Shown here: one piece after another, positions 1 to 64,000 of the stretch
How positions within the stretch are numbered: position 1 is the first letter of the stretch
Layout: the number at the start of each line of letters is the position of its first letter
NCBI RefSeq assembly: GCF_012863495.1
Contig: NZ_JAAVJL010000001.1
Coordinates: 2,971,501-3,035,500, forward strand
Reading direction: 5' to 3'
DNA from: Pseudanabaena yagii GIHE-NHR1
GTDB taxonomy: Bacteria; Cyanobacteriota; Cyanobacteriia; Pseudanabaenales; Pseudanabaenaceae
Length of the DNA: 64,000 nt
Translations under genes and position numbers: made by a program
Notes under the pieces: generated by a model
The model's input: only the letters and a program-made list of their open reading frames with translations
Told to the model about the DNA's origin: nothing
Database searches by the model: none

Positions 1-186
1 CATCATCATATCTAGCAAAATGGCATCGGGTTTAACTTGCGCGACGGTAGTTAATCCTTCTTTGCCTGATGTTGCGATCGTGGTTTTCCAATTACTCAGG
101 TTTTCGAGACAAACCTGCACGACCTGACGAATCATATATTCATCATCAATGAGAAGTAGAGTTTTATCGGAACTAGCTGTAACCAT
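1..186 (-). CDS. Response regulator receiver (CheY-like) domain, N-terminal part
   Basis: Only the first 62 codons are inside the window; the gene continues leftward past position 1. The reading runs from an ATG at 186 through a hydrophobic strand followed by the acidic pair (LLLIDDEY) typical of the first beta strand of a receiver domain. It reaches the phosphoacceptor strand (AILLDMMM) at the window edge. It is therefore a phosphorylation-controlled regulator, but its output domain and true length cannot be seen. The next gene on the same strand starts about 700 bp away, so there is no visible operon partner on this side. Confidence 0.8.
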   Translation of the reverse strand, partial: MVTASSDKTLLLIDDEYMIRQVVQVCLENLSNWKTTIATSGKEGLTTVAQVKPDAILLDMMM

Positions 187-208
187 AATATCGGGGTAAA
201 AATTACCT

Positions 209-321
209 TAGGAACTTGCTATTAATTAAAGTAACTGTGGCTTCGACTCCGCTCAGCTACCGTTGGCTGAGCGGAGTCGAAGCTACCGTTGGTGGGACAT
301 TTTTTATCCACAAGAGCCTTA
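209..321. repeat. Palindromic interspersed element, copy 1 of 4
   Basis: About 113 bp with a central hairpin (GGCTTCGACTCCGCTCAGC against GCTGAGCGGAGTCGAAGC-type arms) and outer ends that match, in inverse orientation, the ends of the copies near 17.2, 24.1 and 32.8 kb. The ATTAATTAAAGT stretch beside the left end is shared. It has no coding capacity and looks like a non-autonomous, MITE-like element. Confidence 0.75.
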
Positions 322-336
322 GCTCAGAATTATGAA

Positions 337-505
337 CTGGTGTTACGTGGAACTCAGGGTATGAATTTCTTACTGCTAGCACAGCAGGGCAACCACGGAG
401 GGATTGCCCCTACCTAAATAATTTAAATTTTGGGTAGGGGCTGTGCCTCCGTCGTGCCAGCCCCGATCCTTCAACATTGCAGGAATTCCTTCCACGTAAC
501 ATCAG
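337..505. repeat. 169-bp terminal-inverted-repeat element, copy 1 of 2
   Basis: The left end CTGGTGTTACGTGGAA and the right end TTCCACGTAACATCAG are inverted repeats of 16 bp with one mismatch. The interior holds a second palindrome around the GGGCAACCACGG and GTAGGGGC segments. A near-identical copy lies at 711-876 in the same orientation. No ORF of its own is convincing, so it is probably a MITE. Confidence 0.75.
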
Positions 506-615
506 TTATGAATAGCCTAATCTAAGAAAATGAGAACAATCTGAGGACAATAGAAAGTTTTAGAAATCATTTCAGAATTCCATGACACATAAAATTGCGG
601 CTAAAAGTCTAGCAA

Positions 616-688
616 TAAGCCCCCTAAATCCCCCAATTCTGGGGGACTTAAATCTGGTTCCCCCCAGAATTGGGGGGCTAGGGGGGCT
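616..688. repeat. C/G-rich inverted repeat (73 bp), copy 1 of 2
   Basis: The arms AGCCCCCTAAATCCCCC and GGGGGGCTAGGGGGGCT pair around AATTCTGGGGG-type inner arms. The same design recurs at 21760-21832 between two accessory genes. It sits between the two copies of the 169-bp element, so the whole 187-888 stretch is repeat-derived and has no credible gene. Confidence 0.7.
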
Positions 689-710
689 AAGATTACAGTT
701 CGTTTATTTA

Positions 711-876
711 CTGGTGTTATGTGGAACTCAGGGTATGAATTTCTTGCTGCTAGCACAGCAGGGCAACCACGGGGGGATTGCCCCTACCTGAATAATTTAA
801 ATTTTGGGTAGGGGCTGTGCCCCCGTGCCAGCCCCGATCTTTCAACATCGCAGGTATTCCTTCCACGTAATATCAG
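711..876. repeat. 169-bp terminal-inverted-repeat element, copy 2 of 2
   Basis: Starts CTGGTGTTATGTGGAA and ends TTCCACGTAATATCAG. It is nearly identical to 337-505 apart from scattered substitutions and a short deletion in the GTGCC region. It lies just downstream of the histidine kinase stop codon on the minus strand. Confidence 0.75.
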
Positions 877-888
877 TATTTATTTGTT

Positions 889-3534
889 TTAGCTGATTTG
901 ATTGGGAATTGTGAATGAAAAGTTACTCCCCTCTGACCAAACGCTTTCTGCCCAGATCTTACCGCCATGCTGCTTGACGATAGTACGACAGATCGCTAAG
1001 CCTAAACCTGTCCCTCCCTGTCGAGAATCCGAGCCATTAACTTGACTGAAGCGGTCAAAAATCTTCTCTAGCATTTGTTCAGGAATGCCCCTTCCATGAT
1101 CTTGAATATGGAAAATAATCTCATGGGGCGATGACTCAACTGTAAGTAATACTTCACTCTGAGGCGGCGAAAACTTGACGGCATTGCTCAATAAATTCAC
1201 CAGAATTTGCACAAGCCGATCGCGATCGCCAAAAATTTGCAAGGATGGCACATGACTCGATAGCTTGACCTGACTTGTCTCAGCGATCGCTTGCAGGGTT
1301 TCTATGGCTTGCTGGCAGATCTCCGCCGTATCCCACCATTGGCGATCAAGGTTGATGATATTGGATTCTAAACGCTCTAAGTCGAGAATGTCATTGACTA
1401 GACGGACTAGGCGCTCTGTGTCAGAGGCTGCGATATTCAGCATATGTTGAGATGTATCAGGTTGATTGGCTAACACTCCTGAGGCGAGTAAACCTAGTGC
1501 CCCGCGAATTGAAGATAGGGGTGTTCGCAATTCATGACTGACTACCGAGATAAATTCACTCTTAAGCTTTTCTACTGCCAACTTATCGGTAATATCTTCA
1601 CCGATGCTTAATGTGCCAATAATATTGCCCGTGCTATCGCGCATTGCAGTGTTATTCCAAGCGATCGCTAATAGCTCACCTGCCTTGGTCAAAATCTTAT
1701 TTTGAAAGTGAGGATATTCACCACTTGTAATTAGTTCATCAAATGCTAACTTTGATGCTTTTGCTTGTTCGCCTTGCAACAATAAGGTAAAGACATCTTG
1801 ACCAATTACCTCATCTAATGTGTAACCTGTTTCTGCCAGAAAAAATGGATTAACATATTCGATGCAGCCCTCATGATTGATACCAATCACTAATAGACGC
1901 ACATTGTCTAGCAATGATTGCCAACGACGGTTAAGGTTTTCTAGTTCGATTTGGCGTTGAGACAACTCCGCAGTGCGATCGGCAACCCTAATTTCGAGTT
2001 CATCCTTGGCATCTTGGAGTTCTTTTTCGACGGATTTGAGCAAATTAATATCCGTCATCGTGCCGACATATCCCAGCATGATGTCATTTTCGATTTCGGG
2101 AATTACCTGAGCAACTACCCATGTAATTTTTCCATCAGGATGGAGAAATCGATATTCAGCATAAAATTTTTGGCGATGTGTGGCTGCCTCATGCCATTGC
2201 CTAAATACGCGATCGCGATCTTCGGGATGAATACTCTTTGCCCAGCCTGAACCCATCGCCTCCGCAAAACTGATCCCCATAATTTCGCAACTGCGGTGAT
2301 TTACATAAATACTGTTGCCTTGTAGATCAGCACGAAAGATACCCACAGGTACTACTTCTGCAAGGGTTTCATATTGTCTCTGACTAGCGCGTAAAGCATC
2401 TTCAGCAAGTTTGCGATCGGTCACATCGATCGCCATCGAGATCCATAGACGCTTGCCGTTAGGTTGAATGTCTAAGGGCGCAGAATAATAGTCCCAAAAT
2501 AGCCTCTGTCCCTGTTTGGTGATTATTTGAGCAGTATCTACTTGAGCAATATCACTATTAAAATGCTCAGATCTGGCATAAAATTCCTGTAAAAAAGCAT
2601 CAACCTCAAGATGTCTCTCACCATAGACTTGGCGCGTCCAATCACGCACAGTGGGAATATCGGCGATCGCATAGCCAGATAGGTCTGTCCATGCCTGATT
2701 TACCAATAAAAATTCATCATTTTCGATATGTAAAGTAATCGGCAAAGGTGCATTAAAAATCGCTAGGCGAAATAGTTGCTCTTTTGTTTGTAACTCTGCC
2801 GTGCGTTCCTCAACTTTTTGCTCTAAGTCTTGATTATTTTGTTGTAATTGCAGTTCCGCTTGTTTGCGAATAGCTACTTCTTGAGTCAGCATCAAGTAAA
2901 TGAATACAAATAAGCTAAAACCAGTTACAGAACCAAGAATGACAAAAATCAGGGTGGTTTGAACATTATCCTCAACGGCTTGCGATTGCACGATAATTAG
3001 CTGATCTTCTACCTTTCGCATTTGGGCGATCTTCGCCTCAATTTCCTGACGCAATTGCCAAGCCCGATAGGTCAATTCCACTTGATTAGCTGTATTCTTA
3101 GGATTTTGTTGCCATAGTTGCAGCGATTTTTCGAGAACCTCAAGGCGTTGATTGACTAATGGCTCGACAATAGCAAAATGTTTTTGCTGATTAGGATTGT
3201 CTTGGATCAATTGGCGTAAGTCTTTGAGGCGATCTCGTAGTCCTTTAATTTTGGTATCGATGCCGAGCACAAAAATTGGATCTTCGGTAATAATCTGCCC
3301 CCGTCGCCCCAGTTCTGCATCAACGATATCGCCAATGATTCCCTGTAGATTCTCAATTACCGCACGAGTATGGACTAAACTGTGGCGATTTTCCTTTAAG
3401 CGCTGAATACTGACATAAGAGGCAATCCCACAACCAAATAACAGTAAAAATGCTACCCCAAAGCCATATTTGAGCATATACGCTTTGAGCGATTGGAGAT
3501 GGTGATCGCGTTCATTCGGTGAGGATGTGATCAT
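889..3534 (-). CDS. CHASE3-PAS sensor histidine kinase
   Basis: This is an 881-residue membrane-bound kinase. Residues about 22-44 form the first membrane segment. A CHASE3-like extracytoplasmic helical domain follows, with a second membrane segment near 195-217. A coiled coil then leads into three PAS/PAC units (about 250-385, 388-510 and 535-655). The HisKA box reads SVVSHELRTPLSS, with the phosphoacceptor His, and the HATPase_c part shows N, G1 and G2 boxes (NLLSNAVKF, HGRGIPE, GGTGLGLAI). All catalytic boxes are intact. It begins 5 bp after the stop of the large hybrid regulator upstream, so the two are almost certainly one operon and probably a cognate pair. The signal sensed is unknown. 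Confidence 0.92.
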   Translation of the reverse strand: MITSSPNERDHHLQSLKAYMLKYGFGVAFLLLFGCGIASYVSIQRLKENRHSLVHTRAVIENLQGIIGDIVDAELGRRGQIITEDPIFVLGIDTKIKGLRDRLKDLRQLIQDNPNQQKHFAIVEPLVNQRLEVLEKSLQLWQQNPKNTANQVELTYRAWQLRQEIEAKIAQMRKVEDQLIIVQSQAVEDNVQTTLIFVILGSVTGFSLFVFIYLMLTQEVAIRKQAELQLQQNNQDLEQKVEERTAELQTKEQLFRLAIFNAPLPITLHIENDEFLLVNQAWTDLSGYAIADIPTVRDWTRQVYGERHLEVDAFLQEFYARSEHFNSDIAQVDTAQIITKQGQRLFWDYYSAPLDIQPNGKRLWISMAIDVTDRKLAEDALRASQRQYETLAEVVPVGIFRADLQGNSIYVNHRSCEIMGISFAEAMGSGWAKSIHPEDRDRVFRQWHEAATHRQKFYAEYRFLHPDGKITWVVAQVIPEIENDIMLGYVGTMTDINLLKSVEKELQDAKDELEIRVADRTAELSQRQIELENLNRRWQSLLDNVRLLVIGINHEGCIEYVNPFFLAETGYTLDEVIGQDVFTLLLQGEQAKASKLAFDELITSGEYPHFQNKILTKAGELLAIAWNNTAMRDSTGNIIGTLSIGEDITDKLAVEKLKSEFISVVSHELRTPLSSIRGALGLLASGVLANQPDTSQHMLNIAASDTERLVRLVNDILDLERLESNIINLDRQWWDTAEICQQAIETLQAIAETSQVKLSSHVPSLQIFGDRDRLVQILVNLLSNAVKFSPPQSEVLLTVESSPHEIIFHIQDHGRGIPEQMLEKIFDRFSQVNGSDSRQGGTGLGLAICRTIVKQHGGKIWAESVWSEGSNFSFTIPNQIS

Positions 3535-3539
3535 CTTAC

Positions 3540-5903
3540 CTAGAAATTACTTGCTAATACAATTCTATTTCTTCCTGTCTCCTTTGCTTGATAAAGAGCC
3601 TTATCCATCCGTTGATATAAAAGCTCAACACTACTACCATCTTGGAGATATTCAACTACTCCTGCACTAAAGGTCACACTAAAAGATTCTGTTGCCGTGA
3701 CCAAAAATTTTTGCTGTCGCCAAATTTCTAAGAATTCATTCAGACGTTCTATACTTTGCTGACTATTAGCTCCATACAAGCCCACCACAAATTCCTCACC
3801 ACCCCAGCGCATTGTCACATCCTCACTACGGAAATTTTGCCGCAATAGCTTCCCAAACTGTTTGAGCACTAAATCGCCTACGCCATGTCCATAGCGATCG
3901 TTCACCTGCTTAAATAAGTCCAGATCCAAAATCGCTAAACAGAGGCTTTGATGATTGCGAGTCGCGAGTCGGATAAGTTGTGTCAAGCTTTGGATACCAC
4001 GACGATGAGTATAGATACCCGTGAGTCCATCAAAATCTGCTGCCTGACGCGATACGCGACTGCGTTCTAATCGACTGAGAATCCTTGTCTGCAAATCCGC
4101 TTCCACAATTGGCTTATTCAAATAGTCATCTGCCCCCGCCGCAAATATTTGGCGAATCGTCTGGCGATCGCTCTGGGATGACAAAAAGACAATCGGTAAA
4201 TCGTGCCATAGTGAAGCGGTTCGGACTGCTCGACAGAGATCGATGCCACTATAGTCGGGCATATTCAAATCCAAAATCAGCAAATCAGGAGCAGCGGATT
4301 CCAAAACCTGCCAAAACTGCTTAGGATCGGCTAACAGCGAAACTTCAAGATCCCATTGCGCCAATAGAATTTGCAAGACTTTCAATATATGGATATCGTC
4401 ATCAACGATTAGCACTCTGGGGCGATCGTTCCGTTGTTGCTGCATTACCTGCGCGATCGTACTGAGGATTTCCTCTGCCGAAGCTGGCTTTTCGATAAAG
4501 GCTTGTCCCCCTCTCTGGGCAGCCATCACCCGCTCACTCAATCCACTTGTAGCAGTAGTGATCACCGTGGGAATATCAATTTGCTTTTGCGCCAGTTCAT
4601 CCAACAGCACAAAGCCATTGTCACTCTCAGGAAACATTACATCTAAGAGAATGATATTAGGTCGCTCTTGATCAATTTTTTCCCTTGCGATCGCTAAGCT
4701 ATGCGCTGTTTCCACCCGCATTCCCCAAGTTTCCGCCTCCAGTTGAATCTCTTGGACAAATTCCACATCATCATCCACAATCAGCAACAGTGGTAACTTA
4801 GCAGACTCAATCGGTGGATGCGACACCGCTACATGATGATTAGTCGTATTCAGAGAATCCGTCGTAATTGCTTGCAAGGTATTGATCAATTGCTTCAGAT
4901 TGTCAGCATCAGTTGAGTTTAGAGTCTCATCATCCTTGAGCAGTTGCTCAATCTGACGTGCGATCGTTGAGCCTTGCGGAAATCCCAAAGTTCCCAAGGA
5001 GCCAATCAGCCGATGCGCTTCCATACAAGCTTTATGGCGCATTTCTAAATCTAAATTCCCCTCCTCCACGGCGATCGCTACCCGCCGAAACATCGGGATT
5101 AATTCCGCTAAATTGTCATGCAATCTTTTCGTAATCTCGGCTAGAGCCTCTTTCACCCGCGCCTCGGCAGTTTGCTGTGGTATAGAAGCGATCGCACTAG
5201 GCTGATCCTGTTGTTTGGCAGTAGGTTCCGCCTTGAGTCGATATCCCAATCCATACAAAGTCTCAATCGGATCTTCGCTAATCCCTGCCGCCTTCAACTT
5301 CTGTCGCAATCCTTTAATATGTGTCGTTACAGCCTCCTCACTGGGAAACTCTCCTGCTGACCAGACCTTATCTATTAACACACTGCGGCTAAATACCTGT
5401 TGAGGATGTCTGAGGAATAGTTCCAATAAACCATATTCTTTTTGAGTTAAGCGTAAAGGTTGCTGATTATAGGTCACAGTATTGGTACTGAAATCTAAAC
5501 GGAGATTCTCCCAAGTCAGCCCCTGCACCAATGTATCGTGATCATGGTAGCGCCGTAATAACGCCCGAATCCTTGCAATTAACTCCTGAAAGGCATAGGG
5601 TTTCACCACATAGTCATCGGCTCCTGCTTCTAAACCCATAACGCGATCGCTAGTACTATCCTTCGCCGTAAGCAGCAAGATCGGAATCATGTAACCTGCG
5701 GCTCGTAACTTAGTGCAGAGATCAATGCCATCACTATCAGGCAACATGATATCGAGAACCAGCAAGTCATAGGTATAGGTCTCGATATATTGCCACGCAG
5801 TTTTAGCATCGGCAGCCGTATCAATGGTGTAATTAGATTCCGTTAGTAGTTGCAACAGTATTGATGCCGAGAGACGATCATCCTCCACTATTAAAATTTT
5901 CAA
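3540..5903 (-). CDS. Hybrid regulator: REC-wHTH-HPt-REC-REC-GGDEF
   Basis: The 787 residues hold six modules. Receiver 1 (phosphoacceptor Asp51 in VLDIMLPD) and an OmpR-type winged helix (about 126-228, ending in the ETLYGLGYRL signature) come first. An HPt domain (about 245-350, His in AHRLIGSLG) follows, then receivers 2 (LLDVMFPE) and 3 (LILDLNMPD), and a C-terminal GGDEF domain. The GGDEF active site is GGEEF and an RxxD inhibitory site (RSED) lies five residues before it. It can therefore plausibly bind DNA, relay phosphate through its own HPt and make cyclic di-GMP under product inhibition. The partner kinase follows 5 bp downstream. The architecture is read directly; which output dominates is inference. 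Confidence 0.9.
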   Translation of the reverse strand: MKILIVEDDRLSASILLQLLTESNYTIDTAADAKTAWQYIETYTYDLLVLDIMLPDSDGIDLCTKLRAAGYMIPILLLTAKDSTSDRVMGLEAGADDYVVKPYAFQELIARIRALLRRYHDHDTLVQGLTWENLRLDFSTNTVTYNQQPLRLTQKEYGLLELFLRHPQQVFSRSVLIDKVWSAGEFPSEEAVTTHIKGLRQKLKAAGISEDPIETLYGLGYRLKAEPTAKQQDQPSAIASIPQQTAEARVKEALAEITKRLHDNLAELIPMFRRVAIAVEEGNLDLEMRHKACMEAHRLIGSLGTLGFPQGSTIARQIEQLLKDDETLNSTDADNLKQLINTLQAITTDSLNTTNHHVAVSHPPIESAKLPLLLIVDDDVEFVQEIQLEAETWGMRVETAHSLAIAREKIDQERPNIILLDVMFPESDNGFVLLDELAQKQIDIPTVITTATSGLSERVMAAQRGGQAFIEKPASAEEILSTIAQVMQQQRNDRPRVLIVDDDIHILKVLQILLAQWDLEVSLLADPKQFWQVLESAAPDLLILDLNMPDYSGIDLCRAVRTASLWHDLPIVFLSSQSDRQTIRQIFAAGADDYLNKPIVEADLQTRILSRLERSRVSRQAADFDGLTGIYTHRRGIQSLTQLIRLATRNHQSLCLAILDLDLFKQVNDRYGHGVGDLVLKQFGKLLRQNFRSEDVTMRWGGEEFVVGLYGANSQQSIERLNEFLEIWRQQKFLVTATESFSVTFSAGVVEYLQDGSSVELLYQRMDKALYQAKETGRNRIVLASNF

Positions 5904-6090
5904 GATGCTTGCCTCCTCAATACTGATTGCCTAGATATCAAAAACACTAAATCAACCCTAAATCATCAAATCATTGAGGATTTTCAGTAGGGTTATTCCT
6001 TAATATAAAAAAACAAAATGAGGAAATCATGAGGTAATCTTGACAATTCGTGAAAAGTGCTGCCTATCAAGATTTTTGGCTTTAGCAAAT

Positions 6091-6118
6091 TGAAAGCACG
6101 GCTTTGCCGCGCTTTCAA
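6091..6118 (-). terminator. Hairpin terminator after yggS
   Basis: TGAAAGC and GCTTTCA arms enclose CGGCTTTGCCG. It lies 40 bp after the yggS stop on the minus strand and is flanked by A/T tracts on both sides. Confidence 0.6.
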
Positions 6119-6157
6119 AAATTTTTCCGAGTTTTAAATCCGTGCAAAGCGCTGTAC

Positions 6158-6841
6158 TTAATAACCAGAAAATATTTGGCTACCAACCCGAATCATCGTT
6201 GCACCTGCCTTAACTGCGATCGCATAGTCCGCCGACATCCCCATCGAGAGTTCTTGAATATTTGCCCAACCGAGCGATCGCAACTTTGCGGCTAATTCCC
6301 CTACACGACTAAAAACCTCATAGGCTTGATCTCCATTTAAGCCCAAAGGCAAAATCGTCATCAGTCCCACAATATCAAGGTTTTGCAACTTCTCTAATTG
6401 AGGTAAATCCGCTAATAGTTCTGCTTCTGTCCAACCTGATTTATGAGGATCTTCCGCCAGCTTTACCTGCAATAGTAATTTTGGTGATTTGCCGAGTTCC
6501 TGAATTAAGCGATCGCATTGTGAGGCAAGGCTAAGGCGATCAAGCGAATGAATCCAATCAAATTGGGCGATCGCTTGCCTTGCTTTGTTACTTTGCAATG
6601 ATCCAATCATGTGCCAAGTAATATCCGTTAAATCTGCAAGTTCCGTTTGTTTGATTTTGGAGTCCTGCACTCGCGATTCACCAAAATCACGCACCCCTGC
6701 CGCATAGGCAGCCCTCACAGCTTCCGTAGTCGTGTATTTACTAACAGCAACCAGTTTCACCTGCGGCGGGATATTGACACGAATTTGATTAAGACGATCA
6801 GCGATCGTTTGACTAATTGAAGCAGGATTAACTTCAGGCAT
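6158..6841 (-). CDS. YggS/PROSC family PLP-binding protein
   Basis: A cytosolic pyridoxal-5-phosphate carrier/homeostasis protein of the alanine-racemase-fold YggS family. The PLP lysine motif LVAVSKYTT is near the N-terminus. HMIGSLQSNK, LLLQVKLAEDPHKSG, LSMGMSADYAIAVKAGATMIRVGSQIFG-like blocks follow in family order. I take the ATG at 6841 (227 residues, normal family length). A TTG 45 bp upstream would add residues with no family counterpart. The gene stands alone, divergent from the toxin-antitoxin pair to its right, and ends in a hairpin. In cyanobacteria the gene is often called pipY; without the neighbouring pipX I leave the symbol empty. Confidence 0.9.
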   Translation of the reverse strand: MPEVNPASISQTIADRLNQIRVNIPPQVKLVAVSKYTTTEAVRAAYAAGVRDFGESRVQDSKIKQTELADLTDITWHMIGSLQSNKARQAIAQFDWIHSLDRLSLASQCDRLIQELGKSPKLLLQVKLAEDPHKSGWTEAELLADLPQLEKLQNLDIVGLMTILPLGLNGDQAYEVFSRVGELAAKLRSLGWANIQELSMGMSADYAIAVKAGATMIRVGSQIFSGY

Positions 6842-6988
6842 GATAGGATTGGGCTTTATATAGCAAGAAGTATTCAGTAATGACAATGTTACTAGATATC
6901 CGCTTAATATCAGTTGCAGAATACCATCTTATAGCCCGTAATAAAAATGGGGAAAGTGTCTAAGTAATAAAAGCATTTTGGAGCAATA

Positions 6989-7219
6989 ATGAAAGCACTG
7001 AAAGCAATGGCAACCATCAATGAGGAAGGTCAACTTACTCTAGATCATCCTCTCTTGAATGACAAAAATAGTCGAGTAGAAGTTATTGTCCTAATCCCAG
7101 AAGCGACAGACCCAACACAATCAGAAATCCTATCAGATTTTCGCCAAGCTTGGCATGAAGCCATGACTGGACAAACAATTCCAGTTTCTCAATTGTGGGA
7201 TGGAATTGAAGATGACTGA
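6989..7219 (+). CDS. RelN-like antitoxin of a type II TA pair
   Basis: A 76-residue protein beginning MKALKAMATINEEGQL, an AbrB-like opening strand, with an acidic C-terminus (WDGIEDD) of the kind that wraps a toxin. Its stop overlaps the start of the next gene by 8 bp, the usual antitoxin-first arrangement. An upstream GGAGCAATA sequence serves as a plausible ribosome site. The toxin family downstream supports the call. The specific antitoxin subfamily name is from memory of cyanobacterial RelN proteins and is less certain than the role. Confidence 0.75.
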   Translation: MKALKAMATINEEGQLTLDHPLLNDKNSRVEVIVLIPEATDPTQSEILSDFRQAWHEAMTGQTIPVSQLWDGIEDD

Positions 7220-7568
7220 GAAACCTTTAATTCAAGTTGAAGCATCACCAACTTTTCAAAAAAACTTACGCACACTAGCTAAAAAATATCGAAGTATTCG
7301 TAAAGATATCCAACCAATCATCACCCAATTAGAACAAGGTCAAATACTAGGTGATCAAATCTCTGGAATTGGCTATGCAGTTTTTAAACTGAGAGTTCGC
7401 AATAGTGATAATCAAAAGGGCAAAAGTGGTGGCTATCGTTTAATTTATTACGTCAAAACTGCAACGGGGATTATCTTACTGACTATTTATCCCAAATCTG
7501 AACAGGTTGATATTGCCGCAGATGAAATTCAGAACATTATTACTACTTATGAGCAAGGCGATCGCTAA
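7212..7568 (+). CDS. RelE/ParE-family toxin
   Basis: A 118-residue basic protein with the RelE/ParE fold pattern. A helix pair rich in Lys/Arg (FQKNLRTLAKKYRSI) is followed by the strand cluster KLRVRN, SGGYRLIYYV and IILLTIYPKSEQ. The ATG at 7212 overlaps the antitoxin stop and is preferred over an in-frame ATG 12 bp upstream. Such toxins cleave ribosome-bound mRNA or target gyrase; the conserved GGYRLIYY block suggests the RelE side. A strong hairpin 6 bp after the stop closes the operon. Confidence 0.82.
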   Translation: MTEKPLIQVEASPTFQKNLRTLAKKYRSIRKDIQPIITQLEQGQILGDQISGIGYAVFKLRVRNSDNQKGKSGGYRLIYYVKTATGIILLTIYPKSEQVDIAADEIQNIITTYEQGDR

Positions 7569-7574
7569 CCAAAA

Positions 7575-7605
7575 GCTATGGGGCACGCTGCGCGTGCCCC
7601 ATAGC
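7575..7605. terminator. Hairpin after the RelN/RelE pair
   Basis: GCTATGGGGCACG pairs perfectly with CGTGCCCCATAGC around a short CTGCG-type loop. The 13-bp stem has no clear U tract, so it may act as a terminator or as an mRNA end protector. Confidence 0.6.
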
Positions 7606-7718
7606 TTAATTGCGCCTAGCTACTTAGACATGCAATGCAGTTAGTAAGTTTGCCGTGCGGATTTTGCTAAACTACTATAACCTGAATATTTCTTAACACT
7701 TTTCCCTAGAAACTCCCA

Positions 7719-10130
7719 ATGCGTATCTCTTTGAATTGGCTCCGCGAACTTGTTGACTGCGATCTCTCGCCCCAAGAGCTAGAAGAAAAACTCACGATGG
7801 CAGGCTTTGAAGTGGAGTCCATCGAAGACCGCAGAACATGGGCTGAGGGCGTGGTCGTTGGTCATATCCTCACCGCCGATCGCCATCCTAATGCCGATAA
7901 ATTACAGGTATGTAAAGTCGATATTGGCGCACCTGAACCCTTGCAAATTGTCTGTGGTGCGGCAAACGCGAGACAGGGCTTATTTGTGCCTGTAGCCACA
8001 ATTGGGACTTATTTACCGACTATTGATTTAAAATTGCGCCCCACAAAGTTACGGGGTGAGCGTTCTGAAGGGATGATCTGCTCCCTCGCCGAGATTGGCT
8101 TAGCCAAAGAATCAAGCGGCATCCATGAATTTCCTGATGGCTTAAACGTTGGTGCAGACGTGCGCCCCTTGCTAGGTCTGGATGATGCCATCCTTGATGT
8201 GACATCGACTGCCAACCGTGCCGATGCCTTGAGTGTGGTGGGGATCGCCCGTGAAGTGGCGGCTCTACTCGGTAAAGAGGTGCGTTTACCCTTAGCCACT
8301 AAAGATTTTCAGCCCAAGGTTGCCAACTGGGTGAAGGTGGAAGATCCCAAGTCCTGCCCTGCCTATATCGGTACTTTGATTAAAGGCGTAAAGGTTGCCC
8401 CATCTCCTGAATGGCTCAAGCGTCGCGTGGAAGCCGCAGGAATGCGATCGATCAACAATATTGTCGATATCACCAATTACATCCTATTGGAATGGGGACA
8501 GCCGCTCCATGCATTTGATGCGGATACCTTGGACAAGGATCTGAATATCGGGGTGCGCTTTGCTAAGGCTGGCGAAAAAATTAAAACCCTTGATGATACC
8601 GATCGCACTCTCACCAGTCAGAACTTCTTAATCACCTCTGGCGACAAACCGATCGCGATCGCGGGGGTAATGGGTGGCGCAGAAACCGAAGTTTCTGAAC
8701 AAACGACCAATATTGTTTTAGAAGCGGCTCTCTTTACGCAAGTTACGACAAGGCGATCGGCACGCGCTCAGGGTTTACGCACTGAGGCATCGGCACGCTA
8801 TGAACGTGGTGTCAATCAGGCAGCGATCGAGTCAGCTACCGCCAAGGCAATCCAAATGATTGTGGAACTCGCAGGTGGTGAAGTTATCGAGCAAAGTGTT
8901 GCCGATGCGCGTTCTCAGGAAGTGCGGGTGATTGATTTGCGCTTGACGAAAGTGTGGCAAATTCTCGGTGAAGTCGATCGCGAAGATGAAAGTGTATTGC
9001 CTCTCCTTTCGGAAGCAGAAGTTGAGCAAACCCTCAAGGTCTTGTCCTTTGAACTGGAAAAACACCCCATTGAAGAAGGTAGCTATGCCACTTGGAAAGT
9101 AACCGTTCCGCCCTATCGCTATGCGGATATTGAGCGCGAAATTGACCTCGTAGAAGAGATTGCGCGGATCTATGGCTATGACAAATTTGTAGAAACTCTG
9201 CCAGCCAGAACCGAATTTGGCTTCCTTTCCGCCGATCAAGAAGGTGGTCGGATGATTCGCGCCGCCTTCCGCGCCGTTGGCTTAACGGAAGTAATGCATA
9301 TGTCTCTATGCAGTCCCACCGAATCCCATCAGGTGAAAATCAATAACCCCGTAGCGATCGAGTATGGAGCCTTGCGCGGTGACCTGCTCACTAATTTGAT
9401 TGATGCTTGCGCCTTCAATATCAATCAAGGTAATGGCATCTTGAATGGCTTTGAAATCGGTCGTGTGTTCTGGCTCGATGAAGCGGGTAGTGATGAAACC
9501 GATCGCATTGCAGGTATTTTCGGCGGCGATCCCACCGTGGGCGCATGGCAGCATGATTCTAAGCCTCTAAACTTTTACGAAGCCAAAGGTCTACTCGATT
9601 CCGTATTCCACAATCTCTCGGTCACTGTGGAATATCAACCCGATCAAAAGGACGATCGCCTACACCCCGGACGCACCGCTTCCCTCTGGATTTCGGGTGA
9701 GCGCCTCGGTACATTTGGTCAACTCCATCCACAACTACGCGCCGAAAAGGAACTTCCCGATGAGATCTATGTGTTTGAGTTAGATTTCTACACCTTGCTC
9801 GATGCGATGATGAAGAAGTCAATTCCCACTTTCCAGCCCTTCTCGACTTACCCCAGTAGCGATCGCGATATTGCTTTCTTCGCACCACTCAAATTCACCG
9901 TTGCCGATATTCAGCGATCGATTACCCATGTGGGTGGCGAGTTGCTCGATTCTGTCACCCTCTTCGATCAATATATTGGTAAAGGTGTTCCCGAAGGTTC
10001 GCGCAGTCTTGCCTTCAGACTAGTCTATCGAGCTAGCGATCGCACCTTAACTGATGCCGACATTAACCCCGTTCATCAGAAAGTTCGCGATTTACTCGAA
10101 GAGAAGTTCCAAGCAACTTTGAGAAGTTAG
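7719..10130 (+). CDS. pheT: Phenylalanyl-tRNA synthetase beta subunit
   Basis: At 803 residues it has the standard bacterial PheT length and opens with [13 protein letters not shown]. The tRNA-binding OB domain occupies about 40-150 ([22 protein letters not shown]). The B3/B4 editing domain follows (about 210-390, with HAFDADTL and IAGVMGG). The B5 DNA-binding-like domain, the catalytic-like core and the ferredoxin-fold anticodon-binding domain at the C-terminus ([14 protein letters not shown] to [14 protein letters not shown]) complete it. It pairs with PheS, which is not in this window, as is usual in cyanobacteria where the two are unlinked. A G/C-rich hairpin follows immediately. Confidence 0.97.
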
Positions 10131-10136
10131 TTTTTC

Positions 10137-10165
10137 AAAGGGGGGCGCTAAGCGCCCCCCTTTGC
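10137..10165. terminator. Bidirectional terminator, pheT / SDR
   Basis: AAAGGGGGGCGC pairs with GCGCCCCCCTTT around a TAA loop. It sits between two convergent genes, and the A-rich and T-rich flanks allow use in either direction. Confidence 0.75.
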
Positions 10166-10171
10166 TTCTAA

Positions 10172-10909
10172 TTACCATTCTGTACTTCCTACAAATATAG
10201 TCTCTCCACTGCGGAGACTTTTATTTGCACAGGCATCAGCGATCGCCGTGGCAAAATCAGCAACGGTTGGTAATGTACCTGCTTGTTCGCGTCGTTCGTT
10301 GATAAATCCTCGATTGGCTCGTTCCATTAGTTTTGGTGTGATTGTCCCTTCGATTAAATCTCCACTAACGACTACCAAACGAATTCCTTTTTCAGTAAAT
10401 TTAGGAATGCGATCGCGCAGCGACTGCTCACCTGCGTATTTACTTGCAGCAACGTTTTCGTAGATGGCACTTACAGGCTTTTGTCCATAAAAATGCGCTA
10501 AGTGACTAGTCACAAACACAATTCGCCCACCATCTTTCATTAGGAGAACTGCTAGATCTGCTAATCGTTCTTGAGCCTTAAGATTGAGATCCATCGCATA
10601 GTCGGTGGATTTATCCTTTTCCATACCACCACTGGCATTCAGTACTAGCAAGTCTAATTTTGTCAGGTTAGTGGCAATGTTCTGCATCATTTTGCCAACT
10701 TCCTCTTCATTGGTAATATCTGCCTGTGCGAGAACTGCACGTTGTCCAGTTGCCATCACATTTGCGGCAATTTCTTCAGCACGATGTGCTTTGCTGCGGT
10801 AGTTGATGATGATATCGGCTCCTCGTTCAGCCAACAGTTGAGCAACAGCCGCACCAATGCCTCGCGATGCACCAGTGATTAAAGCTATCTTTCCTTTTAA
10901 ATCAAGCAC
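10172..10909 (-). CDS. SDR-family oxidoreductase with altered active site
   Basis: A 245-residue Rossmann protein with the cofactor loop TGASRGIGAAVA, LNASGG in place of the NNAG motif, and the Ser strand IVFVTSHLAH. The helix that should carry YxxxK reads SAIYENVAASKY: the Lys is in place but the position four before it is Val, and the nearest Tyr is seven before. Either the tyrosine is displaced or the enzyme is not a classical reductase. The start is a GTG giving MLDLKGKIALITG, the natural family start. It converges with pheT. Substrate unknown. Confidence 0.85.
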   Translation of the reverse strand: MLDLKGKIALITGASRGIGAAVAQLLAERGADIIINYRSKAHRAEEIAANVMATGQRAVLAQADITNEEEVGKMMQNIATNLTKLDLLVLNASGGMEKDKSTDYAMDLNLKAQERLADLAVLLMKDGGRIVFVTSHLAHFYGQKPVSAIYENVAASKYAGEQSLRDRIPKFTEKGIRLVVVSGDLIEGTITPKLMERANRGFINERREQAGTLPTVADFATAIADACANKSLRSGETIFVGSTEW

Positions 10910-11056
10910 GATGCGGCTTTACTCCTACGAATTTAAACTTTGTCTAGCTTCAACGATAAAACAGTCGCTTACCAAAGTAAAGAAGAGCGAAATACACTCA
11001 TGCTTTTGTATGATGCTAATTGACGAGATGTTCTCAAGGCTTTCTGGTCATTGGAT

Positions 11057-11491
11057 TTACGAGTTAACGTACATTAGAAACGCACGAATTGTCATAAACC
11101 ATAGGGCGATCGCGGAAATCAAATAGAGATAAAATCGCAACAGAATTAGATTGAATGTGCAGTGGACAAGGCTGTGCAAGGTGCGAAACCCAAAGAAAAT
11201 CCATGCCGCGTTAATATATATTGAATCTACCTGCTTGGTGATGAAGAGATAGAAGACTAGTGCATAAAAAATGATTGGAAGTTCAAATAAATTTTTGAGA
11301 TTGTCTGATGGATTGGATACTGCTGGAGGAGATAACTGAGAGAGGGAAATTGGTGTAAGCTCTTTGGGAGTTAGCTTTCTGCTCACAATAAAATTGATGC
11401 GGCGAATATACATGTATACCCACACTAAAATTGTGAGGAGTATGGTTGCAAAGAAGGGACTGAAGATAGATTCCTGTATCATTGCGATCAT
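11057..11491 (-). CDS. MAPEG-family membrane protein
   Basis: A 144-residue protein with four predicted membrane helices, the first near residues 10-30. The family pattern NLFELPIIFYAL lies in the middle and FRTLHSLVHCTFN in the third helix region. MAPEG proteins (membrane-associated proteins in eicosanoid and glutathione metabolism) include glutathione transferases. Bacterial members of this size are mostly uncharacterised, so I do not assign a reaction. It is transcribed away from the LuxR-type gene to its right, with a short divergent promoter region between. Confidence 0.82.
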   Translation of the reverse strand: MIAMIQESIFSPFFATILLTILVWVYMYIRRINFIVSRKLTPKELTPISLSQLSPPAVSNPSDNLKNLFELPIIFYALVFYLFITKQVDSIYINAAWIFFGFRTLHSLVHCTFNLILLRFYLYLISAIALWFMTIRAFLMYVNS

Positions 11492-11585
11492 TTCAATCCA
11501 TTTGGGAGAACGAGAGTAATATTAAGGTGAGTGCATTAATTCTTCTAGACCTCGATCAGGTACACTTCGTTTAAAAGTTTGCGTT

Positions 11586-12248
11586 ATGACAAGTCCCTTA
11601 AAGCTGATCTTTGAATCAATCAACCAATCGCAGGATCGGCACAATTTACGATCACAGGTTGCACCGAAAATTGGTGAATATTTTGCAGCTACGCGATCGG
11701 CGATTTTTTTCTTTGACCAATTACACTCGGGCAATCGCGATTTTCAGAAAATATTGAATGTGGCGCTATCGGTCGAACATAATCCCATTGCCCGTTATCT
11801 CGTTGAGAGACATTCTCCTGTCCATGAAGGTTTAGTTGTAACACCCAAAGTCTGGTCATTAATTTGTCCCCGTCCCGATCATTGGCATGTTATGGCAGGT
11901 CCTATTGTCAATAGTGGTCAATTAGTGGCTGTAGTCGGCTGTACCCGTGAGAAGTCTATGACTAGCTTTGATATGCAAAACTTAGTCGATTTGAGCGCAA
12001 TCTGTTTACATTTATCAGCTTGGAGCGCAACCAATAGCTTGCAGTGTCAACCTCTGAGAAGCGATCGCTTAACGCCTCGCGAGTTACAAATTGCGGAATT
12101 GGTGGCTCGTGGACACACCAATGTAGAGATAGGGAATGAGCTATGGATTACAGAAAACTCTGTCAAACAGGCTTTGAAGCGGATGTTCCGTAAGCTTGAG
12201 GTTTCGTCACGGGCAGAAATGGTTGGGCAACTTTCTGCGAAGCAATGA
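11586..12248 (+). CDS. LuxR-type transcription regulator
   Basis: A 220-residue protein. The first about 140 residues are a GAF-like sensor fold (SAIFFFDQL, VAVVGCTREK). The last 60 form a LuxR/FixJ winged-helix-turn-helix beginning LTPRELQIAELVARGHTN and running through ENSVKQALKRMFRKLEV, whose recognition helix is clear. It has no receiver domain, so control is probably by ligand or protein contact. It stands alone, with a U-rich terminator directly after the stop. The ligand is unknown. Confidence 0.87.
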   Translation: MTSPLKLIFESINQSQDRHNLRSQVAPKIGEYFAATRSAIFFFDQLHSGNRDFQKILNVALSVEHNPIARYLVERHSPVHEGLVVTPKVWSLICPRPDHWHVMAGPIVNSGQLVAVVGCTREKSMTSFDMQNLVDLSAICLHLSAWSATNSLQCQPLRSDRLTPRELQIAELVARGHTNVEIGNELWITENSVKQALKRMFRKLEVSSRAEMVGQLSAKQ

Positions 12249-12256
12249 TTATTGAA

Positions 12257-12288
12257 AAAGATTGTTTGAAGCAAACAATCTTTTTTAC
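12257..12288 (+). terminator. Rho-independent terminator after luxR-type gene
   Basis: AAAAGATTGTTTG and CAAACAATCTTTT arms close around AAG and run into a T6 tract. It lies 9 bp past the stop codon and has classic architecture. Confidence 0.85.
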
Positions 12289-12356
12289 TCCATATCCTTC
12301 ATTCAACATTAGTTCAACGCAGGCGAAAAATGTTAATTCAACGTGAGTTTGATAAC

Positions 12357-12435
12357 ACCATTTGCGCGGCGCTTCGCGCCGCGCAAATGGCGGAAAATGG
12401 TAAAAATCGCTTAGCGATTTTTACCATTTTCCGCT
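12357..12435. repeat. Double long-stem palindrome
   Basis: Two perfect hairpins sit side by side. One has CATTTGCGCGGCGC / GCGCCGCGCAAATG arms around TTC. The other has CGGAAAATGGTAAAAATCGC / GCGATTTTTACCATTTTCCG arms around TTA. Short similar sequences (TTAATTCAACGT-like) occur outside the pair at both ends, hinting at a mobile palindromic unit that now serves as the terminator of the NYN gene. Confidence 0.65.
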
Positions 12436-12450
12436 TTCGTCGAACTGACG

Positions 12451-12996
12451 TTAATTCAGTCGATTGCGCCACTTAGCTAATTTGTCTTTGGTATCCCTAT
12501 CGATGCGATTGCCTAATAGATTATTGGTATTTGCCTTTTGTGGTCTTTGCCGACTTTGTACCGATCGCAAAGTTGATTCTACTTCCTGTTCTAGAGCCGT
12601 TGCCGATAGCCACTCTGCCCCAAAGCCAACGGCAGTAAGCTGCTGAGCGCGATCGGAAGTGACCACGATAATTCTTTTTAAATGCCTGAGCGGATCGCGT
12701 CGGTATTTGCCACATTGACGCTCAATATAGGTATCCGCAGTTTCGTTATGATCGGTGAAATATAGTTTGAGATTTTTGGTAATCCTTTCGGCTTTGGCGG
12801 GTGTAGCTTGCACGTAGGCATCAAAGACTAATGTGGTTTTATAGCCGTGATAGGCGCTAAAGTTGACCATTGTCTCGGTTAAATGCGATCGCGCCACATC
12901 AAACCCCCGCAGATCTCGAATTTCCTGCAAGTGTCGCCATAGACCAATTACGTTATAACCGTCCACCAACATTACTGGTGGATGTTCCGCAGACAT
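12451..12996 (-). CDS. YacP-like NYN-domain ribonuclease
   Basis: 181 residues from the ATG at 12996 (a TTG nine bases upstream is less likely). The PIN-like NYN fold is visible: MLVDGYNVIG supplies the first catalytic Asp and Asn, and TTLVFDAY, ETADTYIERQ and IIVVTSDRAQQ give the remaining acidic sites. Bacillus YacP (Rae1) is a ribosome-associated mRNA endonuclease, so a role in mRNA turnover is likely. The C-terminal 40 residues are basic and low-complexity, which could aid RNA contact. No operon partner. Confidence 0.85.
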   Translation of the reverse strand: MSAEHPPVMLVDGYNVIGLWRHLQEIRDLRGFDVARSHLTETMVNFSAYHGYKTTLVFDAYVQATPAKAERITKNLKLYFTDHNETADTYIERQCGKYRRDPLRHLKRIIVVTSDRAQQLTAVGFGAEWLSATALEQEVESTLRSVQSRQRPQKANTNNLLGNRIDRDTKDKLAKWRNRLN

Positions 12997-13083
12997 TAAG
13001 ATCAACCATTAGCTAAAATTACCTATTTTAATTCTGACACTAGACTTTACAAATGTTGCGTTTCTTTTTAAATCCCTTGTTCA

Positions 13084-13210
13084 GCAAGTATAGCTGTCGT
13101 CACTTCTGTTAGGACAAAATCAAAACCCAATAAGAGAAAGGCGGCGTGAAGCGCCGCCTTTCTCTTATTGGGTTTTATGTCTTGATACACTTGGCGACAG
13201 CTATACTTGC
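13084..13210. repeat. 127-bp terminal-inverted-repeat element with hairpin core
   Basis: The left terminus GCAAGTATAGCTGTCG and the right terminus CGACAGCTATACTTGC are perfect 16-bp inverted repeats. Imperfect pairing continues inward, and the centre is a perfect hairpin (AAACCCAATAAGAGAAAGG stem with GCGGCG/CGCCGC top). There is no obvious target duplication and no coding capacity. It fills most of the NYN-HLIP gap; the rest (13211-13347) holds the HLIP promoter region, where I see only A/T-rich sequence. Confidence 0.75.
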
Positions 13211-13347
13211 ATTTACTTTGGTAATGACTCTGATAGCTTTATCGAATCTACCCTAGGTGGTATGGTGTGTTAAGAAATATAAAGTATTATTAATTCAAGC
13301 AAAGATTTTTAAAGTCTGAAAATCAAAACACAAAGGAGATAATTGCA

Positions 13348-13494
13348 ATGTCTGACACTACAGAACCCAAATTTGGTTTTAATAACTTCGCTGAAACTTG
13401 GAACGGTCGTCTTGCAATGCTTGGCTTCGTTATCGGTTTAGCGACAGAGTTGCTCACTGGTCAAGGTATTCTTTCTCAAATTGGCTTGCTATAG
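13348..13494 (+). CDS. High-light-inducible protein (HLIP)
   Basis: A 48-residue single-helix chlorophyll a/b-binding-like protein. The ATG at 13348 follows an AAAGGAGAT ribosome site by 8 bp. The signature ETWNGRLAMLGFVIGL contains the chlorophyll-binding E...N..R pattern within one membrane helix, and the rest is a short C-terminal tail ending GLL. Such proteins sit in the thylakoid membrane, bind chlorophyll and carotenoid, and protect photosystem II assembly intermediates under stress. A strong terminator follows at once, so it is monocistronic. Its size is typical of the shortest cyanobacterial HLIPs. Confidence 0.92.
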   Translation: MSDTTEPKFGFNNFAETWNGRLAMLGFVIGLATELLTGQGILSQIGLL

Positions 13495-13502
13495 TTTTAA
13501 TT

Positions 13503-13540
13503 AAAAAAGGGGGCAGCGCTTAGCGCTGCCCCCTTTTTTA
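13503..13540. terminator. Bidirectional terminator, HLIP / ATP-grasp
   Basis: AAAAAAGGGGGCAGCGC pairs with GCGCTGCCCCCTTTTTT around TTA, between convergent genes. A and T tracts on both sides give a good terminator on either strand. Confidence 0.85.
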
Positions 13541-14368
13541 TGTTTTTAAATATTCGAGGACTTTTTGAAAAAGCTGCACGATCGCTTCTTCGCCATTGTC
13601 CCGAATGAAAATATCAAAATTCGGATGTGAGTTCGCCTCAATCAACCAGTAATTACCCTGATCATCTAAGGCAACATCTAAACCCACATAGGCGATCGCC
13701 ATTTTCTGAAAAATTGGTTTAATGAATTGCTTGATCGCCTGTATAACTTGAGCATCGTTTACTTGTTTCGCGATCGCCCCTTCCCAATGCAATGGGCTGA
13801 GATTGCCTGTAAACAATGCTTGAGAAATATCCTTTTCGTATAGAACTATTTGCTCTTGATTAAGGCAAACAGAACGATATTCTTTAACAATATTGATAGG
13901 TTCCTGTACCAGTGCTACATAATCATAATTTTTACTATTAACGTTGAAAATATGATCTAAAGCCTTACGAATCTTTGGTAGATTTTCACATTTAAAAACG
14001 TTATTCCCACCCGATCCCCGATTTCTTTTGATAATAACTGGCAACGCAAAATTTTTTTCTATTTCTGCAATGATTTTATCGATAGAAGGGAATTCCAAAT
14101 ACTCTAAATACTTTTCATCACAGTAAGGAGAAATAAAAGATATCGTGCGCGGCATCTTCACCACGTCTTGAAAGATTTGATAAAAATACTGCTTGTCTTT
14201 AAAAATCTCAGCAACGGATTGCGGTGTTAAAGGCGTTGAGTAGTTAGTGAAATAATATTCGCGATCGCCAAATTTAACCTTAACCACATTCTGATTCGGA
14301 TGCAAAATTTCGTAGTCAATAGATGATTTTTGGCAAGCCTGTATGAGCATTCTGATGTTAGTCAGCAT
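13538..14368 (-). CDS. RimK-like ATP-grasp ligase
   Basis: A 276-residue ATP-grasp protein. The ATP-binding lysine strand LPVIIKRNRGSGGNNVF, the ALVQEPI strand and the metal-binding end block (YVGLDVALDDQGNYWLIEANSHPNF, with Asp, Glu and Asn ligands) are all present. RimK relatives join amino acids to proteins or peptides with ATP. No neighbour hints at the substrate. The stop codon lies within the T tract of the shared terminator. The ATG at 14368 gives a full pre-ATP-grasp domain; a second ATG seven codons on is possible. Confidence 0.82.
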   Translation of the reverse strand: MLTNIRMLIQACQKSSIDYEILHPNQNVVKVKFGDREYYFTNYSTPLTPQSVAEIFKDKQYFYQIFQDVVKMPRTISFISPYCDEKYLEYLEFPSIDKIIAEIEKNFALPVIIKRNRGSGGNNVFKCENLPKIRKALDHIFNVNSKNYDYVALVQEPINIVKEYRSVCLNQEQIVLYEKDISQALFTGNLSPLHWEGAIAKQVNDAQVIQAIKQFIKPIFQKMAIAYVGLDVALDDQGNYWLIEANSHPNFDIFIRDNGEEAIVQLFQKVLEYLKT

Positions 14369-14401
14369 GATTTCTTAATTCCATTATTCTCTTCCAAAAA
14401 A

Positions 14402-14428
14402 TAGAAGGGGTGCATTGCACCCCTTCTA
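14402..14428 (-). terminator. Terminator after alaS
   Basis: TAGAAGGGGTGCA and TGCACCCCTTCTA arms enclose a one-base loop and lie 6 bp beyond the alaS stop on the minus strand. Confidence 0.75.
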
Positions 14429-14434
14429 TTCTCT

Positions 14435-17071
14435 TTAGGCAAGTGCTATCTTTAGCTGAGATTCCGCAGCTTCTAGGGCTTCAGGCAATTTGCTCGCATC
14501 TTTGCCACCTGCTTGAGCGAGGTTCGGACGACCGCCGCCGCCGCCGCCACAGATTTTGGCGATCGCGCCGATAAATTTGCCAGCCTGTAAACCTTTAGCA
14601 TTGACCTCTTTACTGAAGGAAGCAACCAAGGTTACTTTGCCATCTTCAGTAAAGGAACCGAGAACTACAGCACTGTTACCGAGCTTTGCTGAGAGTTTTT
14701 CGGCAGCAGATTTCAAAGCTTCGGCTTCAATATCAGGGAGTTGGGCGACCAAGATCTTGAAATCGCCAACGGGTTGAGCTTCAGTCAGGAGGCTATCAGC
14801 TTTGACTAGGGCAAGCTGTTGCTTGAGAGTTTCTACTTCTTTTTGGGAATTTTTCAACTCGTTTTGCAAGCCTGTAATCCGATCGCTAATTTCTTCGGGC
14901 TTGATTTTAAAGCGATCGCTTAAGTCCTTGGTGATGTTGTCACGCACGGTTAAATATTCTAGAACCGCTTGACCTGCGATCGCTTCGATGCGGCGTACAC
15001 CTGAGGCAACACCAGTTTCAGAAATGATTTTGAATACACCGATTTCGCTGGTGTTCTTAACGTGAGTACCGCCACAAAGTTCCATCGATACGTTAGGAAT
15101 ATCCATCACGCGGACTTCTGCACCGTATTTTTCACCGAACATGGCGATCGCACCTTTCGCTTTGGCTTGGGCGATGGGTAATACTTCAATTACAGAGTCA
15201 TGGGCTTCGGCAATCCAGTTATTGATTTGGAGTTCGATTTGCTGGATTTCTTCCGCGGTGACACCACGATTGAGATTGAAGTCAAAACGGAGGCGATCGC
15301 TATCCACTAAAGAACCTGCTTGAGATACGTTAGAGTCAACGATTTTCTTCAGGGCTGATTGTAAGAGGTGGGTAGCGGTGTGGTGGGCTTGGATGCGGCG
15401 ACGCTCGGATACGGCGATTTGAGCATTGACACTATCACCGACCACAATTTCGCCACGTTCAATTTGTCCAATATGGATAAATAAATCAGCCTGCTTTTGC
15501 ACATCACTGATTTTGGCGATCGCTTCACCAATGGCAAGATGACCTGTATCGCCAACCTGTCCACCAGACTCCGCATAGAAGGGAGTCCGATCTAGCACGA
15601 TTTGGACTTTACTGCCAGCGATCGCCCTTTTTGCCAGTTCGCCATTGACCAGAATTGCTTTGACCGTAGCGGTGCTACTGAGTTCTGTATAGCCGAGAAA
15701 TTCAGTCTTACCGATTTCCTTAGCGATATTTACCCAGTTGTCTTTGGCTAGCAAATCAATATCTTCATGGGCAGCTTGTGATCGCTCCTGTTGCTTCTTC
15801 ATTTCTGACTCAAAGCCATCGGCATCAACGCTGAAACCTTCCTCTTCGGCAATCTCCTGCGTTAACTCAAGGGGGAATCCGTAGGTATCATAAAGAGTGA
15901 AGGCATCAACGCCCGAAATAGTTTTGCTAGCTTTGACTTCAGGTTTAGCCAGAATTTCTTCTAACAACTTCTCACCACGCTCTAGGGTTTGTAAGAAGCG
16001 AGTTTCTTCGATTTTGATTTCATCCTTGATCACCTGTTCTCTTTCGCGGGTATTGGGATAAACCGACTCGGAAAGGGCGATCGCTACTTCCGCAACTTCG
16101 GAGGCAAATGTTCCTGAGATGCCAATCAAGCGCCCATGGCGCACGACTCGACGCAGGAGGCGGCGCAAAATATAACCACGTCCGACATTAGAGGCATTAA
16201 TTCCATCGGCAATCATATGGACAACCGATCGCACATGGTCGCCAATTACTTTGAGCGAAGTTTTGACTTTTTCATCGCTCTTGTGATAATCAAGCCCTGC
16301 AATATCGGCAGCTTTTTTGATGATTGGGAAGATTAAATCGGTTTCGTAATTATTAGGAACGCCTTGCAATACCTGCGCCATCCGTTCCAAGCCTAAGCCT
16401 GTATCAATATTCTGCTTCTTCAGCTTAGTCAGATTACCTTGAGCATCACGATTCAATTCCATGAAGACAAGGTTATAAATCTCTAGGAAGCGCGAATCAT
16501 CTTCTAAATCGATATGCTCATCTCCTAGTTCTGGATGGAAGTCATAATAGATTTCTGAGCAAGGCCCACAGGGACCCGTTGCGCCCGATGCCCAGAAGTT
16601 ATCATCACCCATGCGCTGAATCCGATGGGCAGGAATCCCGATCGCATCGCGCCAAATCGCAAAGGCATCTTCATCGGTGTGATAGACACTAACCACGAGG
16701 CGATCGGGTGGCAGTTGAAATACTTTAGTGACTAGTTCCCATCCCCATGCGATCGCTTCTTTTTTGAAATAGTCACCAAAGCTGAAATTCCCTAACATTT
16801 CAAAAAAGGTATGGTGACGCGCAGTTCTACCCACATTCTCGATGTCATTGGTACGGATACATTTCTGAGATGTGGTGGCGCGAGGAACTTCAGGCTCTTG
16901 TTGCCCTAAAAAAATCGGTTTGAATGGTAGCATTCCCGCGATGGTGAGCAGTACGGTGGGATCGGCGGGGACGAGGGAGGCGCTAGGTAGTACTTTGTGG
17001 TTACGCTCTTCAAAGAATTTGAGGAATTTCGCACGAATTTCAGCACCAGTAAGGGAGGGAAGGCTAGCCAT
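14435..17071 (-). CDS. alaS: Alanyl-tRNA synthetase
   Basis: At 878 residues it has full bacterial length. The class II core opens with [15 protein letters not shown] and carries motif 2 in [21 protein letters not shown]. The editing domain has the zinc motifs [11 protein letters not shown] and CGGTH, followed by a coiled-coil helix and the C-terminal glycine-rich domain ([18 protein letters not shown]). It charges tRNA-Ala and clears Ser/Gly mischarging in the cytoplasm. The ATG at 17071 opens [13 protein letters not shown], matching cyanobacterial homologues. Transcribed alone with its own terminator. Confidence 0.97.
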
Positions 17072-17231
17072 GAACTTATGATTTAGGGTTTGATTTCAAG
17101 ATTTGGGTAAAAAGCGATCGTGTCGCTAAAAATCCGTAAACAATATTACGAATTGGCATAATTTGTCCATCTAGTATTATGCCACTAAGTTCAGACTGTC
17201 GTGGCAATTCATGAATTGCTTCTATGGTTGT

Positions 17232-17346
17232 TGGGGACTTTCTATTAATTAAAGTGCCTCTGGCTTCGGCTCCGCTCAGCCAACGTTAGCTGAGCGGAGT
17301 CGAAGCTATGCAACTTGGTAGGACATTTTTCTCAGTAAGTGCCTTA
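17232..17346. repeat. Palindromic interspersed element, copy 2 of 4
   Basis: Same orientation as copy 1: GGGGACTT at the left end, CTATTAATTAAAGT next, a central hairpin (GGCTTCGGCTCCGCTCAGC and its inverse), then TAGGACATTTTT and a right end AGTGCCTTA. It occupies the alaS-yggT divergent gap; outside it (17072-17231) I see only A/T-rich promoter-like sequence. Confidence 0.75.
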
Positions 17347-17395
17347 AGAAAAAATTAGTAAAACTGTTAGGATCGATCGCAATAAGTTTTGAAAA

Positions 17396-17692
17396 TTGGT
17401 GACTATCGTGGACGCGATCGCTGTTAGCTCTCTTGCGCTCAATATTGTGTTGGGACTATTCATCCTCATGTATATATTTCGCATCGTGATGACATGGTAT
17501 CCCCAGATTCCCCTCAAGCAATTTCCCTACAGCCTGATTACATTCCCCACTGAGCCTTTATTATTCGTGCTGCGGAAATTAATCCCACCGATCGGCGGCA
17601 TTGATATTTCCCCTGTGATCGGTGTGGGCATTTTCAGCCTTTTGCGCGAAATGTTATTAGGTCAGCAAGGCATTTTGACCATGCTTCAATAA
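17396..17692 (+). CDS. YggT-family membrane protein
   Basis: 98 residues with two hydrophobic helices (about 10-32 and 73-92) separated by the family block RIVMTWYPQIPLKQFPYSLI and the conserved PTEPLLFVLRKLIPPIGGIDISPVI-like segment. YggT proteins are small integral membrane proteins. In cyanobacteria and chloroplasts relatives affect thylakoid or nucleoid organisation and cytochrome b6 maturation, but the exact role here is unknown. The start is TTG at 17396 or the adjacent GTG. A terminator hairpin overlaps the stop region. Confidence 0.88.
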   Translation: MVTIVDAIAVSSLALNIVLGLFILMYIFRIVMTWYPQIPLKQFPYSLITFPTEPLLFVLRKLIPPIGGIDISPVIGVGIFSLLREMLLGQQGILTMLQ

Positions 17693-17693
17693 A

Positions 17694-17726
17694 TAAATGT
17701 TTAACACCGCAGGTGTTAAACATTTA
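17694..17726 (+). terminator. Hairpin terminator after yggT
   Basis: TAAATGTTTAACACC and GGTGTTAAACATTTA arms pair perfectly around GCA, just after the stop codon of the YggT gene. Confidence 0.75.
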
Positions 17727-17779
17727 TCTAGAAAAACTTGCTATAATTAAAAATTGTGATTATTTCAAGAGCGTAAGTT

Positions 17780-19075
17780 TTGATAGAACGCTATACGTTA
17801 CCCGAAATGGGTCGGTTATGGACGGATCGCCATAAATACCAAACTTGGTTGCAAGTTGAGATCGCCGTTTGCGAAGCACAGGCAGAACTAGGATATATTC
17901 CTGCCGATGCTGTCGAAGAAATTAAGGCGAAAGCAAACTTTGATGCCGATCGCGTCAATGAAATTGAGTTAACGGTCAAGCACGACATGATCGCGTTTTT
18001 GACCAACGTAAATGAATATGTAGGTGATGCAGGACGCTATATTCACCTCGGCTTGACTAGTTCCGATGTGCTAGATACGGCTCTAGCAGTGCAATTAGTC
18101 GATAGCTTAGAAATCATCCAAGCCCAGTTAGAAGAAGCCATCCAAGCAATTCGCTACCAAGCCCAACAACATCGCTACACGATTATGTCGGGTCGGACGC
18201 ATGGTATTCATGCGGAGCCAATTACCTTTGGATTTAAGCTCGCTGGCTGGTTAGCGGAAATGTTGCGCCATCGCGATCGCCTATTGAACTTAAATAAAAC
18301 GATCGCTGTCGGCAAAATTTCGGGCGCAGTCGGTACTTATGCCAATGTTGACCCACGCATTGAAGCGATCGCCTGTCAAAAGTTGGGACTACAGCCCGAC
18401 TGTGCATCGACGCAGGTAATTTCTCGCGATCGCCACGCCGAGTTCTCGCAAGTATTAGCCCTGATCGGCGCATCGATTGAGCGCTTTGCAGTGGAGATTC
18501 GTAACCTTCAGCGCACCGATGTCCTCGAAGTGGAAGAGCATTTCACCAAGGGACAAAAAGGTTCCTCAGCGATGCCCCACAAACGTAATCCGATCCGTTC
18601 GGAACGTTTAACAGGTATGGCGCGTTTGTTGCGTGGCTATGCAACTACGGCTTTAGAAAATGTGGCGCTATGGCATGAACGCGATATTTCCCACAGTGCG
18701 GCGGAACGGGTATTGCTCCCTGATAGCTGCATTCTCACTCACTTCATGCTTCGAGAAATCACGGACTTGACCAAGAATCTGTTGGTGCATACCCACAACA
18801 TGGAGCGCAATCTCTATTGTTATGGTGGTGTGGTCTTCAGTCAGCAGGTGTTGCTAGGACTAGTCACTAAGGGCTTGAGCCGTGAAGAGAGCTATGCGAT
18901 CGTCCAGAAAGCTGCTCACCTTGCATGGAATAAAACCGACGGTGATTTCCGTAAGTTAATCAGCGAAGATGAAACCGTGAAGAAAACTTTCTCCGAAGAA
19001 GAGTTAGCCGCTTGTTTCGATCCCAATAAGCATTTGAAGAATCTTGACCAGATTTATCAAAGGTTAGGAATTTAG
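17780..19075 (+). CDS. purB: Adenylosuccinate lyase
   Basis: 431 residues, the normal length, starting at a TTG as MIERYTLPEMGRLW, the conserved family opening. The fumarase/aspartase-superfamily signature loop GSSAMPHKRNPIRSE lies near residue 265, with the catalytic His regions TSSDVLDTA and SGRTHGIHAEPITFG before it. It catalyses two steps of purine synthesis (SAICAR to AICAR, adenylosuccinate to AMP), each releasing fumarate. The gene is single, with terminators on both sides. Confidence 0.97.
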   Translation: MIERYTLPEMGRLWTDRHKYQTWLQVEIAVCEAQAELGYIPADAVEEIKAKANFDADRVNEIELTVKHDMIAFLTNVNEYVGDAGRYIHLGLTSSDVLDTALAVQLVDSLEIIQAQLEEAIQAIRYQAQQHRYTIMSGRTHGIHAEPITFGFKLAGWLAEMLRHRDRLLNLNKTIAVGKISGAVGTYANVDPRIEAIACQKLGLQPDCASTQVISRDRHAEFSQVLALIGASIERFAVEIRNLQRTDVLEVEEHFTKGQKGSSAMPHKRNPIRSERLTGMARLLRGYATTALENVALWHERDISHSAAERVLLPDSCILTHFMLREITDLTKNLLVHTHNMERNLYCYGGVVFSQQVLLGLVTKGLSREESYAIVQKAAHLAWNKTDGDFRKLISEDETVKKTFSEEELAACFDPNKHLKNLDQIYQRLGI

Positions 19076-19145
19076 TTTTGGGCTTTTAGCTTTTAGCCAT
19101 TAGCTTTTAGCTTTTTGACAACTTTCTTTTCGATAACTTGAAGCT

Positions 19146-19175
19146 AAAAAGGCGGCGCAAAGCGCCGCTTTTTTA
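19146..19175. terminator. Bidirectional terminator, purB / SIMPL gene
   Basis: AAAAAGGCGGCGC with GCGCCGCTTTTTT around AAA, placed between convergent genes. The right arm includes the stop codon of the minus-strand gene. Confidence 0.75.
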
Positions 19176-19928
19176 TTCGACTGCAAAGGTAATCGCGACT
19201 ACGGCGCGGATATCTTTGTCGATGGTGGTGGTGTTGTATGCGCCACTGTTGCTGACTTCGGTGGAATATCGGGCAGTAATTTGGAAGACATCGGTTTCGG
19301 CTTTGCGGATTGTGCCGAGGCGACTGCCTGAGACATTGACGATCGCTTCACCTCTCGCCTTAGCATCCTTAGTCGCTTCAGAAATCATATCTACCCGCAA
19401 TTTGCCGAGTTCTGTATAGAGATATTCCGCAGGTTCGGAAATGAAGGGCAAACCATCATTAATCAATTCCGTACTCGATCGCGCGATCGCGGTAATTGCA
19501 TCGACATCTTTGGAACGGATTTCAAAACGCTGGACGAGGCGATAGGCAATGGTTCGACCTGTTTGCACGCCGTTACTATTTGTTTCGGGAATCGGTTGCG
19601 TATCGATCGCACTCAGGGTGATCGCCTCATTGGGAATATTTTTGCTCTTGAAGTAGGTTTGCACTTTTTCGGAATGGCGCTTCAGTTCTTGGTAGGCGAG
19701 GGGCAATGTGGCTTGCTGGCTAGAAACGGAACTTCGCCAAATCACAAAATCGGAACGAATCGGACGGGTTGAGGAACCAATTACAGTCAGGTTGTCGTTT
19801 GACCTGAGCGATCGCAGGGCATTACTGGCGAGATAGGCGCTACCGACGAGGGCGATCGCAAGGGCGAGCATTCCGCTAAAGAGTTGGGGAAATGCTTTGG
19901 GGGTTGGGGCGTTAGATTCTGGCAGCAT
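19173..19928 (-). CDS. SIMPL-domain (DUF541) exported protein
   Basis: From the ATG at 19928 it is 251 residues with one N-terminal membrane anchor (FSGMLALAIALVGSAYLA, about 15-35). A SIMPL domain follows: LTVIGSSTRPIRSDFVIWR at the start, helical SEKVQTYFKSKNI, and the C-terminal block AKARGEAIVNVSGSRLGTIRKAE. SIMPL/DUF541 proteins form periplasmic oligomers linked to stress or signalling, but no defined activity is known. An upstream in-frame TTG at 20000 would extend it by 24 polar residues before the anchor, which is less likely. Confidence 0.82.
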   Translation of the reverse strand: MLPESNAPTPKAFPQLFSGMLALAIALVGSAYLASNALRSLRSNDNLTVIGSSTRPIRSDFVIWRSSVSSQQATLPLAYQELKRHSEKVQTYFKSKNIPNEAITLSAIDTQPIPETNSNGVQTGRTIAYRLVQRFEIRSKDVDAITAIARSSTELINDGLPFISEPAEYLYTELGKLRVDMISEATKDAKARGEAIVNVSGSRLGTIRKAETDVFQITARYSTEVSNSGAYNTTTIDKDIRAVVAITFAVE

Positions 19929-20097
19929 GGCTTTGTGAGGAATCACTAAGTTAGCTGACGCAAAGCGTTGGGATTGGTTACGGGATGCAATAAATCGCAA
20001 CGATCATATTCCCGAAGTTTCCCTATTATTTCCTAGATTGCCCTTATCATTGAAATTAATGTTTTGCTAATGCTCAATACAAAAATAATTTTGCAAA

Positions 20098-20439
20098 ATG
20101 AAACTAGCAGATCGAGATCTTGAAATCGTAAATGCAAATAGTACGGTGTTGTCTTGCGAAGAGGCGATCACATTATTGCAAGAACACCGTGAGATGATCG
20201 CGCAGTTTCATGTTTCAGCTTTGTTTTTGTTTGGCTCGGTGGGTAGAAATGAGGCAAATGTTAAAAGTGATGTAGATTTGTTGGTGGAATTTGAGAAGCC
20301 TGTCGGTTTGTTTACCTTTGCGCGGTTACAACGTTATTTGGAAAAGGTTTTAGGTTGTGCGATCGACTTGGGGACACCTGATTCTTTGCAGCCTTATTTT
20401 CGTGATATCGTGCTAGCAGAATCAAAACGTGTCTTCTAG
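20098..20439 (+). CDS. MNT-type minimal nucleotidyltransferase
   Basis: 113 residues. The polymerase-beta-fold signature is complete: FGSVGR at 45-50, then SDVDLLVEF with the metal-binding Asp58 and Asp60, and a third acidic strand (CAIDLGTP). MNT proteins usually pair with a HEPN toxin and AMPylate it. Here there is no HEPN gene; a P-loop ATPase starts 9 bp downstream, followed by a TPR protein. A regulator that modifies the ATPase or TPR protein is therefore an attractive inference. A generic solitary MNT is the alternative. Confidence 0.85.
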   Translation: MKLADRDLEIVNANSTVLSCEEAITLLQEHREMIAQFHVSALFLFGSVGRNEANVKSDVDLLVEFEKPVGLFTFARLQRYLEKVLGCAIDLGTPDSLQPYFRDIVLAESKRVF

Positions 20440-20448
20440 AATTAAAGT

Positions 20449-21747
20449 ATGAGCGATCGCATCGAACAATTTCAGAAAGCTTCGCGTAACTTGCAGTTGC
20501 AGCCCCTTTTGACTGAAGAGGAGCGCCAAAAATTTATGGTGGATTATGGCAGCGAGTGTATTGATTCATTGGAGCAGAAGGTTTCAGGTTGCGATGAAAA
20601 TACTAATCAGTTTGTGTTTGCGGGACATCGTGGTTGTGGCAAATCGACCTTGCTATGCGATTTTGCTCAGCAAATGGAGGGACAATTTTTTACGGTGTTT
20701 TTCTCAATATCTGATTTAATTCAGATGAAAGAGATCAGCCATATTAATATTCTGTTTGCGATCGCCTTGAAGATGATGGAAAAGGCGGAACGGGATAATG
20801 TAAAAATAGCTGATGATAAAAAACAAGCTTTTTTTGATTGGTTTAAGGAACGCACGAAGACGGAAACCGTTGAGCTAAAAGGTCAGATGAGTGCGGGTTT
20901 GAGTCTGTTTGATGTAATTAAAAGCAAACTCTCGACCGAACAAAGTACTAAGGAAGAGATTAAGACTAAGTTCACGCAAAATTTCCGTGATTTGATAGAG
21001 ACTTTAAATGAGATTGCGACAGAAATTAAGTTGGCAACAAAATTAGAAATCTTGGTCATCGTTGATGATCTTGATAAGACAGATTTGGCGCAAATCGATG
21101 ATATTTTCCAAAAGAATCTCAAGGCTTTGCTTCAGCCTAAATTCATTATCATTTACACAGTGCCGATCGCTACGATTCGTGATGGTAAGCTGAAAAAGTA
21201 CATTGAAGACGAGACGGGTAATCGCATTTTTGTAATGCCCGTGCTGAAGCTTTATCCGATGGGTGAAAGCCGCAAACCTGACGGTAAGCCAAATCATAAT
21301 GCGATCGAGATTTTACAATCGGTATTAACGCGACGGATTGATCCTGATTTGTTTGAGGCTGGAATTGAGGTAAAAATTGCGCTGAATAGTGGTGGTGTGT
21401 TGCGTGAGGTGATGCGAATTACGAAGGAATGTTGTGATTTAATTTTGGTGAAGTTAAGGCAGCAAATGCGGCGTAAGCAGAATATTGAGAATTTGAAAAT
21501 CGATCAAGCGATTTTGGCTGAGGCTCTGGATAATATTCGCAATGATATGAAGATTACTTTGAGTAAGAGCGATCGCCAAATTTTGCTACAAACCTATGCA
21601 AACTATACGCCCGATGATCCTAAAGAGCAGGAGTTTTTGGATTTGTTGCATAATCTAGTAGCGATCGAATATCGCAATCGTGAGAGTTGGTATGATGTGC
21701 ATCCTTTGATGGTAGAGCAGTTGAAGATTGAGAAGTTGATTCCGTAA
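20449..21747 (+). CDS. P-loop ATPase of an MNT-ATPase-TPR block
   Basis: 432 residues. A Walker A loop FAGHRGCGKSTLL (about 58-70) and a Walker B strand ILVIVDDLDKTD (about 201-212) mark an AAA/STAND-like NTPase. Residues 130-190 are helical and rich in Lys/Glu. The C-terminal 120 residues look winged-helix-like (ALDNIRNDMKITLSKSDRQIL to WYDVHPLMVEQL), as in sensor ATPases of conflict systems. There is no recognisable enzymatic effector domain, so an effector would have to be a partner. It follows the MNT gene by 9 bp; the TPR gene is 111 bp downstream, separated by a C/G-rich repeat. Confidence 0.8.
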   Translation: MSDRIEQFQKASRNLQLQPLLTEEERQKFMVDYGSECIDSLEQKVSGCDENTNQFVFAGHRGCGKSTLLCDFAQQMEGQFFTVFFSISDLIQMKEISHINILFAIALKMMEKAERDNVKIADDKKQAFFDWFKERTKTETVELKGQMSAGLSLFDVIKSKLSTEQSTKEEIKTKFTQNFRDLIETLNEIATEIKLATKLEILVIVDDLDKTDLAQIDDIFQKNLKALLQPKFIIIYTVPIATIRDGKLKKYIEDETGNRIFVMPVLKLYPMGESRKPDGKPNHNAIEILQSVLTRRIDPDLFEAGIEVKIALNSGGVLREVMRITKECCDLILVKLRQQMRRKQNIENLKIDQAILAEALDNIRNDMKITLSKSDRQILLQTYANYTPDDPKEQEFLDLLHNLVAIEYRNRESWYDVHPLMVEQLKIEKLIP

Positions 21748-21759
21748 GTAATGTTGTCT

Positions 21760-21832
21760 AGCCCCCTAAATCCCCCAATACTGGGGGACTTCAAGAAAAA
21801 TCTTGTTCCCCCAGTATTGGGGGCTAGGGGGC
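21760..21832. repeat. C/G-rich inverted repeat (73 bp), copy 2 of 2
   Basis: AGCCCCCTAAATCCCCCAAT on the left and ATTGGGGGCTAGGGGGC on the right. It is the same element as 616-688 with a different loop. It falls between the ATPase and TPR genes and could fold in their transcript as a processing or attenuation site. Confidence 0.7.
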
Positions 21833-21858
21833 GAAACCTGTAGCCGTAGCAAGAGAAA

Positions 21859-23880
21859 ATGTCTGACTTAATTGTTCTCAATGAGGAAAATGCGAAGGTG
21901 TACGATCGCTTGGTCGTGTCCCTTGAGGCTGGGTTGGGAACTTTGCAGATTTTGCTGGCGGTATGTGATAACTCGGCATTGCGGCAGGAGATTATCCGAC
22001 GCTATGGGTCGGAGTTGGAGGCGCAGGGGGTGCGGGTCTATCGGTTGGCGCTAAATCCTGATGAGCCGAGTTTGTTGCAGGCTTTGATCGATGGCAAGAT
22101 TGATATTAATCAACAGGCGATCTCGACGGTGTTAGGGGCAGAGAAGTTAAGTAATTTGGGTGCGAATAATCGCGAAAAGTTAGATAGTTTTCTTGGCTAT
22201 TTGCAATGGACAAGGGAGGCTTTGCGGGGTTATCCTTTGCCGATTGTGTTGTGGTTGCCTTCGGCGGTATTGGTGGAGGTCGCCCAAAAAGCGCCCGATT
22301 TTTGGAGTTGGCGCAGTGGTGGAACGTTTCAGTTTGGCTTTGCGAAGTTGAATTTGCCAATTGATGATGCTGTCAAAGACCCGATATTCAAGCCAATTGA
22401 TAATCCTCAAAAATCAAGTTCAGTTCTGTCGATCAGACAATTAGAATCTTCTCTTGCAGAGGCTTTGGTTACTTGGGGTGAGGATAGTGCAAATATTGAA
22501 CCAATTTATGCATTATTGGGAAGAGCTTATGTTGAGCGAGTATGGAAAGGCGAAACGGAAAACTTAAAGCTTGAGATTGAGTTAGCAGAAACTTATCTTA
22601 ATAAGGCTATAGAATTACAAAAAAGATTTAATCGCAAATCTGATTTAACTTTTTCTCTCTCTTATTTAGGTTTTATGTATTCCAGATTAGGAGATTGGAA
22701 CAAAGCAGAAACTTTCTACAAACAATGTTTAGCAGTTGAAGAAGAATTAGGTATTCGCACGGGTATGGCAAGTTCTTGGGGACTATTGGGAGACATCGAG
22801 CGCAATCGTGGCAACTGGGATGCGGCGGAATCTCTCTACAAATTAAAACTTGAAACTTGTACTGAATTAGACGATAAGCATGGAATGTCACAAGTTATCG
22901 GTACATTAGGAGACATCGAGCGCAATCGTGGCAACTGGGATGCGGCGGAGTCTCTCTACAGGCAATCTTTGCAATTAAGAACTGAATTAGGCGATCGCGC
23001 GGGTATGGCTATGATTTGGGGTCAATGGGGAGGACTTGAGCAAATCCGTGGCAACTGGGATGCGGCGGAATCTCTCTACAGGCAATCTTTGCAATTAAGG
23101 ACTGAATTAGGCGATCGCGCGGGTATGGCAACTTCTTGGGGAGTATTGGGAGACATCGAGCGCAATCGTGGCAACTGGGATGCGGCGGAATCTCTCTACA
23201 GGCAATCTTTGCAATTAAGAACTGAATTAGGCGATCGCGCAGGTATGGCTTCTATCTGGGGACAATGGGGAGACATCGAGCGCAATCGTGGCAACTGGGA
23301 TGCGGCGGAATCTCTCTACAGGCAATCTTTGCAATTAAGAACTGAATTAGGTGATCGCGCGGGTATGGCAACTTCTTGGGGAGTATTGGGAGACATCGAG
23401 CGCAATCGTGGCAACTGGGATGCGGCGGAATCTCTCTATCAGCAATCTTTGCAATTACATGAAGAGTTAGGTGATCGCGCGGGTATGGCAACTTCTTGGG
23501 GACAATTGGGAGACATTGAGCGCAATCGTGGCAACTGGGATGCGGCGGAATCTCTCTACAAGCAATATTTGCAAATATGTACTGAATTAGGTGATCGCGC
23601 GGGTATGGCAACTTCTTGGGGAGTATTGGGAGACATCGAGCGCAATCGTGGCAACTGGGATGCGGCGGAATCTCTCTATCAGCAATCTTTGCAATTACAT
23701 GAAGAGTTAGGTGATTCTTACAAAATTGCTGTAAATTTTTCTGATTTTGCCTTACTCGAAAAACAACGCGGAAATCTCACCCTTGCTCAGCAATATTACG
23801 ACAAAGCAAAAAACATCTATCAACAACTCGGCGCAATCAAAGACCTAGAAGAAATTGAAAAGGAATGGCAGCAACTTTAA
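21859..23880 (+). CDS. NTPase-like N-domain plus TPR repeats
   Basis: 673 residues. The first about 190 form an alpha/beta domain (RLVVSLEAGLGTLQILLAV, YRLALNPDEPSLLQAL, FLGYLQWTREALRGYPLPIVLWLP). It follows the pattern of a STAND-type NTPase but has no Walker A loop, so it is probably catalytically dead. After a linker come tetratricopeptide units of exactly 40 residues. About eight read almost identically (GDIERNRGNWDAAESLY then QSLQLRTELGDRAGMA) and they end near residue 620. TPR arrays bind protein partners. The 5-prime neighbours (MNT and ATPase) suggest a complex in which this is the recognition or scaffold part; that is inference. Confidence 0.8.
   Translation: MSDLIVLNEENAKVYDRLVVSLEAGLGTLQILLAVCDNSALRQEIIRRYGSELEAQGVRVYRLALNPDEPSLLQALIDGKIDINQQAISTVLGAEKLSNLGANNREKLDSFLGYLQWTREALRGYPLPIVLWLPSAVLVEVAQKAPDFWSWRSGGTFQFGFAKLNLPIDDAVKDPIFKPIDNPQKSSSVLSIRQLESSLAEALVTWGEDSANIEPIYALLGRAYVERVWKGETENLKLEIELAETYLNKAIELQKRFNRKSDLTFSLSYLGFMYSRLGDWNKAETFYKQCLAVEEELGIRTGMASSWGLLGDIERNRGNWDAAESLYKLKLETCTELDDKHGMSQVIGTLGDIERNRGNWDAAESLYRQSLQLRTELGDRAGMAMIWGQWGGLEQIRGNWDAAESLYRQSLQLRTELGDRAGMATSWGVLGDIERNRGNWDAAESLYRQSLQLRTELGDRAGMASIWGQWGDIERNRGNWDAAESLYRQSLQLRTELGDRAGMATSWGVLGDIERNRGNWDAAESLYQQSLQLHEELGDRAGMATSWGQLGDIERNRGNWDAAESLYKQYLQICTELGDRAGMATSWGVLGDIERNRGNWDAAESLYQQSLQLHEELGDSYKIAVNFSDFALLEKQRGNLTLAQQYYDKAKNIYQQLGAIKDLEEIEKEWQQL
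22793..23715 (+). repeat. Tandem 120-bp repeats inside the TPR gene
   Basis: Roughly eight head-to-tail 120-bp units, each beginning GGAGACATCGAGCGCAATCG or a close variant. Identity is very high at the DNA level, including silent positions, which points to recent unit duplication or homogenisation. Confidence 0.9.
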
Positions 23881-23894
23881 TCTGAAATATGGAA

Positions 23895-24041
23895 TTATTT
23901 CTGCAACAACCTTGTTTCTAAAATAGATTTAACTTCCTCATCCGTAGGTGAAGGTGCGTCAGTCTTGGCAATACCTATTAAACTCGCCGCAATACCATTA
24001 TGTTTGATAGCTGTCGAAGGTTCTGATCGTAGCGGTTTCAT
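23895..24041 (-). CDS. Small protein, 48 residues, unknown function
   Basis: An ATG at 24041 opens a reading frame ending TAA at 23895. It has a basic, Ser/Pro-rich start (MKPLRSEPSTAIKHNG), a hydrophobic middle (IAASLIGIAKTDAP) and an acidic helical end (PTDEEVKSILETRLLQK). The last part resembles the tail of small antitoxin-like cyanobacterial proteins I have seen next to PIN toxins, but no toxin partner lies beside it here. It is too short to be certain; composition and a clean frame support it being real or a recent remnant. The rest of the 23.9-24.3 kb gap is repeat copy 3 and promoter sequence. Confidence 0.5.
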   Translation of the reverse strand: MKPLRSEPSTAIKHNGIAASLIGIAKTDAPSPTDEEVKSILETRLLQK

Positions 24042-24119
24042 AGCTGTCTAGGGCATAGGATCAACTTATATGAAATTATACCAAAGTCTCCAATTTAACT
24101 TTGCACTAATAAACTGACC

Positions 24120-24235
24120 AAGGCTCTTGCGGATAAAAAATTTCCCACCAAAGTTATCTAGCTTCGACTTCGCTCAGCTAAAGTTGGCTGAGCGGAGTCG
24201 AAGCCACAGGTACTTTAATTAATCGCAAGTCCCTA
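24120..24235. repeat. Palindromic interspersed element, copy 3 of 4
   Basis: Opposite orientation to copies 1 and 2: left end AAGGCTCTTGCGGATAAAAA, central hairpin GCTTCGACTTCGCTCAGC with its inverse, then TACTTTAATTAAT and the right end GCAAGTCCCT. It is the best view of the outer ends together with copy 4. Confidence 0.75.
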
Positions 24236-24303
24236 AACGATCGCAACTTATCACCAAAACTATTTCTAGGTTTTAATAGGACTAGTAAGCAACTATTTGA
24301 TTT

Positions 24304-24960
24304 ATGCCTAATAAACTTGGATTTTGGTTGATTTGGATTTTATTTTCGGTCTATGCCTTCATCTTTGCGCCGCCCGATCGCCCCGACACCTTGCAACTAA
24401 TTCTCAAGTTGAGTACGGGAGACTGGCAAGGCACAAACGCCTTGATCGTTGCCCTGTTTAACCTCATGGGCGTATTTCCCTTCATTTATGCCTGTATGCT
24501 AGCCAGCGACGGACGAGGACAAAAAGTACCCGCTTGGCTATTTGGCAGCCTCTCATTTTTGGTCGGAGCCTTTGCTTTACTTCCCTACTTCGCCCTGCGC
24601 GAACTAAATCCCACCTTTATCGGCAAAAAGAATCGACTGATTTCCGCCTTAGAGTCACGCTGGACAGGGATTGGACTTAGCGCGATCGCCATTTACTTTC
24701 TCGTCTATGGATTCGCCAATGGTGACTGGGCTGATTTTATCCAGCAATGGCAAACTAGCCGATTTATCCATGTGATGACATTAGACTTCTGTATGTTGTC
24801 ACTGCTATTTCCTTGGTTACTCAGCGATGACATGGAAAGACGCGGCATGACCGACGATCGCTTTTTTACATTTATTGCCCTAGTTCCCCTAGTCGGCGCA
24901 TTGATTTATCTCTGTTTGCGATCGCCTTTAATCGAAAGCGAACAAGAAGCAACCGCTTAA
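24304..24960 (+). CDS. DUF2834-type multi-pass membrane protein
   Basis: 218 residues with about six hydrophobic segments (near 5-22, 47-65, 78-97, 118-136, 155-172 and 188-206). It shows the pattern of cyanobacterial DUF2834-containing proteins: LNLMGVFPF-like helix, SLSFLVGAFALLPYFALRELNP, and a conserved acidic loop SDDMERRGMTDDRF. Function unknown; family assignment is from recognition of the layout and is moderate. It ends in a bidirectional hairpin shared with the kinase-family gene on the other strand. Confidence 0.65.
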   Translation: MPNKLGFWLIWILFSVYAFIFAPPDRPDTLQLILKLSTGDWQGTNALIVALFNLMGVFPFIYACMLASDGRGQKVPAWLFGSLSFLVGAFALLPYFALRELNPTFIGKKNRLISALESRWTGIGLSAIAIYFLVYGFANGDWADFIQQWQTSRFIHVMTLDFCMLSLLFPWLLSDDMERRGMTDDRFFTFIALVPLVGALIYLCLRSPLIESEQEATA

Positions 24961-24965
24961 AATAT

Positions 24966-25000
24966 CAATAAGAAAGAGCGCTTTGCGCTCTTTCTTATTG
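24966..25000. terminator. Bidirectional terminator
   Basis: CAATAAGAAAGAGCGC pairs perfectly with GCGCTCTTTCTTATTG around TTT, between convergent genes. Confidence 0.8.
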
Positions 25001-25852
25001 GCAGATACTTTCAATCATCCGATTAGCTTGGGAGCCGTAGCCGCCGCCAAAGAGATTGAAGTGATTGAGAATGTGATAGAGATTGTAGAGAGTCTTGCGC
25101 TCTTTGTAGCCAGCATCAAGAGGATAAGCCGCATTGTAGGCGCGATAAAACTGCGATGGAAAGCCACCAAATAACTCAGTCATTGCTAAATCCACTTCGC
25201 GATCGCCAAAATATAGCGCAGGGTCGAAAATCACAGGCTCACCCTTGACAAAGGCAGCATTGCCACCCCAGAGATCCCCATGCACCATCGAGGGTTGTGG
25301 CTGATAATCGCGAAAAAATTTAGGTAGAGCCGCATAGATTTTCTCTTCGGGAATACTGCAACGCCAACCTTTGCGTTTCGCTAAACGAATTTGAAAAGCG
25401 AGCCGATATTCACGCCAGAAATCCAGCCAACTATTTGTCCAATTGTTAATCTGGGGAGTTGTACCAATCGTATTGTCACGATCCCAACCAAACCCGCGAT
25501 CTCTCGTCACCCGATGCATCGCCGCTAGATACCGACCCATCGCTTCCCAATCCTGACCTCCACCTAAATCGAGATTTTCCATCACCAAATAAGCTGCCTC
25601 ACCAGCGATCCCCCAACAGATCGGCTGGGGTACGCGCATTGTTTTGGTCGCATACATTTGCTGGAGTGCGATCGCCTCCGCCACAAACATATCTAACTGA
25701 TTAGCGGTATTTGTTTTTACAAAAAAATCACGCTTTCCATCGGATATTTTAGTGGTCTGGTTAATGCAGCCACCCGACTGCGCTTGACGGCGATCGCTTG
25801 TAAATTTTGCACCCGTTGCCTGCGAAATAGCGATCGCAATTTCATCCCACAT
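24995..25852 (-). CDS. Fructosamine kinase family protein
   Basis: 285 residues from the ATG at 25852 (an in-frame GTG lies 21 bp upstream). The phosphotransferase fold is clear: FFVKTN supplies the ATP lysine, AIALQQM the helix Glu, SMVHGDLWGGNAAF the catalytic loop with Asp, and PVIFDPALYFGDREVDLAM the metal site. Fructosamine-3-kinase relatives phosphorylate ketoamines formed by protein glycation so that they break down. Bacterial members likely repair glycated amines. No operon partner. Confidence 0.9.
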   Translation of the reverse strand: MWDEIAIAISQATGAKFTSDRRQAQSGGCINQTTKISDGKRDFFVKTNTANQLDMFVAEAIALQQMYATKTMRVPQPICWGIAGEAAYLVMENLDLGGGQDWEAMGRYLAAMHRVTRDRGFGWDRDNTIGTTPQINNWTNSWLDFWREYRLAFQIRLAKRKGWRCSIPEEKIYAALPKFFRDYQPQPSMVHGDLWGGNAAFVKGEPVIFDPALYFGDREVDLAMTELFGGFPSQFYRAYNAAYPLDAGYKERKTLYNLYHILNHFNLFGGGYGSQANRMIESICQ

Positions 25853-26015
25853 AGTTTTTAATCCGAAATACACAATTGAGTAGAGGTTTAGCCTATGTTC
25901 TCAATAAAACGTAACCCCAAAATTTAAAGACGGTTCGTATACTGTGAACTAACACAATGACTTAAATAATTGAATCAACAATTAATTTTTAAAAACTACC
26001 TTAAATTGGTGCAAT

Positions 26016-26327
26016 ATGATGAACGACATTGGTAAGTATCGCTTTGTTTGTACCCTTACTCTCAGCGACATTCTGGGTCAGGTAATTGTTTGGCTAGGCG
26101 TAATTTTTGCCTCCCTTGCGGCAGCACTCTCCCTGATGAGTAAACCCGTTTATTCCTTTGGAGCAGTTGGCTTAATTGTAGTGACATCTCTACCATTTTT
26201 GCTCTTTACCTTCGTCACCACATTATTTAATCACATTGATATTGTGCCTCTCACCGAAGAGGAAATTAAGCGTAACAATTCCAAAATATCAGGTGTACGC
26301 AAAACCGTAGCTAAAGCTTCTGTATAG
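26016..26327 (+). CDS. Small membrane protein, unknown function
   Basis: 103 residues with two strong membrane helices (about 20-42 and 48-70) and a charged C-terminal tail (EEEIKRNNSKISGVRK) that would face the cytoplasm. Two adjacent ATGs open the frame. I do not recognise a named family. The gene has its own hairpin terminator overlapping the stop codon and precedes another small membrane protein gene on the same strand. Confidence 0.6.
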   Translation: MMNDIGKYRFVCTLTLSDILGQVIVWLGVIFASLAAALSLMSKPVYSFGAVGLIVVTSLPFLLFTFVTTLFNHIDIVPLTEEEIKRNNSKISGVRKTVAKASV

Positions 26328-26365
26328 AGCAAAGAGGGGTACATTTTGCCCCTCCTTTGCTCTAT
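26324..26365 (+). terminator. Hairpin terminator
   Basis: ATAGAGCAAAG-AGGGG and CCCCT-CCTTTGCTCTAT arms with a short loop, starting at the stop codon of the small membrane gene. Confidence 0.7.
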
Positions 26366-26431
26366 GGACATTATGAGCATTGTTTGATAAACCATTAGCT
26401 AAGAAATTTTTAGAAACAAGGTTTAATCACT

Positions 26432-26779
26432 GTGCGCCAGCTTAATTTTGTTGTTATTTTTGTCGTTGCTCTTGCTTTAGTATTGTTTGCCCTAGAAAAT
26501 ACTGCTGCTGCTCCTATCCAAATCATTCCCCAAATTAAAGTCGCAGCACCGATTTCCGTAGAGCTAATTTTAGCAATGGGCTTAGGTGCAGTCTTAGCTT
26601 GGATTTTTAGCGTTTGGTCGGGGTTGCAAAAATCGATCGAAATGCGTAACCAGAATATGCAAATCCAGAATTTAAAAGAAACTGTTGAAAATTTAACTGT
26701 TGAGATTGAAGAGCGCAAACGCTTGGTCTCTGCTTCAGCGATCGATGTCGAGATTGATGAAGACAAATCTAAAAACTAA
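26432..26779 (+). CDS. LapA-domain membrane protein
   Basis: 115 residues from a GTG start. Two membrane helices (about 4-20 and 42-62) flank the short periplasmic loop typical of LapA/YciS proteins (FALENTAAAPIQIIP). A cytoplasmic coiled coil (QNLKETVENLTVEIEERKRL) follows. In enterobacteria LapA works with LapB in lipopolysaccharide assembly; in cyanobacteria the family sits widely without a known role. A hairpin ending in a T tract directly follows. Confidence 0.8.
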   Translation: MRQLNFVVIFVVALALVLFALENTAAAPIQIIPQIKVAAPISVELILAMGLGAVLAWIFSVWSGLQKSIEMRNQNMQIQNLKETVENLTVEIEERKRLVSASAIDVEIDEDKSKN

Positions 26780-26814
26780 AAATAAAGGGCGCTTTGCGTC
26801 CTTTATTTTTAGTT
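26774..26814 (+). terminator. Terminator after lapA-like gene
   Basis: AACTAAAAATAAAGG pairs with CCTTTATTTTTAGTT around a GCGC-type top, followed by T6. Confidence 0.8.
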
Positions 26815-26874
26815 TTTTATGGATAGATCGCTCCAATCGGTGATATTTTTAAACATCCGCTTCTCGCAAGCTCC

Positions 26875-27699
26875 ATGACCCTATCGATCGCCGAATCAGT
26901 TACCAAAGATGCCATTGCCTTATTGATTGACCTTGCAGAACGTGGCGAGATCGATCCGTGGGATGTACAGGTTATTGATGTGGTTGATCGCTTTTTATCA
27001 CGGCTAATTGTGAGCGATCGTCGTGATTTATATGACTCAGGACAGGCGATGCTCTATGCAGCGATGTTGGTCTTACTTAAGGCAAACTCCTTATCAGAAA
27101 GTCAAAGTGCCTATGACCAAGCCGAAGAACTTGCTGGGGAGTTAGAAGAATTAGAGTCTGAAGTCGCAACATCTCTACGCCTGCCTACGGATTTTGATAA
27201 GAGGCTGCGGCGCTTACCTGTTGCCCTGCCTCCTAAAGCCCGACGGATTACCCTCGAAGAGTTAATTGCCCAGATCGAAGCGATCGCCGAAATTGTAGAT
27301 CGTAAAAGTAGTAAACCTGCCAAACGCCAGAAACAAAGTAAAGTAGCGCGTAAGGCTGCAATGAAAGCGATCGCCCAACTCGCCCACAAAGAAAATCTCT
27401 CAGAGATGGTGGAAGAAATTGAGCGTTATTTTTTACTACATCCCGATGAAGAGATTGAGATATCGGATTTAGCCGCAGTATTTAATGATCGTGTGGGCGT
27501 ATTTTGGGGCTTACTACTAATGTCTTCGCAGTCCAAGGTGGAATTATTTCAAGAAGAATTTTATGGCAAAATTCAAATCGTCCCGACGGTTAAAACCGCA
27601 ACTATCAAGGAAGTCCCCTTTGCCAACAGCACATCTAATTCCACAGTAGAATCTACTCAGCTACAATTGACATTCTCTGAATTAAAAGAAGTTTCGTGA
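26875..27699 (+). CDS. scpA: Segregation and condensation protein A
   Basis: 274 residues, the kleisin subunit of the bacterial SMC-ScpAB complex. The N-terminal helical domain contains LLIDLAERGEIDPWDVQVIDVVDRFL and LVLLKANSLSES, the SMC-neck-binding signature. The middle binds ScpB, and the C-terminal winged helix (EIEISDLAAVFNDRVGVFWGLLLMSSQSKVELFQEEFYG-like) caps the SMC head. The complex loops chromosomal DNA for segregation. The next gene overlaps it by 4 bp (GTGA), so they are co-transcribed. Confidence 0.92.
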   Translation: MTLSIAESVTKDAIALLIDLAERGEIDPWDVQVIDVVDRFLSRLIVSDRRDLYDSGQAMLYAAMLVLLKANSLSESQSAYDQAEELAGELEELESEVATSLRLPTDFDKRLRRLPVALPPKARRITLEELIAQIEAIAEIVDRKSSKPAKRQKQSKVARKAAMKAIAQLAHKENLSEMVEEIERYFLLHPDEEIEISDLAAVFNDRVGVFWGLLLMSSQSKVELFQEEFYGKIQIVPTVKTATIKEVPFANSTSNSTVESTQLQLTFSELKEVS

Positions 27700-28208
27700 A
27701 ATATTTAAGCCGTTCTGACCGTCATCATTTTCGTTGTTTTCCAAGAATCTCGACTACGCTCATTGCTGGGATCATGACTAGTGCCATTATTAATGTAAGT
27801 GCGATCGCCCTTGGTCTAGGCTCCGTACCTGAGGCCTTCGCGCAAAGTCGCAATGTCTATAAACCCACAGCAATATCGAGCGGCTCAGAAATTAATGACC
27901 TTCTCACGGATAAAGATATTCCTACAGGTCAGAAAGGTTTTGCCCGTGACTATATCCTCGAAGCACAGAAAGATGAGCGTTTAGAAATCACGGTAAATTC
28001 GGGAAGTTTTGATACGGTTTTGAGTTTGCTCGATACTAAGGGTGAGGTAATTGCTGAAAATGATGATGCGGCAAGTGATACCACCAACTCTTTGATCTTT
28101 TTTAAAGTTCGGCAGTCAGGGACATATACGATCCGAGTTTCTTCTTTTGGTGGCAGTAGCGGTGGCAAATTTACACTAAAAGTTACCAAACTCCGTGTCG
28201 TGAATTAG
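27696..28208 (+). CDS. Exported PPC-domain protein
   Basis: 170 residues from a GTG that overlaps the scpA stop. An N-terminal signal-type hydrophobic stretch (LIAGIMTSAIINVSAIALGLGSV) is followed by AFAQS, a plausible cleavage site. A bacterial pre-peptidase C-terminal beta domain comes next (about 70-168): FDTVLSLLDTKGEVIAENDD and SGTYTIRVSSFGGSSGGKF. There is no protease domain, so it is a secreted stand-alone PPC module, perhaps an adhesion or inhibitor-like piece. Confidence 0.8.
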   Translation: MKYLSRSDRHHFRCFPRISTTLIAGIMTSAIINVSAIALGLGSVPEAFAQSRNVYKPTAISSGSEINDLLTDKDIPTGQKGFARDYILEAQKDERLEITVNSGSFDTVLSLLDTKGEVIAENDDAASDTTNSLIFFKVRQSGTYTIRVSSFGGSSGGKFTLKVTKLRVVN

Positions 28209-28240
28209 TCAATTTTGTATCCCTACCTGCTTAAAAAGTG

Positions 28241-28269
28241 AGAGAGGGTATGCGTAGCACACCCTCTCT
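28241..28269. terminator. Bidirectional hairpin
   Basis: AGAGAGGGT(A)TGCG and TAGCACACCCTCTCT-type arms sit between the convergent PPC and NACHT genes. The stem is imperfect but strong. Confidence 0.6.
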
Positions 28270-28286
28270 AGGCTTGCGGCACAAGC

Positions 28287-30485
28287 TTATATGCCTGTAA
28301 TGCGGAGAATTCTTGATTCGATTTCTTCCCATACTTTGCGAGAAACCGCGATCGCAATATTCTTGCATTTCACCATTAATAAATTGGCGTATAGATAATT
28401 TTCGAGGGATTCCACTTCATGATGGGAAATTTGATTTAAGTCCACGGGTAGATATAAAGTTTGTATCCAGACCCGACTGATCTGATTACGAAAATCTTCG
28501 CGAACTTCAAAGGGTTGATCGTAGCTGGGGACTTGATCAATTAAAGATTCCAATCTAGCACTCAAAGCCATAAAATTAATATATCTCTTGTCAAAATCAA
28601 TCTTCACAAGAGTTTGTTCTAGATCATTACATAGCTGGATCACTAAATTAAGTTCAGTATTACTATCAAAATCCAAAGCTTGAGCGAGACTCAGCGATAA
28701 ATCTGAGGCAAACACTTTATCGAAATTAGGTGATAAATCAAAAGTACAATATAGCTCACGGGCAAGTTCTAACATTCTCGTCAAAACAAGTGCAGGCGAG
28801 ATTTCCGCTAAAAACCGAGGACGTGCCAAAAACAATGCGGCAATACGTTTAGCTACACTTTTTTGTGTCCCCCGAGAATGAATATTAATCTGTTCTATCC
28901 ATTCTAAAATATCGCTTAGTTTATTTGTATTAATATAACTGGCAGCCTGTATCTCTATCGATAACAACAGTTCTTCAACATTGCCATTAGCAATTCCTGC
29001 AAGTAATAGAAATATATTCTGCCAACGGCGATCGCTCAAGTGCTGTGGAACTATCTGTTTTACTAAATTGTGATTGTAGATGTAGCGAGCTACAAAATAT
29101 TCCTGAAAAGTAATATGGCTAAAGGTGAAACTCGTTAAACCTGCAACAGTATTGATTTTGCAAATTCCTATCTTCTGTAAAACTTTTAATAAGTTAAAAC
29201 TAACTTCAACTTTTTCTAACACCCCAATATAGCTAGTTAAGATTTCCTGTAAATATTCTGTCAAATCTTGAAATGGCAGGAGCGACTGACATAGCTCAAA
29301 GCTCTTATAGGCAATCTCCGTCAGCAGAATCTCTAAAATGTCGGTACTAATAATATTTTGACCTTGATCATTCAATAATTGATAGTTCAGTACCTGCTCC
29401 TCTAAGACTAAATTGATTGCTTTTTGATAAAGACCACTCACATTGCTCGGTAAACTCAATCGGCGATCGCATAGCAAGCATAAAAATGATAAAGACAAAG
29501 GCGAATTGGCTAAGTCTCTGGCAACTGCATTTAATTGCAAGATTTGCCAGCAGCGTTGCGCTTCCTGTGATGCTATATCAGCAAGCTTGGAAGAATCATT
29601 AGAAGTCCCATTTACATCTCGATTAGCTCTAGATTCATAGTTGATCGTAAACCACTTATGAATATATTCCTGAATATGTAAATCATCCCAAGTTTGCATT
29701 TCTAATTCTAAGAACTGCCCCAAATTCCTTTGGTAAGACACCAAACGACTAGAAACAATGTAACGGTTATGCGGATAGGCTTTGACAAATTCTTTTAAAT
29801 GTTGAGATAGATACCTTTGCGATAAGGTCGATTCATTTAAACCATCCACCAAAATTAATAGGTTCCCTTGCTCTAACATCCATATGGTAAGCTCACGAGA
29901 TTCAGGGAAACCGCATTTCTCAAATTCCTCTGCGATCGCCTGTAGTAAATTGTCCGTATTCAGACAAAATTTCCACAAATGGATAAACACAGGCAAAACA
30001 TCATGCTTATATCGGGATTCTGGATAGTACAAAGCCTCTAATCCAATGTATTTTAAGAAAGTCGTCTTCCCCACCGTAGGCTTTCCTAAGATCATTAGAT
30101 AGACTTCTTCATTAGCAATATTCAATCCCAACAGATTATTGCCTTTACTGTAGTTACTTCTCTGAAGGTCGTGAGCAAAGGCTTCTTCCAAATCATTAAC
30201 TGATTCAAAACTACGGACAGAGGTATAGGCTTGAAATTTCTGACCGATATAAATGGAAGATAGGGTTGTTAGTTTTTGACTGCCAAATATCTGCGTAAAT
30301 GCATAGGACTTGATATAGTTACGTGCATATTGACTTGCTGCTTTAGAGATGGCATGAACAAAATAAGCTTCATCAATCTCGCCTCCCCTCTTTCTAACGC
30401 TTTCTGGAAATCCTGATAATGCAGCCTTGAATCTTTGCACAACCTCGCGAATAGTTTGTTCTTGCTTAATATTCATCGCCAACAT
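28287..30485 (-). CDS. NACHT-domain STAND NTPase
   Basis: 732 residues. The N-terminal about 120 residues are helical with no domain I can name. The NACHT core has Walker A GKPTVGKTT at 134-142, Walker B LLILVDGLNE (Asp214 with the characteristic trailing DGLNE) and a sensor arginine in RYIVSSR. Residues 330-520 form the winged-helix and helical bundle (LCLLCDRRLSLPSNVSGLY, FTFSHITFQEYFVARYIY). The rest is alpha-helical. Bacterial NACHT proteins are NLR-like sensors and several defend against phage. No separate effector gene is adjacent, so the N-terminal helical part would be the effector candidate. Confidence 0.85.
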   Translation of the reverse strand: MLAMNIKQEQTIREVVQRFKAALSGFPESVRKRGGEIDEAYFVHAISKAASQYARNYIKSYAFTQIFGSQKLTTLSSIYIGQKFQAYTSVRSFESVNDLEEAFAHDLQRSNYSKGNNLLGLNIANEEVYLMILGKPTVGKTTFLKYIGLEALYYPESRYKHDVLPVFIHLWKFCLNTDNLLQAIAEEFEKCGFPESRELTIWMLEQGNLLILVDGLNESTLSQRYLSQHLKEFVKAYPHNRYIVSSRLVSYQRNLGQFLELEMQTWDDLHIQEYIHKWFTINYESRANRDVNGTSNDSSKLADIASQEAQRCWQILQLNAVARDLANSPLSLSFLCLLCDRRLSLPSNVSGLYQKAINLVLEEQVLNYQLLNDQGQNIISTDILEILLTEIAYKSFELCQSLLPFQDLTEYLQEILTSYIGVLEKVEVSFNLLKVLQKIGICKINTVAGLTSFTFSHITFQEYFVARYIYNHNLVKQIVPQHLSDRRWQNIFLLLAGIANGNVEELLLSIEIQAASYINTNKLSDILEWIEQINIHSRGTQKSVAKRIAALFLARPRFLAEISPALVLTRMLELARELYCTFDLSPNFDKVFASDLSLSLAQALDFDSNTELNLVIQLCNDLEQTLVKIDFDKRYINFMALSARLESLIDQVPSYDQPFEVREDFRNQISRVWIQTLYLPVDLNQISHHEVESLENYLYANLLMVKCKNIAIAVSRKVWEEIESRILRITGI

Positions 30486-30684
30486 AAATTTACCAAAACT
30501 GTCCTATTTCCATCTCCTAATAATAATCCTAGTTTATGGTTAATTGATAAGTTTGCAAGAACGATAAGAGATTTATCTACAAAGTAGTAACTCATCAGAA
30601 TCTTAGGAATGGCATATCCAAAAAAGTTTTATTAAGTTTCAGTTAAGAAATAACTGGATTTCACAACAAATGTTACAAAAAAAT

Positions 30685-30735
30685 ACAAACAAAAACTATG
30701 GCACACGCTGCGCGTGTGCCATAGTTTTTGTTTGT
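30685..30735. terminator. Very long perfect hairpin
   Basis: ACAAACAAAAACTATGGCAC and its exact inverse pair through more than 20 bp, topped by CACGCTGCGCGTG. It is far (about 200 bp) from either gene, so its use as a terminator is uncertain. Confidence 0.55.
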
Positions 30736-30914
30736 GCTACGTATAATGATCGCTGATTAAGCAATCCTAATTCATTTAAGGGAATTACAGGCTGTGATTT
30801 CATTCAAACAGTCAAATGCTCACTGGTTGAAGCTGCAATCCATCTCAATTCATTATTTAAGACAGCCTAAAGTTATTTTATAGTTATATTTTTTTTAAGA
30901 AGCAATTTTTTGTG

Positions 30915-30941
30915 TTGAATATTACTCATAGCATCTATAAT
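30915..30941 (+). promoter_or_regulatory. Candidate sigma-70-type promoter
   Basis: TTGAAT and a perfect TATAAT box are separated by 15 bp, a little short of ideal. It would drive the protoglobin-V4R-Roadblock genes with a leader of about 200 nt. Read by eye only. Confidence 0.25.
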
Positions 30942-31151
30942 TAAGGATGTGTTGAAAGAAATAAATTTGCGCTATCTAAAAACACGACAGAATCAATCAC
31001 CTAAAGTTAACCACTTAAATCTACAGCGCTTAGTCTCATAAAATAGTCTTCCAAAGACTAAAGTTTAGATTAAGAAATCTATCTGGGGGAGATAGAAAAG
31101 TTGTAGAGAAGAGTTGTGTTGTTCTTTAACAAAATTATCAAGGAATGGTTT

Positions 31152-31709
31152 ATGACTCTTGATCCACAAGTTTTCATGACAACAATGACGCAACGGATAT
31201 CTTTCTCGGATGCAGATAAAGCTTTACTCAAGGCAAATGCAACATGGGGAAATACGATCGCACGCCAAATGGCAGAGGTTTTCTATGCCTATTTAGCGCG
31301 TGATGCCGAAATGAACGCCATCCTTACAGCAAAAGAAGGACGAATGCATCGTCTAAATGAAACCTTCATAGAATGGTTTGGAGAAATGTTTACAGGGATG
31401 GATGATTGGGGAAATGCTTATGCGGCACGTCGTTGGCGCATTGGCTTAGTCCATGTCCAGATTGGCATTGGACCACAACATGTGGTTCCCGCCATGGCAA
31501 CCGTCGTCAACGAAGTGGGAAAGCAACTCAAATCAGCAGGTCTCCCTGAGGATCTTAGAGATGCGTTAGGACGGATTTGTATGATTGATTTGGCTTTCAT
31601 TGAGCAAGCCTATGTCGAAGTTTCTTCGCAAGCGGTTTTACGCGAAACGGGATGGACTGAGGGGTTATTCAAACGCATGATCTCCACAGGCGCAGCCAGC
31701 ATGAAGTAG
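31152..31709 (+). CDS. Single-domain protoglobin
   Basis: 185 residues from the ATG at 31152, preceded by AAGGAATGG; a GTG 36 bp upstream is a weaker choice. The sequence follows the protoglobin / globin-coupled-sensor fold: a pre-helix, FYAYLARDAEM, a helix with WFGEMF, and RRWRIGLVHVQIGIGPQHV with proximal haem ligand His101. No transmitter domain follows, so it must signal through partners. Haem would bind oxygen, NO or CO. The next gene lies 37 bp on, and the following Roadblock and GTPase genes suggest it feeds a GTPase switch; that is inference. Confidence 0.82.
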   Translation: MTLDPQVFMTTMTQRISFSDADKALLKANATWGNTIARQMAEVFYAYLARDAEMNAILTAKEGRMHRLNETFIEWFGEMFTGMDDWGNAYAARRWRIGLVHVQIGIGPQHVVPAMATVVNEVGKQLKSAGLPEDLRDALGRICMIDLAFIEQAYVEVSSQAVLRETGWTEGLFKRMISTGAASMK

Positions 31710-31746
31710 GAATGCATTGTAGTTTTTGATTATTTTTGAGGTTTTT

Positions 31747-32205
31747 ATGCGTCCAGAGCTTGGCGAATTTAGCAGTATTGTTTGTTTTAAAGCGATCGTA
31801 ACTGGAGCTGAAGAGGCTCTAGGTGAAAAGGCGGCAATGATCACACTAATTGCCGCAGGTCGTCATCGTGGTAAACAACTAGCCGAACAACTTGGCATTG
31901 TCGGAAAAGGAACATCCCATGCCGATCTGGTTCCTCTTCTCCAAAAAGCATTAGGGAAAGATGGGACTAGACTCTGCATTATCGACAAGATTGAACAAGT
32001 TGATGCAACTATCAAGGTCTACTGTCGAGAGACTATTTGTTCTGCTGGTGAACCTGAAGGCTCGCCTCGGAAACTAACCTTTACCCTAGGAGCAATCCAA
32101 GGGGTGATTGAACAGGTTATGGGAGAACGCCTACGTGGTAAACAAACAGAATCAGTTCTACGTGGCAGTACCCACGATGTCATTGAGTTTGAAGTGCTCG
32201 GGTAG
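31747..32205 (+). CDS. V4R-like small-molecule-binding protein
   Basis: 152 residues from the ATG at 31747 (GAGG ribosome site in front). The mix of helices and strands with the ending FTLGAIQGVIEQVMGERLRGKQTESVLRGSTHDVIEFEV suggests the V4R/TRAPP-Bet3-like fold, where a conserved Cys-bearing segment (KVYCRETICSAGEP) and a Gly-containing helix form a ligand pocket. I hold the fold name loosely. It sits between the protoglobin and Roadblock genes on the same strand with short gaps, so co-transcription is likely. Confidence 0.5.
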   Translation: MRPELGEFSSIVCFKAIVTGAEEALGEKAAMITLIAAGRHRGKQLAEQLGIVGKGTSHADLVPLLQKALGKDGTRLCIIDKIEQVDATIKVYCRETICSAGEPEGSPRKLTFTLGAIQGVIEQVMGERLRGKQTESVLRGSTHDVIEFEVLG

Positions 32206-32262
32206 TATCACCTTCTCAGACTCTATATCTATAAATAACAATTCAAATCAAGGAGAGAACAG

Positions 32263-32634
32263 ATGAGCATTAATGTTGTGAAGTTGGAAAGTATTTTACA
32301 AAACTTGGTCACTAGTACCAGTGATGTACAGGGAGCTGCACTTGTATCACCTGATGGACTACCTTTAGCCTCGACTTTACCAAGTGGCATGGATGAAGAA
32401 AGAGTTTCTGCAATGTCAGCAGCTATGCTCTCATTGGGCGAACGTATTGGTAATGAGCTAGCTAGAGGTACGATTGATCGCCTTTATGTAGAAGGTGACA
32501 AGGGCTATGGCATTCTCACTAGTTGTGGTGAGGAAGCTGTTTTATTGGTGTTGGCAAGCAAGGCTGCCAAACAAGGTTTATTAATGTTAGAGATTAAGCG
32601 TGTCACAAGCGAACTGAAAGCTGCACTTAGTTAA
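32263..32634 (+). CDS. Roadblock/LC7-domain protein
   Basis: 123 residues after a strong AAGGAGAGAA ribosome site. The fold signature is plain: an opening helix (LESILQNLVTSTSDV), strand GAALVSPDGLPLASTL, helix MSAAMLSLGERIGNELARG, then DRLYVEGDKGYGILTSCGEEAVLLVLASKAAKQGLLMLEI-like strands. In myxobacteria the Roadblock protein MglB is the GTPase-activating partner of MglA. A Ras-like GTPase gene follows 340 bp downstream, interrupted only by a terminator and a repeat. The likely role is a GAP or dimer scaffold for that GTPase. Confidence 0.88.
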   Translation: MSINVVKLESILQNLVTSTSDVQGAALVSPDGLPLASTLPSGMDEERVSAMSAAMLSLGERIGNELARGTIDRLYVEGDKGYGILTSCGEEAVLLVLASKAAKQGLLMLEIKRVTSELKAALS

Positions 32635-32705
32635 GTCACACTTAATTAAAACGTTGTGAACTGTAGGAAAGCCTCTTTGCCAAAGGCAAAAGATCTAATC
32701 CTCAG

Positions 32706-32735
32706 AAACAAGGGGCTTAAGCCCCTTGTTTTTCC
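32706..32735 (+). terminator. Terminator after Roadblock gene
   Basis: AACAAGGGGCTT and AAGCCCCTTGTT arms followed by a TTT tract. It may separate the sensor half from the GTPase half of the cluster. Confidence 0.75.
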
Positions 32736-32770
32736 TAATAGTTCAGATTGTGGTAGTGCTAAGGATGGCA

Positions 32771-32887
32771 TAAGGGACTTGACGAGAAAAAAGATACCAC
32801 CGAGTTTGTATGGCTTCGACTTCGCTCAGCCAACGTTGACTGAGCGAAGTCGAAGCCGTAGGTACTTTAATTAATTGCAAGTCCCTA
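32771..32887. repeat. Palindromic interspersed element, copy 4 of 4
   Basis: The left end AAGGGACTTG and right end GCAAGTCCCT are terminal inverted repeats. The central hairpin is GGCTTCGACTTCGCTCAGC with its inverse, and TACTTTAATTAATTGC adjoins the right end. It fills most of the gap before the GTPase gene; the remainder is promoter-like. Confidence 0.8.
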
Positions 32888-32976
32888 ACTTTAGGTTTAG
32901 GATGCTTGGCGTGATCTTAAGCTCTAGATCACTACCCAGATTGTAGAATGACAAAGGGAAGGGACAAGAGAGAGTT

Positions 32977-33519
32977 ATGGAAATCATGCGGTTAGTTGTG
33001 GCTGGTACTGTTGGCGCAGGGAAGTCAACTTTTATTCGGACTGTGAGTGAAATTGATGTCGTCGATACCGATCGCCGAGCTACAGACGAAACAGCAGAGA
33101 TCAAACATAAAACTACGGTTGCCATGGATTTTGGGCGATTAACCTTTGGACCAGATATGGCTCTACATATTTATGGAACCCCTGGACAACAGCGTTTTGA
33201 CTTTATGTGGGATATTTTGATCCGTAAAGCCCATGCATTTATTTTATTAGTGGCAGCACATCGCCCCCATGAGTTTCGCTATGCCCGTCGCATTCTCAGC
33301 TATATGAATCGGCGCGTTCAGATTCCTTACATTATCGGAATCACCCATATGGATTGTGAAGGAGCTTGGTCAAGTGAGAATATTAAGCTAGCATTAGGGT
33401 TTGTTGATCAAAAAAATCAACCACCCGTGGTGGTTTTAAATGCGGAAGAACGCGATACAGTCATTCAAGCGATCGTGGCTTTAGTGCAATACTATATCCA
33501 AACTAAATCCGTTGCTTGA
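32977..33519 (+). CDS. Small Ras-like GTPase (MglA/COG2229 type)
   Basis: 180 residues. G1 is GTVGAGKST (10-18), switch I has TTVAMDFG with the conserved Thr, G3 is the TPGQQRF block (68-74), and the G4 position reads THMD (123-126) in place of NKxD, as in the COG2229 group. It cycles between GTP and GDP states in the cytoplasm and acts as a polarity or motility switch in better-known relatives. Its neighbours, a Roadblock protein before and a PATAN protein after, are the expected partners. Confidence 0.9.
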   Translation: MEIMRLVVAGTVGAGKSTFIRTVSEIDVVDTDRRATDETAEIKHKTTVAMDFGRLTFGPDMALHIYGTPGQQRFDFMWDILIRKAHAFILLVAAHRPHEFRYARRILSYMNRRVQIPYIIGITHMDCEGAWSSENIKLALGFVDQKNQPPVVVLNAEERDTVIQAIVALVQYYIQTKSVA

Positions 33520-33624
33520 TTTTTGGAATTGATTGATTTTGTTATAGTTGCTTTAATTGATCTTGTTAGGAATTACGGCTATTCTCCGCTATAGATTTGG
33601 GCATTAACTCTCTGGTTTACAGTT

Positions 33625-34497
33625 ATGGCAATTACAGGCTCTTTATCCGAGTTTTCTCTCCCAGAGATCTTTCAGTTTTTAGATCAGGGACAAAAAACTG
33701 GAATATTAACGATTAGAGATCCTCAAGACTTGCGAACGGGCAAGCCTTTTTTACGACATATTTGGTTGCATAGTGGGAGGGTTGTCGCTGCGGGCGATCG
33801 CTTAGACAATCGTGGCTTAGCAAGATTAATCGAACAAAGAGGTTGGATCACTGAAGCCAATCGTCCTCAATTAGAGCGACTCATCCAAGAAAATGTCCCC
33901 TTAGGTTTAAACCTAAAGTCATTAGGAATATTACAGCCAGATCAACTGAAGTTGCTGTTTAGTGTGCAGGTTTTACGACAGGTTTGTTCTTTGTTTCAAG
34001 TAGAGACAGGTCAGTTTCGCTTTGAAGCCAAAACCGATCTACCTAAGTCGGAAATGACGGGTTTAAGCTTGCCTGCGACGGAAACAACCTTAATGGGCTT
34101 ACGCAGTCTCAAAGACTGGAAAGTTTTACAAAGCAAGCTACCAGATCCCAGCTCTACATTATTTAATATTTTGTCTGATGAATCGAGTTTACGCTTAGAT
34201 GCTCATGAGACTCAGGTGCGTAACCTTGCTGATGGGATGATGAACCTCAAAAAAATGGCGGAGAAATTGCAAATTCCTCTACCCAAACTTCAGCAAATCG
34301 CCTTTCGATTAATCGTCGTTGGATTAGTAGAAGAAGTCCCTGACATTGATATGGGCATGAGCAATACGAGCAATGAGGAGGAGATAACAGATATAGAGGG
34401 GGATACCAGTGGTTCATTGACCAGTGCTCCAACCCGTACGGAGATCAGCAGTGCATTTTTGCAAAGCTTAGTAGGATTTTTGCAACATAAAGTGTAG
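33625..34497 (+). CDS. PATAN (DUF4388) domain protein
   Basis: 290 residues. The N-terminal PATAN domain opens AITGSLSEFSLPEIFQFLDQ and holds KTGILTIRD and HIWLHSGRVVAAGDRL, the family core. A helical insertion, a second half (QIVRQVCSLFQVETGQFRF-like) and a C-terminal winged-helix-like part (MMNLKKMAEKLQIPLPKLQQIAFRLIVVGLVEEV) follow, then an acidic low-complexity tail. In cyanobacteria PATAN proteins bind the type IV pilus motor and steer phototaxis. It starts about 105 bp after the GTPase stop and is probably co-transcribed. Confidence 0.85.
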   Translation: MAITGSLSEFSLPEIFQFLDQGQKTGILTIRDPQDLRTGKPFLRHIWLHSGRVVAAGDRLDNRGLARLIEQRGWITEANRPQLERLIQENVPLGLNLKSLGILQPDQLKLLFSVQVLRQVCSLFQVETGQFRFEAKTDLPKSEMTGLSLPATETTLMGLRSLKDWKVLQSKLPDPSSTLFNILSDESSLRLDAHETQVRNLADGMMNLKKMAEKLQIPLPKLQQIAFRLIVVGLVEEVPDIDMGMSNTSNEEEITDIEGDTSGSLTSAPTRTEISSAFLQSLVGFLQHKV

Positions 34498-34502
34498 TCA
34501 CG

Positions 34503-35249
34503 GTGAGGCTATGTCGGTTTAAACTTGTAGAGAAGGTTTTGGGTAAGGTATTGTCATTTAAAGGCAAACGTATTGCAATTACAGGTGCGTCAGGCACTAT
34601 GGGCAGGGCTTTAGTAGCTGAACTGAGCAAACGGGAGGCACAAATCATTGCTCTAACAACTTCACCTAGTGCCAGCTTTGAGGCTAGCGATCGCCCTACC
34701 ATTGAGGTACTTACATGGCAATTAGGTCATGAGGCTGAACTGCGCGATCGCTTACAAAAAGTGGATATTCTCATTCTCAATCATGGTGTAAATGTATTGG
34801 GAGCCAGAGATTCAGCATCTATTTACAAATCCTATGAAGTCAATACTTTTTCTGTTTTTCGCTGGATTGATCTATTCCTCGAAACAATACCTGATGCAGA
34901 CAATGCCAATCAGAAAGAAATTTGGGTCAATACTTCTGAAGCGGAAGTTAATCCTGCCCTCAGTCCCTTGTATGAGCTTTCCAAACGTGCCATTGGTGAT
35001 TTAGTCACCCTCCGTCGCCTTGATGACTCTTGCACAATTCGCAAATTGATTTTGGGCCCGTTTAAAAGCGATCTCAATCCCTATGGAGTGATGTCGGCAA
35101 GTTTTGTCGCTTGGGCGATCGCCTTTTTAGCTCAACTCGGTTTTCGCGATATTATCGTCACGATTAATCCTATTACCTTTATTACTTATCCTGTCAAAGA
35201 ATTTTGGCGATCGCTTTATTTCCGACTATTCTCTCACCGTAAGCAATAA
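34503..35249 (+). CDS. SDR-family protein
   Basis: 248 residues from a GTG start that follows the PATAN stop by 5 bp; a later start near residue 15 (VLSFKGKRIAITGASG) is also possible. The NAD(P) loop is TGASGTMGRAL, LNHGVN replaces NNAG, a Ser lies in VNTSEAE and YELSKRA carries the Tyr-xxx-Lys pair, so the active site looks complete. A hydrophobic C-terminal stretch (ASFVAWAIAFLAQLGF) suggests membrane association. It resembles the reductase half of cyanobacterial sterol-desaturase/SDR proteins. Substrate unknown. The next gene starts one base after its stop. Confidence 0.8.
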   Translation: MRLCRFKLVEKVLGKVLSFKGKRIAITGASGTMGRALVAELSKREAQIIALTTSPSASFEASDRPTIEVLTWQLGHEAELRDRLQKVDILILNHGVNVLGARDSASIYKSYEVNTFSVFRWIDLFLETIPDADNANQKEIWVNTSEAEVNPALSPLYELSKRAIGDLVTLRRLDDSCTIRKLILGPFKSDLNPYGVMSASFVAWAIAFLAQLGFRDIIVTINPITFITYPVKEFWRSLYFRLFSHRKQ

Positions 35250-35250
35250 T

Positions 35251-36102
35251 ATGAATCTCGCATTACAAACAGAAATCTGTAAATTTATTCGGGAGATCGG
35301 ACAAAAAGCAATTCACCTGAGAGAGTCTGGTTTTCAGGTCGATGAGAAGGGCTTTGATGATTATGTAACTAATGTCGATCGCGAACTTGATCATCTCCTC
35401 AGCCAAAGGTTTCAAGCATGGTTTCCCGATGATGTGGTAATTAGTGAAGAAAATTCGCGATCTCAGGAACTATGGAAGCAATATGCAGAACTGCATCAAA
35501 AGTACTGGTTTATCGATCCCATTGATGGCACGGATGACTTCATTCATGGACGCGAGTTCTATTCGGTGATGGTTGGGATCTTAGAAGCATTTCAGCCGAC
35601 GCTGGGTTGGATCTATGCACCAAAGAGCGATCTCTTATATTTTGGCGGTACGGCGATAAATGGAGTATTCACCGTCACGAATGGGAATGTTCCTGAAGTT
35701 CTCTATGCTGTGCCGCCGATTGGCGCAAGTAGCGATCGCGTGATCGTCAGTAAAAAAGATGATCTCGCCTATGGTGATGCCATTCGTGCGGCGGTTCCGA
35801 ATGTGGAGTTTTATACCCTTGGCAGTTTTGGCTTGAAGGTAATGGAAGTTGTCCAAGGTCGCGCCAGTGCCTATATCTATCTCAATCGTCGGGTGAAGCT
35901 CTGGGATACGGTGGGACCTTTAGCGATCGCTAAAGCCGCAGGGCTAGTGTGTTGTGATCTCTCAGGTCGAGAAATTGGATTTGGATATGATGATATTCAT
36001 CCTGAGAAATTAACTCACAATCAACTAATTGTGATTGGCTGGTCAAAATTTATTGATGAATATCTGGCAGCAATTTATCAAGAACTTCAATCCCAAATTT
36101 AA
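35251..36102 (+). CDS. Inositol-monophosphatase-family phosphatase
   Basis: 283 residues of the metal-dependent, lithium-sensitive phosphatase fold. Motif A contains the metal ligands in VISEEN and FIDPIDGTDDF. Motif B reads LWDTVGPLAIAKAAG. Members act on inositol phosphates, fructose 1,6-bisphosphate or 3-phosphoadenosine 5-phosphate, and the sequence alone does not settle which. It follows the SDR gene with a single-base gap, so the two form an operon. It ends in a 20-bp-stem terminator overlapping its stop. Confidence 0.88.
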   Translation: MNLALQTEICKFIREIGQKAIHLRESGFQVDEKGFDDYVTNVDRELDHLLSQRFQAWFPDDVVISEENSRSQELWKQYAELHQKYWFIDPIDGTDDFIHGREFYSVMVGILEAFQPTLGWIYAPKSDLLYFGGTAINGVFTVTNGNVPEVLYAVPPIGASSDRVIVSKKDDLAYGDAIRAAVPNVEFYTLGSFGLKVMEVVQGRASAYIYLNRRVKLWDTVGPLAIAKAAGLVCCDLSGREIGFGYDDIHPEKLTHNQLIVIGWSKFIDEYLAAIYQELQSQI

Positions 36103-36139
36103 GAAAGGCGGCGCGATGCGCCGCCTTTCTTAAATTTGG
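36093..36139 (+). terminator. Long hairpin terminator
   Basis: CCAAATTTAAGAAAGGCGGC and its inverse pair through the IMPase stop codon, with a GCGATGC top. The stem is perfect. Confidence 0.75.
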
Positions 36140-36198
36140 ATTTGATCGCGAAATTGGCATTGCTATACTAGTAACTACCTGATTGCCGAGGTGAAGCC

Positions 36199-36771
36199 AT
36201 GAATCAAACTTTAACGAAATCTGCTGACCAATATCTCATCAAGCAGGCTGTGACATGGGAGCAGTTTAAGGCTCTACAATCTGCTTTTGCAGAAATTGGT
36301 GGTGTGCGATTAATTTATTGCGAGGGAGTACTGGAAATTGTGGGGCTTGGAAGATTACATGAAAAGATTTGTGTATTACTAACATTGCTACTTGGGCAAT
36401 ATTTTGTTTTAAAGCGTATAGCCTTTGTTGCTACAGGTGCATATACTCAGGAGTTAACAGGAAAGGCTGAATTTCAAGCTGATTTGTCCTATAACTTTGG
36501 CACAGAAAAAGAGATTTCTGATTTATGTATTGAGATAGTTGTTACTAGCGGCAGTGTCAAAAAGCTGAGAAAATACCAGTTAAAAGGTGTGCCTGAAGTT
36601 TGGTTTTGGCAGGATGGCAAGATTAGTATTTATCGCTTGCAGGATGAAGAGTATGTTCTGCTTGCAGCGAGTGAGTGGTTGCCTGATTTGGATATTGCTC
36701 ATTTGGAACAATGTTTGCTAATGGAGTCTCAGTTAGATGCGATGTTAGCTTTTCAGGAAAGATATCAATGA
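36199..36771 (+). CDS. Uma2-family (DUF820) endonuclease
   Basis: 190 residues with the PD-(D/E)XK Uma2 layout abundant in cyanobacteria. The opening helix TWEQFKALQSAFAEIGG leads to the strand VRLIYCEGVLEIV with its conserved Glu. The segments FQADLSYNFG, LCIEIVVTSGSVKKLRKYQLKGVPEVWFW and IYRLQDEEYVLL follow. The active-site set (Asp in ADLSY, Glu in IEIVV, Lys in LRKY) is present. Uma2 genes are multicopy and mobile, and their role is unclear. Terminator upstream, toxin-antitoxin remnants downstream. Confidence 0.85.
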   Translation: MNQTLTKSADQYLIKQAVTWEQFKALQSAFAEIGGVRLIYCEGVLEIVGLGRLHEKICVLLTLLLGQYFVLKRIAFVATGAYTQELTGKAEFQADLSYNFGTEKEISDLCIEIVVTSGSVKKLRKYQLKGVPEVWFWQDGKISIYRLQDEEYVLLAASEWLPDLDIAHLEQCLLMESQLDAMLAFQERYQ

Positions 36772-36878
36772 GTTTTGAGGAGATTGAGGTCGCTTGTTGG
36801 CATGAGAATATAGCTGATCGCCTATCTAAAAAATCCTGTAAAATGTCACTAGGCTAAATATGCAGGAGGATTCAGAGA

Positions 36879-37154
36879 ATGACGGTGATAGAAAATGCTG
36901 TGAGTAAAATGCAGAAATTACCAACTGAGGAACAGCAACAAGTCTTGCGATTTATTGAATTTATCGCGTTTGAGTTAGCCGATCGCCAAGTTAACCAAGA
37001 ATCTGAAAATCTCAAAGAAGGTCAGCAAAAATCTGATTTCTGGAAAGGATTGCAAAAATTTAGATTGACAATTCAAAATGAGGGAGTGGGGTTTACTAAT
37101 GAGGATTTTGCGGATTTGCGCGATCGCAGTGTGGGCAGAGAAATTATTCTATGA
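36879..37154 (+). CDS. DUF2281-type antitoxin
   Basis: 91 residues after a good ribosome site (GGAGGAT). The frame opens with ENAVSKMQKLPTEEQQQVLRFIEFIA, the usual DUF2281 helix pair, then a Ser/Asp-rich tail (NEDFADLRDRSVGREIIL) that would bind a toxin. A PIN-toxin gene should follow: its ATG overlaps this stop by 4 bp, but only about 18 residues remain. The antitoxin is therefore orphaned. Confidence 0.75.
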   Translation: MTVIENAVSKMQKLPTEEQQQVLRFIEFIAFELADRQVNQESENLKEGQQKSDFWKGLQKFRLTIQNEGVGFTNEDFADLRDRSVGREIIL

Positions 37155-37222
37155 GCTTTCAATATTTGCTTGATACTAATACGTTTTCGGAGCCAGCAAG
37201 ACCTATGAAACATTTAGCGTGA
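37151..37222 (+). pseudogene. Truncated VapC-like PIN toxin
   Basis: Opens MSFQYLLDTNTFSEPARP, the first catalytic Asp strand of PIN toxins, then runs after 18 residues into unrelated sequence and stops. The rest of the toxin has been lost at a junction with the DUF433 remnant that begins at about 37205. Confidence 0.75.
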
Positions 37223-37360
37223 ATTACTTTTGATTCTGATGTGATGGGAGGTAAACCTTGCATTCGTGGAATGCGGATTACTGTGGGTACATTGGTTGGA
37301 CTATTGGCGGTTGGACATTCGGTTGAAGAGATTTTAAATGCTTATCCTTATTTAGAGAAA

Positions 37361-37368
37361 GAGGATAT
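37361..37368. repeat. IS1-family target duplication, left
   Basis: GAGGATAT, repeated at 38148-38155 immediately beyond the other end of the element. Confidence 0.85.
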
Positions 37369-37434
37369 GGCGTTGCATAAATGAGGGATGAATGAGTAAA
37401 TATTAAAGATAACGAGTTTAAGCAATGAAAAACA

Positions 37435-37770
37435 ATGAAATGTCCAAAGTGTGGTTCAACACATATTCGTAAAAATGGGAAACGAGGAGACAAACAAAAT
37501 CATATTTGCGCTGATTGCGGTCGTCAGTTCATTGATCATTACTCAGTGCTGGGATATTCCCAAGATGTCAAAAAAATATGCCTAAAAATGTACTGCAACG
37601 GCATGGGATTTAGACAAATTGAGAGATGTACCGATGTTAGTCACAACTCAGTCATCAACTGGGTTAAGGAAGCAGCCAAGCAATTACCAGAACATCCACC
37701 GATTGAGACTATTCCTGATGTTGGTGAACTGGATGAACTCCAGACTTTTGTTGGGTCAAAAAAAACTTGA
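37435..37770 (+). CDS. IS1-family transposase, InsA-like part
   Basis: 111 residues. A zinc ribbon (KCPKCGSTHIRKNG ... ICADCGRQF) is followed by a helix-turn-helix (GFRQIERCTDVSHNSVINWV). It ends just after a run of eight A residues (GTCAAAAAAAACTT), the place where IS1 ribosomes slip to the -1 frame to join the catalytic part. Confidence 0.9.
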   Translation: MKCPKCGSTHIRKNGKRGDKQNHICADCGRQFIDHYSVLGYSQDVKKICLKMYCNGMGFRQIERCTDVSHNSVINWVKEAAKQLPEHPPIETIPDVGELDELQTFVGSKKT

Positions 37771-38123
37771 TTTGGCTATGGACTGCGGTGAATCATTTTA
37801 GCCAAGGTATCTTGGCTTGGGTATTAGGGGATAGGAGTAGCAAAACCTTTGAACCTCTATGGACATTGATTAAGGTTTGGCAATGCTATTTCTGGGTTAC
37901 CGATGGCTACTGTGTCTACAAAATGTTTATCAACTCGGAAGATCAAATTATTAGCAAAACCTACATGACCAGAGTTGAGGGTGAAAATACGAGACTGAGA
38001 CATTATCTTGCCAGATTGCATCGCAAAACTTTATGTTATTCAAAATCTGAACAAATGTTGCGGTATTCAATTCGTCTGTTAATTCATTATCTCAAGTACA
38101 AATCGATTCCCACCTTTTCTTGA
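37767..38123 (+). CDS. IS1-family transposase, InsB-like catalytic part
   Basis: 118 residues in the -1 frame of the InsA part, overlapping it by 4 bp. The DDE-type RNase H fold is visible (WVTDGYCVYKMF with an Asp, TRVEGENTRLRHYLARLHRKTLCYS with the catalytic Glu-Asn block). Fused by frameshifting it would give a transposase of about 230 residues, a normal IS1 size, so the element may still be active. Confidence 0.88.
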   Translation: MIWLWTAVNHFSQGILAWVLGDRSSKTFEPLWTLIKVWQCYFWVTDGYCVYKMFINSEDQIISKTYMTRVEGENTRLRHYLARLHRKTLCYSKSEQMLRYSIRLLIHYLKYKSIPTFS

Positions 38124-38147
38124 TTCATCCTTCATTTGTGCAACGCC

Positions 38148-38155
38148 GAGGATAT
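38148..38155. repeat. IS1-family target duplication, right
   Basis: GAGGATAT, the second copy of the duplicated target. Confidence 0.85.
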
Positions 38156-38218
38156 TACGGCGGCGTTGTCCTATGCGGCTTGGAGGGCTGAGGAGATTGA
38201 GGTTGCTTTGGTGTCGAC

Positions 38219-38408
38219 ATGAAGATTTTGATTGATATGAATTTGTCGCCTGATTGGGTAAGTTATTTTGCAGCATCAGGAATTTTGGAGATGTGGTAAT
38301 GGCAGGTATCGCCCAGTTTCGTGAAGAACTTGAAGCTGGTGCGCTAGTTTCTATTGATATGCAGCGATCGAATCGAAGGTAAGAATTTTACCAATTCGCA
38401 AAAATTAA
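38219..38408 (+). pseudogene. Degraded DUF5615 PIN-like toxin
   Basis: The beginning MKILIDMNLSPDWVSYFAASG is the DUF5615 opening. The frame then shifts across an internal deletion to FGDVVMAGIAQFREELEAGAL, the family C-terminal segment, and shifts again to SKVRILPIRKN before a TAA at 38408. At least two frame changes and a missing middle show it is dead. It is the cognate partner of the DUF433 remnant. Confidence 0.75.
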
Positions 38409-38429
38409 TCTTATTCTAAAACAAACTTT

Positions 38430-38577
38430 TTCCTTTTCCCTTTCTACTTTTTCCTTGAATTTATGATAGATGCAGAGTTATTGGCAATAATCGCACAAGC
38501 AGAACGTGAGGGCTGGACAGAACTCGATCTGTCGGGGGAATGATCTGGAAGGATTGCCGATCGCAATTGGACGGATG
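38430..38577. repeat. Direct repeat: decayed copy of the Roco gene start
   Basis: About 148 bp matching 39293-39441: the CTTTCTACTTTTTCCTTGAA leader, ATG, and codons for DAELLAIIAQAE and onward. An extra G after GTCGGGG shifts the frame to TGA at 38540-38542, so this copy cannot be translated further. It marks the left border of the RelE/HTH pair. Confidence 0.85.
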
Positions 38578-38583
38578 TACAAT

Positions 38584-38604
38584 ATATAGCACTAAGTGCT
38601 ATAT
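38584..38604. promoter_or_regulatory. Palindromic operator before a TA operon
   Basis: ATATAGCACT and AGTGCTATAT are perfect 10-bp arms around one A, 7 bp before the toxin ATG. The position fits autoregulation by the HTH antitoxin. Confidence 0.6.
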
Positions 38605-38611
38605 TAGAGTA

Positions 38612-39001
38612 ATGAGTATTTACAAGACTCGTTGGTTCGACCGTTGGGCGCGGAAGCAGGGGCTAAATAATCTTAGTCTATGTTTAGCTGTGCGAGAAAT
38701 GATGGAAGGGCTATATGAGGCTGATCTGGGTGGTGGATTAGTCAAAAAACGAGTTGCACGAACTGGACAGGGTAAAAGTGGAGGTTTTCGGACATTAGTT
38801 GCTACAAATAGAGGCGATCGCTGGATTTTTGTATTTGGTTTTGCTAAGAGCGATCGCGGTAATATCAATAAACAGGAAGAGGAAGCTTTGAAGAAATTGT
38901 CTAATCATCTTCTTACCCTATCGGTAAAAGATTTAGCTATTGCTCAAAGTAATGATGAATTAATAGAGGTAATTTGTGATGAAGAAATCAGCAATTCTTG
39001 A
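38612..39001 (+). CDS. RelE/HigB-type toxin
   Basis: 129 residues from the ATG at 38612 (an upstream in-frame start would read through the operator). The pattern is that of toxins placed before an HTH antitoxin: basic helix KTRWFDRWARKQG, then VKKRVARTGQGKSGGFRTLVATN and WIFVFGFAKSDRGNI, followed by an acidic C-terminal helix. The conserved Lys-Ser-Gly-Gly-Phe-Arg turn forms the presumed mRNA-binding face. The antitoxin gene overlaps its 3-prime end by 23 bp. Confidence 0.85.
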   Translation: MSIYKTRWFDRWARKQGLNNLSLCLAVREMMEGLYEADLGGGLVKKRVARTGQGKSGGFRTLVATNRGDRWIFVFGFAKSDRGNINKQEEEALKKLSNHLLTLSVKDLAIAQSNDELIEVICDEEISNS

Positions 39002-39290
39002 AGCGGTGCATGAAACGGCTAGGGGGCTACATCAGGCTGGGGTGATGGATCAAGTGACTTTACGGGAATTTGATCGCTTGTGTTTGCCTCCAGTGGAACC
39101 GTTACAACCTGAGCAAATTAGGCAAATTCGAGAAGCTTGTCGAGTGAGTCAGGCGGTATTTGCTTCTTTGCTAAATACGAGTGTGTCTACGGTGCAGAAG
39201 TGGGAAATCGGGCAGAAGCGACCTAGTGGAACTGCGCTAAAGTTGTTACATCTGGTCAAAAATCGTGGCTTAGAAATCATCACTTTCTAA
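38979..39290 (+). CDS. HTH antitoxin (HigA-like)
   Basis: 103 residues from the ATG at 38979, one codon after an in-frame GTG. The C-terminal half is an XRE-type helix-turn-helix: QIRQIREACRVSQAVFASLLNTSVSTVQKWEIGQKRPSG. The N-terminal part would neutralise the toxin encoded just upstream. It most likely binds the palindrome at 38584-38604 and represses the operon. The Roco leader repeat begins directly after its stop. Confidence 0.87.
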   Translation: MKKSAILEAVHETARGLHQAGVMDQVTLREFDRLCLPPVEPLQPEQIRQIREACRVSQAVFASLLNTSVSTVQKWEIGQKRPSGTALKLLHLVKNRGLEIITF

Positions 39291-39292
39291 TT

Positions 39293-39441
39293 TTTTCCTT
39301 TTTCCTTTCTACTTTTTCCTTGAATTTATGACAGATGCAGAGTTATTGGCAATAATCGCCCAAGCGGAGCGTGAGTGCTGGACAGAACTCGATCTATCGG
39401 GGAACGATCTGGAAGAATTGCCTAGCGAAATTGGACGGTTG
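39293..39441. repeat. Direct repeat: intact copy at the start of the Roco gene
   Basis: Counterpart of 38430-38577. It includes the polypyrimidine leader and the first about 38 codons of the Roco gene, here in an open frame. Confidence 0.85.
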
Positions 39442-42246
39442 CAAAGTCTGGAAAAGTTAATTTTAGGTAAGTTGGATTTTGGGAAAGGAGAAATAAAAGG
39501 AAATCGTTTAATTGCTATTCCTCAAGAGATTTTCCAATTAACCAATCTCAAAAAACTACATATTCCATACAACCAAATTACGGAGATACCAGACGCGATT
39601 GCCTATTTAGCTAATTTGACGGAACTTGACCTCCATCTCAACGAAATTACGGAGATACCAGAGGTGATCGCCAAATTATCAAATTTGACTACACTTAACC
39701 TCTCTAGCAACCAAATTACGGAAATATCAGAGGTAATCACACAATCATCAAATCTGACTACGCTTTTCCTCTTTGGAAACCAAATCAAAGAGATAACAGA
39801 AGCAATCACACAATTATCAAATCTAACTAAGCTTTACCTCAATTTAAACCAAATCAAAGAGATACCAGAGGCGATCGCTCAATTATCAAATTTGACTAAG
39901 CTTTACCTCTGGGGTAACCAAATCACGGAGATACCAGAGGCGATCGCCCAATTATCAAATCTGACTACACTTAACCTTCATAGCAACCAAATCACGGAGA
40001 TACCAGAGGCGATCGCTCAATTGTCAAAACTTACTACGTTGAATCTCTCTAATAATAAAATCACCACGATTCCAGAGGTGATCACCCAATTAGCAAATCT
40101 GAAAACGCTTTCTCTATATAACAATCAAATTATTGTGATACCAGAGGTTGATCTCACTAACTTAGTAAATCTGACTACACTCTACCTGTCTAGAAACCAA
40201 ATCACATCGATTCCAGATGCTATCGCTAATTTAGCAAATCTGAAGCAATTGGATTTACGAGAAAATCCTTTATCAATTCCAACAGAGATTCTCAATGATT
40301 ATAATAACCCAAAAGCAATTTTCGATTTTTGGCTGGAGCGAGAAAGACAGCCATTAAACGAAGCGAAGGTGATTTTAGTTGGACAGGGAACTGTAGGCAA
40401 AACCTCACTAGTCAAGCGCTTACTCGACAATCAATTTGATGCAGCCGAACGCAAAACCGATGGCATTAATATTCGGGATTGGCAGATTACAGCCAAAAAT
40501 GAACAGGTGAAACTGCGTGTCTGGGACTTTGGCGGACAGGAAATCATGCACGCCACTCATCAGTTTTTTCTCACCGAGCGCAGCCTCTATCTATTGGTCA
40601 TCAACACCCGCGAAGACGAACTTGCCAATCGCATCGAATATTGGCTGAAACTGATTGAAAGTCTGGGAAATAAAGCCCCCGTGATAATTGTCGGCAATAA
40701 AATCGATGACCATCCCCTCGACCTCGATCGCCACGGCTTGCAAACCAAATATCTCAACATCAAAGGCTTTATCGGCACATCCTGCGCCATAGGATTAGGG
40801 ATTAGCGAACTCAAACAACAAATTACCGAAATCATCGCTAACGAAATGCCTCATGTCTTCGATCCCATTCCCGTCAAATGGCTAAATCTCAAGGACAAAC
40901 TGGAACAAGACGATCGCGACTACATCACCTATCAGGAATACGAACAAAAATGCATCGAAACGGGCATCACTAGAGAATCATCACGCCATACCCTCGTCCG
41001 TCTCCTGCATGAACTTGGCATCGTTCTCAACTTCTCTGATGACAAACGCCTCAAAGATACCAACGTTCTTAATCCCGAGTGGATTACAGTCGCCGCATAC
41101 AAAATCATTAACGATAACCTCTTGATGACGGAACATCATGGCGTATTGCATTGGCAAGACACAGAGCGCATCTTTCAGCCCAAATCTCGCAAAGAACAGG
41201 ATTGCTATACCACCGCAGAAGCGCGTAAATTCATTCTCAGCATGATGGAAAAGTTTGAGCTATGCTTTGCAATGGAAAACTCCCGCGATCGCGACTATCC
41301 CGAATATCTCATTCCCGATTTACTACCCAAAGAGGAACCCCACACAGGCACATGGGACGACTGCCTGAGATTTGAATATCGCTACGATAAAGTCCTACCC
41401 AATAGCGTCATTTCCCGTTTCATCGTCAAGGCACACAAACTGATCGCCCGCACCAACAGCCGCACCTACTGGCGTACAGGCGTAATCCTCGCCTCCGATA
41501 CAGGCAACTTCGCCTACATCAAAGCCGATCTCGAAGACGCGAAAATCTTTATCCGCATCTCTGGCAATCCCCACACCCGCCATAATTTTCTCTCCGTGAT
41601 CCGCGACAAATTTGACGACATTCACGACTGCCCAAAACTCACTCCCGATGAGCGTATCGGTTTACCAGATAAGCCCCAAGGTACTGCCAGTTACAAACAT
41701 CTACTCAAACAATTAGAGCGCGGTGAGATAACCTGTTTTCCTGAAGAAGCCGATCACAGTTACAATATCCGCGAACTGATCGAAGGCATCGAAGATAGGC
41801 GATCGCATTCAAAAGAAGACTATCGAGAACGAGATTGGAGCAGTGGGCAACCACAGCCTCCTGTAACTGTTAATATCTACAACAGCAATCAACAGTCAAC
41901 TGTTATGACACCACCTGAAAAGCCTCAGCCCGAAAATACACCTAAATCTCAAGAAGTTCAACTTCCCTCAGTAATTGCTGCATCAATTTCCTTTGGATTT
42001 CTATTTTCAACTACGGCTTTTTTGGTACTTACCTTTGCAGGGATTCTAAATATTACACAGCTAGTCATAGCGATGTTTTCAATTATTCTGTTGATGGTTA
42101 TCGCCGTAATTTTTGTACTCAAAGCATCTGGACAAATGGAAGGTCAATCCTTTGAGAAAATTATTCTGGCAGTTCTAAAGCAAGCTACCCTTTACGATGC
42201 TTTTCTTAGTAAGATTGGCGATATATTTCATAGCCCCAAGAAATGA
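39328..42246 (+). CDS. LRR-Roco GTPase with C-terminal membrane segment
   Basis: 972 residues. About eleven 23-residue leucine-rich repeats (NLTTLNLSSNQITEIPEAI type) fill residues 60-325. The ROC GTPase has P-loop GQGTVGKTS (about 352-360), WDFGGQE as G3 and VGNKIDD as the NKxD motif. The COR dimerisation region follows (about 510-790), then a Pro/Gln linker and two hydrophobic helices near 875-935 that would anchor it in the membrane. Bacterial Roco proteins are GTP-switched dimers of unknown pathway and model LRRK2. A membrane tail is unusual. Its first 38 codons are duplicated upstream across a toxin-antitoxin pair. Confidence 0.88.
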   Translation: MTDAELLAIIAQAERECWTELDLSGNDLEELPSEIGRLQSLEKLILGKLDFGKGEIKGNRLIAIPQEIFQLTNLKKLHIPYNQITEIPDAIAYLANLTELDLHLNEITEIPEVIAKLSNLTTLNLSSNQITEISEVITQSSNLTTLFLFGNQIKEITEAITQLSNLTKLYLNLNQIKEIPEAIAQLSNLTKLYLWGNQITEIPEAIAQLSNLTTLNLHSNQITEIPEAIAQLSKLTTLNLSNNKITTIPEVITQLANLKTLSLYNNQIIVIPEVDLTNLVNLTTLYLSRNQITSIPDAIANLANLKQLDLRENPLSIPTEILNDYNNPKAIFDFWLERERQPLNEAKVILVGQGTVGKTSLVKRLLDNQFDAAERKTDGINIRDWQITAKNEQVKLRVWDFGGQEIMHATHQFFLTERSLYLLVINTREDELANRIEYWLKLIESLGNKAPVIIVGNKIDDHPLDLDRHGLQTKYLNIKGFIGTSCAIGLGISELKQQITEIIANEMPHVFDPIPVKWLNLKDKLEQDDRDYITYQEYEQKCIETGITRESSRHTLVRLLHELGIVLNFSDDKRLKDTNVLNPEWITVAAYKIINDNLLMTEHHGVLHWQDTERIFQPKSRKEQDCYTTAEARKFILSMMEKFELCFAMENSRDRDYPEYLIPDLLPKEEPHTGTWDDCLRFEYRYDKVLPNSVISRFIVKAHKLIARTNSRTYWRTGVILASDTGNFAYIKADLEDAKIFIRISGNPHTRHNFLSVIRDKFDDIHDCPKLTPDERIGLPDKPQGTASYKHLLKQLERGEITCFPEEADHSYNIRELIEGIEDRRSHSKEDYRERDWSSGQPQPPVTVNIYNSNQQSTVMTPPEKPQPENTPKSQEVQLPSVIAASISFGFLFSTTAFLVLTFAGILNITQLVIAMFSIILLMVIAVIFVLKASGQMEGQSFEKIILAVLKQATLYDAFLSKIGDIFHSPKK

Positions 42247-42296
42247 CCTCCCAAAACATCGCTTACTATGTCGATAAGAAGTTTGATTGAGAAAAG

Positions 42297-51497: not shown

Positions 51498-53900
51498 GAG
51501 TTCACGATAAAATGCTTCCATCAAAGCCTGAGTACCTTCATCATTGACAGCCCAAAGCGAAGCGATCGCCTGTTTTGCCCCTGCTTTTTGAACTTGATAA
51601 CCAAAGCCCAAAATTTCAATCCCATCACTATATCCCGCTAAACCCGTTTGGCAGGCACTCAATACAATTAGGTTAATATTTTGCAGGGATAGGTCAGAGA
51701 TTTCGCGCAACTTGAGGATATCGCCATTACCAAAGAAGATGCGTGAGTTGTCGGGACTACCTGTGTTAAATTCGGCATGGGTCGCAAGGTGGAGAATGCT
51801 GTGCTGTTTTAAGTCTCTTTCTGTGGCTTGACGACTAAAGGCATTTTCTTCGAGGGTGTTGGAGTTGGGTAATGTTTTAGCGATCATGCGAACTTCGGCA
51901 ATTGTCGCAGGTAATGGTTCCTGTCCAAATTTTCTCTCGCCTGCTTTACCGCCAAAGGCTCCCGCGAGAATGCTTGGCTCTATTTGAGTCTGAGGACTAA
52001 AATCACTAAGGCTATAGGCGATGAGATTACTAATCCGATATTTCTCTACTAGCCATTGTTTACCGTCATAGAGAGCAGCGATGGGGATATATCGCAAAAT
52101 ACCATCAGGAGCATAGCGAATAGTGGTGGTTTTATTATTGATGAGTTCGCTTTCGATGGGTTTAATCAGCAATTTATAGAGTTTTTGCGATGGTTCTCGA
52201 AAGTCTTCTGAATATTGATCTGGCAGTACTGAGCGGAGTGCTGTAATTAAAGCAGTTAGCTCATCTTGTTTGATGGCAACTGTGCGATGAATTGGTAATG
52301 TATTGGGTGCAAAGAGAATGATTTCCAGTCTGTCACCTAAGATGAAGGGATAGAGCAGGACGTTGCCCTGTGGGATTTGGTTGAGATATTCGGGGACTTG
52401 GTTAATTTCGGATTTGGGAAGTTGTTGGATCTGCTTAGCAAGTTGGCTGTTAATTTCAGGACTATTCTCAAAGCTAACCGCTAATAGCTTATCGCTCATC
52501 GCTTTCTCTGGTTCTAACAGTCGGACACCTTGCGCCGATCTGTCACTGCCTTTGATATTTTTGAAGTAGTCTTCGAGTTCTTGGACTTTGAGGAGATCGA
52601 GGACTTGGAGGGCTTCCATGATGCGATCTTGCTGAATTAGGAGGTTGGCAAGACGTTTATAGCTGCTAGAAACAGTTTCTAAATAGGATTTTTGGATATC
52701 TTTATCGAGTTTGCGAATGTCTTTGCGGATCGCTTCGCGGACGTTGATCGATTGTTTGTAAAAGAGAATTGCTAGTTCAAGGCGTTTTGCTTTGGATAAT
52801 ACAATTCCCAGATTTGAGAGAGCTAAACCTTCGGTGCTTCTATCGCCGATCTCTCTAGCGATGGTCAATGATTGTTGATAAGAAATCATTGCTTCTCGAT
52901 CTCGATTTAGTTTTCCGTAGGCAACAGCTAAATTATTCAGCCCATACATTTCGCCACTTCGGTCTTTGATTTCGCGCGCGATCGCTAATCGTTGTAAATG
53001 GAACTCGATCGCTTTGTCATATTTACTGAGAGCATCGTAAGCGATTCCCAGATTTCCCAGCGAATTCCCCTCACCCCTACGGTTTTTGATTTCCCGCGCG
53101 ATTGCTAATCTTTTCAGTTGGAACTCGATTGCTTTGTCATATTTTTCGAGAGACATGTAAGCACCTCCCAGATTTCCCAGCGCTGCTTCCTCACCGAGAC
53201 GGTCTTTGATTTCTCTCGCGATCGCTAAACTTTGCAGTTGGAACTCGATCGCTTTGTCATATTTGCCGAGGGCATAGTAAACATTTCCCAGATTTCCCAG
53301 TGAATTCCCCTCACCGAGACGGTCTTTGATTTCCCTCGCGATCGCTAAGTATTGCAGATGGAACTCAATCGCTTTGTCATATTTGCCGAGGGCATCGTAA
53401 GCGTTTCCCAAATTTCCCAGCAAATTTCCCTCACCGAGACGGTCTTTGATTTCCCTCGCGATTGCTAAGCTTTGCAAATGGAACTCGATTGCTTTGCCAT
53501 ATTTGCCGAGGGCATCGTAAGCGTTTCCTAGATTTCCCAGCGAATTTCCCTCACCGAGACGGTCTTTGATTTCCCGCTTGATGGCTAAGCTTTGCAGTTG
53601 GAACTCGATCGCTTTGTCATATTTGCCGAGGGCATCGTAAGCGATTCCCAGATTTCCCAGCGCCTTTCCCTCGCCGCGACGGTCTTTGATTTCCCGATAG
53701 ATATTCAGTGCATTCTGAAATGACTGCATAGCTGCCTCGCACTGTCCAGTTTTGCATTGCTGAATTCCTTGTTGCAACAGCCGATCTGCTTCTGCTTTGC
53801 GGGCTTGAGTCGTTTGTGCTTGGGCGCTCTCACTCATCACTATCTGCACTTGCCCATAAGATAAAAAAGTCAACATTGTGATACCGATCACCTTATTCAT
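51441..53900 (-). pseudogene. Exported TPR-CHAT protein 1, split by an IS
   Basis: From MNKVIGITMLTFLSYGQ (start chosen at 53900 because the paralogue at 57.6-60.3 kb also opens MNK) it has a signal peptide ending near SAQAQ. About eight 40-residue TPR units (ALGKYDKAIEFHLQSLAIAREIKDR) follow, then a linker and a CHAT caspase-like domain with catalytic His in LATHAEFN and Cys in LSACQTG. After MEAFYREL the frame enters IS sequence and ends with 18 foreign residues, so the last 40 residues of the CHAT domain are lost. The dyad is present but the fold is probably incomplete. Confidence 0.88.
51498..51506. repeat. IS4-family target duplication, right
   Basis: GAGTTCACG, coding for part of the FYREL segment of the split CHAT gene. 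Confidence 0.9.
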
Positions 53901-54066
53901 CGCCCACATCCTCACGTTTACATCAAAACCCGCAGTTGCATACCAGCCAGCATAAAGCGATATTCCCCAAAACAGCTATTCGTTACAAAAAACATAACCA
54001 ACCCAAAATCGAAACTATCTACTAGGTGATATAAAGTAGATCGTCAAAAGAAACCTGTAAATGCAC

Positions 54067-54131
54067 AGATCCCCGACTTTTTCTAAGCTAGCAAAGACTA
54101 TTTGCAAATTCACAAAAAAAGTCGGGGATCT
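54067..54131. repeat. Inverted repeat with AGATCCCCGAC ends
   Basis: AGATCCCCGACTTTTT and AAAAAGTCGGGGATCT are perfect 16-bp inverted repeats 33 bp apart, in the divergent gap between CHAT gene 1 and the nuclease gene. MITE-like or a weak regulatory hairpin. Confidence 0.65.
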
Positions 54132-54198
54132 CAACCTAAGCTTTTTAAGTTTTCTTATGCCTAGCTACTTAATTTTTGTGAAATGATCAAACCCTGCA

Positions 54199-55026
54199 AT
54201 GATCGATAACGTCTGTAAATTTCTCGCAGAAAGCTACTCCACCGACTTTGCCAGTTGGCTACTAGGCAAACCCATCACCCTAACCAAAATCGAACAATCC
54301 GAACTCACAGTCGAACCAATTCGCGCCGACTCAGTAATATTTCTCGAATCCGATGAAATCATCCTACACATCGAATTTCAGACCGAGCCAAATAAAAATA
54401 TCCCCTTCCGCATGACCGACTACCGACTACGGCTATATCGCAAATATCCCGAAAGGAAAGTCCATCAAGTCGTCATTTATCTCAGCCCCTCGCGATCGCA
54501 CCTAGTCCATGAAACCACATTTGACCTTGGAGAACTAATCCATAACTTCCATGTGATCAGACTATGGGAACAACCAACAGAAATATTTCAGCAATATCAA
54601 GGACTATTACCCTTTGCGGCACTAACCCAAACCAGCGCCCCCGAAGAAACCCTAAGACAAGTAGCGAGACAAATTGCAAATATTACCGACAAGCAACTCC
54701 AAAGTAACGTCGCAGCCTCGACCGCTATAATATCTGGTATAGCCCTAAGCAAAGAAATCATCCAAAGATTACTCAGGAGCGACATCATGAAAGAATCAGT
54801 AATTTATCAAGAAATATTACATGAAGGTTTAGCTGAAGGTGAGGCTAGAGGTTTAGCCAAAGGTGAGGCTAAAGGCAAAGCTGAAGCAACTAATCAAATT
54901 GCCCTCAATATGCTGCGTTCTAATATTGCTGTAGATGTCGTAGCCCAACTGACTGGACTGACCACTAAGCAAGTGCAGAAACTACAAAAGCTATCGAATA
55001 AAAAGCCTCAGAAGCCCAAAAAGTAA
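54199..55026 (+). CDS. Rpn-family PD-(D/E)XK nuclease
   Basis: 275 residues. The nuclease core is near the start: ADSVIFLESDEIILHIEFQTEPNKN gives the Asp and Glu-x-Gln motif, and MTDYRLRLYRKYPERKVHQVVIYL follows. The C-terminal third has a repeated Glu/Ala/Gly/Lys stretch (GEARGLAKGEAKGKAEA) and a small helix-turn-helix-like end (VVAQLTGLTTKQVQKLQKL). Rpn proteins act in recA-independent recombination and some in phage defence. It is the only plus-strand gene inside the CHAT array. Confidence 0.82.
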   Translation: MIDNVCKFLAESYSTDFASWLLGKPITLTKIEQSELTVEPIRADSVIFLESDEIILHIEFQTEPNKNIPFRMTDYRLRLYRKYPERKVHQVVIYLSPSRSHLVHETTFDLGELIHNFHVIRLWEQPTEIFQQYQGLLPFAALTQTSAPEETLRQVARQIANITDKQLQSNVAASTAIISGIALSKEIIQRLLRSDIMKESVIYQEILHEGLAEGEARGLAKGEAKGKAEATNQIALNMLRSNIAVDVVAQLTGLTTKQVQKLQKLSNKKPQKPKK

Positions 55027-55043
55027 TCGTGATCGCATACTGT

Positions 55044-57575
55044 CTACAACCCATTCCCGATCGCAAAAAATGCTGACCAGTATTTAGGATGATTGAACTG
55101 CGATGACTTAATCAGTGAAATTTGCGCTCTGTGCAATGCTTCGACAGTCGTAACATTACCTGTTTTAAGTTCCTTATAAAATGCTTCCATGAGTGCTTGT
55201 GTGCCTGCATCATCAACAGACCAGAGAGAAGCGATCGCCTGTTTTGCACCAGCTTTCTGAATCTGATAGCCAAAGCCTAGTATTTCCACACCACTACCGA
55301 GTTTGCCAACCCCAGTCTGACAGGCACTGAGGACAATTAATTCCACATTGGGAATCTGCCAATTGGTCAGTTCGTTCAAGCGGACTTTATCACCATTGCC
55401 AAAGATGATGAACGAATTTTCAGGCACACCGTCATTAAACTCAGCATGGGTTGCAAAATGGAGAATATTGTAGCTGTTGAATTTGGCTTCAGTATTGGCA
55501 CGGCTAAAATCATCCTCTATTAAAGTAATCGAATCCTGAAATGAATTGGCGATCGCTATTACTTCCTTGAGCGTAGCAGGTAAGCCCTGTTGTCCAAATT
55601 TTTTGGCTCCCGCTTTACCACCAAAGGCTCCTGCGAGAATCCGTGGCTGCGTTTTAGGTTTCGGAGAGAAGTCGGAAAGGGTATAGGCAATGAGGTTGCT
55701 AATGCGATATTTTTCACCAATCCACTGCTTGCCGTCATTGAGAGCGCTTAGGGGAATATAGCGCAAAATGCCATCAGGGGCATAGAGGATTGTCTGAGCT
55801 TGACTTAGTTCTGTCTCAATAGGTTTAATTAATAGCTTATAGAGCGCAATTGCAGGTTCTTTATAGTCTTCAGAGCCAGCATCGATCAGCCCAGATTTGA
55901 ATTCGGCAACTAACGCTTCTAATTTATCTTTAGTTATATTGACGGTGCGCTGGATGGGGAGATTCTGCGATGAAAAGAGGATGATTTCTAAGCGATCGCC
56001 TAAAATGAATGGATAGAGTAATACAGTTCCCTTGGGAATTTGTTTGAGATAGTCGGGAACTTTATTGATTTCGGTTTGGGGGAGTTGCAGAATCTGATTA
56101 GATAATTGAGTATTGATATTTTTACTATTATCAAAGCTAATCGCTAATAGCTTATCGCTAACAGCTTTCTCTGGTTCTAAAAGCCTTACCCCTTGTACCG
56201 TGCGATCGCTACCTTTGATATTTTTAAAATAGTCCTCTAGTTCTTGCACCTTCAGTAAATCAAGGACTTGTAAGGCCTCCATGACTCGCCCTTGTTTGAG
56301 CAATAGATCCGCGAGATGACGATAGCGATCAGCTACGGTGGTTAAATAGGATTGGCGATCGGCTTGGGCGAGATTACGAATATCCTTACGGATAGCTTCG
56401 GTGATATTGATCGAAGACTTGTAGAAAGCGATCGCTAAGTGATTTTGATTGAGATTAACTAGAGTCGCGGCAATCTCCGCATTTGCCTGTGCTTCTCCCC
56501 TACGTTCACCAATTTCCCGCACAATTGTGAGATGTTGCTGATACAAATCTAATGCTTTTTCATATTGTTTGAGCGCATAGTAAGCATTGCCCAAATTGCC
56601 TAAGGTTGCACCTTCCGCTTGACGGTCTTTGATATTGCGGACAATCTCTAAGTTCTGTTGTAGATAATCAATCGCTTTTTGGTGCTGTCCAAGGCTATTC
56701 AAGGTATTGCCTAAATTACCCAAAGCTGTGGCTTCACCATTGCGATCGCCAATTTGCTGATAGATGACTAGCGCCTGTTGGTATACATCATTGGCTTGCT
56801 GGTGTTTGTTCAAGTATCCATAGGCATTACCCAGATTTTCGAGCGCTTTCGCTTCAGCACGACGATCTGCGATCGCTCGGACAAGCTGTAAACTCTGCTG
56901 AAGCCATTCCACTGCTTTTTGATATTGACCTAAATAAGCATAAGTATTACCAATATTTCCTGTAGCATAGGCTTCTCCTTGGCGATCACCGATGTTCTTG
57001 GTGGCGGCTAAATATTGCTGATAGAAGTCTAAAGCTTTTTGATATTGTCCCAGAGCCACATAGTTATTGCCTAAAAGACCAAGACTGAGGCTTTCTCCTT
57101 GGCGATCGCTAAGGTTTTGAGAAATTTTGAGCGCTTGTTGATGATGCTCAATTGCCTTTTGATATTGTCCTAAGGCAAAGTAAGTAGCTCCTAAATTATT
57201 GAGTACTTTCACTTCCAAATTGGTAATCTGCAATTGCCTTGCAAGTTCTAGGCTTTGCTTAAAAGAACTAATGGCGCGATCATATTGACTAAAAATTATA
57301 GAGATATTGCCAAGTAATAGGCGCACATTGGCTTGACTGGGGTAGTCGTTGATTTCTTGATAAATCTGTAATGCTTGCTCAGCAGATGTCAAAGATTCAC
57401 GAAACTGGCTCAACTGAAACTGTTGAATGGATTGATTGAATAGGCGATCGGCTTCAAATTTTCGCCATTGCATTGGTTGAGCTTGGACATTCATGGGTGA
57501 CATTGCCAGCGATAAACCACCACCGACGCTACAAATCCCAGTTAAGAGGAATAGACAGAATGCTTGAGAAGCCAT
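55044..57575 (-). CDS. Exported TPR-CHAT protein 2
   Basis: 843 residues. A signal peptide (hydrophobic FCLFLLTGICSVGGGLSLA, cleavage near VQAQP) leads to about nine 40-residue TPR units whose commonest form is ALGQYQKALDFYQQYL, then a linker with ALQVLDLLKVQELEDYFKN. The CHAT domain covers about 560-843, with catalytic His710 (FATHAEFN) and Cys752 (LSACQTG), followed by LGFGYQIQKAGAKQAIASLW. CHAT proteases are caspase-fold enzymes, and TPR-CHAT proteins are cleaving effectors or sensors in several bacterial systems. The export signal places this one outside the cytoplasm. It is tandem with two further complete paralogues. Confidence 0.88.
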   Translation of the reverse strand: MASQAFCLFLLTGICSVGGGLSLAMSPMNVQAQPMQWRKFEADRLFNQSIQQFQLSQFRESLTSAEQALQIYQEINDYPSQANVRLLLGNISIIFSQYDRAISSFKQSLELARQLQITNLEVKVLNNLGATYFALGQYQKAIEHHQQALKISQNLSDRQGESLSLGLLGNNYVALGQYQKALDFYQQYLAATKNIGDRQGEAYATGNIGNTYAYLGQYQKAVEWLQQSLQLVRAIADRRAEAKALENLGNAYGYLNKHQQANDVYQQALVIYQQIGDRNGEATALGNLGNTLNSLGQHQKAIDYLQQNLEIVRNIKDRQAEGATLGNLGNAYYALKQYEKALDLYQQHLTIVREIGERRGEAQANAEIAATLVNLNQNHLAIAFYKSSINITEAIRKDIRNLAQADRQSYLTTVADRYRHLADLLLKQGRVMEALQVLDLLKVQELEDYFKNIKGSDRTVQGVRLLEPEKAVSDKLLAISFDNSKNINTQLSNQILQLPQTEINKVPDYLKQIPKGTVLLYPFILGDRLEIILFSSQNLPIQRTVNITKDKLEALVAEFKSGLIDAGSEDYKEPAIALYKLLIKPIETELSQAQTILYAPDGILRYIPLSALNDGKQWIGEKYRISNLIAYTLSDFSPKPKTQPRILAGAFGGKAGAKKFGQQGLPATLKEVIAIANSFQDSITLIEDDFSRANTEAKFNSYNILHFATHAEFNDGVPENSFIIFGNGDKVRLNELTNWQIPNVELIVLSACQTGVGKLGSGVEILGFGYQIQKAGAKQAIASLWSVDDAGTQALMEAFYKELKTGNVTTVEALHRAQISLIKSSQFNHPKYWSAFFAIGNGL

Positions 57576-57624
57576 ATTAGTAACCTAATTGTTGAATTCT
57601 TCAGTAATTAAACCAGTTGTACGC

Positions 57625-60273
57625 TTAAAGTCCATTACCGATCGCAAAAAATGCTGACCAGTATTTAGGGTGATTAAACTCTGATGAACGAATCAAGGAA
57701 ATTTGGGCTTTATTTAGAGCTTCTGTCGTAGAGACATTACCCTTTTGAAATTCTTGATAAAAAGACTTCATCAGTACCTGCGTTGCCACATCATCGACAG
57801 ACCAGAGAGAAGCGATCGCCGTTTTTGCGCCTGCTTTTTGCACTTGATAACCAAAGCCTAATATCTCTACACCACTTCCCAATTTGCCCTCACCAGTTTG
57901 ACAAGCACTGAGTACAATCAATTCCACATGGGGAATCTGCCAAGCCGCGATTTCACTTAAACCAATTTTGTCACCATTGCCAAAAATGATAAAGGAGTTG
58001 TCTGGCACACCTTGGTTAAACTCGGCATGGGTCGCAAAGTGCAGCACATTATAGTCCTTAAATTTAGCTTCCGTAGCTTGGCGGCTAAACTCGTCTTCGA
58101 TGAGGGCAACGGAATTTTGGAAGGTATTGGCGATCGCCTGTACTTCTGTAATCGTTGCAGGTAGGGCTTGCTGCCCAAACTTCTTCTCACTTGCCTTACC
58201 GCCAAAGGCTCCTGCAAGGATATTTGGCATGATTTTGGACTTGGACGAAAAGTCGGAGAGGCTATAGGCTATCAGATTACTAATTTGATACCTTTGCGCC
58301 ATCCATTTTTGACCATCATAGAGAGCCGCAAGCGGGATATAGCGCAGAGTTCCATCGGGGGCATAGAGAATAGTTTGAGCTTTCACCTGTGTGAGTTCAG
58401 CTTCGATGGGTTTAATCAAGATTTTATAAAGAGCGATCGCAGGTTCTTTATAGTCTTCTGAAGAACTGTCTCTCAGTCCTGCCCTAAATTCGCTAACTAG
58501 AGATTCAAGTTGTTCTTTTGAGACTTGGACAGTGCGGCTAATGGGTAGCGAATTTGGGGAGAAGAGAATAATTTCAAGGCGATCGCTTAAAATTAAAGGA
58601 TAAACAAGGACAGTTCCCTGTGGAATTTGTTGCAGATAGTCAGGAACTTTGTTGATTTCTGATTTAGGAAGTTTCTGGATCTGATTGGCAAGTTGGCTAT
58701 TGATTTCCTTGCTATTGTCAAAGCTCACTGATGATAGCTTATCGCTAATCGCCTTCTCTGGTGCTAATAGTCTCACTCCCTGCGCCGAGCGATCGCTACC
58801 TTTAACATTTTTGAGATAGTCTTCAAGTTCTTGTACCTTGAGCAAATCGAGAATTTGGAGCGCTTCCATCACGCGACCCTGCTTCAGCAATAAATCCGCA
58901 AGGCGGCGATAGGAACCTTCAATATTACTTAAATAGGAATTCTGTAAATCGCGATCTAATTTACGAATATCTTGGCGGATGGATTCACTGACATTGACTG
59001 ACTGCTTATAGAAAACAATCGCTAAATCAGGTTGATCTAATTTTTGGAAAGTCAAACCAAGATTACTAAGAGCAATTCTCTCGCCATCACGATTTTTAAT
59101 ACTACGCGCAATTTCTAATCCTGATCGATGATTGGTAATCGCTTGGTTATAGTCTCCCAGATGATAGTAAGCACTTCCTAAGGAGCTTAATGTCTTTCCT
59201 GCTCCACGGATATCTTTAACTTCACGGGCAATTTTTAAACTGGAATTGTAGTATTTAATCGCGTCATCATATTTCCCTTGAGCTTCATAAGCGTTGCCTA
59301 AATATCCTAAGGACTTTCCTTCCCCTCGCCGATCTTTAATTTCCTGAGCAGCTTTTAAGCTGGATTGATGATATTTAATTGCCGATGGATAGTCCCCTAG
59401 ATCGTAATACACATTACCCAAGTACCCCAGAGACTTGGCTTTACCTAGTCGATCATTAATCTTGGTCGCGATCGCTAAGCTCTGTTGGTAATATTCGATG
59501 GATTTGGGATAGTCTCCAAGGGAACGATACACCAGTCCGAGGAAACCGAGAGCCTGTCCTTCGCCGCGTACTTCCTTGAGTTCGCGAGTAATGGCTAAAC
59601 GCTTTTCTTGATATTCAATGGCTTTTGCAAATTTGCCCTGAGCGCGATAGGCGTTGCCAAGATTGCCCATCGCATTGCCTTCACCTTGGCGATCATTGAT
59701 TTCGCGAGCAATCACCAAACGCTGTTCATGATAATCGATCGCTTTCGGATAGTTGCCCTGAGCATAGTAATTCATCCCCAAATTACCTAAAGCTGAGCCT
59801 TCAGCACGGCGATCGCCAATTTCACGGGCAATGGCTAAACCCTGTTCATGGTATGCGATCGCCTGAGCATAGTTACCACGAGAGCGATAGACCACACCTA
59901 GATTGATTAGCGATTCTGCTTCGCTGCGACGATCGCCAAGCTCTTTTGCGATTTCTAAACTCTTTGTATGCGATGCGATTGCCTCATCATATTTACCAAG
60001 CGACTCGTAAGCTTTTCCCAGATTATCTAGCGATTTTCCTTCTCCTTGACGATCCTTGATTGCTCGATAGACTGCCAAGGCTTGTTGCCATCCCTGTAAA
60101 GCTGCCTCAAACTGACCAACTTGATATTTTTGCAGCCCTAAATTAAGCAATTGATCTGCATTTACTTTGCGGTCTTCTGTTACTGCTTGAGCCATTGTTG
60201 CCTCGCTGATCACACCCTGCATAGGTAAGCCAACTAACAATGCCGCAATGGTGATACCCAAACCTTTATTCAT
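57625..60273 (-). CDS. Exported TPR-CHAT protein 3
   Basis: 882 residues, starting MNKGLGITIAALLVGLPMQG with a signal peptide cut near MAQAV. It has about ten TPR units (AQGNYPKAIDYHEQRLVIAREI and similar), more diverged from each other than those of gene 1, then a CHAT domain with His749 (FATHAEFNQ) and Cys791 (LSACQTGEG). The catalytic dyad is intact. It lies 49 bp upstream of CHAT gene 2 on the same strand with no terminator between, so the two are probably one transcript. Substrate unknown. Confidence 0.88.
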   Translation of the reverse strand: MNKGLGITIAALLVGLPMQGVISEATMAQAVTEDRKVNADQLLNLGLQKYQVGQFEAALQGWQQALAVYRAIKDRQGEGKSLDNLGKAYESLGKYDEAIASHTKSLEIAKELGDRRSEAESLINLGVVYRSRGNYAQAIAYHEQGLAIAREIGDRRAEGSALGNLGMNYYAQGNYPKAIDYHEQRLVIAREINDRQGEGNAMGNLGNAYRAQGKFAKAIEYQEKRLAITRELKEVRGEGQALGFLGLVYRSLGDYPKSIEYYQQSLAIATKINDRLGKAKSLGYLGNVYYDLGDYPSAIKYHQSSLKAAQEIKDRRGEGKSLGYLGNAYEAQGKYDDAIKYYNSSLKIAREVKDIRGAGKTLSSLGSAYYHLGDYNQAITNHRSGLEIARSIKNRDGERIALSNLGLTFQKLDQPDLAIVFYKQSVNVSESIRQDIRKLDRDLQNSYLSNIEGSYRRLADLLLKQGRVMEALQILDLLKVQELEDYLKNVKGSDRSAQGVRLLAPEKAISDKLSSVSFDNSKEINSQLANQIQKLPKSEINKVPDYLQQIPQGTVLVYPLILSDRLEIILFSPNSLPISRTVQVSKEQLESLVSEFRAGLRDSSSEDYKEPAIALYKILIKPIEAELTQVKAQTILYAPDGTLRYIPLAALYDGQKWMAQRYQISNLIAYSLSDFSSKSKIMPNILAGAFGGKASEKKFGQQALPATITEVQAIANTFQNSVALIEDEFSRQATEAKFKDYNVLHFATHAEFNQGVPDNSFIIFGNGDKIGLSEIAAWQIPHVELIVLSACQTGEGKLGSGVEILGFGYQVQKAGAKTAIASLWSVDDVATQVLMKSFYQEFQKGNVSTTEALNKAQISLIRSSEFNHPKYWSAFFAIGNGL

Positions 60274-60366
60274 AGCCTTAAACCTGAATTAGTAAAACGC
60301 TTTTTCGCGGTCTCAACAAACGATACCCGAAAATTTTTTTATCTTCAATCCCATCTATAGCGTTTG

Positions 60367-60399
60367 GTTAGTTTCTCCGCCTTTGACGGGGAAACTAAC
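60367..60399 (-). terminator. Hairpin after the lipoprotein gene
   Basis: GTTAGTTTCTCCGC and its near inverse (GGGGAAACTAAC) around CTTTGA, 18 bp beyond the lipoprotein stop on the minus strand. Confidence 0.6.
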
Positions 60400-60416
60400 T
60401 TCTGTACCTCGCATAG

Positions 60417-61412
60417 CTATTGCCAGCGTGTTACCCGTAATTTCGACTCTTGACCTGTGGTGCGCCAATCGCGATAGTCGCCATAGGTTGTAACCGTCAA
60501 CTTTGAGCCATCACTTTGATTCGCAAAATTCATCAGGCAATATCCATCGCCACTACATGCCTCGACTTCAGGCAGTTGATCACAAACTTCCGCTTTGCCA
60601 CCAACGTTGATTTTGCAATCTGGCGTAACTACAGGTTGCCAACCATTCTTCAGTAAAATATTGCGTAAATCACCATAGGGCATTTGTTGCGTTAGTTGGG
60701 ATTCAATCGCTGCTCTGCTACTTGTCGGAGCATTATCCTTTGGCGATCGCTTAGTTGATTGCAATTTTTGGGTGAGATTCCAGCAACCATTGCGATGTTC
60801 AAAAATATAAGCATTGGGTTCGCCATAGGTTCGCACTAGCTGCTCCTTTTCATCCACTCCTGCGTATTGCGCCTTGATGTAATCCACCCGAAAGGTTTTA
60901 TCATTCACTCGCTGAATGTCTAACTTCAAGCGTGTATAGGGAGCATTATCAACTTGAGATGGAACTAGCTGTACCCAAGTGTAATCTCTAATAGAAATAC
61001 TAAATTCATCATTCTTCCTACTCATCATCTCCAAAAGCTTACTAGGATCTTGATAATCTCTAACTTGCACATAGGGCGATGTAAAGGTATAGCGAATCTC
61101 ATTACCCTGATCATCTTTGCCACGCACAAATTGCTCAAAGAAACTTGTGTATTCCTCTTTTGCACAGGAGACAGGTAGAGGTGCATTGCTCTGTTGCTCA
61201 ACTTCAGCATTTTGCTGTTCAGTATTTATCTTTTGGGCAGAACTTCCATTAATTGGATTCTTAGAAGAATTAGGCGCAACTTGAGCTTTACTCCCAGATC
61301 CTGCGATCGATTCCTGCAATATTGGGGTATTGTCTAGAGCTTTTGTGGAAGTTGTGCTACAAGCTTGAACTAAAGCTACTAAACTTGCCGCGATGATCTT
61401 TGGGTAGTTCAT
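60417..61412 (-). CDS. Lipoprotein of unknown function
   Basis: 331 residues from the ATG at 61412, which yields MNYPKIIAASLVALVQACST, a good lipoprotein signal with Cys18. An upstream in-frame start would bury that signal. A long Ser/Asn/Gln linker (to about 95) precedes a mixed domain with four cysteines (VSCAKEE, NGCWNL, TPDCKINVGGKAEVCDQ, EACSGDGYCLMNFANQSDG). It has no family I recognise. It separates CHAT gene 3 from CHAT gene 4 and may work with them at the envelope; that is context only. Confidence 0.7.
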   Translation of the reverse strand: MNYPKIIAASLVALVQACSTTSTKALDNTPILQESIAGSGSKAQVAPNSSKNPINGSSAQKINTEQQNAEVEQQSNAPLPVSCAKEEYTSFFEQFVRGKDDQGNEIRYTFTSPYVQVRDYQDPSKLLEMMSRKNDEFSISIRDYTWVQLVPSQVDNAPYTRLKLDIQRVNDKTFRVDYIKAQYAGVDEKEQLVRTYGEPNAYIFEHRNGCWNLTQKLQSTKRSPKDNAPTSSRAAIESQLTQQMPYGDLRNILLKNGWQPVVTPDCKINVGGKAEVCDQLPEVEACSGDGYCLMNFANQSDGSKLTVTTYGDYRDWRTTGQESKLRVTRWQ

Positions 61413-61491
61413 ACAAATTTCTGTTGAGCATCTGATGCTTTTACGTTCAAAATAGTCTGAAAAATTGCAATTTTGTTCCGTGTTCAGTAGT

Positions 61492-61556
61492 AACCCAAAA
61501 CCCAGAAGTTTGTTCCGCCTGCTACGCGGGCGGAACAAACTCTGGTTTTTGGGTTT
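61492..61556. terminator. Very long hairpin after CHAT gene 4
   Basis: AAACCCAGAAGTTTGTTCCG and CGGAACAAACTCTGGTTTTT form an extended stem around CCTGCTACGCGGG, with AAACCC / GGGTTT at the outer ends. It lies about 23 bp past the CHAT gene 4 stop. Confidence 0.65.
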
Positions 61557-61578
61557 AATTAAGTTGAGCTACTTATAC

Positions 61579-64000
61579 TTACAAGCCATTGCTGATCGCA
61601 AAAAATGCTGACCAGTAATTCGGATGATTAAACTTGTCTGATTTAATCAAGGTGACTTGTGCTCTATGCAAAGCCTCAATCGCTGTGACATCACCTTTTT
61701 GCAATTCCCGATAAAAAGCTGCCATCAAAGCTTGAGTCCCATCATCATTGACAGACCAGAGCGAAGCGATCGCCTGTTTTGCCCCTGCCTTCTGCACCTG
61801 ATAGCCAAAGCCTAAGATTTCTACACCACTGCCAAGTTTTCCTACTCCCGTCTGACAGGCACTCAAGATAATCAAATCGATATTGGGAATCTGCCAATCG
61901 GTAATTTCATTGAGACGGATTTTGTCGCCATTGCCAAAGATGATAAAGGAGTTGTCTGGCGCACCAGTGTTAAATTCGGCATGGGTGGCTAGGTGGAGAA
62001 TATTATGGTTTTTGAATTTCGATTCAATGGCTTGGCGACTAAATTGTTCTTCGATCAGGGTGACTGAGTTTTGGAAAGAGTTGGCGATCGCTTGGACTTC
62101 TCTGACGGTTGCAGGTAAGGCTGTTTGTCCAAACTTGCGATCGCCTGCTTTTCCGCCAAAGGCTCCTGCGAGGATGTTGGGTGCGTTTTTGGGTTGGGAT
62201 GAGAAGTCAAAAAGGGTATAGGCAATGAGGTTGCTAATCTGGTATTTCTCAACTAGCCATTGTTTACCGTCATAGAGTGCGGCGATGGGGATGTAGCGCA
62301 GTTGTCCATCGGGGGCATAGAGGATTGTTTTGGCTTTGAATTGAACAAGTTCGGCTTCGATGGGTTTAATCAGGAGGTTATAGAGTTGGATTGATGGCTC
62401 TTTGAAGTCCTCAGAACCAGCATCAAGGAGTCCTGACCTAAAGTCATTAATTAAGGTTTCTAATTGGTCTTTGGAGATTTTAGTGGTGCGGCGGATGGGG
62501 AGGTTGTTGGGGGCAAAGAGGATAATTTCGAGGCGATCGCCTAAGATGAATGGATAGAGTAATACGGTTCCTTGTGGGATTTGGTTGAGATAGTCGGGAA
62601 CTTTGTTGATTTCGGTTTTGGGAAGTTGTTGAATTTGATTGGCAAGTTGATTGTTGATGTCTTGGCTATTGTCTGGGTTAATGGTTAACAGCTTATCGCT
62701 AATAGCTAATTCTGGCGCTAATAGTCTGACTCCCTGTGCGGATCTGTCGCTGCCTTTGATGTTTTTGAGGTAGTCTTCGAGTTCTTGGACTTTGAGGAGG
62801 TCGAGGACTTGCAGGGCTTCGATGATGCGGTTTTGTTGGAGAAGGATGTCTGCGAGGGCGCGATAGGTAGATTCGACGGTGGCTAAATAGGATTGTTGGA
62901 GGTCTTTATCGAGTTTTTTGATGTCTTTGCGAATCGCTTCGCGGACGTTGATCGATTGCTTGTAAAAGAGAATCGCTAGTTCGGGGCGTTTGGCTCTGGA
63001 TAATACAATTCCTAGATTTGCGAGAGCATAACCTTCGACATTCCTATCACCGATTTCTCTAGCAATGGTCAATGCTTGCTGAAGAGAAATCATCACTTCT
63101 TGATCTCGATTCAGGTTATCGTAGGCAATAGCTAAGTTATTTAGTTCACTGATTTCACCACGGCGGTATTTAATTTCCCGTGCGATTGCTAAGCTTTGCA
63201 GATGGAAATTGATTGCCCTGTCATATTTGCCGATGGAACTGTGTACAAGTCCCAAATTCCCCAGCGCTTCCCCTTCTCCCTGACGATTTTTGACTTCCTG
63301 CGAGATTGCTAAACTTTGCAGATAGTATTCAATCGCTTTGTCATATTTACCGAGGTTTCGGTAAGCTTGACCCAGATTTCCCAGCGCCCTTCCCTCTCCG
63401 AGACGGTCTTTGATTTCCCGTTTGATTTCTAAGCTTTGCAGATTGAACTCAATCGCTTTATCATATTTGCCGAGTTCTTGGTAAGCACCACCCAGATTTC
63501 CCAGCGTATTCCCCTCGCCGAGACGATCTTTGATTTCCCTTGCGATCGCTAATACTTGCTGTAGGTTCTCGATCGCTTTGTCATATTTGCCGAGGGAATA
63601 GTAAGCATTTCCTAGATTTCCCAGAGCATTTCCCTCACCGAGACGGTTTTTAATTTCCCGCGCGATCGCTAAACTTTGTAGTTGGTATTCGATCGCTTTT
63701 TCATATTTTCCGAGGTTTGTGTAAGCGAGTCCTAGATTTCCCAGCGCATTCCCCTCGCCGAGACGGTCTTTGATTTCCCGCGCGATCGCTAAACTTTGTA
63801 GTTGGTATTCGATCGCTTTTTCATATTTTCCGAGGTTTGTGTAAGCGAGTCCTAGATTTCCCAGCGACTGTCCCTCGCCTCTACGGTCTTTGATTTCCCT
63901 CGCGATTTCTAAGCTTTGCAGTTGGAACTCGAACTCTTTGTCATATTTGCCGAGTTTTCGGTAAGCGAGTCCCAGATTTCCCAGCGAGGCTCCCTCACCG
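61579..64000 (-). CDS. TPR-CHAT protein 4, 5-prime end outside the window
   Basis: The frame is open from the right edge of the window to the stop at 61579 (at least 807 codons). TPR units of exactly 40 residues (NLGKYEKAIEYQLQSLAIAREIKDRLGEGNAL and similar) begin at the edge and continue to about 63000. The CHAT domain follows with catalytic His in HLATHAEFN and Cys in LSACQTGVG. Internal TTG codons near 63255 are not starts, because homologous TPR sequence runs unbroken above them. Neighbouring TPR units at 63661-63780 and 63781-63840 are nearly identical at the DNA level. Confidence 0.9.
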   Translation of the reverse strand, partial: GEGASLGNLGLAYRKLGKYDKEFEFQLQSLEIAREIKDRRGEGQSLGNLGLAYTNLGKYEKAIEYQLQSLAIAREIKDRLGEGNALGNLGLAYTNLGKYEKAIEYQLQSLAIAREIKNRLGEGNALGNLGNAYYSLGKYDKAIENLQQVLAIAREIKDRLGEGNTLGNLGGAYQELGKYDKAIEFNLQSLEIKREIKDRLGEGRALGNLGQAYRNLGKYDKAIEYYLQSLAISQEVKNRQGEGEALGNLGLVHSSIGKYDRAINFHLQSLAIAREIKYRRGEISELNNLAIAYDNLNRDQEVMISLQQALTIAREIGDRNVEGYALANLGIVLSRAKRPELAILFYKQSINVREAIRKDIKKLDKDLQQSYLATVESTYRALADILLQQNRIIEALQVLDLLKVQELEDYLKNIKGSDRSAQGVRLLAPELAISDKLLTINPDNSQDINNQLANQIQQLPKTEINKVPDYLNQIPQGTVLLYPFILGDRLEIILFAPNNLPIRRTTKISKDQLETLINDFRSGLLDAGSEDFKEPSIQLYNLLIKPIEAELVQFKAKTILYAPDGQLRYIPIAALYDGKQWLVEKYQISNLIAYTLFDFSSQPKNAPNILAGAFGGKAGDRKFGQTALPATVREVQAIANSFQNSVTLIEEQFSRQAIESKFKNHNILHLATHAEFNTGAPDNSFIIFGNGDKIRLNEITDWQIPNIDLIILSACQTGVGKLGSGVEILGFGYQVQKAGAKQAIASLWSVNDDGTQALMAAFYRELQKGDVTAIEALHRAQVTLIKSDKFNHPNYWSAFFAISNGL

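Follow-up and report, generated by a model that had tools for sequence, protein, structure and literature searches.

Introduction

Fungal NLRs whose TPR, ANK or WD repeats are highly conserved internally (repeats >85% identical to each other across 100 aa or more) are described as polymorphic in repeat number and subject to concerted evolution (PMC4986451). The repeats of the hnwd family rearrange spontaneously according to the accessible text of PMC2873952. For cyanobacteria, PMC9218822 refers to work by Dunin-Horkawicz et al. (2014) on STAND proteins whose beta-propellers were amplified recently, and surveys of TPR and STAND conflict systems of multicellular bacteria exist, as far as the excerpts of PMC7159879 and PMC8195603 indicate.

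NLR-type receptors with near-identical repeats that turn over are known from fungi and, in the form of beta-propellers, from cyanobacteria. In the locus described here, one chromosomal site carries the same DNA repeats downstream of either of two unrelated NTPase modules, in three clades of close relatives, so that the way in which bacteria diversify NLR-like sensors can be tested directly with isolates of one genus. Among the matches listed in a literature search for Pseudanabaena TPR or NLR/STAND repeats, which mostly left subscription journals outside, the locus was not described in titles or abstract beginnings. The DNA analyzed, called the window, is a stretch of 64,000 nucleotides from contig 1 (2971501-3035500) of genome G000, a Pseudanabaena-type cyanobacterium with a genome of 5.57 Mb.

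The TPR gene and its repeat array

The following features of the window are referred to throughout:

20440-22704, forward strand: segment with the ATPase and the N-terminal domain; blastn finds no homology to it in G002 or G014, which carry a NACHT/NB-ARC module instead
20449-21747, forward strand: P-loop ATPase partner of 432 aa, with GHRGCGKST as Walker A and ILVIVDDLDK as Walker B-like motif
21859-23880, forward strand: TPR gene with the reported repeats, 673 aa, Pfam TPR_12 (E=4.2e-69)
21859-22653, forward strand: N-terminal domain of the TPR gene (aa 1-265 as searched), with conserved QWTRE and KAPDFWSWR
22666-22785, forward strand: u0, diverged first TPR unit, inside which the NLR-type homology restarts
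22786-23745, forward strand: u1-u8, eight near-identical 120-bp units (TRF, unit alignment)
23746-23865, forward strand: u9, C-terminal cap unit of the FALLEKQRGNL type

The original prediction of about eight near-identical 120-bp TPR units was confirmed, with u1-u8 lying between divergent end units. TRF reported a period of 120 with 7.9 copies (score 1300, span 22744-23697), and the array is in register from u0 to u9 with 40 codons per unit. The common unit of u1-u8 is LGDIERNRGNWDAAESLYRQSLQLRTELGDRAGMATSWG, which u1 and u8 match only in part. The repeats are TPRs both by the Pfam profile and by fold, as the model shows helices from residue 192 to 672, mostly with a pLDDT >87. Compared with the LGN TPR structure 4wnd, the model of the TPR protein reaches a Z of 31.4 (rmsd 2.9, 317 aligned); its structure matches (VIA rows) span mainly residues 214-673. 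An antisense ORF at 23252-23611 overlaps the array and was taken as a by-product of the repeats; the arrays of relatives are also overlapped by antisense ORFs, which vary in length.

Likeness and silent drift among the units

The first unit is diverged, as had been predicted, with 43-65 mismatches per 120 bp between u0 and u1-u8, and so is u9 with 76-82. The claim of almost no silent drift stood for the first 54 bp of the unit (codons 1-18), where the DNA is nearly invariant: u1 and u4 are identical there, u5-u8 differ in one codon each, u2 in two and u3 in five (codons 1, 3, 4, 6, 7, near the unit start). It did not stand for the rest, since 53 of the 467 same-amino-acid codon comparisons among u2-u7 (11%) are silent differences, compared with 17 of 297 (6%) over codons 1-24. 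The mean ps of 0.21 over the 15 pairs of u2-u7 is about that of the three flanking genes between the window genome and its near relative G021 (0.16-0.18). Homogeneity is mosaic, u1 being diverged in codons 19-40 and u8 in its last 10 codons. At the protein level, u2-u7 are about 85.5% identical over 240 aa (87 differing codons in 15 pairs of 40), a borderline value against the >85% criterion.

For the comparison between genomes, a core-motif filter kept 48 units, u0, u9 and other divergent units falling outside, and 47 were left after removal of one G005 unit with an ambiguous base. The set of 35 internal units excludes u1 of G000, the final core unit of every complete array and the units that stand singly in G001, in G004 and on the second contig of G006; the pairwise site table was restricted to pairs with at most 30 mismatches. 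In this set, from nine genomes, units differ by 15.6 mismatches per 120 bp within and by 19.8 between genomes (permutation P=5e-5), a signature of concerted evolution.

Repeat number and turnover in relatives

The repeat number, which had been expected to vary, differs between species: the window gene has 8 core units, and its orthologues have 4 (G021), 4 (G009), 5 (G012), 5 (G003), 4 (G006) and 1 (G001). A constant array in all relatives, which would have spoken against turnover, was not observed. This comparison covers one genome per species and seven genomes with a complete orthologue, in which the N-terminal domain is 69-100% identical; an eighth orthologue, in G016, is cut by a contig end. 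In total, N-terminal-domain matches at E<=1e-30 were found in 11 of the 26 genus genomes and a close orthologue in 8, while G020, G022 and G017 hold paralogues with best matches about 37-38% identical. In G032, from another genus of the family, the domain is fused, at the end of a contig, to another kind of TPR unit that is about 42 residues long. The locus L137 of G001 (7793-9007) is the orthologue with one core unit and has no adjoining ATPase gene.

Higher-order duplications were detected at a shift of 240, with identities over 240 bp of 0.988 in G012 and 1.000 in G002. An identity of >85% over 240 bp at a repeat shift occurs in 36 of 87 family genes (three genomes being counted twice), so that repeat turnover is habitual in the family; the window gene (0.946) is not extreme, since G002 reaches 1.00 and two Nostoc loci reach 0.996, the highest values. 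In the comparison of G000 with G021, the DNA identity is 87-98% in the 300-bp bins of 16001-22600 and 24101-27100, compared with 47-84%, gapped, in the four bins of 22601-23800, and 73-83% beyond 27100.

Turnover of units is supported by their varying number, the 240-bp duplications and the homogenisation within genomes, and the evolutionary pattern at the locus, with turnover and shared repeats, is well supported. The predicted recent expansion or gene conversion holds as far as turnover is concerned, but the silent likeness also extends across species and across two architectures, which goes beyond expansion within one gene.

Two sources of the units were rejected as candidates. For a donor paralogue in the same genome, all 8 DNA matches to one unit (E<=0.001; 40 of 92 first-look candidates scored) lie inside the array, and the other protein matches are 21-36% identical, except one of 42% over 51 residues. 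For phage transfer, the core pattern had no exact match in viral contigs, which is weak evidence because only exact matches were considered.

The same repeats behind a NACHT/NB-ARC module

A DNA search with one unit detected the repeats in 11 of the 26 genus genomes. In three of the 26 (G014, G005 and G002), they are fused in one gene to an NTPase, here called the NLR module, and their best units over 104 bp are 98%, 97% and 97% identical, respectively, to the window unit. The N-terminal domain of the window gene was not found in these three genomes at E<=1e-30; at E<=0.001, weak matches (1e-7 or worse) appeared in G014 and G002 and none in G005. A Pfam scan of the G002 and G014 proteins identified NACHT (43.8 and 33.5 bits, cut-off 26.7) and NB-ARC (29.4 and 25.7 bits, cut-off 23.5) together with TPRs; the G005 module was placed by its 87% identity to the G002 module. 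The G002 and G014 alleles are therefore STAND/NLR proteins in the sense of a NACHT or NB-ARC NTPase fused to repeats. In a search for an effector domain, no Pfam match was found N-terminal to the NTPase in these two proteins.

In the blastn comparison with G002, the window is homologous from 17725 to 20439 (~95%), without homology from 20440 to 22704 and homologous again from 22705; with G014, homology breaks at 20441 and restarts at about 22696. The breaks at about 20440 and 22700 mean that the site and the repeats are the same and that the front module is unrelated. A second swap pair is formed by G012 (split type, with ATPase and TPR in adjacent genes) and G005 (NLR type), which have the same arrangement beside the same flanking gene. 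At least one flanking gene of the window (19173-20000 or 24304-24960) adjoins the locus in 10 of the 11 repeat-bearing genomes, the exception being G006. In G015, the two flanking genes are adjacent with about 150 bp between them, so there is no module there. The G004 contig starts inside the array, and this genome stands outside the architecture assignment. The mutual exclusion of the two architectures (8 versus 3 of 26, none with both) has a probability of about 0.31 by chance and was not used as evidence.

The ATPase partner and the N-terminal domain

In the window, the TPR protein is no STAND/NLR protein by the same definition, as its NTPase is encoded by the separate upstream gene: the best 25 of its 29 Pfam matches include no NTPase family, and no Walker A is present in the sequence. 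Its N-terminal aa 1-247 have no Pfam match, effector domains included. The model shows alternating helices and strands over aa 9-159 and no Walker A, and QWTRE and KAPDFWSWR are invariant columns in 32 sequences; judging by the model, the N-terminal part may be a degenerate NTPase-like domain.

The upstream ATPase has a STAND/AAA+-like fold (model pLDDT 89) with a helical/winged part at the C-terminus. G59, H60, G62, G64, K65, D206 and D207, comprising the Walker A and the acidic Walker B residues, are invariant in 29 sequences. Its model matches, over nearly the whole length, the P. abyssi ATPase 2qen (Z 16.7, rmsd 4.4, 304 aligned), Cdc6/Orc1 2qby (Z 16.6), TnsC 7mbw (Z 16.4), the NRC4 resistosome 9cc9 (Z 14.6), CED-4 4m9s (Z 14.2) and also RPP1. 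Since STAND and other AAA+ members are found at similar Z, the modelled fold alone does not separate the two for this protein. In Pfam, AAA_16 and NACHT remain below the cut-off, and KAP_NTPase reaches 21.5 (cut-off 20).

Of 80 related cyanobacterial loci, 76 have an ATPase match on the same strand and at most 1.5 kb upstream of the TPR gene; the two frequently overlap, and at a few loci the match is a fragment only. No such match was found at L059, L109, L125 and L132, of which L132 sits at the edge of a contig. Within the genus and family, the ATPase gene is found in 7 of 8 orthologous loci, G009 being partial at a contig edge and G001 lacking it. The pair also occurs, in its cyanobacterial form, at L115 on a contig labelled Candidatus Gracilibacteria MAG, which is probably mis-binned. 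Between the ATPase and TPR genes of the window, a long inverted repeat (ccccctaaatcccccaatactggggg...) is located at 21760-21833.

Genomic neighborhood

Upstream of the locus, an MNT-type nucleotidyltransferase (MntA-like, below the cut-off) is encoded at 20098-20439 (forward strand) and occupies the same site in G021, G002 and G014, whichever module comes next. A further NLR-like gene near the locus, at 28287-30485 (reverse strand), encodes a protein of NACHT type, as judged from the NCH2 domain at its C-terminus. In two other species, NACHT-like ORFs with 25-29% identity to this protein are present at L183 (G020, 3987-6482) and L188 (G008, 2056-4380), with two ORFs in G008, at a distance of some 1 to 1.5 kb from the local homologue of flanking gene 19173-20000; the site beside this gene may be a general insertion site.

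Farther downstream are an LRR-Roc-COR GTPase (39328-42246, forward strand) with a 69-bp (23-aa) LRR array at 39570-40243 and, within 51441-64000 on the reverse strand, four TPR-CHAT (caspase-like) genes (51441-53915, 55044-57575, 57625-60273, and 61579 to the window end). Two of the latter have 120-bp repeat arrays of their own, at 52960-53696 and 63164-63986.

PADLOC assigned generic TPR and C3a156 ('oxidoreductase') matches to the repeats, a short VakA match (E=9.8e-8) to the ATPase, and PDC-S09 with weaker matches to the neighboring nucleotidyltransferase; it also gave a weak HEase match (E=0.042), and no complete named anti-phage system was found by it at the locus.

Locus history and probable exchange between species

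On a tree calculated from flanking-gene DNA (three genes, 25 rows; quick search with SH-aLRT as the only support), the NLR type appears three times, and each time its clade also contains a split-type genome. G005 groups with G012 and with G022, which has neither architecture (SH-aLRT 99), G014 groups with G009 (SH-aLRT 100), and G002 groups with G000, G021 and two genomes with neither architecture (SH-aLRT 95). G000, G021 and G002 are about equally distant, and at least 3 architecture changes are required on this tree. The concatenated tree is approximate, since the flanking genes disagree in their history: between G000 and G009, their silent divergence is 0.19, 0.48 (19173-20000) and 0.12 (24304-24960), and the homologues of 19173-20000 in G014 and G009 are located on other contigs.

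Divergence along the locus is mosaic. Between G002 and G005, the flanks have silent-codon divergences of 0.26, 0.39 and 0.48, the NLR module one of 0.18 and the array one of 0.12; between G002 and G014, NLR residues 1-185 diverge by 0.12 and those after residue 190 by 0.57. Among the split-type loci, G003 and G012 diverge by 0.36 in the ATPase and 0.17 in the N-terminal domain, and G000 and G021 by 0.12-0.16 in the flanks, 0.13 in the ATPase and 0.26 in the N-terminal domain. In all 13 pairs, the array diverges by 0.10-0.23, compared with 0.10 to 0.50 for the flanking genes.

The likeness of units between genomes is independent of architecture (20.2 mismatches for the same, 19.3 for different architectures, P=0.75). 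The longest runs identical to the window array, compared for three NLR-type and four split-type arrays with G001 and G006 left out, measure 96 bp (G002), 84 bp (G014) and 59 bp (G005) in the NLR arrays and 37-47 bp in the split-type arrays of G021, G009, G003 and G012. We interpret the mosaic divergence and the shared runs as the outcome of interspecies homologous recombination at this site, in which the repeats are the common stretch; a DNA constraint on the unit could add to the likeness across species.

Selection on the units

The ratio of nonsynonymous to synonymous changes per site is 0.36 overall (parsimony count, 35 units), which indicates mostly purifying selection; as the units recombine, this tree-based count is approximate. 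Among single codons, only codon 40 had P<0.05 (0.012, before correction for 40 tests), and none was significant for positive selection after this correction. A group of five codons had been chosen after seeing the data and was not used.

Positions 2, 5, 6, 9, 12, 13, 33 and 34 are what we take to be the canonical concave, ligand-facing positions of a TPR; they were not picked from the data, but they were specified at a point when the variable columns were already known. Nonsynonymous changes are enriched there (57.7 to 21.3, versus 70.3 to 77.7 at the others; Fisher P=1.5e-4, position permutation P=0.005). The earlier idea of a recognition protein under selection is plausible, with the preference for concave positions in its favour and the overall ratio and the single codons against it. 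The unit sequences suggest diversification of a binding face, short of proving positive selection.

Proposed model and alternative explanations

Taken together, the locus is rather probably a recombining STAND/NLR-like sensor locus, with a TPR array that turns over and is common to interchangeable NTPase modules. The array would be the sensor part of this signaling locus, and in the window the receptor would be split over two adjacent genes, the ATPase switch (20449-21747) and the TPR sensor (21859-23880). Units would be gained, lost and homogenised by recombination among near-identical copies, probably through unequal crossing-over together with gene conversion, and recombination in the array and its flanks would also trade whole upstream modules between species. 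The concave face of the TPR superhelix may bind a variable ligand, upon which the NTPase partner, separate or fused, would interact with the TPR part, switch and oligomerise to signal, possibly in defence. That the array acts as a recombination handle, through which the signaling half of an NLR-like receptor is swapped and the sensing half is kept and reshuffled, is a more tentative extension, which we hold to be possible rather than probable.

If true, the locus would encode a combinatorial receptor in a prokaryote that resembles the fungal allorecognition NLRs but works without a dedicated diversifying enzyme. Against the sensor model stand the lack of a recognised effector domain in either architecture, the lack of a complete named PADLOC system and the mostly purifying ratio. 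In many Nostoc relatives, an open frame of about 592-600 codons is kept with the same ATPase; this steadiness in length would also suit a housekeeping regulator and would count against a sensor.

A housekeeping scaffold, in which ATPase and TPR adaptor have a constant role, repeat number drifts neutrally and modules are swapped incidentally by homologous recombination, is the alternative to be taken most seriously, though we judge it unlikely. It would fit a pair that is widespread and rather steady in length in Nostoc, the ratio of 0.36, and the readiness with which tandem repeats expand, as in the 36 of 87 family genes above. The replacement of the whole ATPase module by the NLR module in three clades and the patchy presence, with the close N-terminal orthologue in 8 and the NLR module in 3 of the 26 genus genomes, would, however, be unusual for such a gene. 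The preference of changes for the presumed ligand-facing positions also argues against it.

The silent identity might instead reflect a constraint, on codons or on structure, that acts on the unit as DNA or mRNA, and not recent turnover. Codons 9-23 have the same silent choices in many units of G012, G003 and G001, species in which 27-28% of the silent codons of the N-terminal domain differ. This explanation is nevertheless quite improbable in view of differing array lengths, the exact 240-bp duplication in G002, exchanged segments in non-repeat parts of the locus, and silent variants specific to a genome, such as CGT at codon 8 in u1-u8 of the window and CGA in all five core units of G012. 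An assembly artefact with collapsed or mis-joined repeats, to which the contigs of G004, G005 and G006 that begin or end inside arrays might point, is hardly credible, because the near-complete assemblies of the window genome (9 contigs), G021 (8) and G002 (1) differ in unit number and architecture with intact flanks.

Comparison with known systems

For the sensor locus favoured here, a related named family is NCBIfam NF047389 (P-loop ATPase Sll1717 family), which the ATPase partner matches over residues 51-229 (E=1.5e-8) with 34.2 bits; with a curated cut-off of 75, the partner is no member by that rule. PDB 6mfv, a STAND protein with a TPR sensor, likewise combines NTPase and TPR and has a long Foldseek alignment to the window TPR protein, which is only loose evidence at an rmsd of 23 A over 675 columns. 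By its title, 6mfv has the TPR sensor on the same chain, whereas the NTPase is a separate gene here.

The cyanobacterial WRAP STAND-WD40 proteins share fast-turning, recently amplified repeats with the locus and are thought to be innate-immunity-like, according to the available part of PMC9218822. Their repeats are beta-propellers, in contrast to the TPRs here, and that part of the source describes no exchange of unrelated NTPase modules.

A close parallel is the HNWD/NWD family of Podospora anserina (het-d, het-e, het-r), together with the fungal NLRs of high internal repeat conservation (PMC4986451, PMC2873952). These proteins are fungal single polypeptides, best studied for WD40, with variation among isolates within a species and a recognition phenotype, whereas the window locus is bacterial, has 40-aa TPRs and a split ATPase, and is known through sequence comparison between species. 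Like the window locus, they are of the STAND type with near-identical repeats, number polymorphism and concerted evolution, and they likewise have repeats exchanged between genes, few diversifying positions and combinatorial N-terminal parts.
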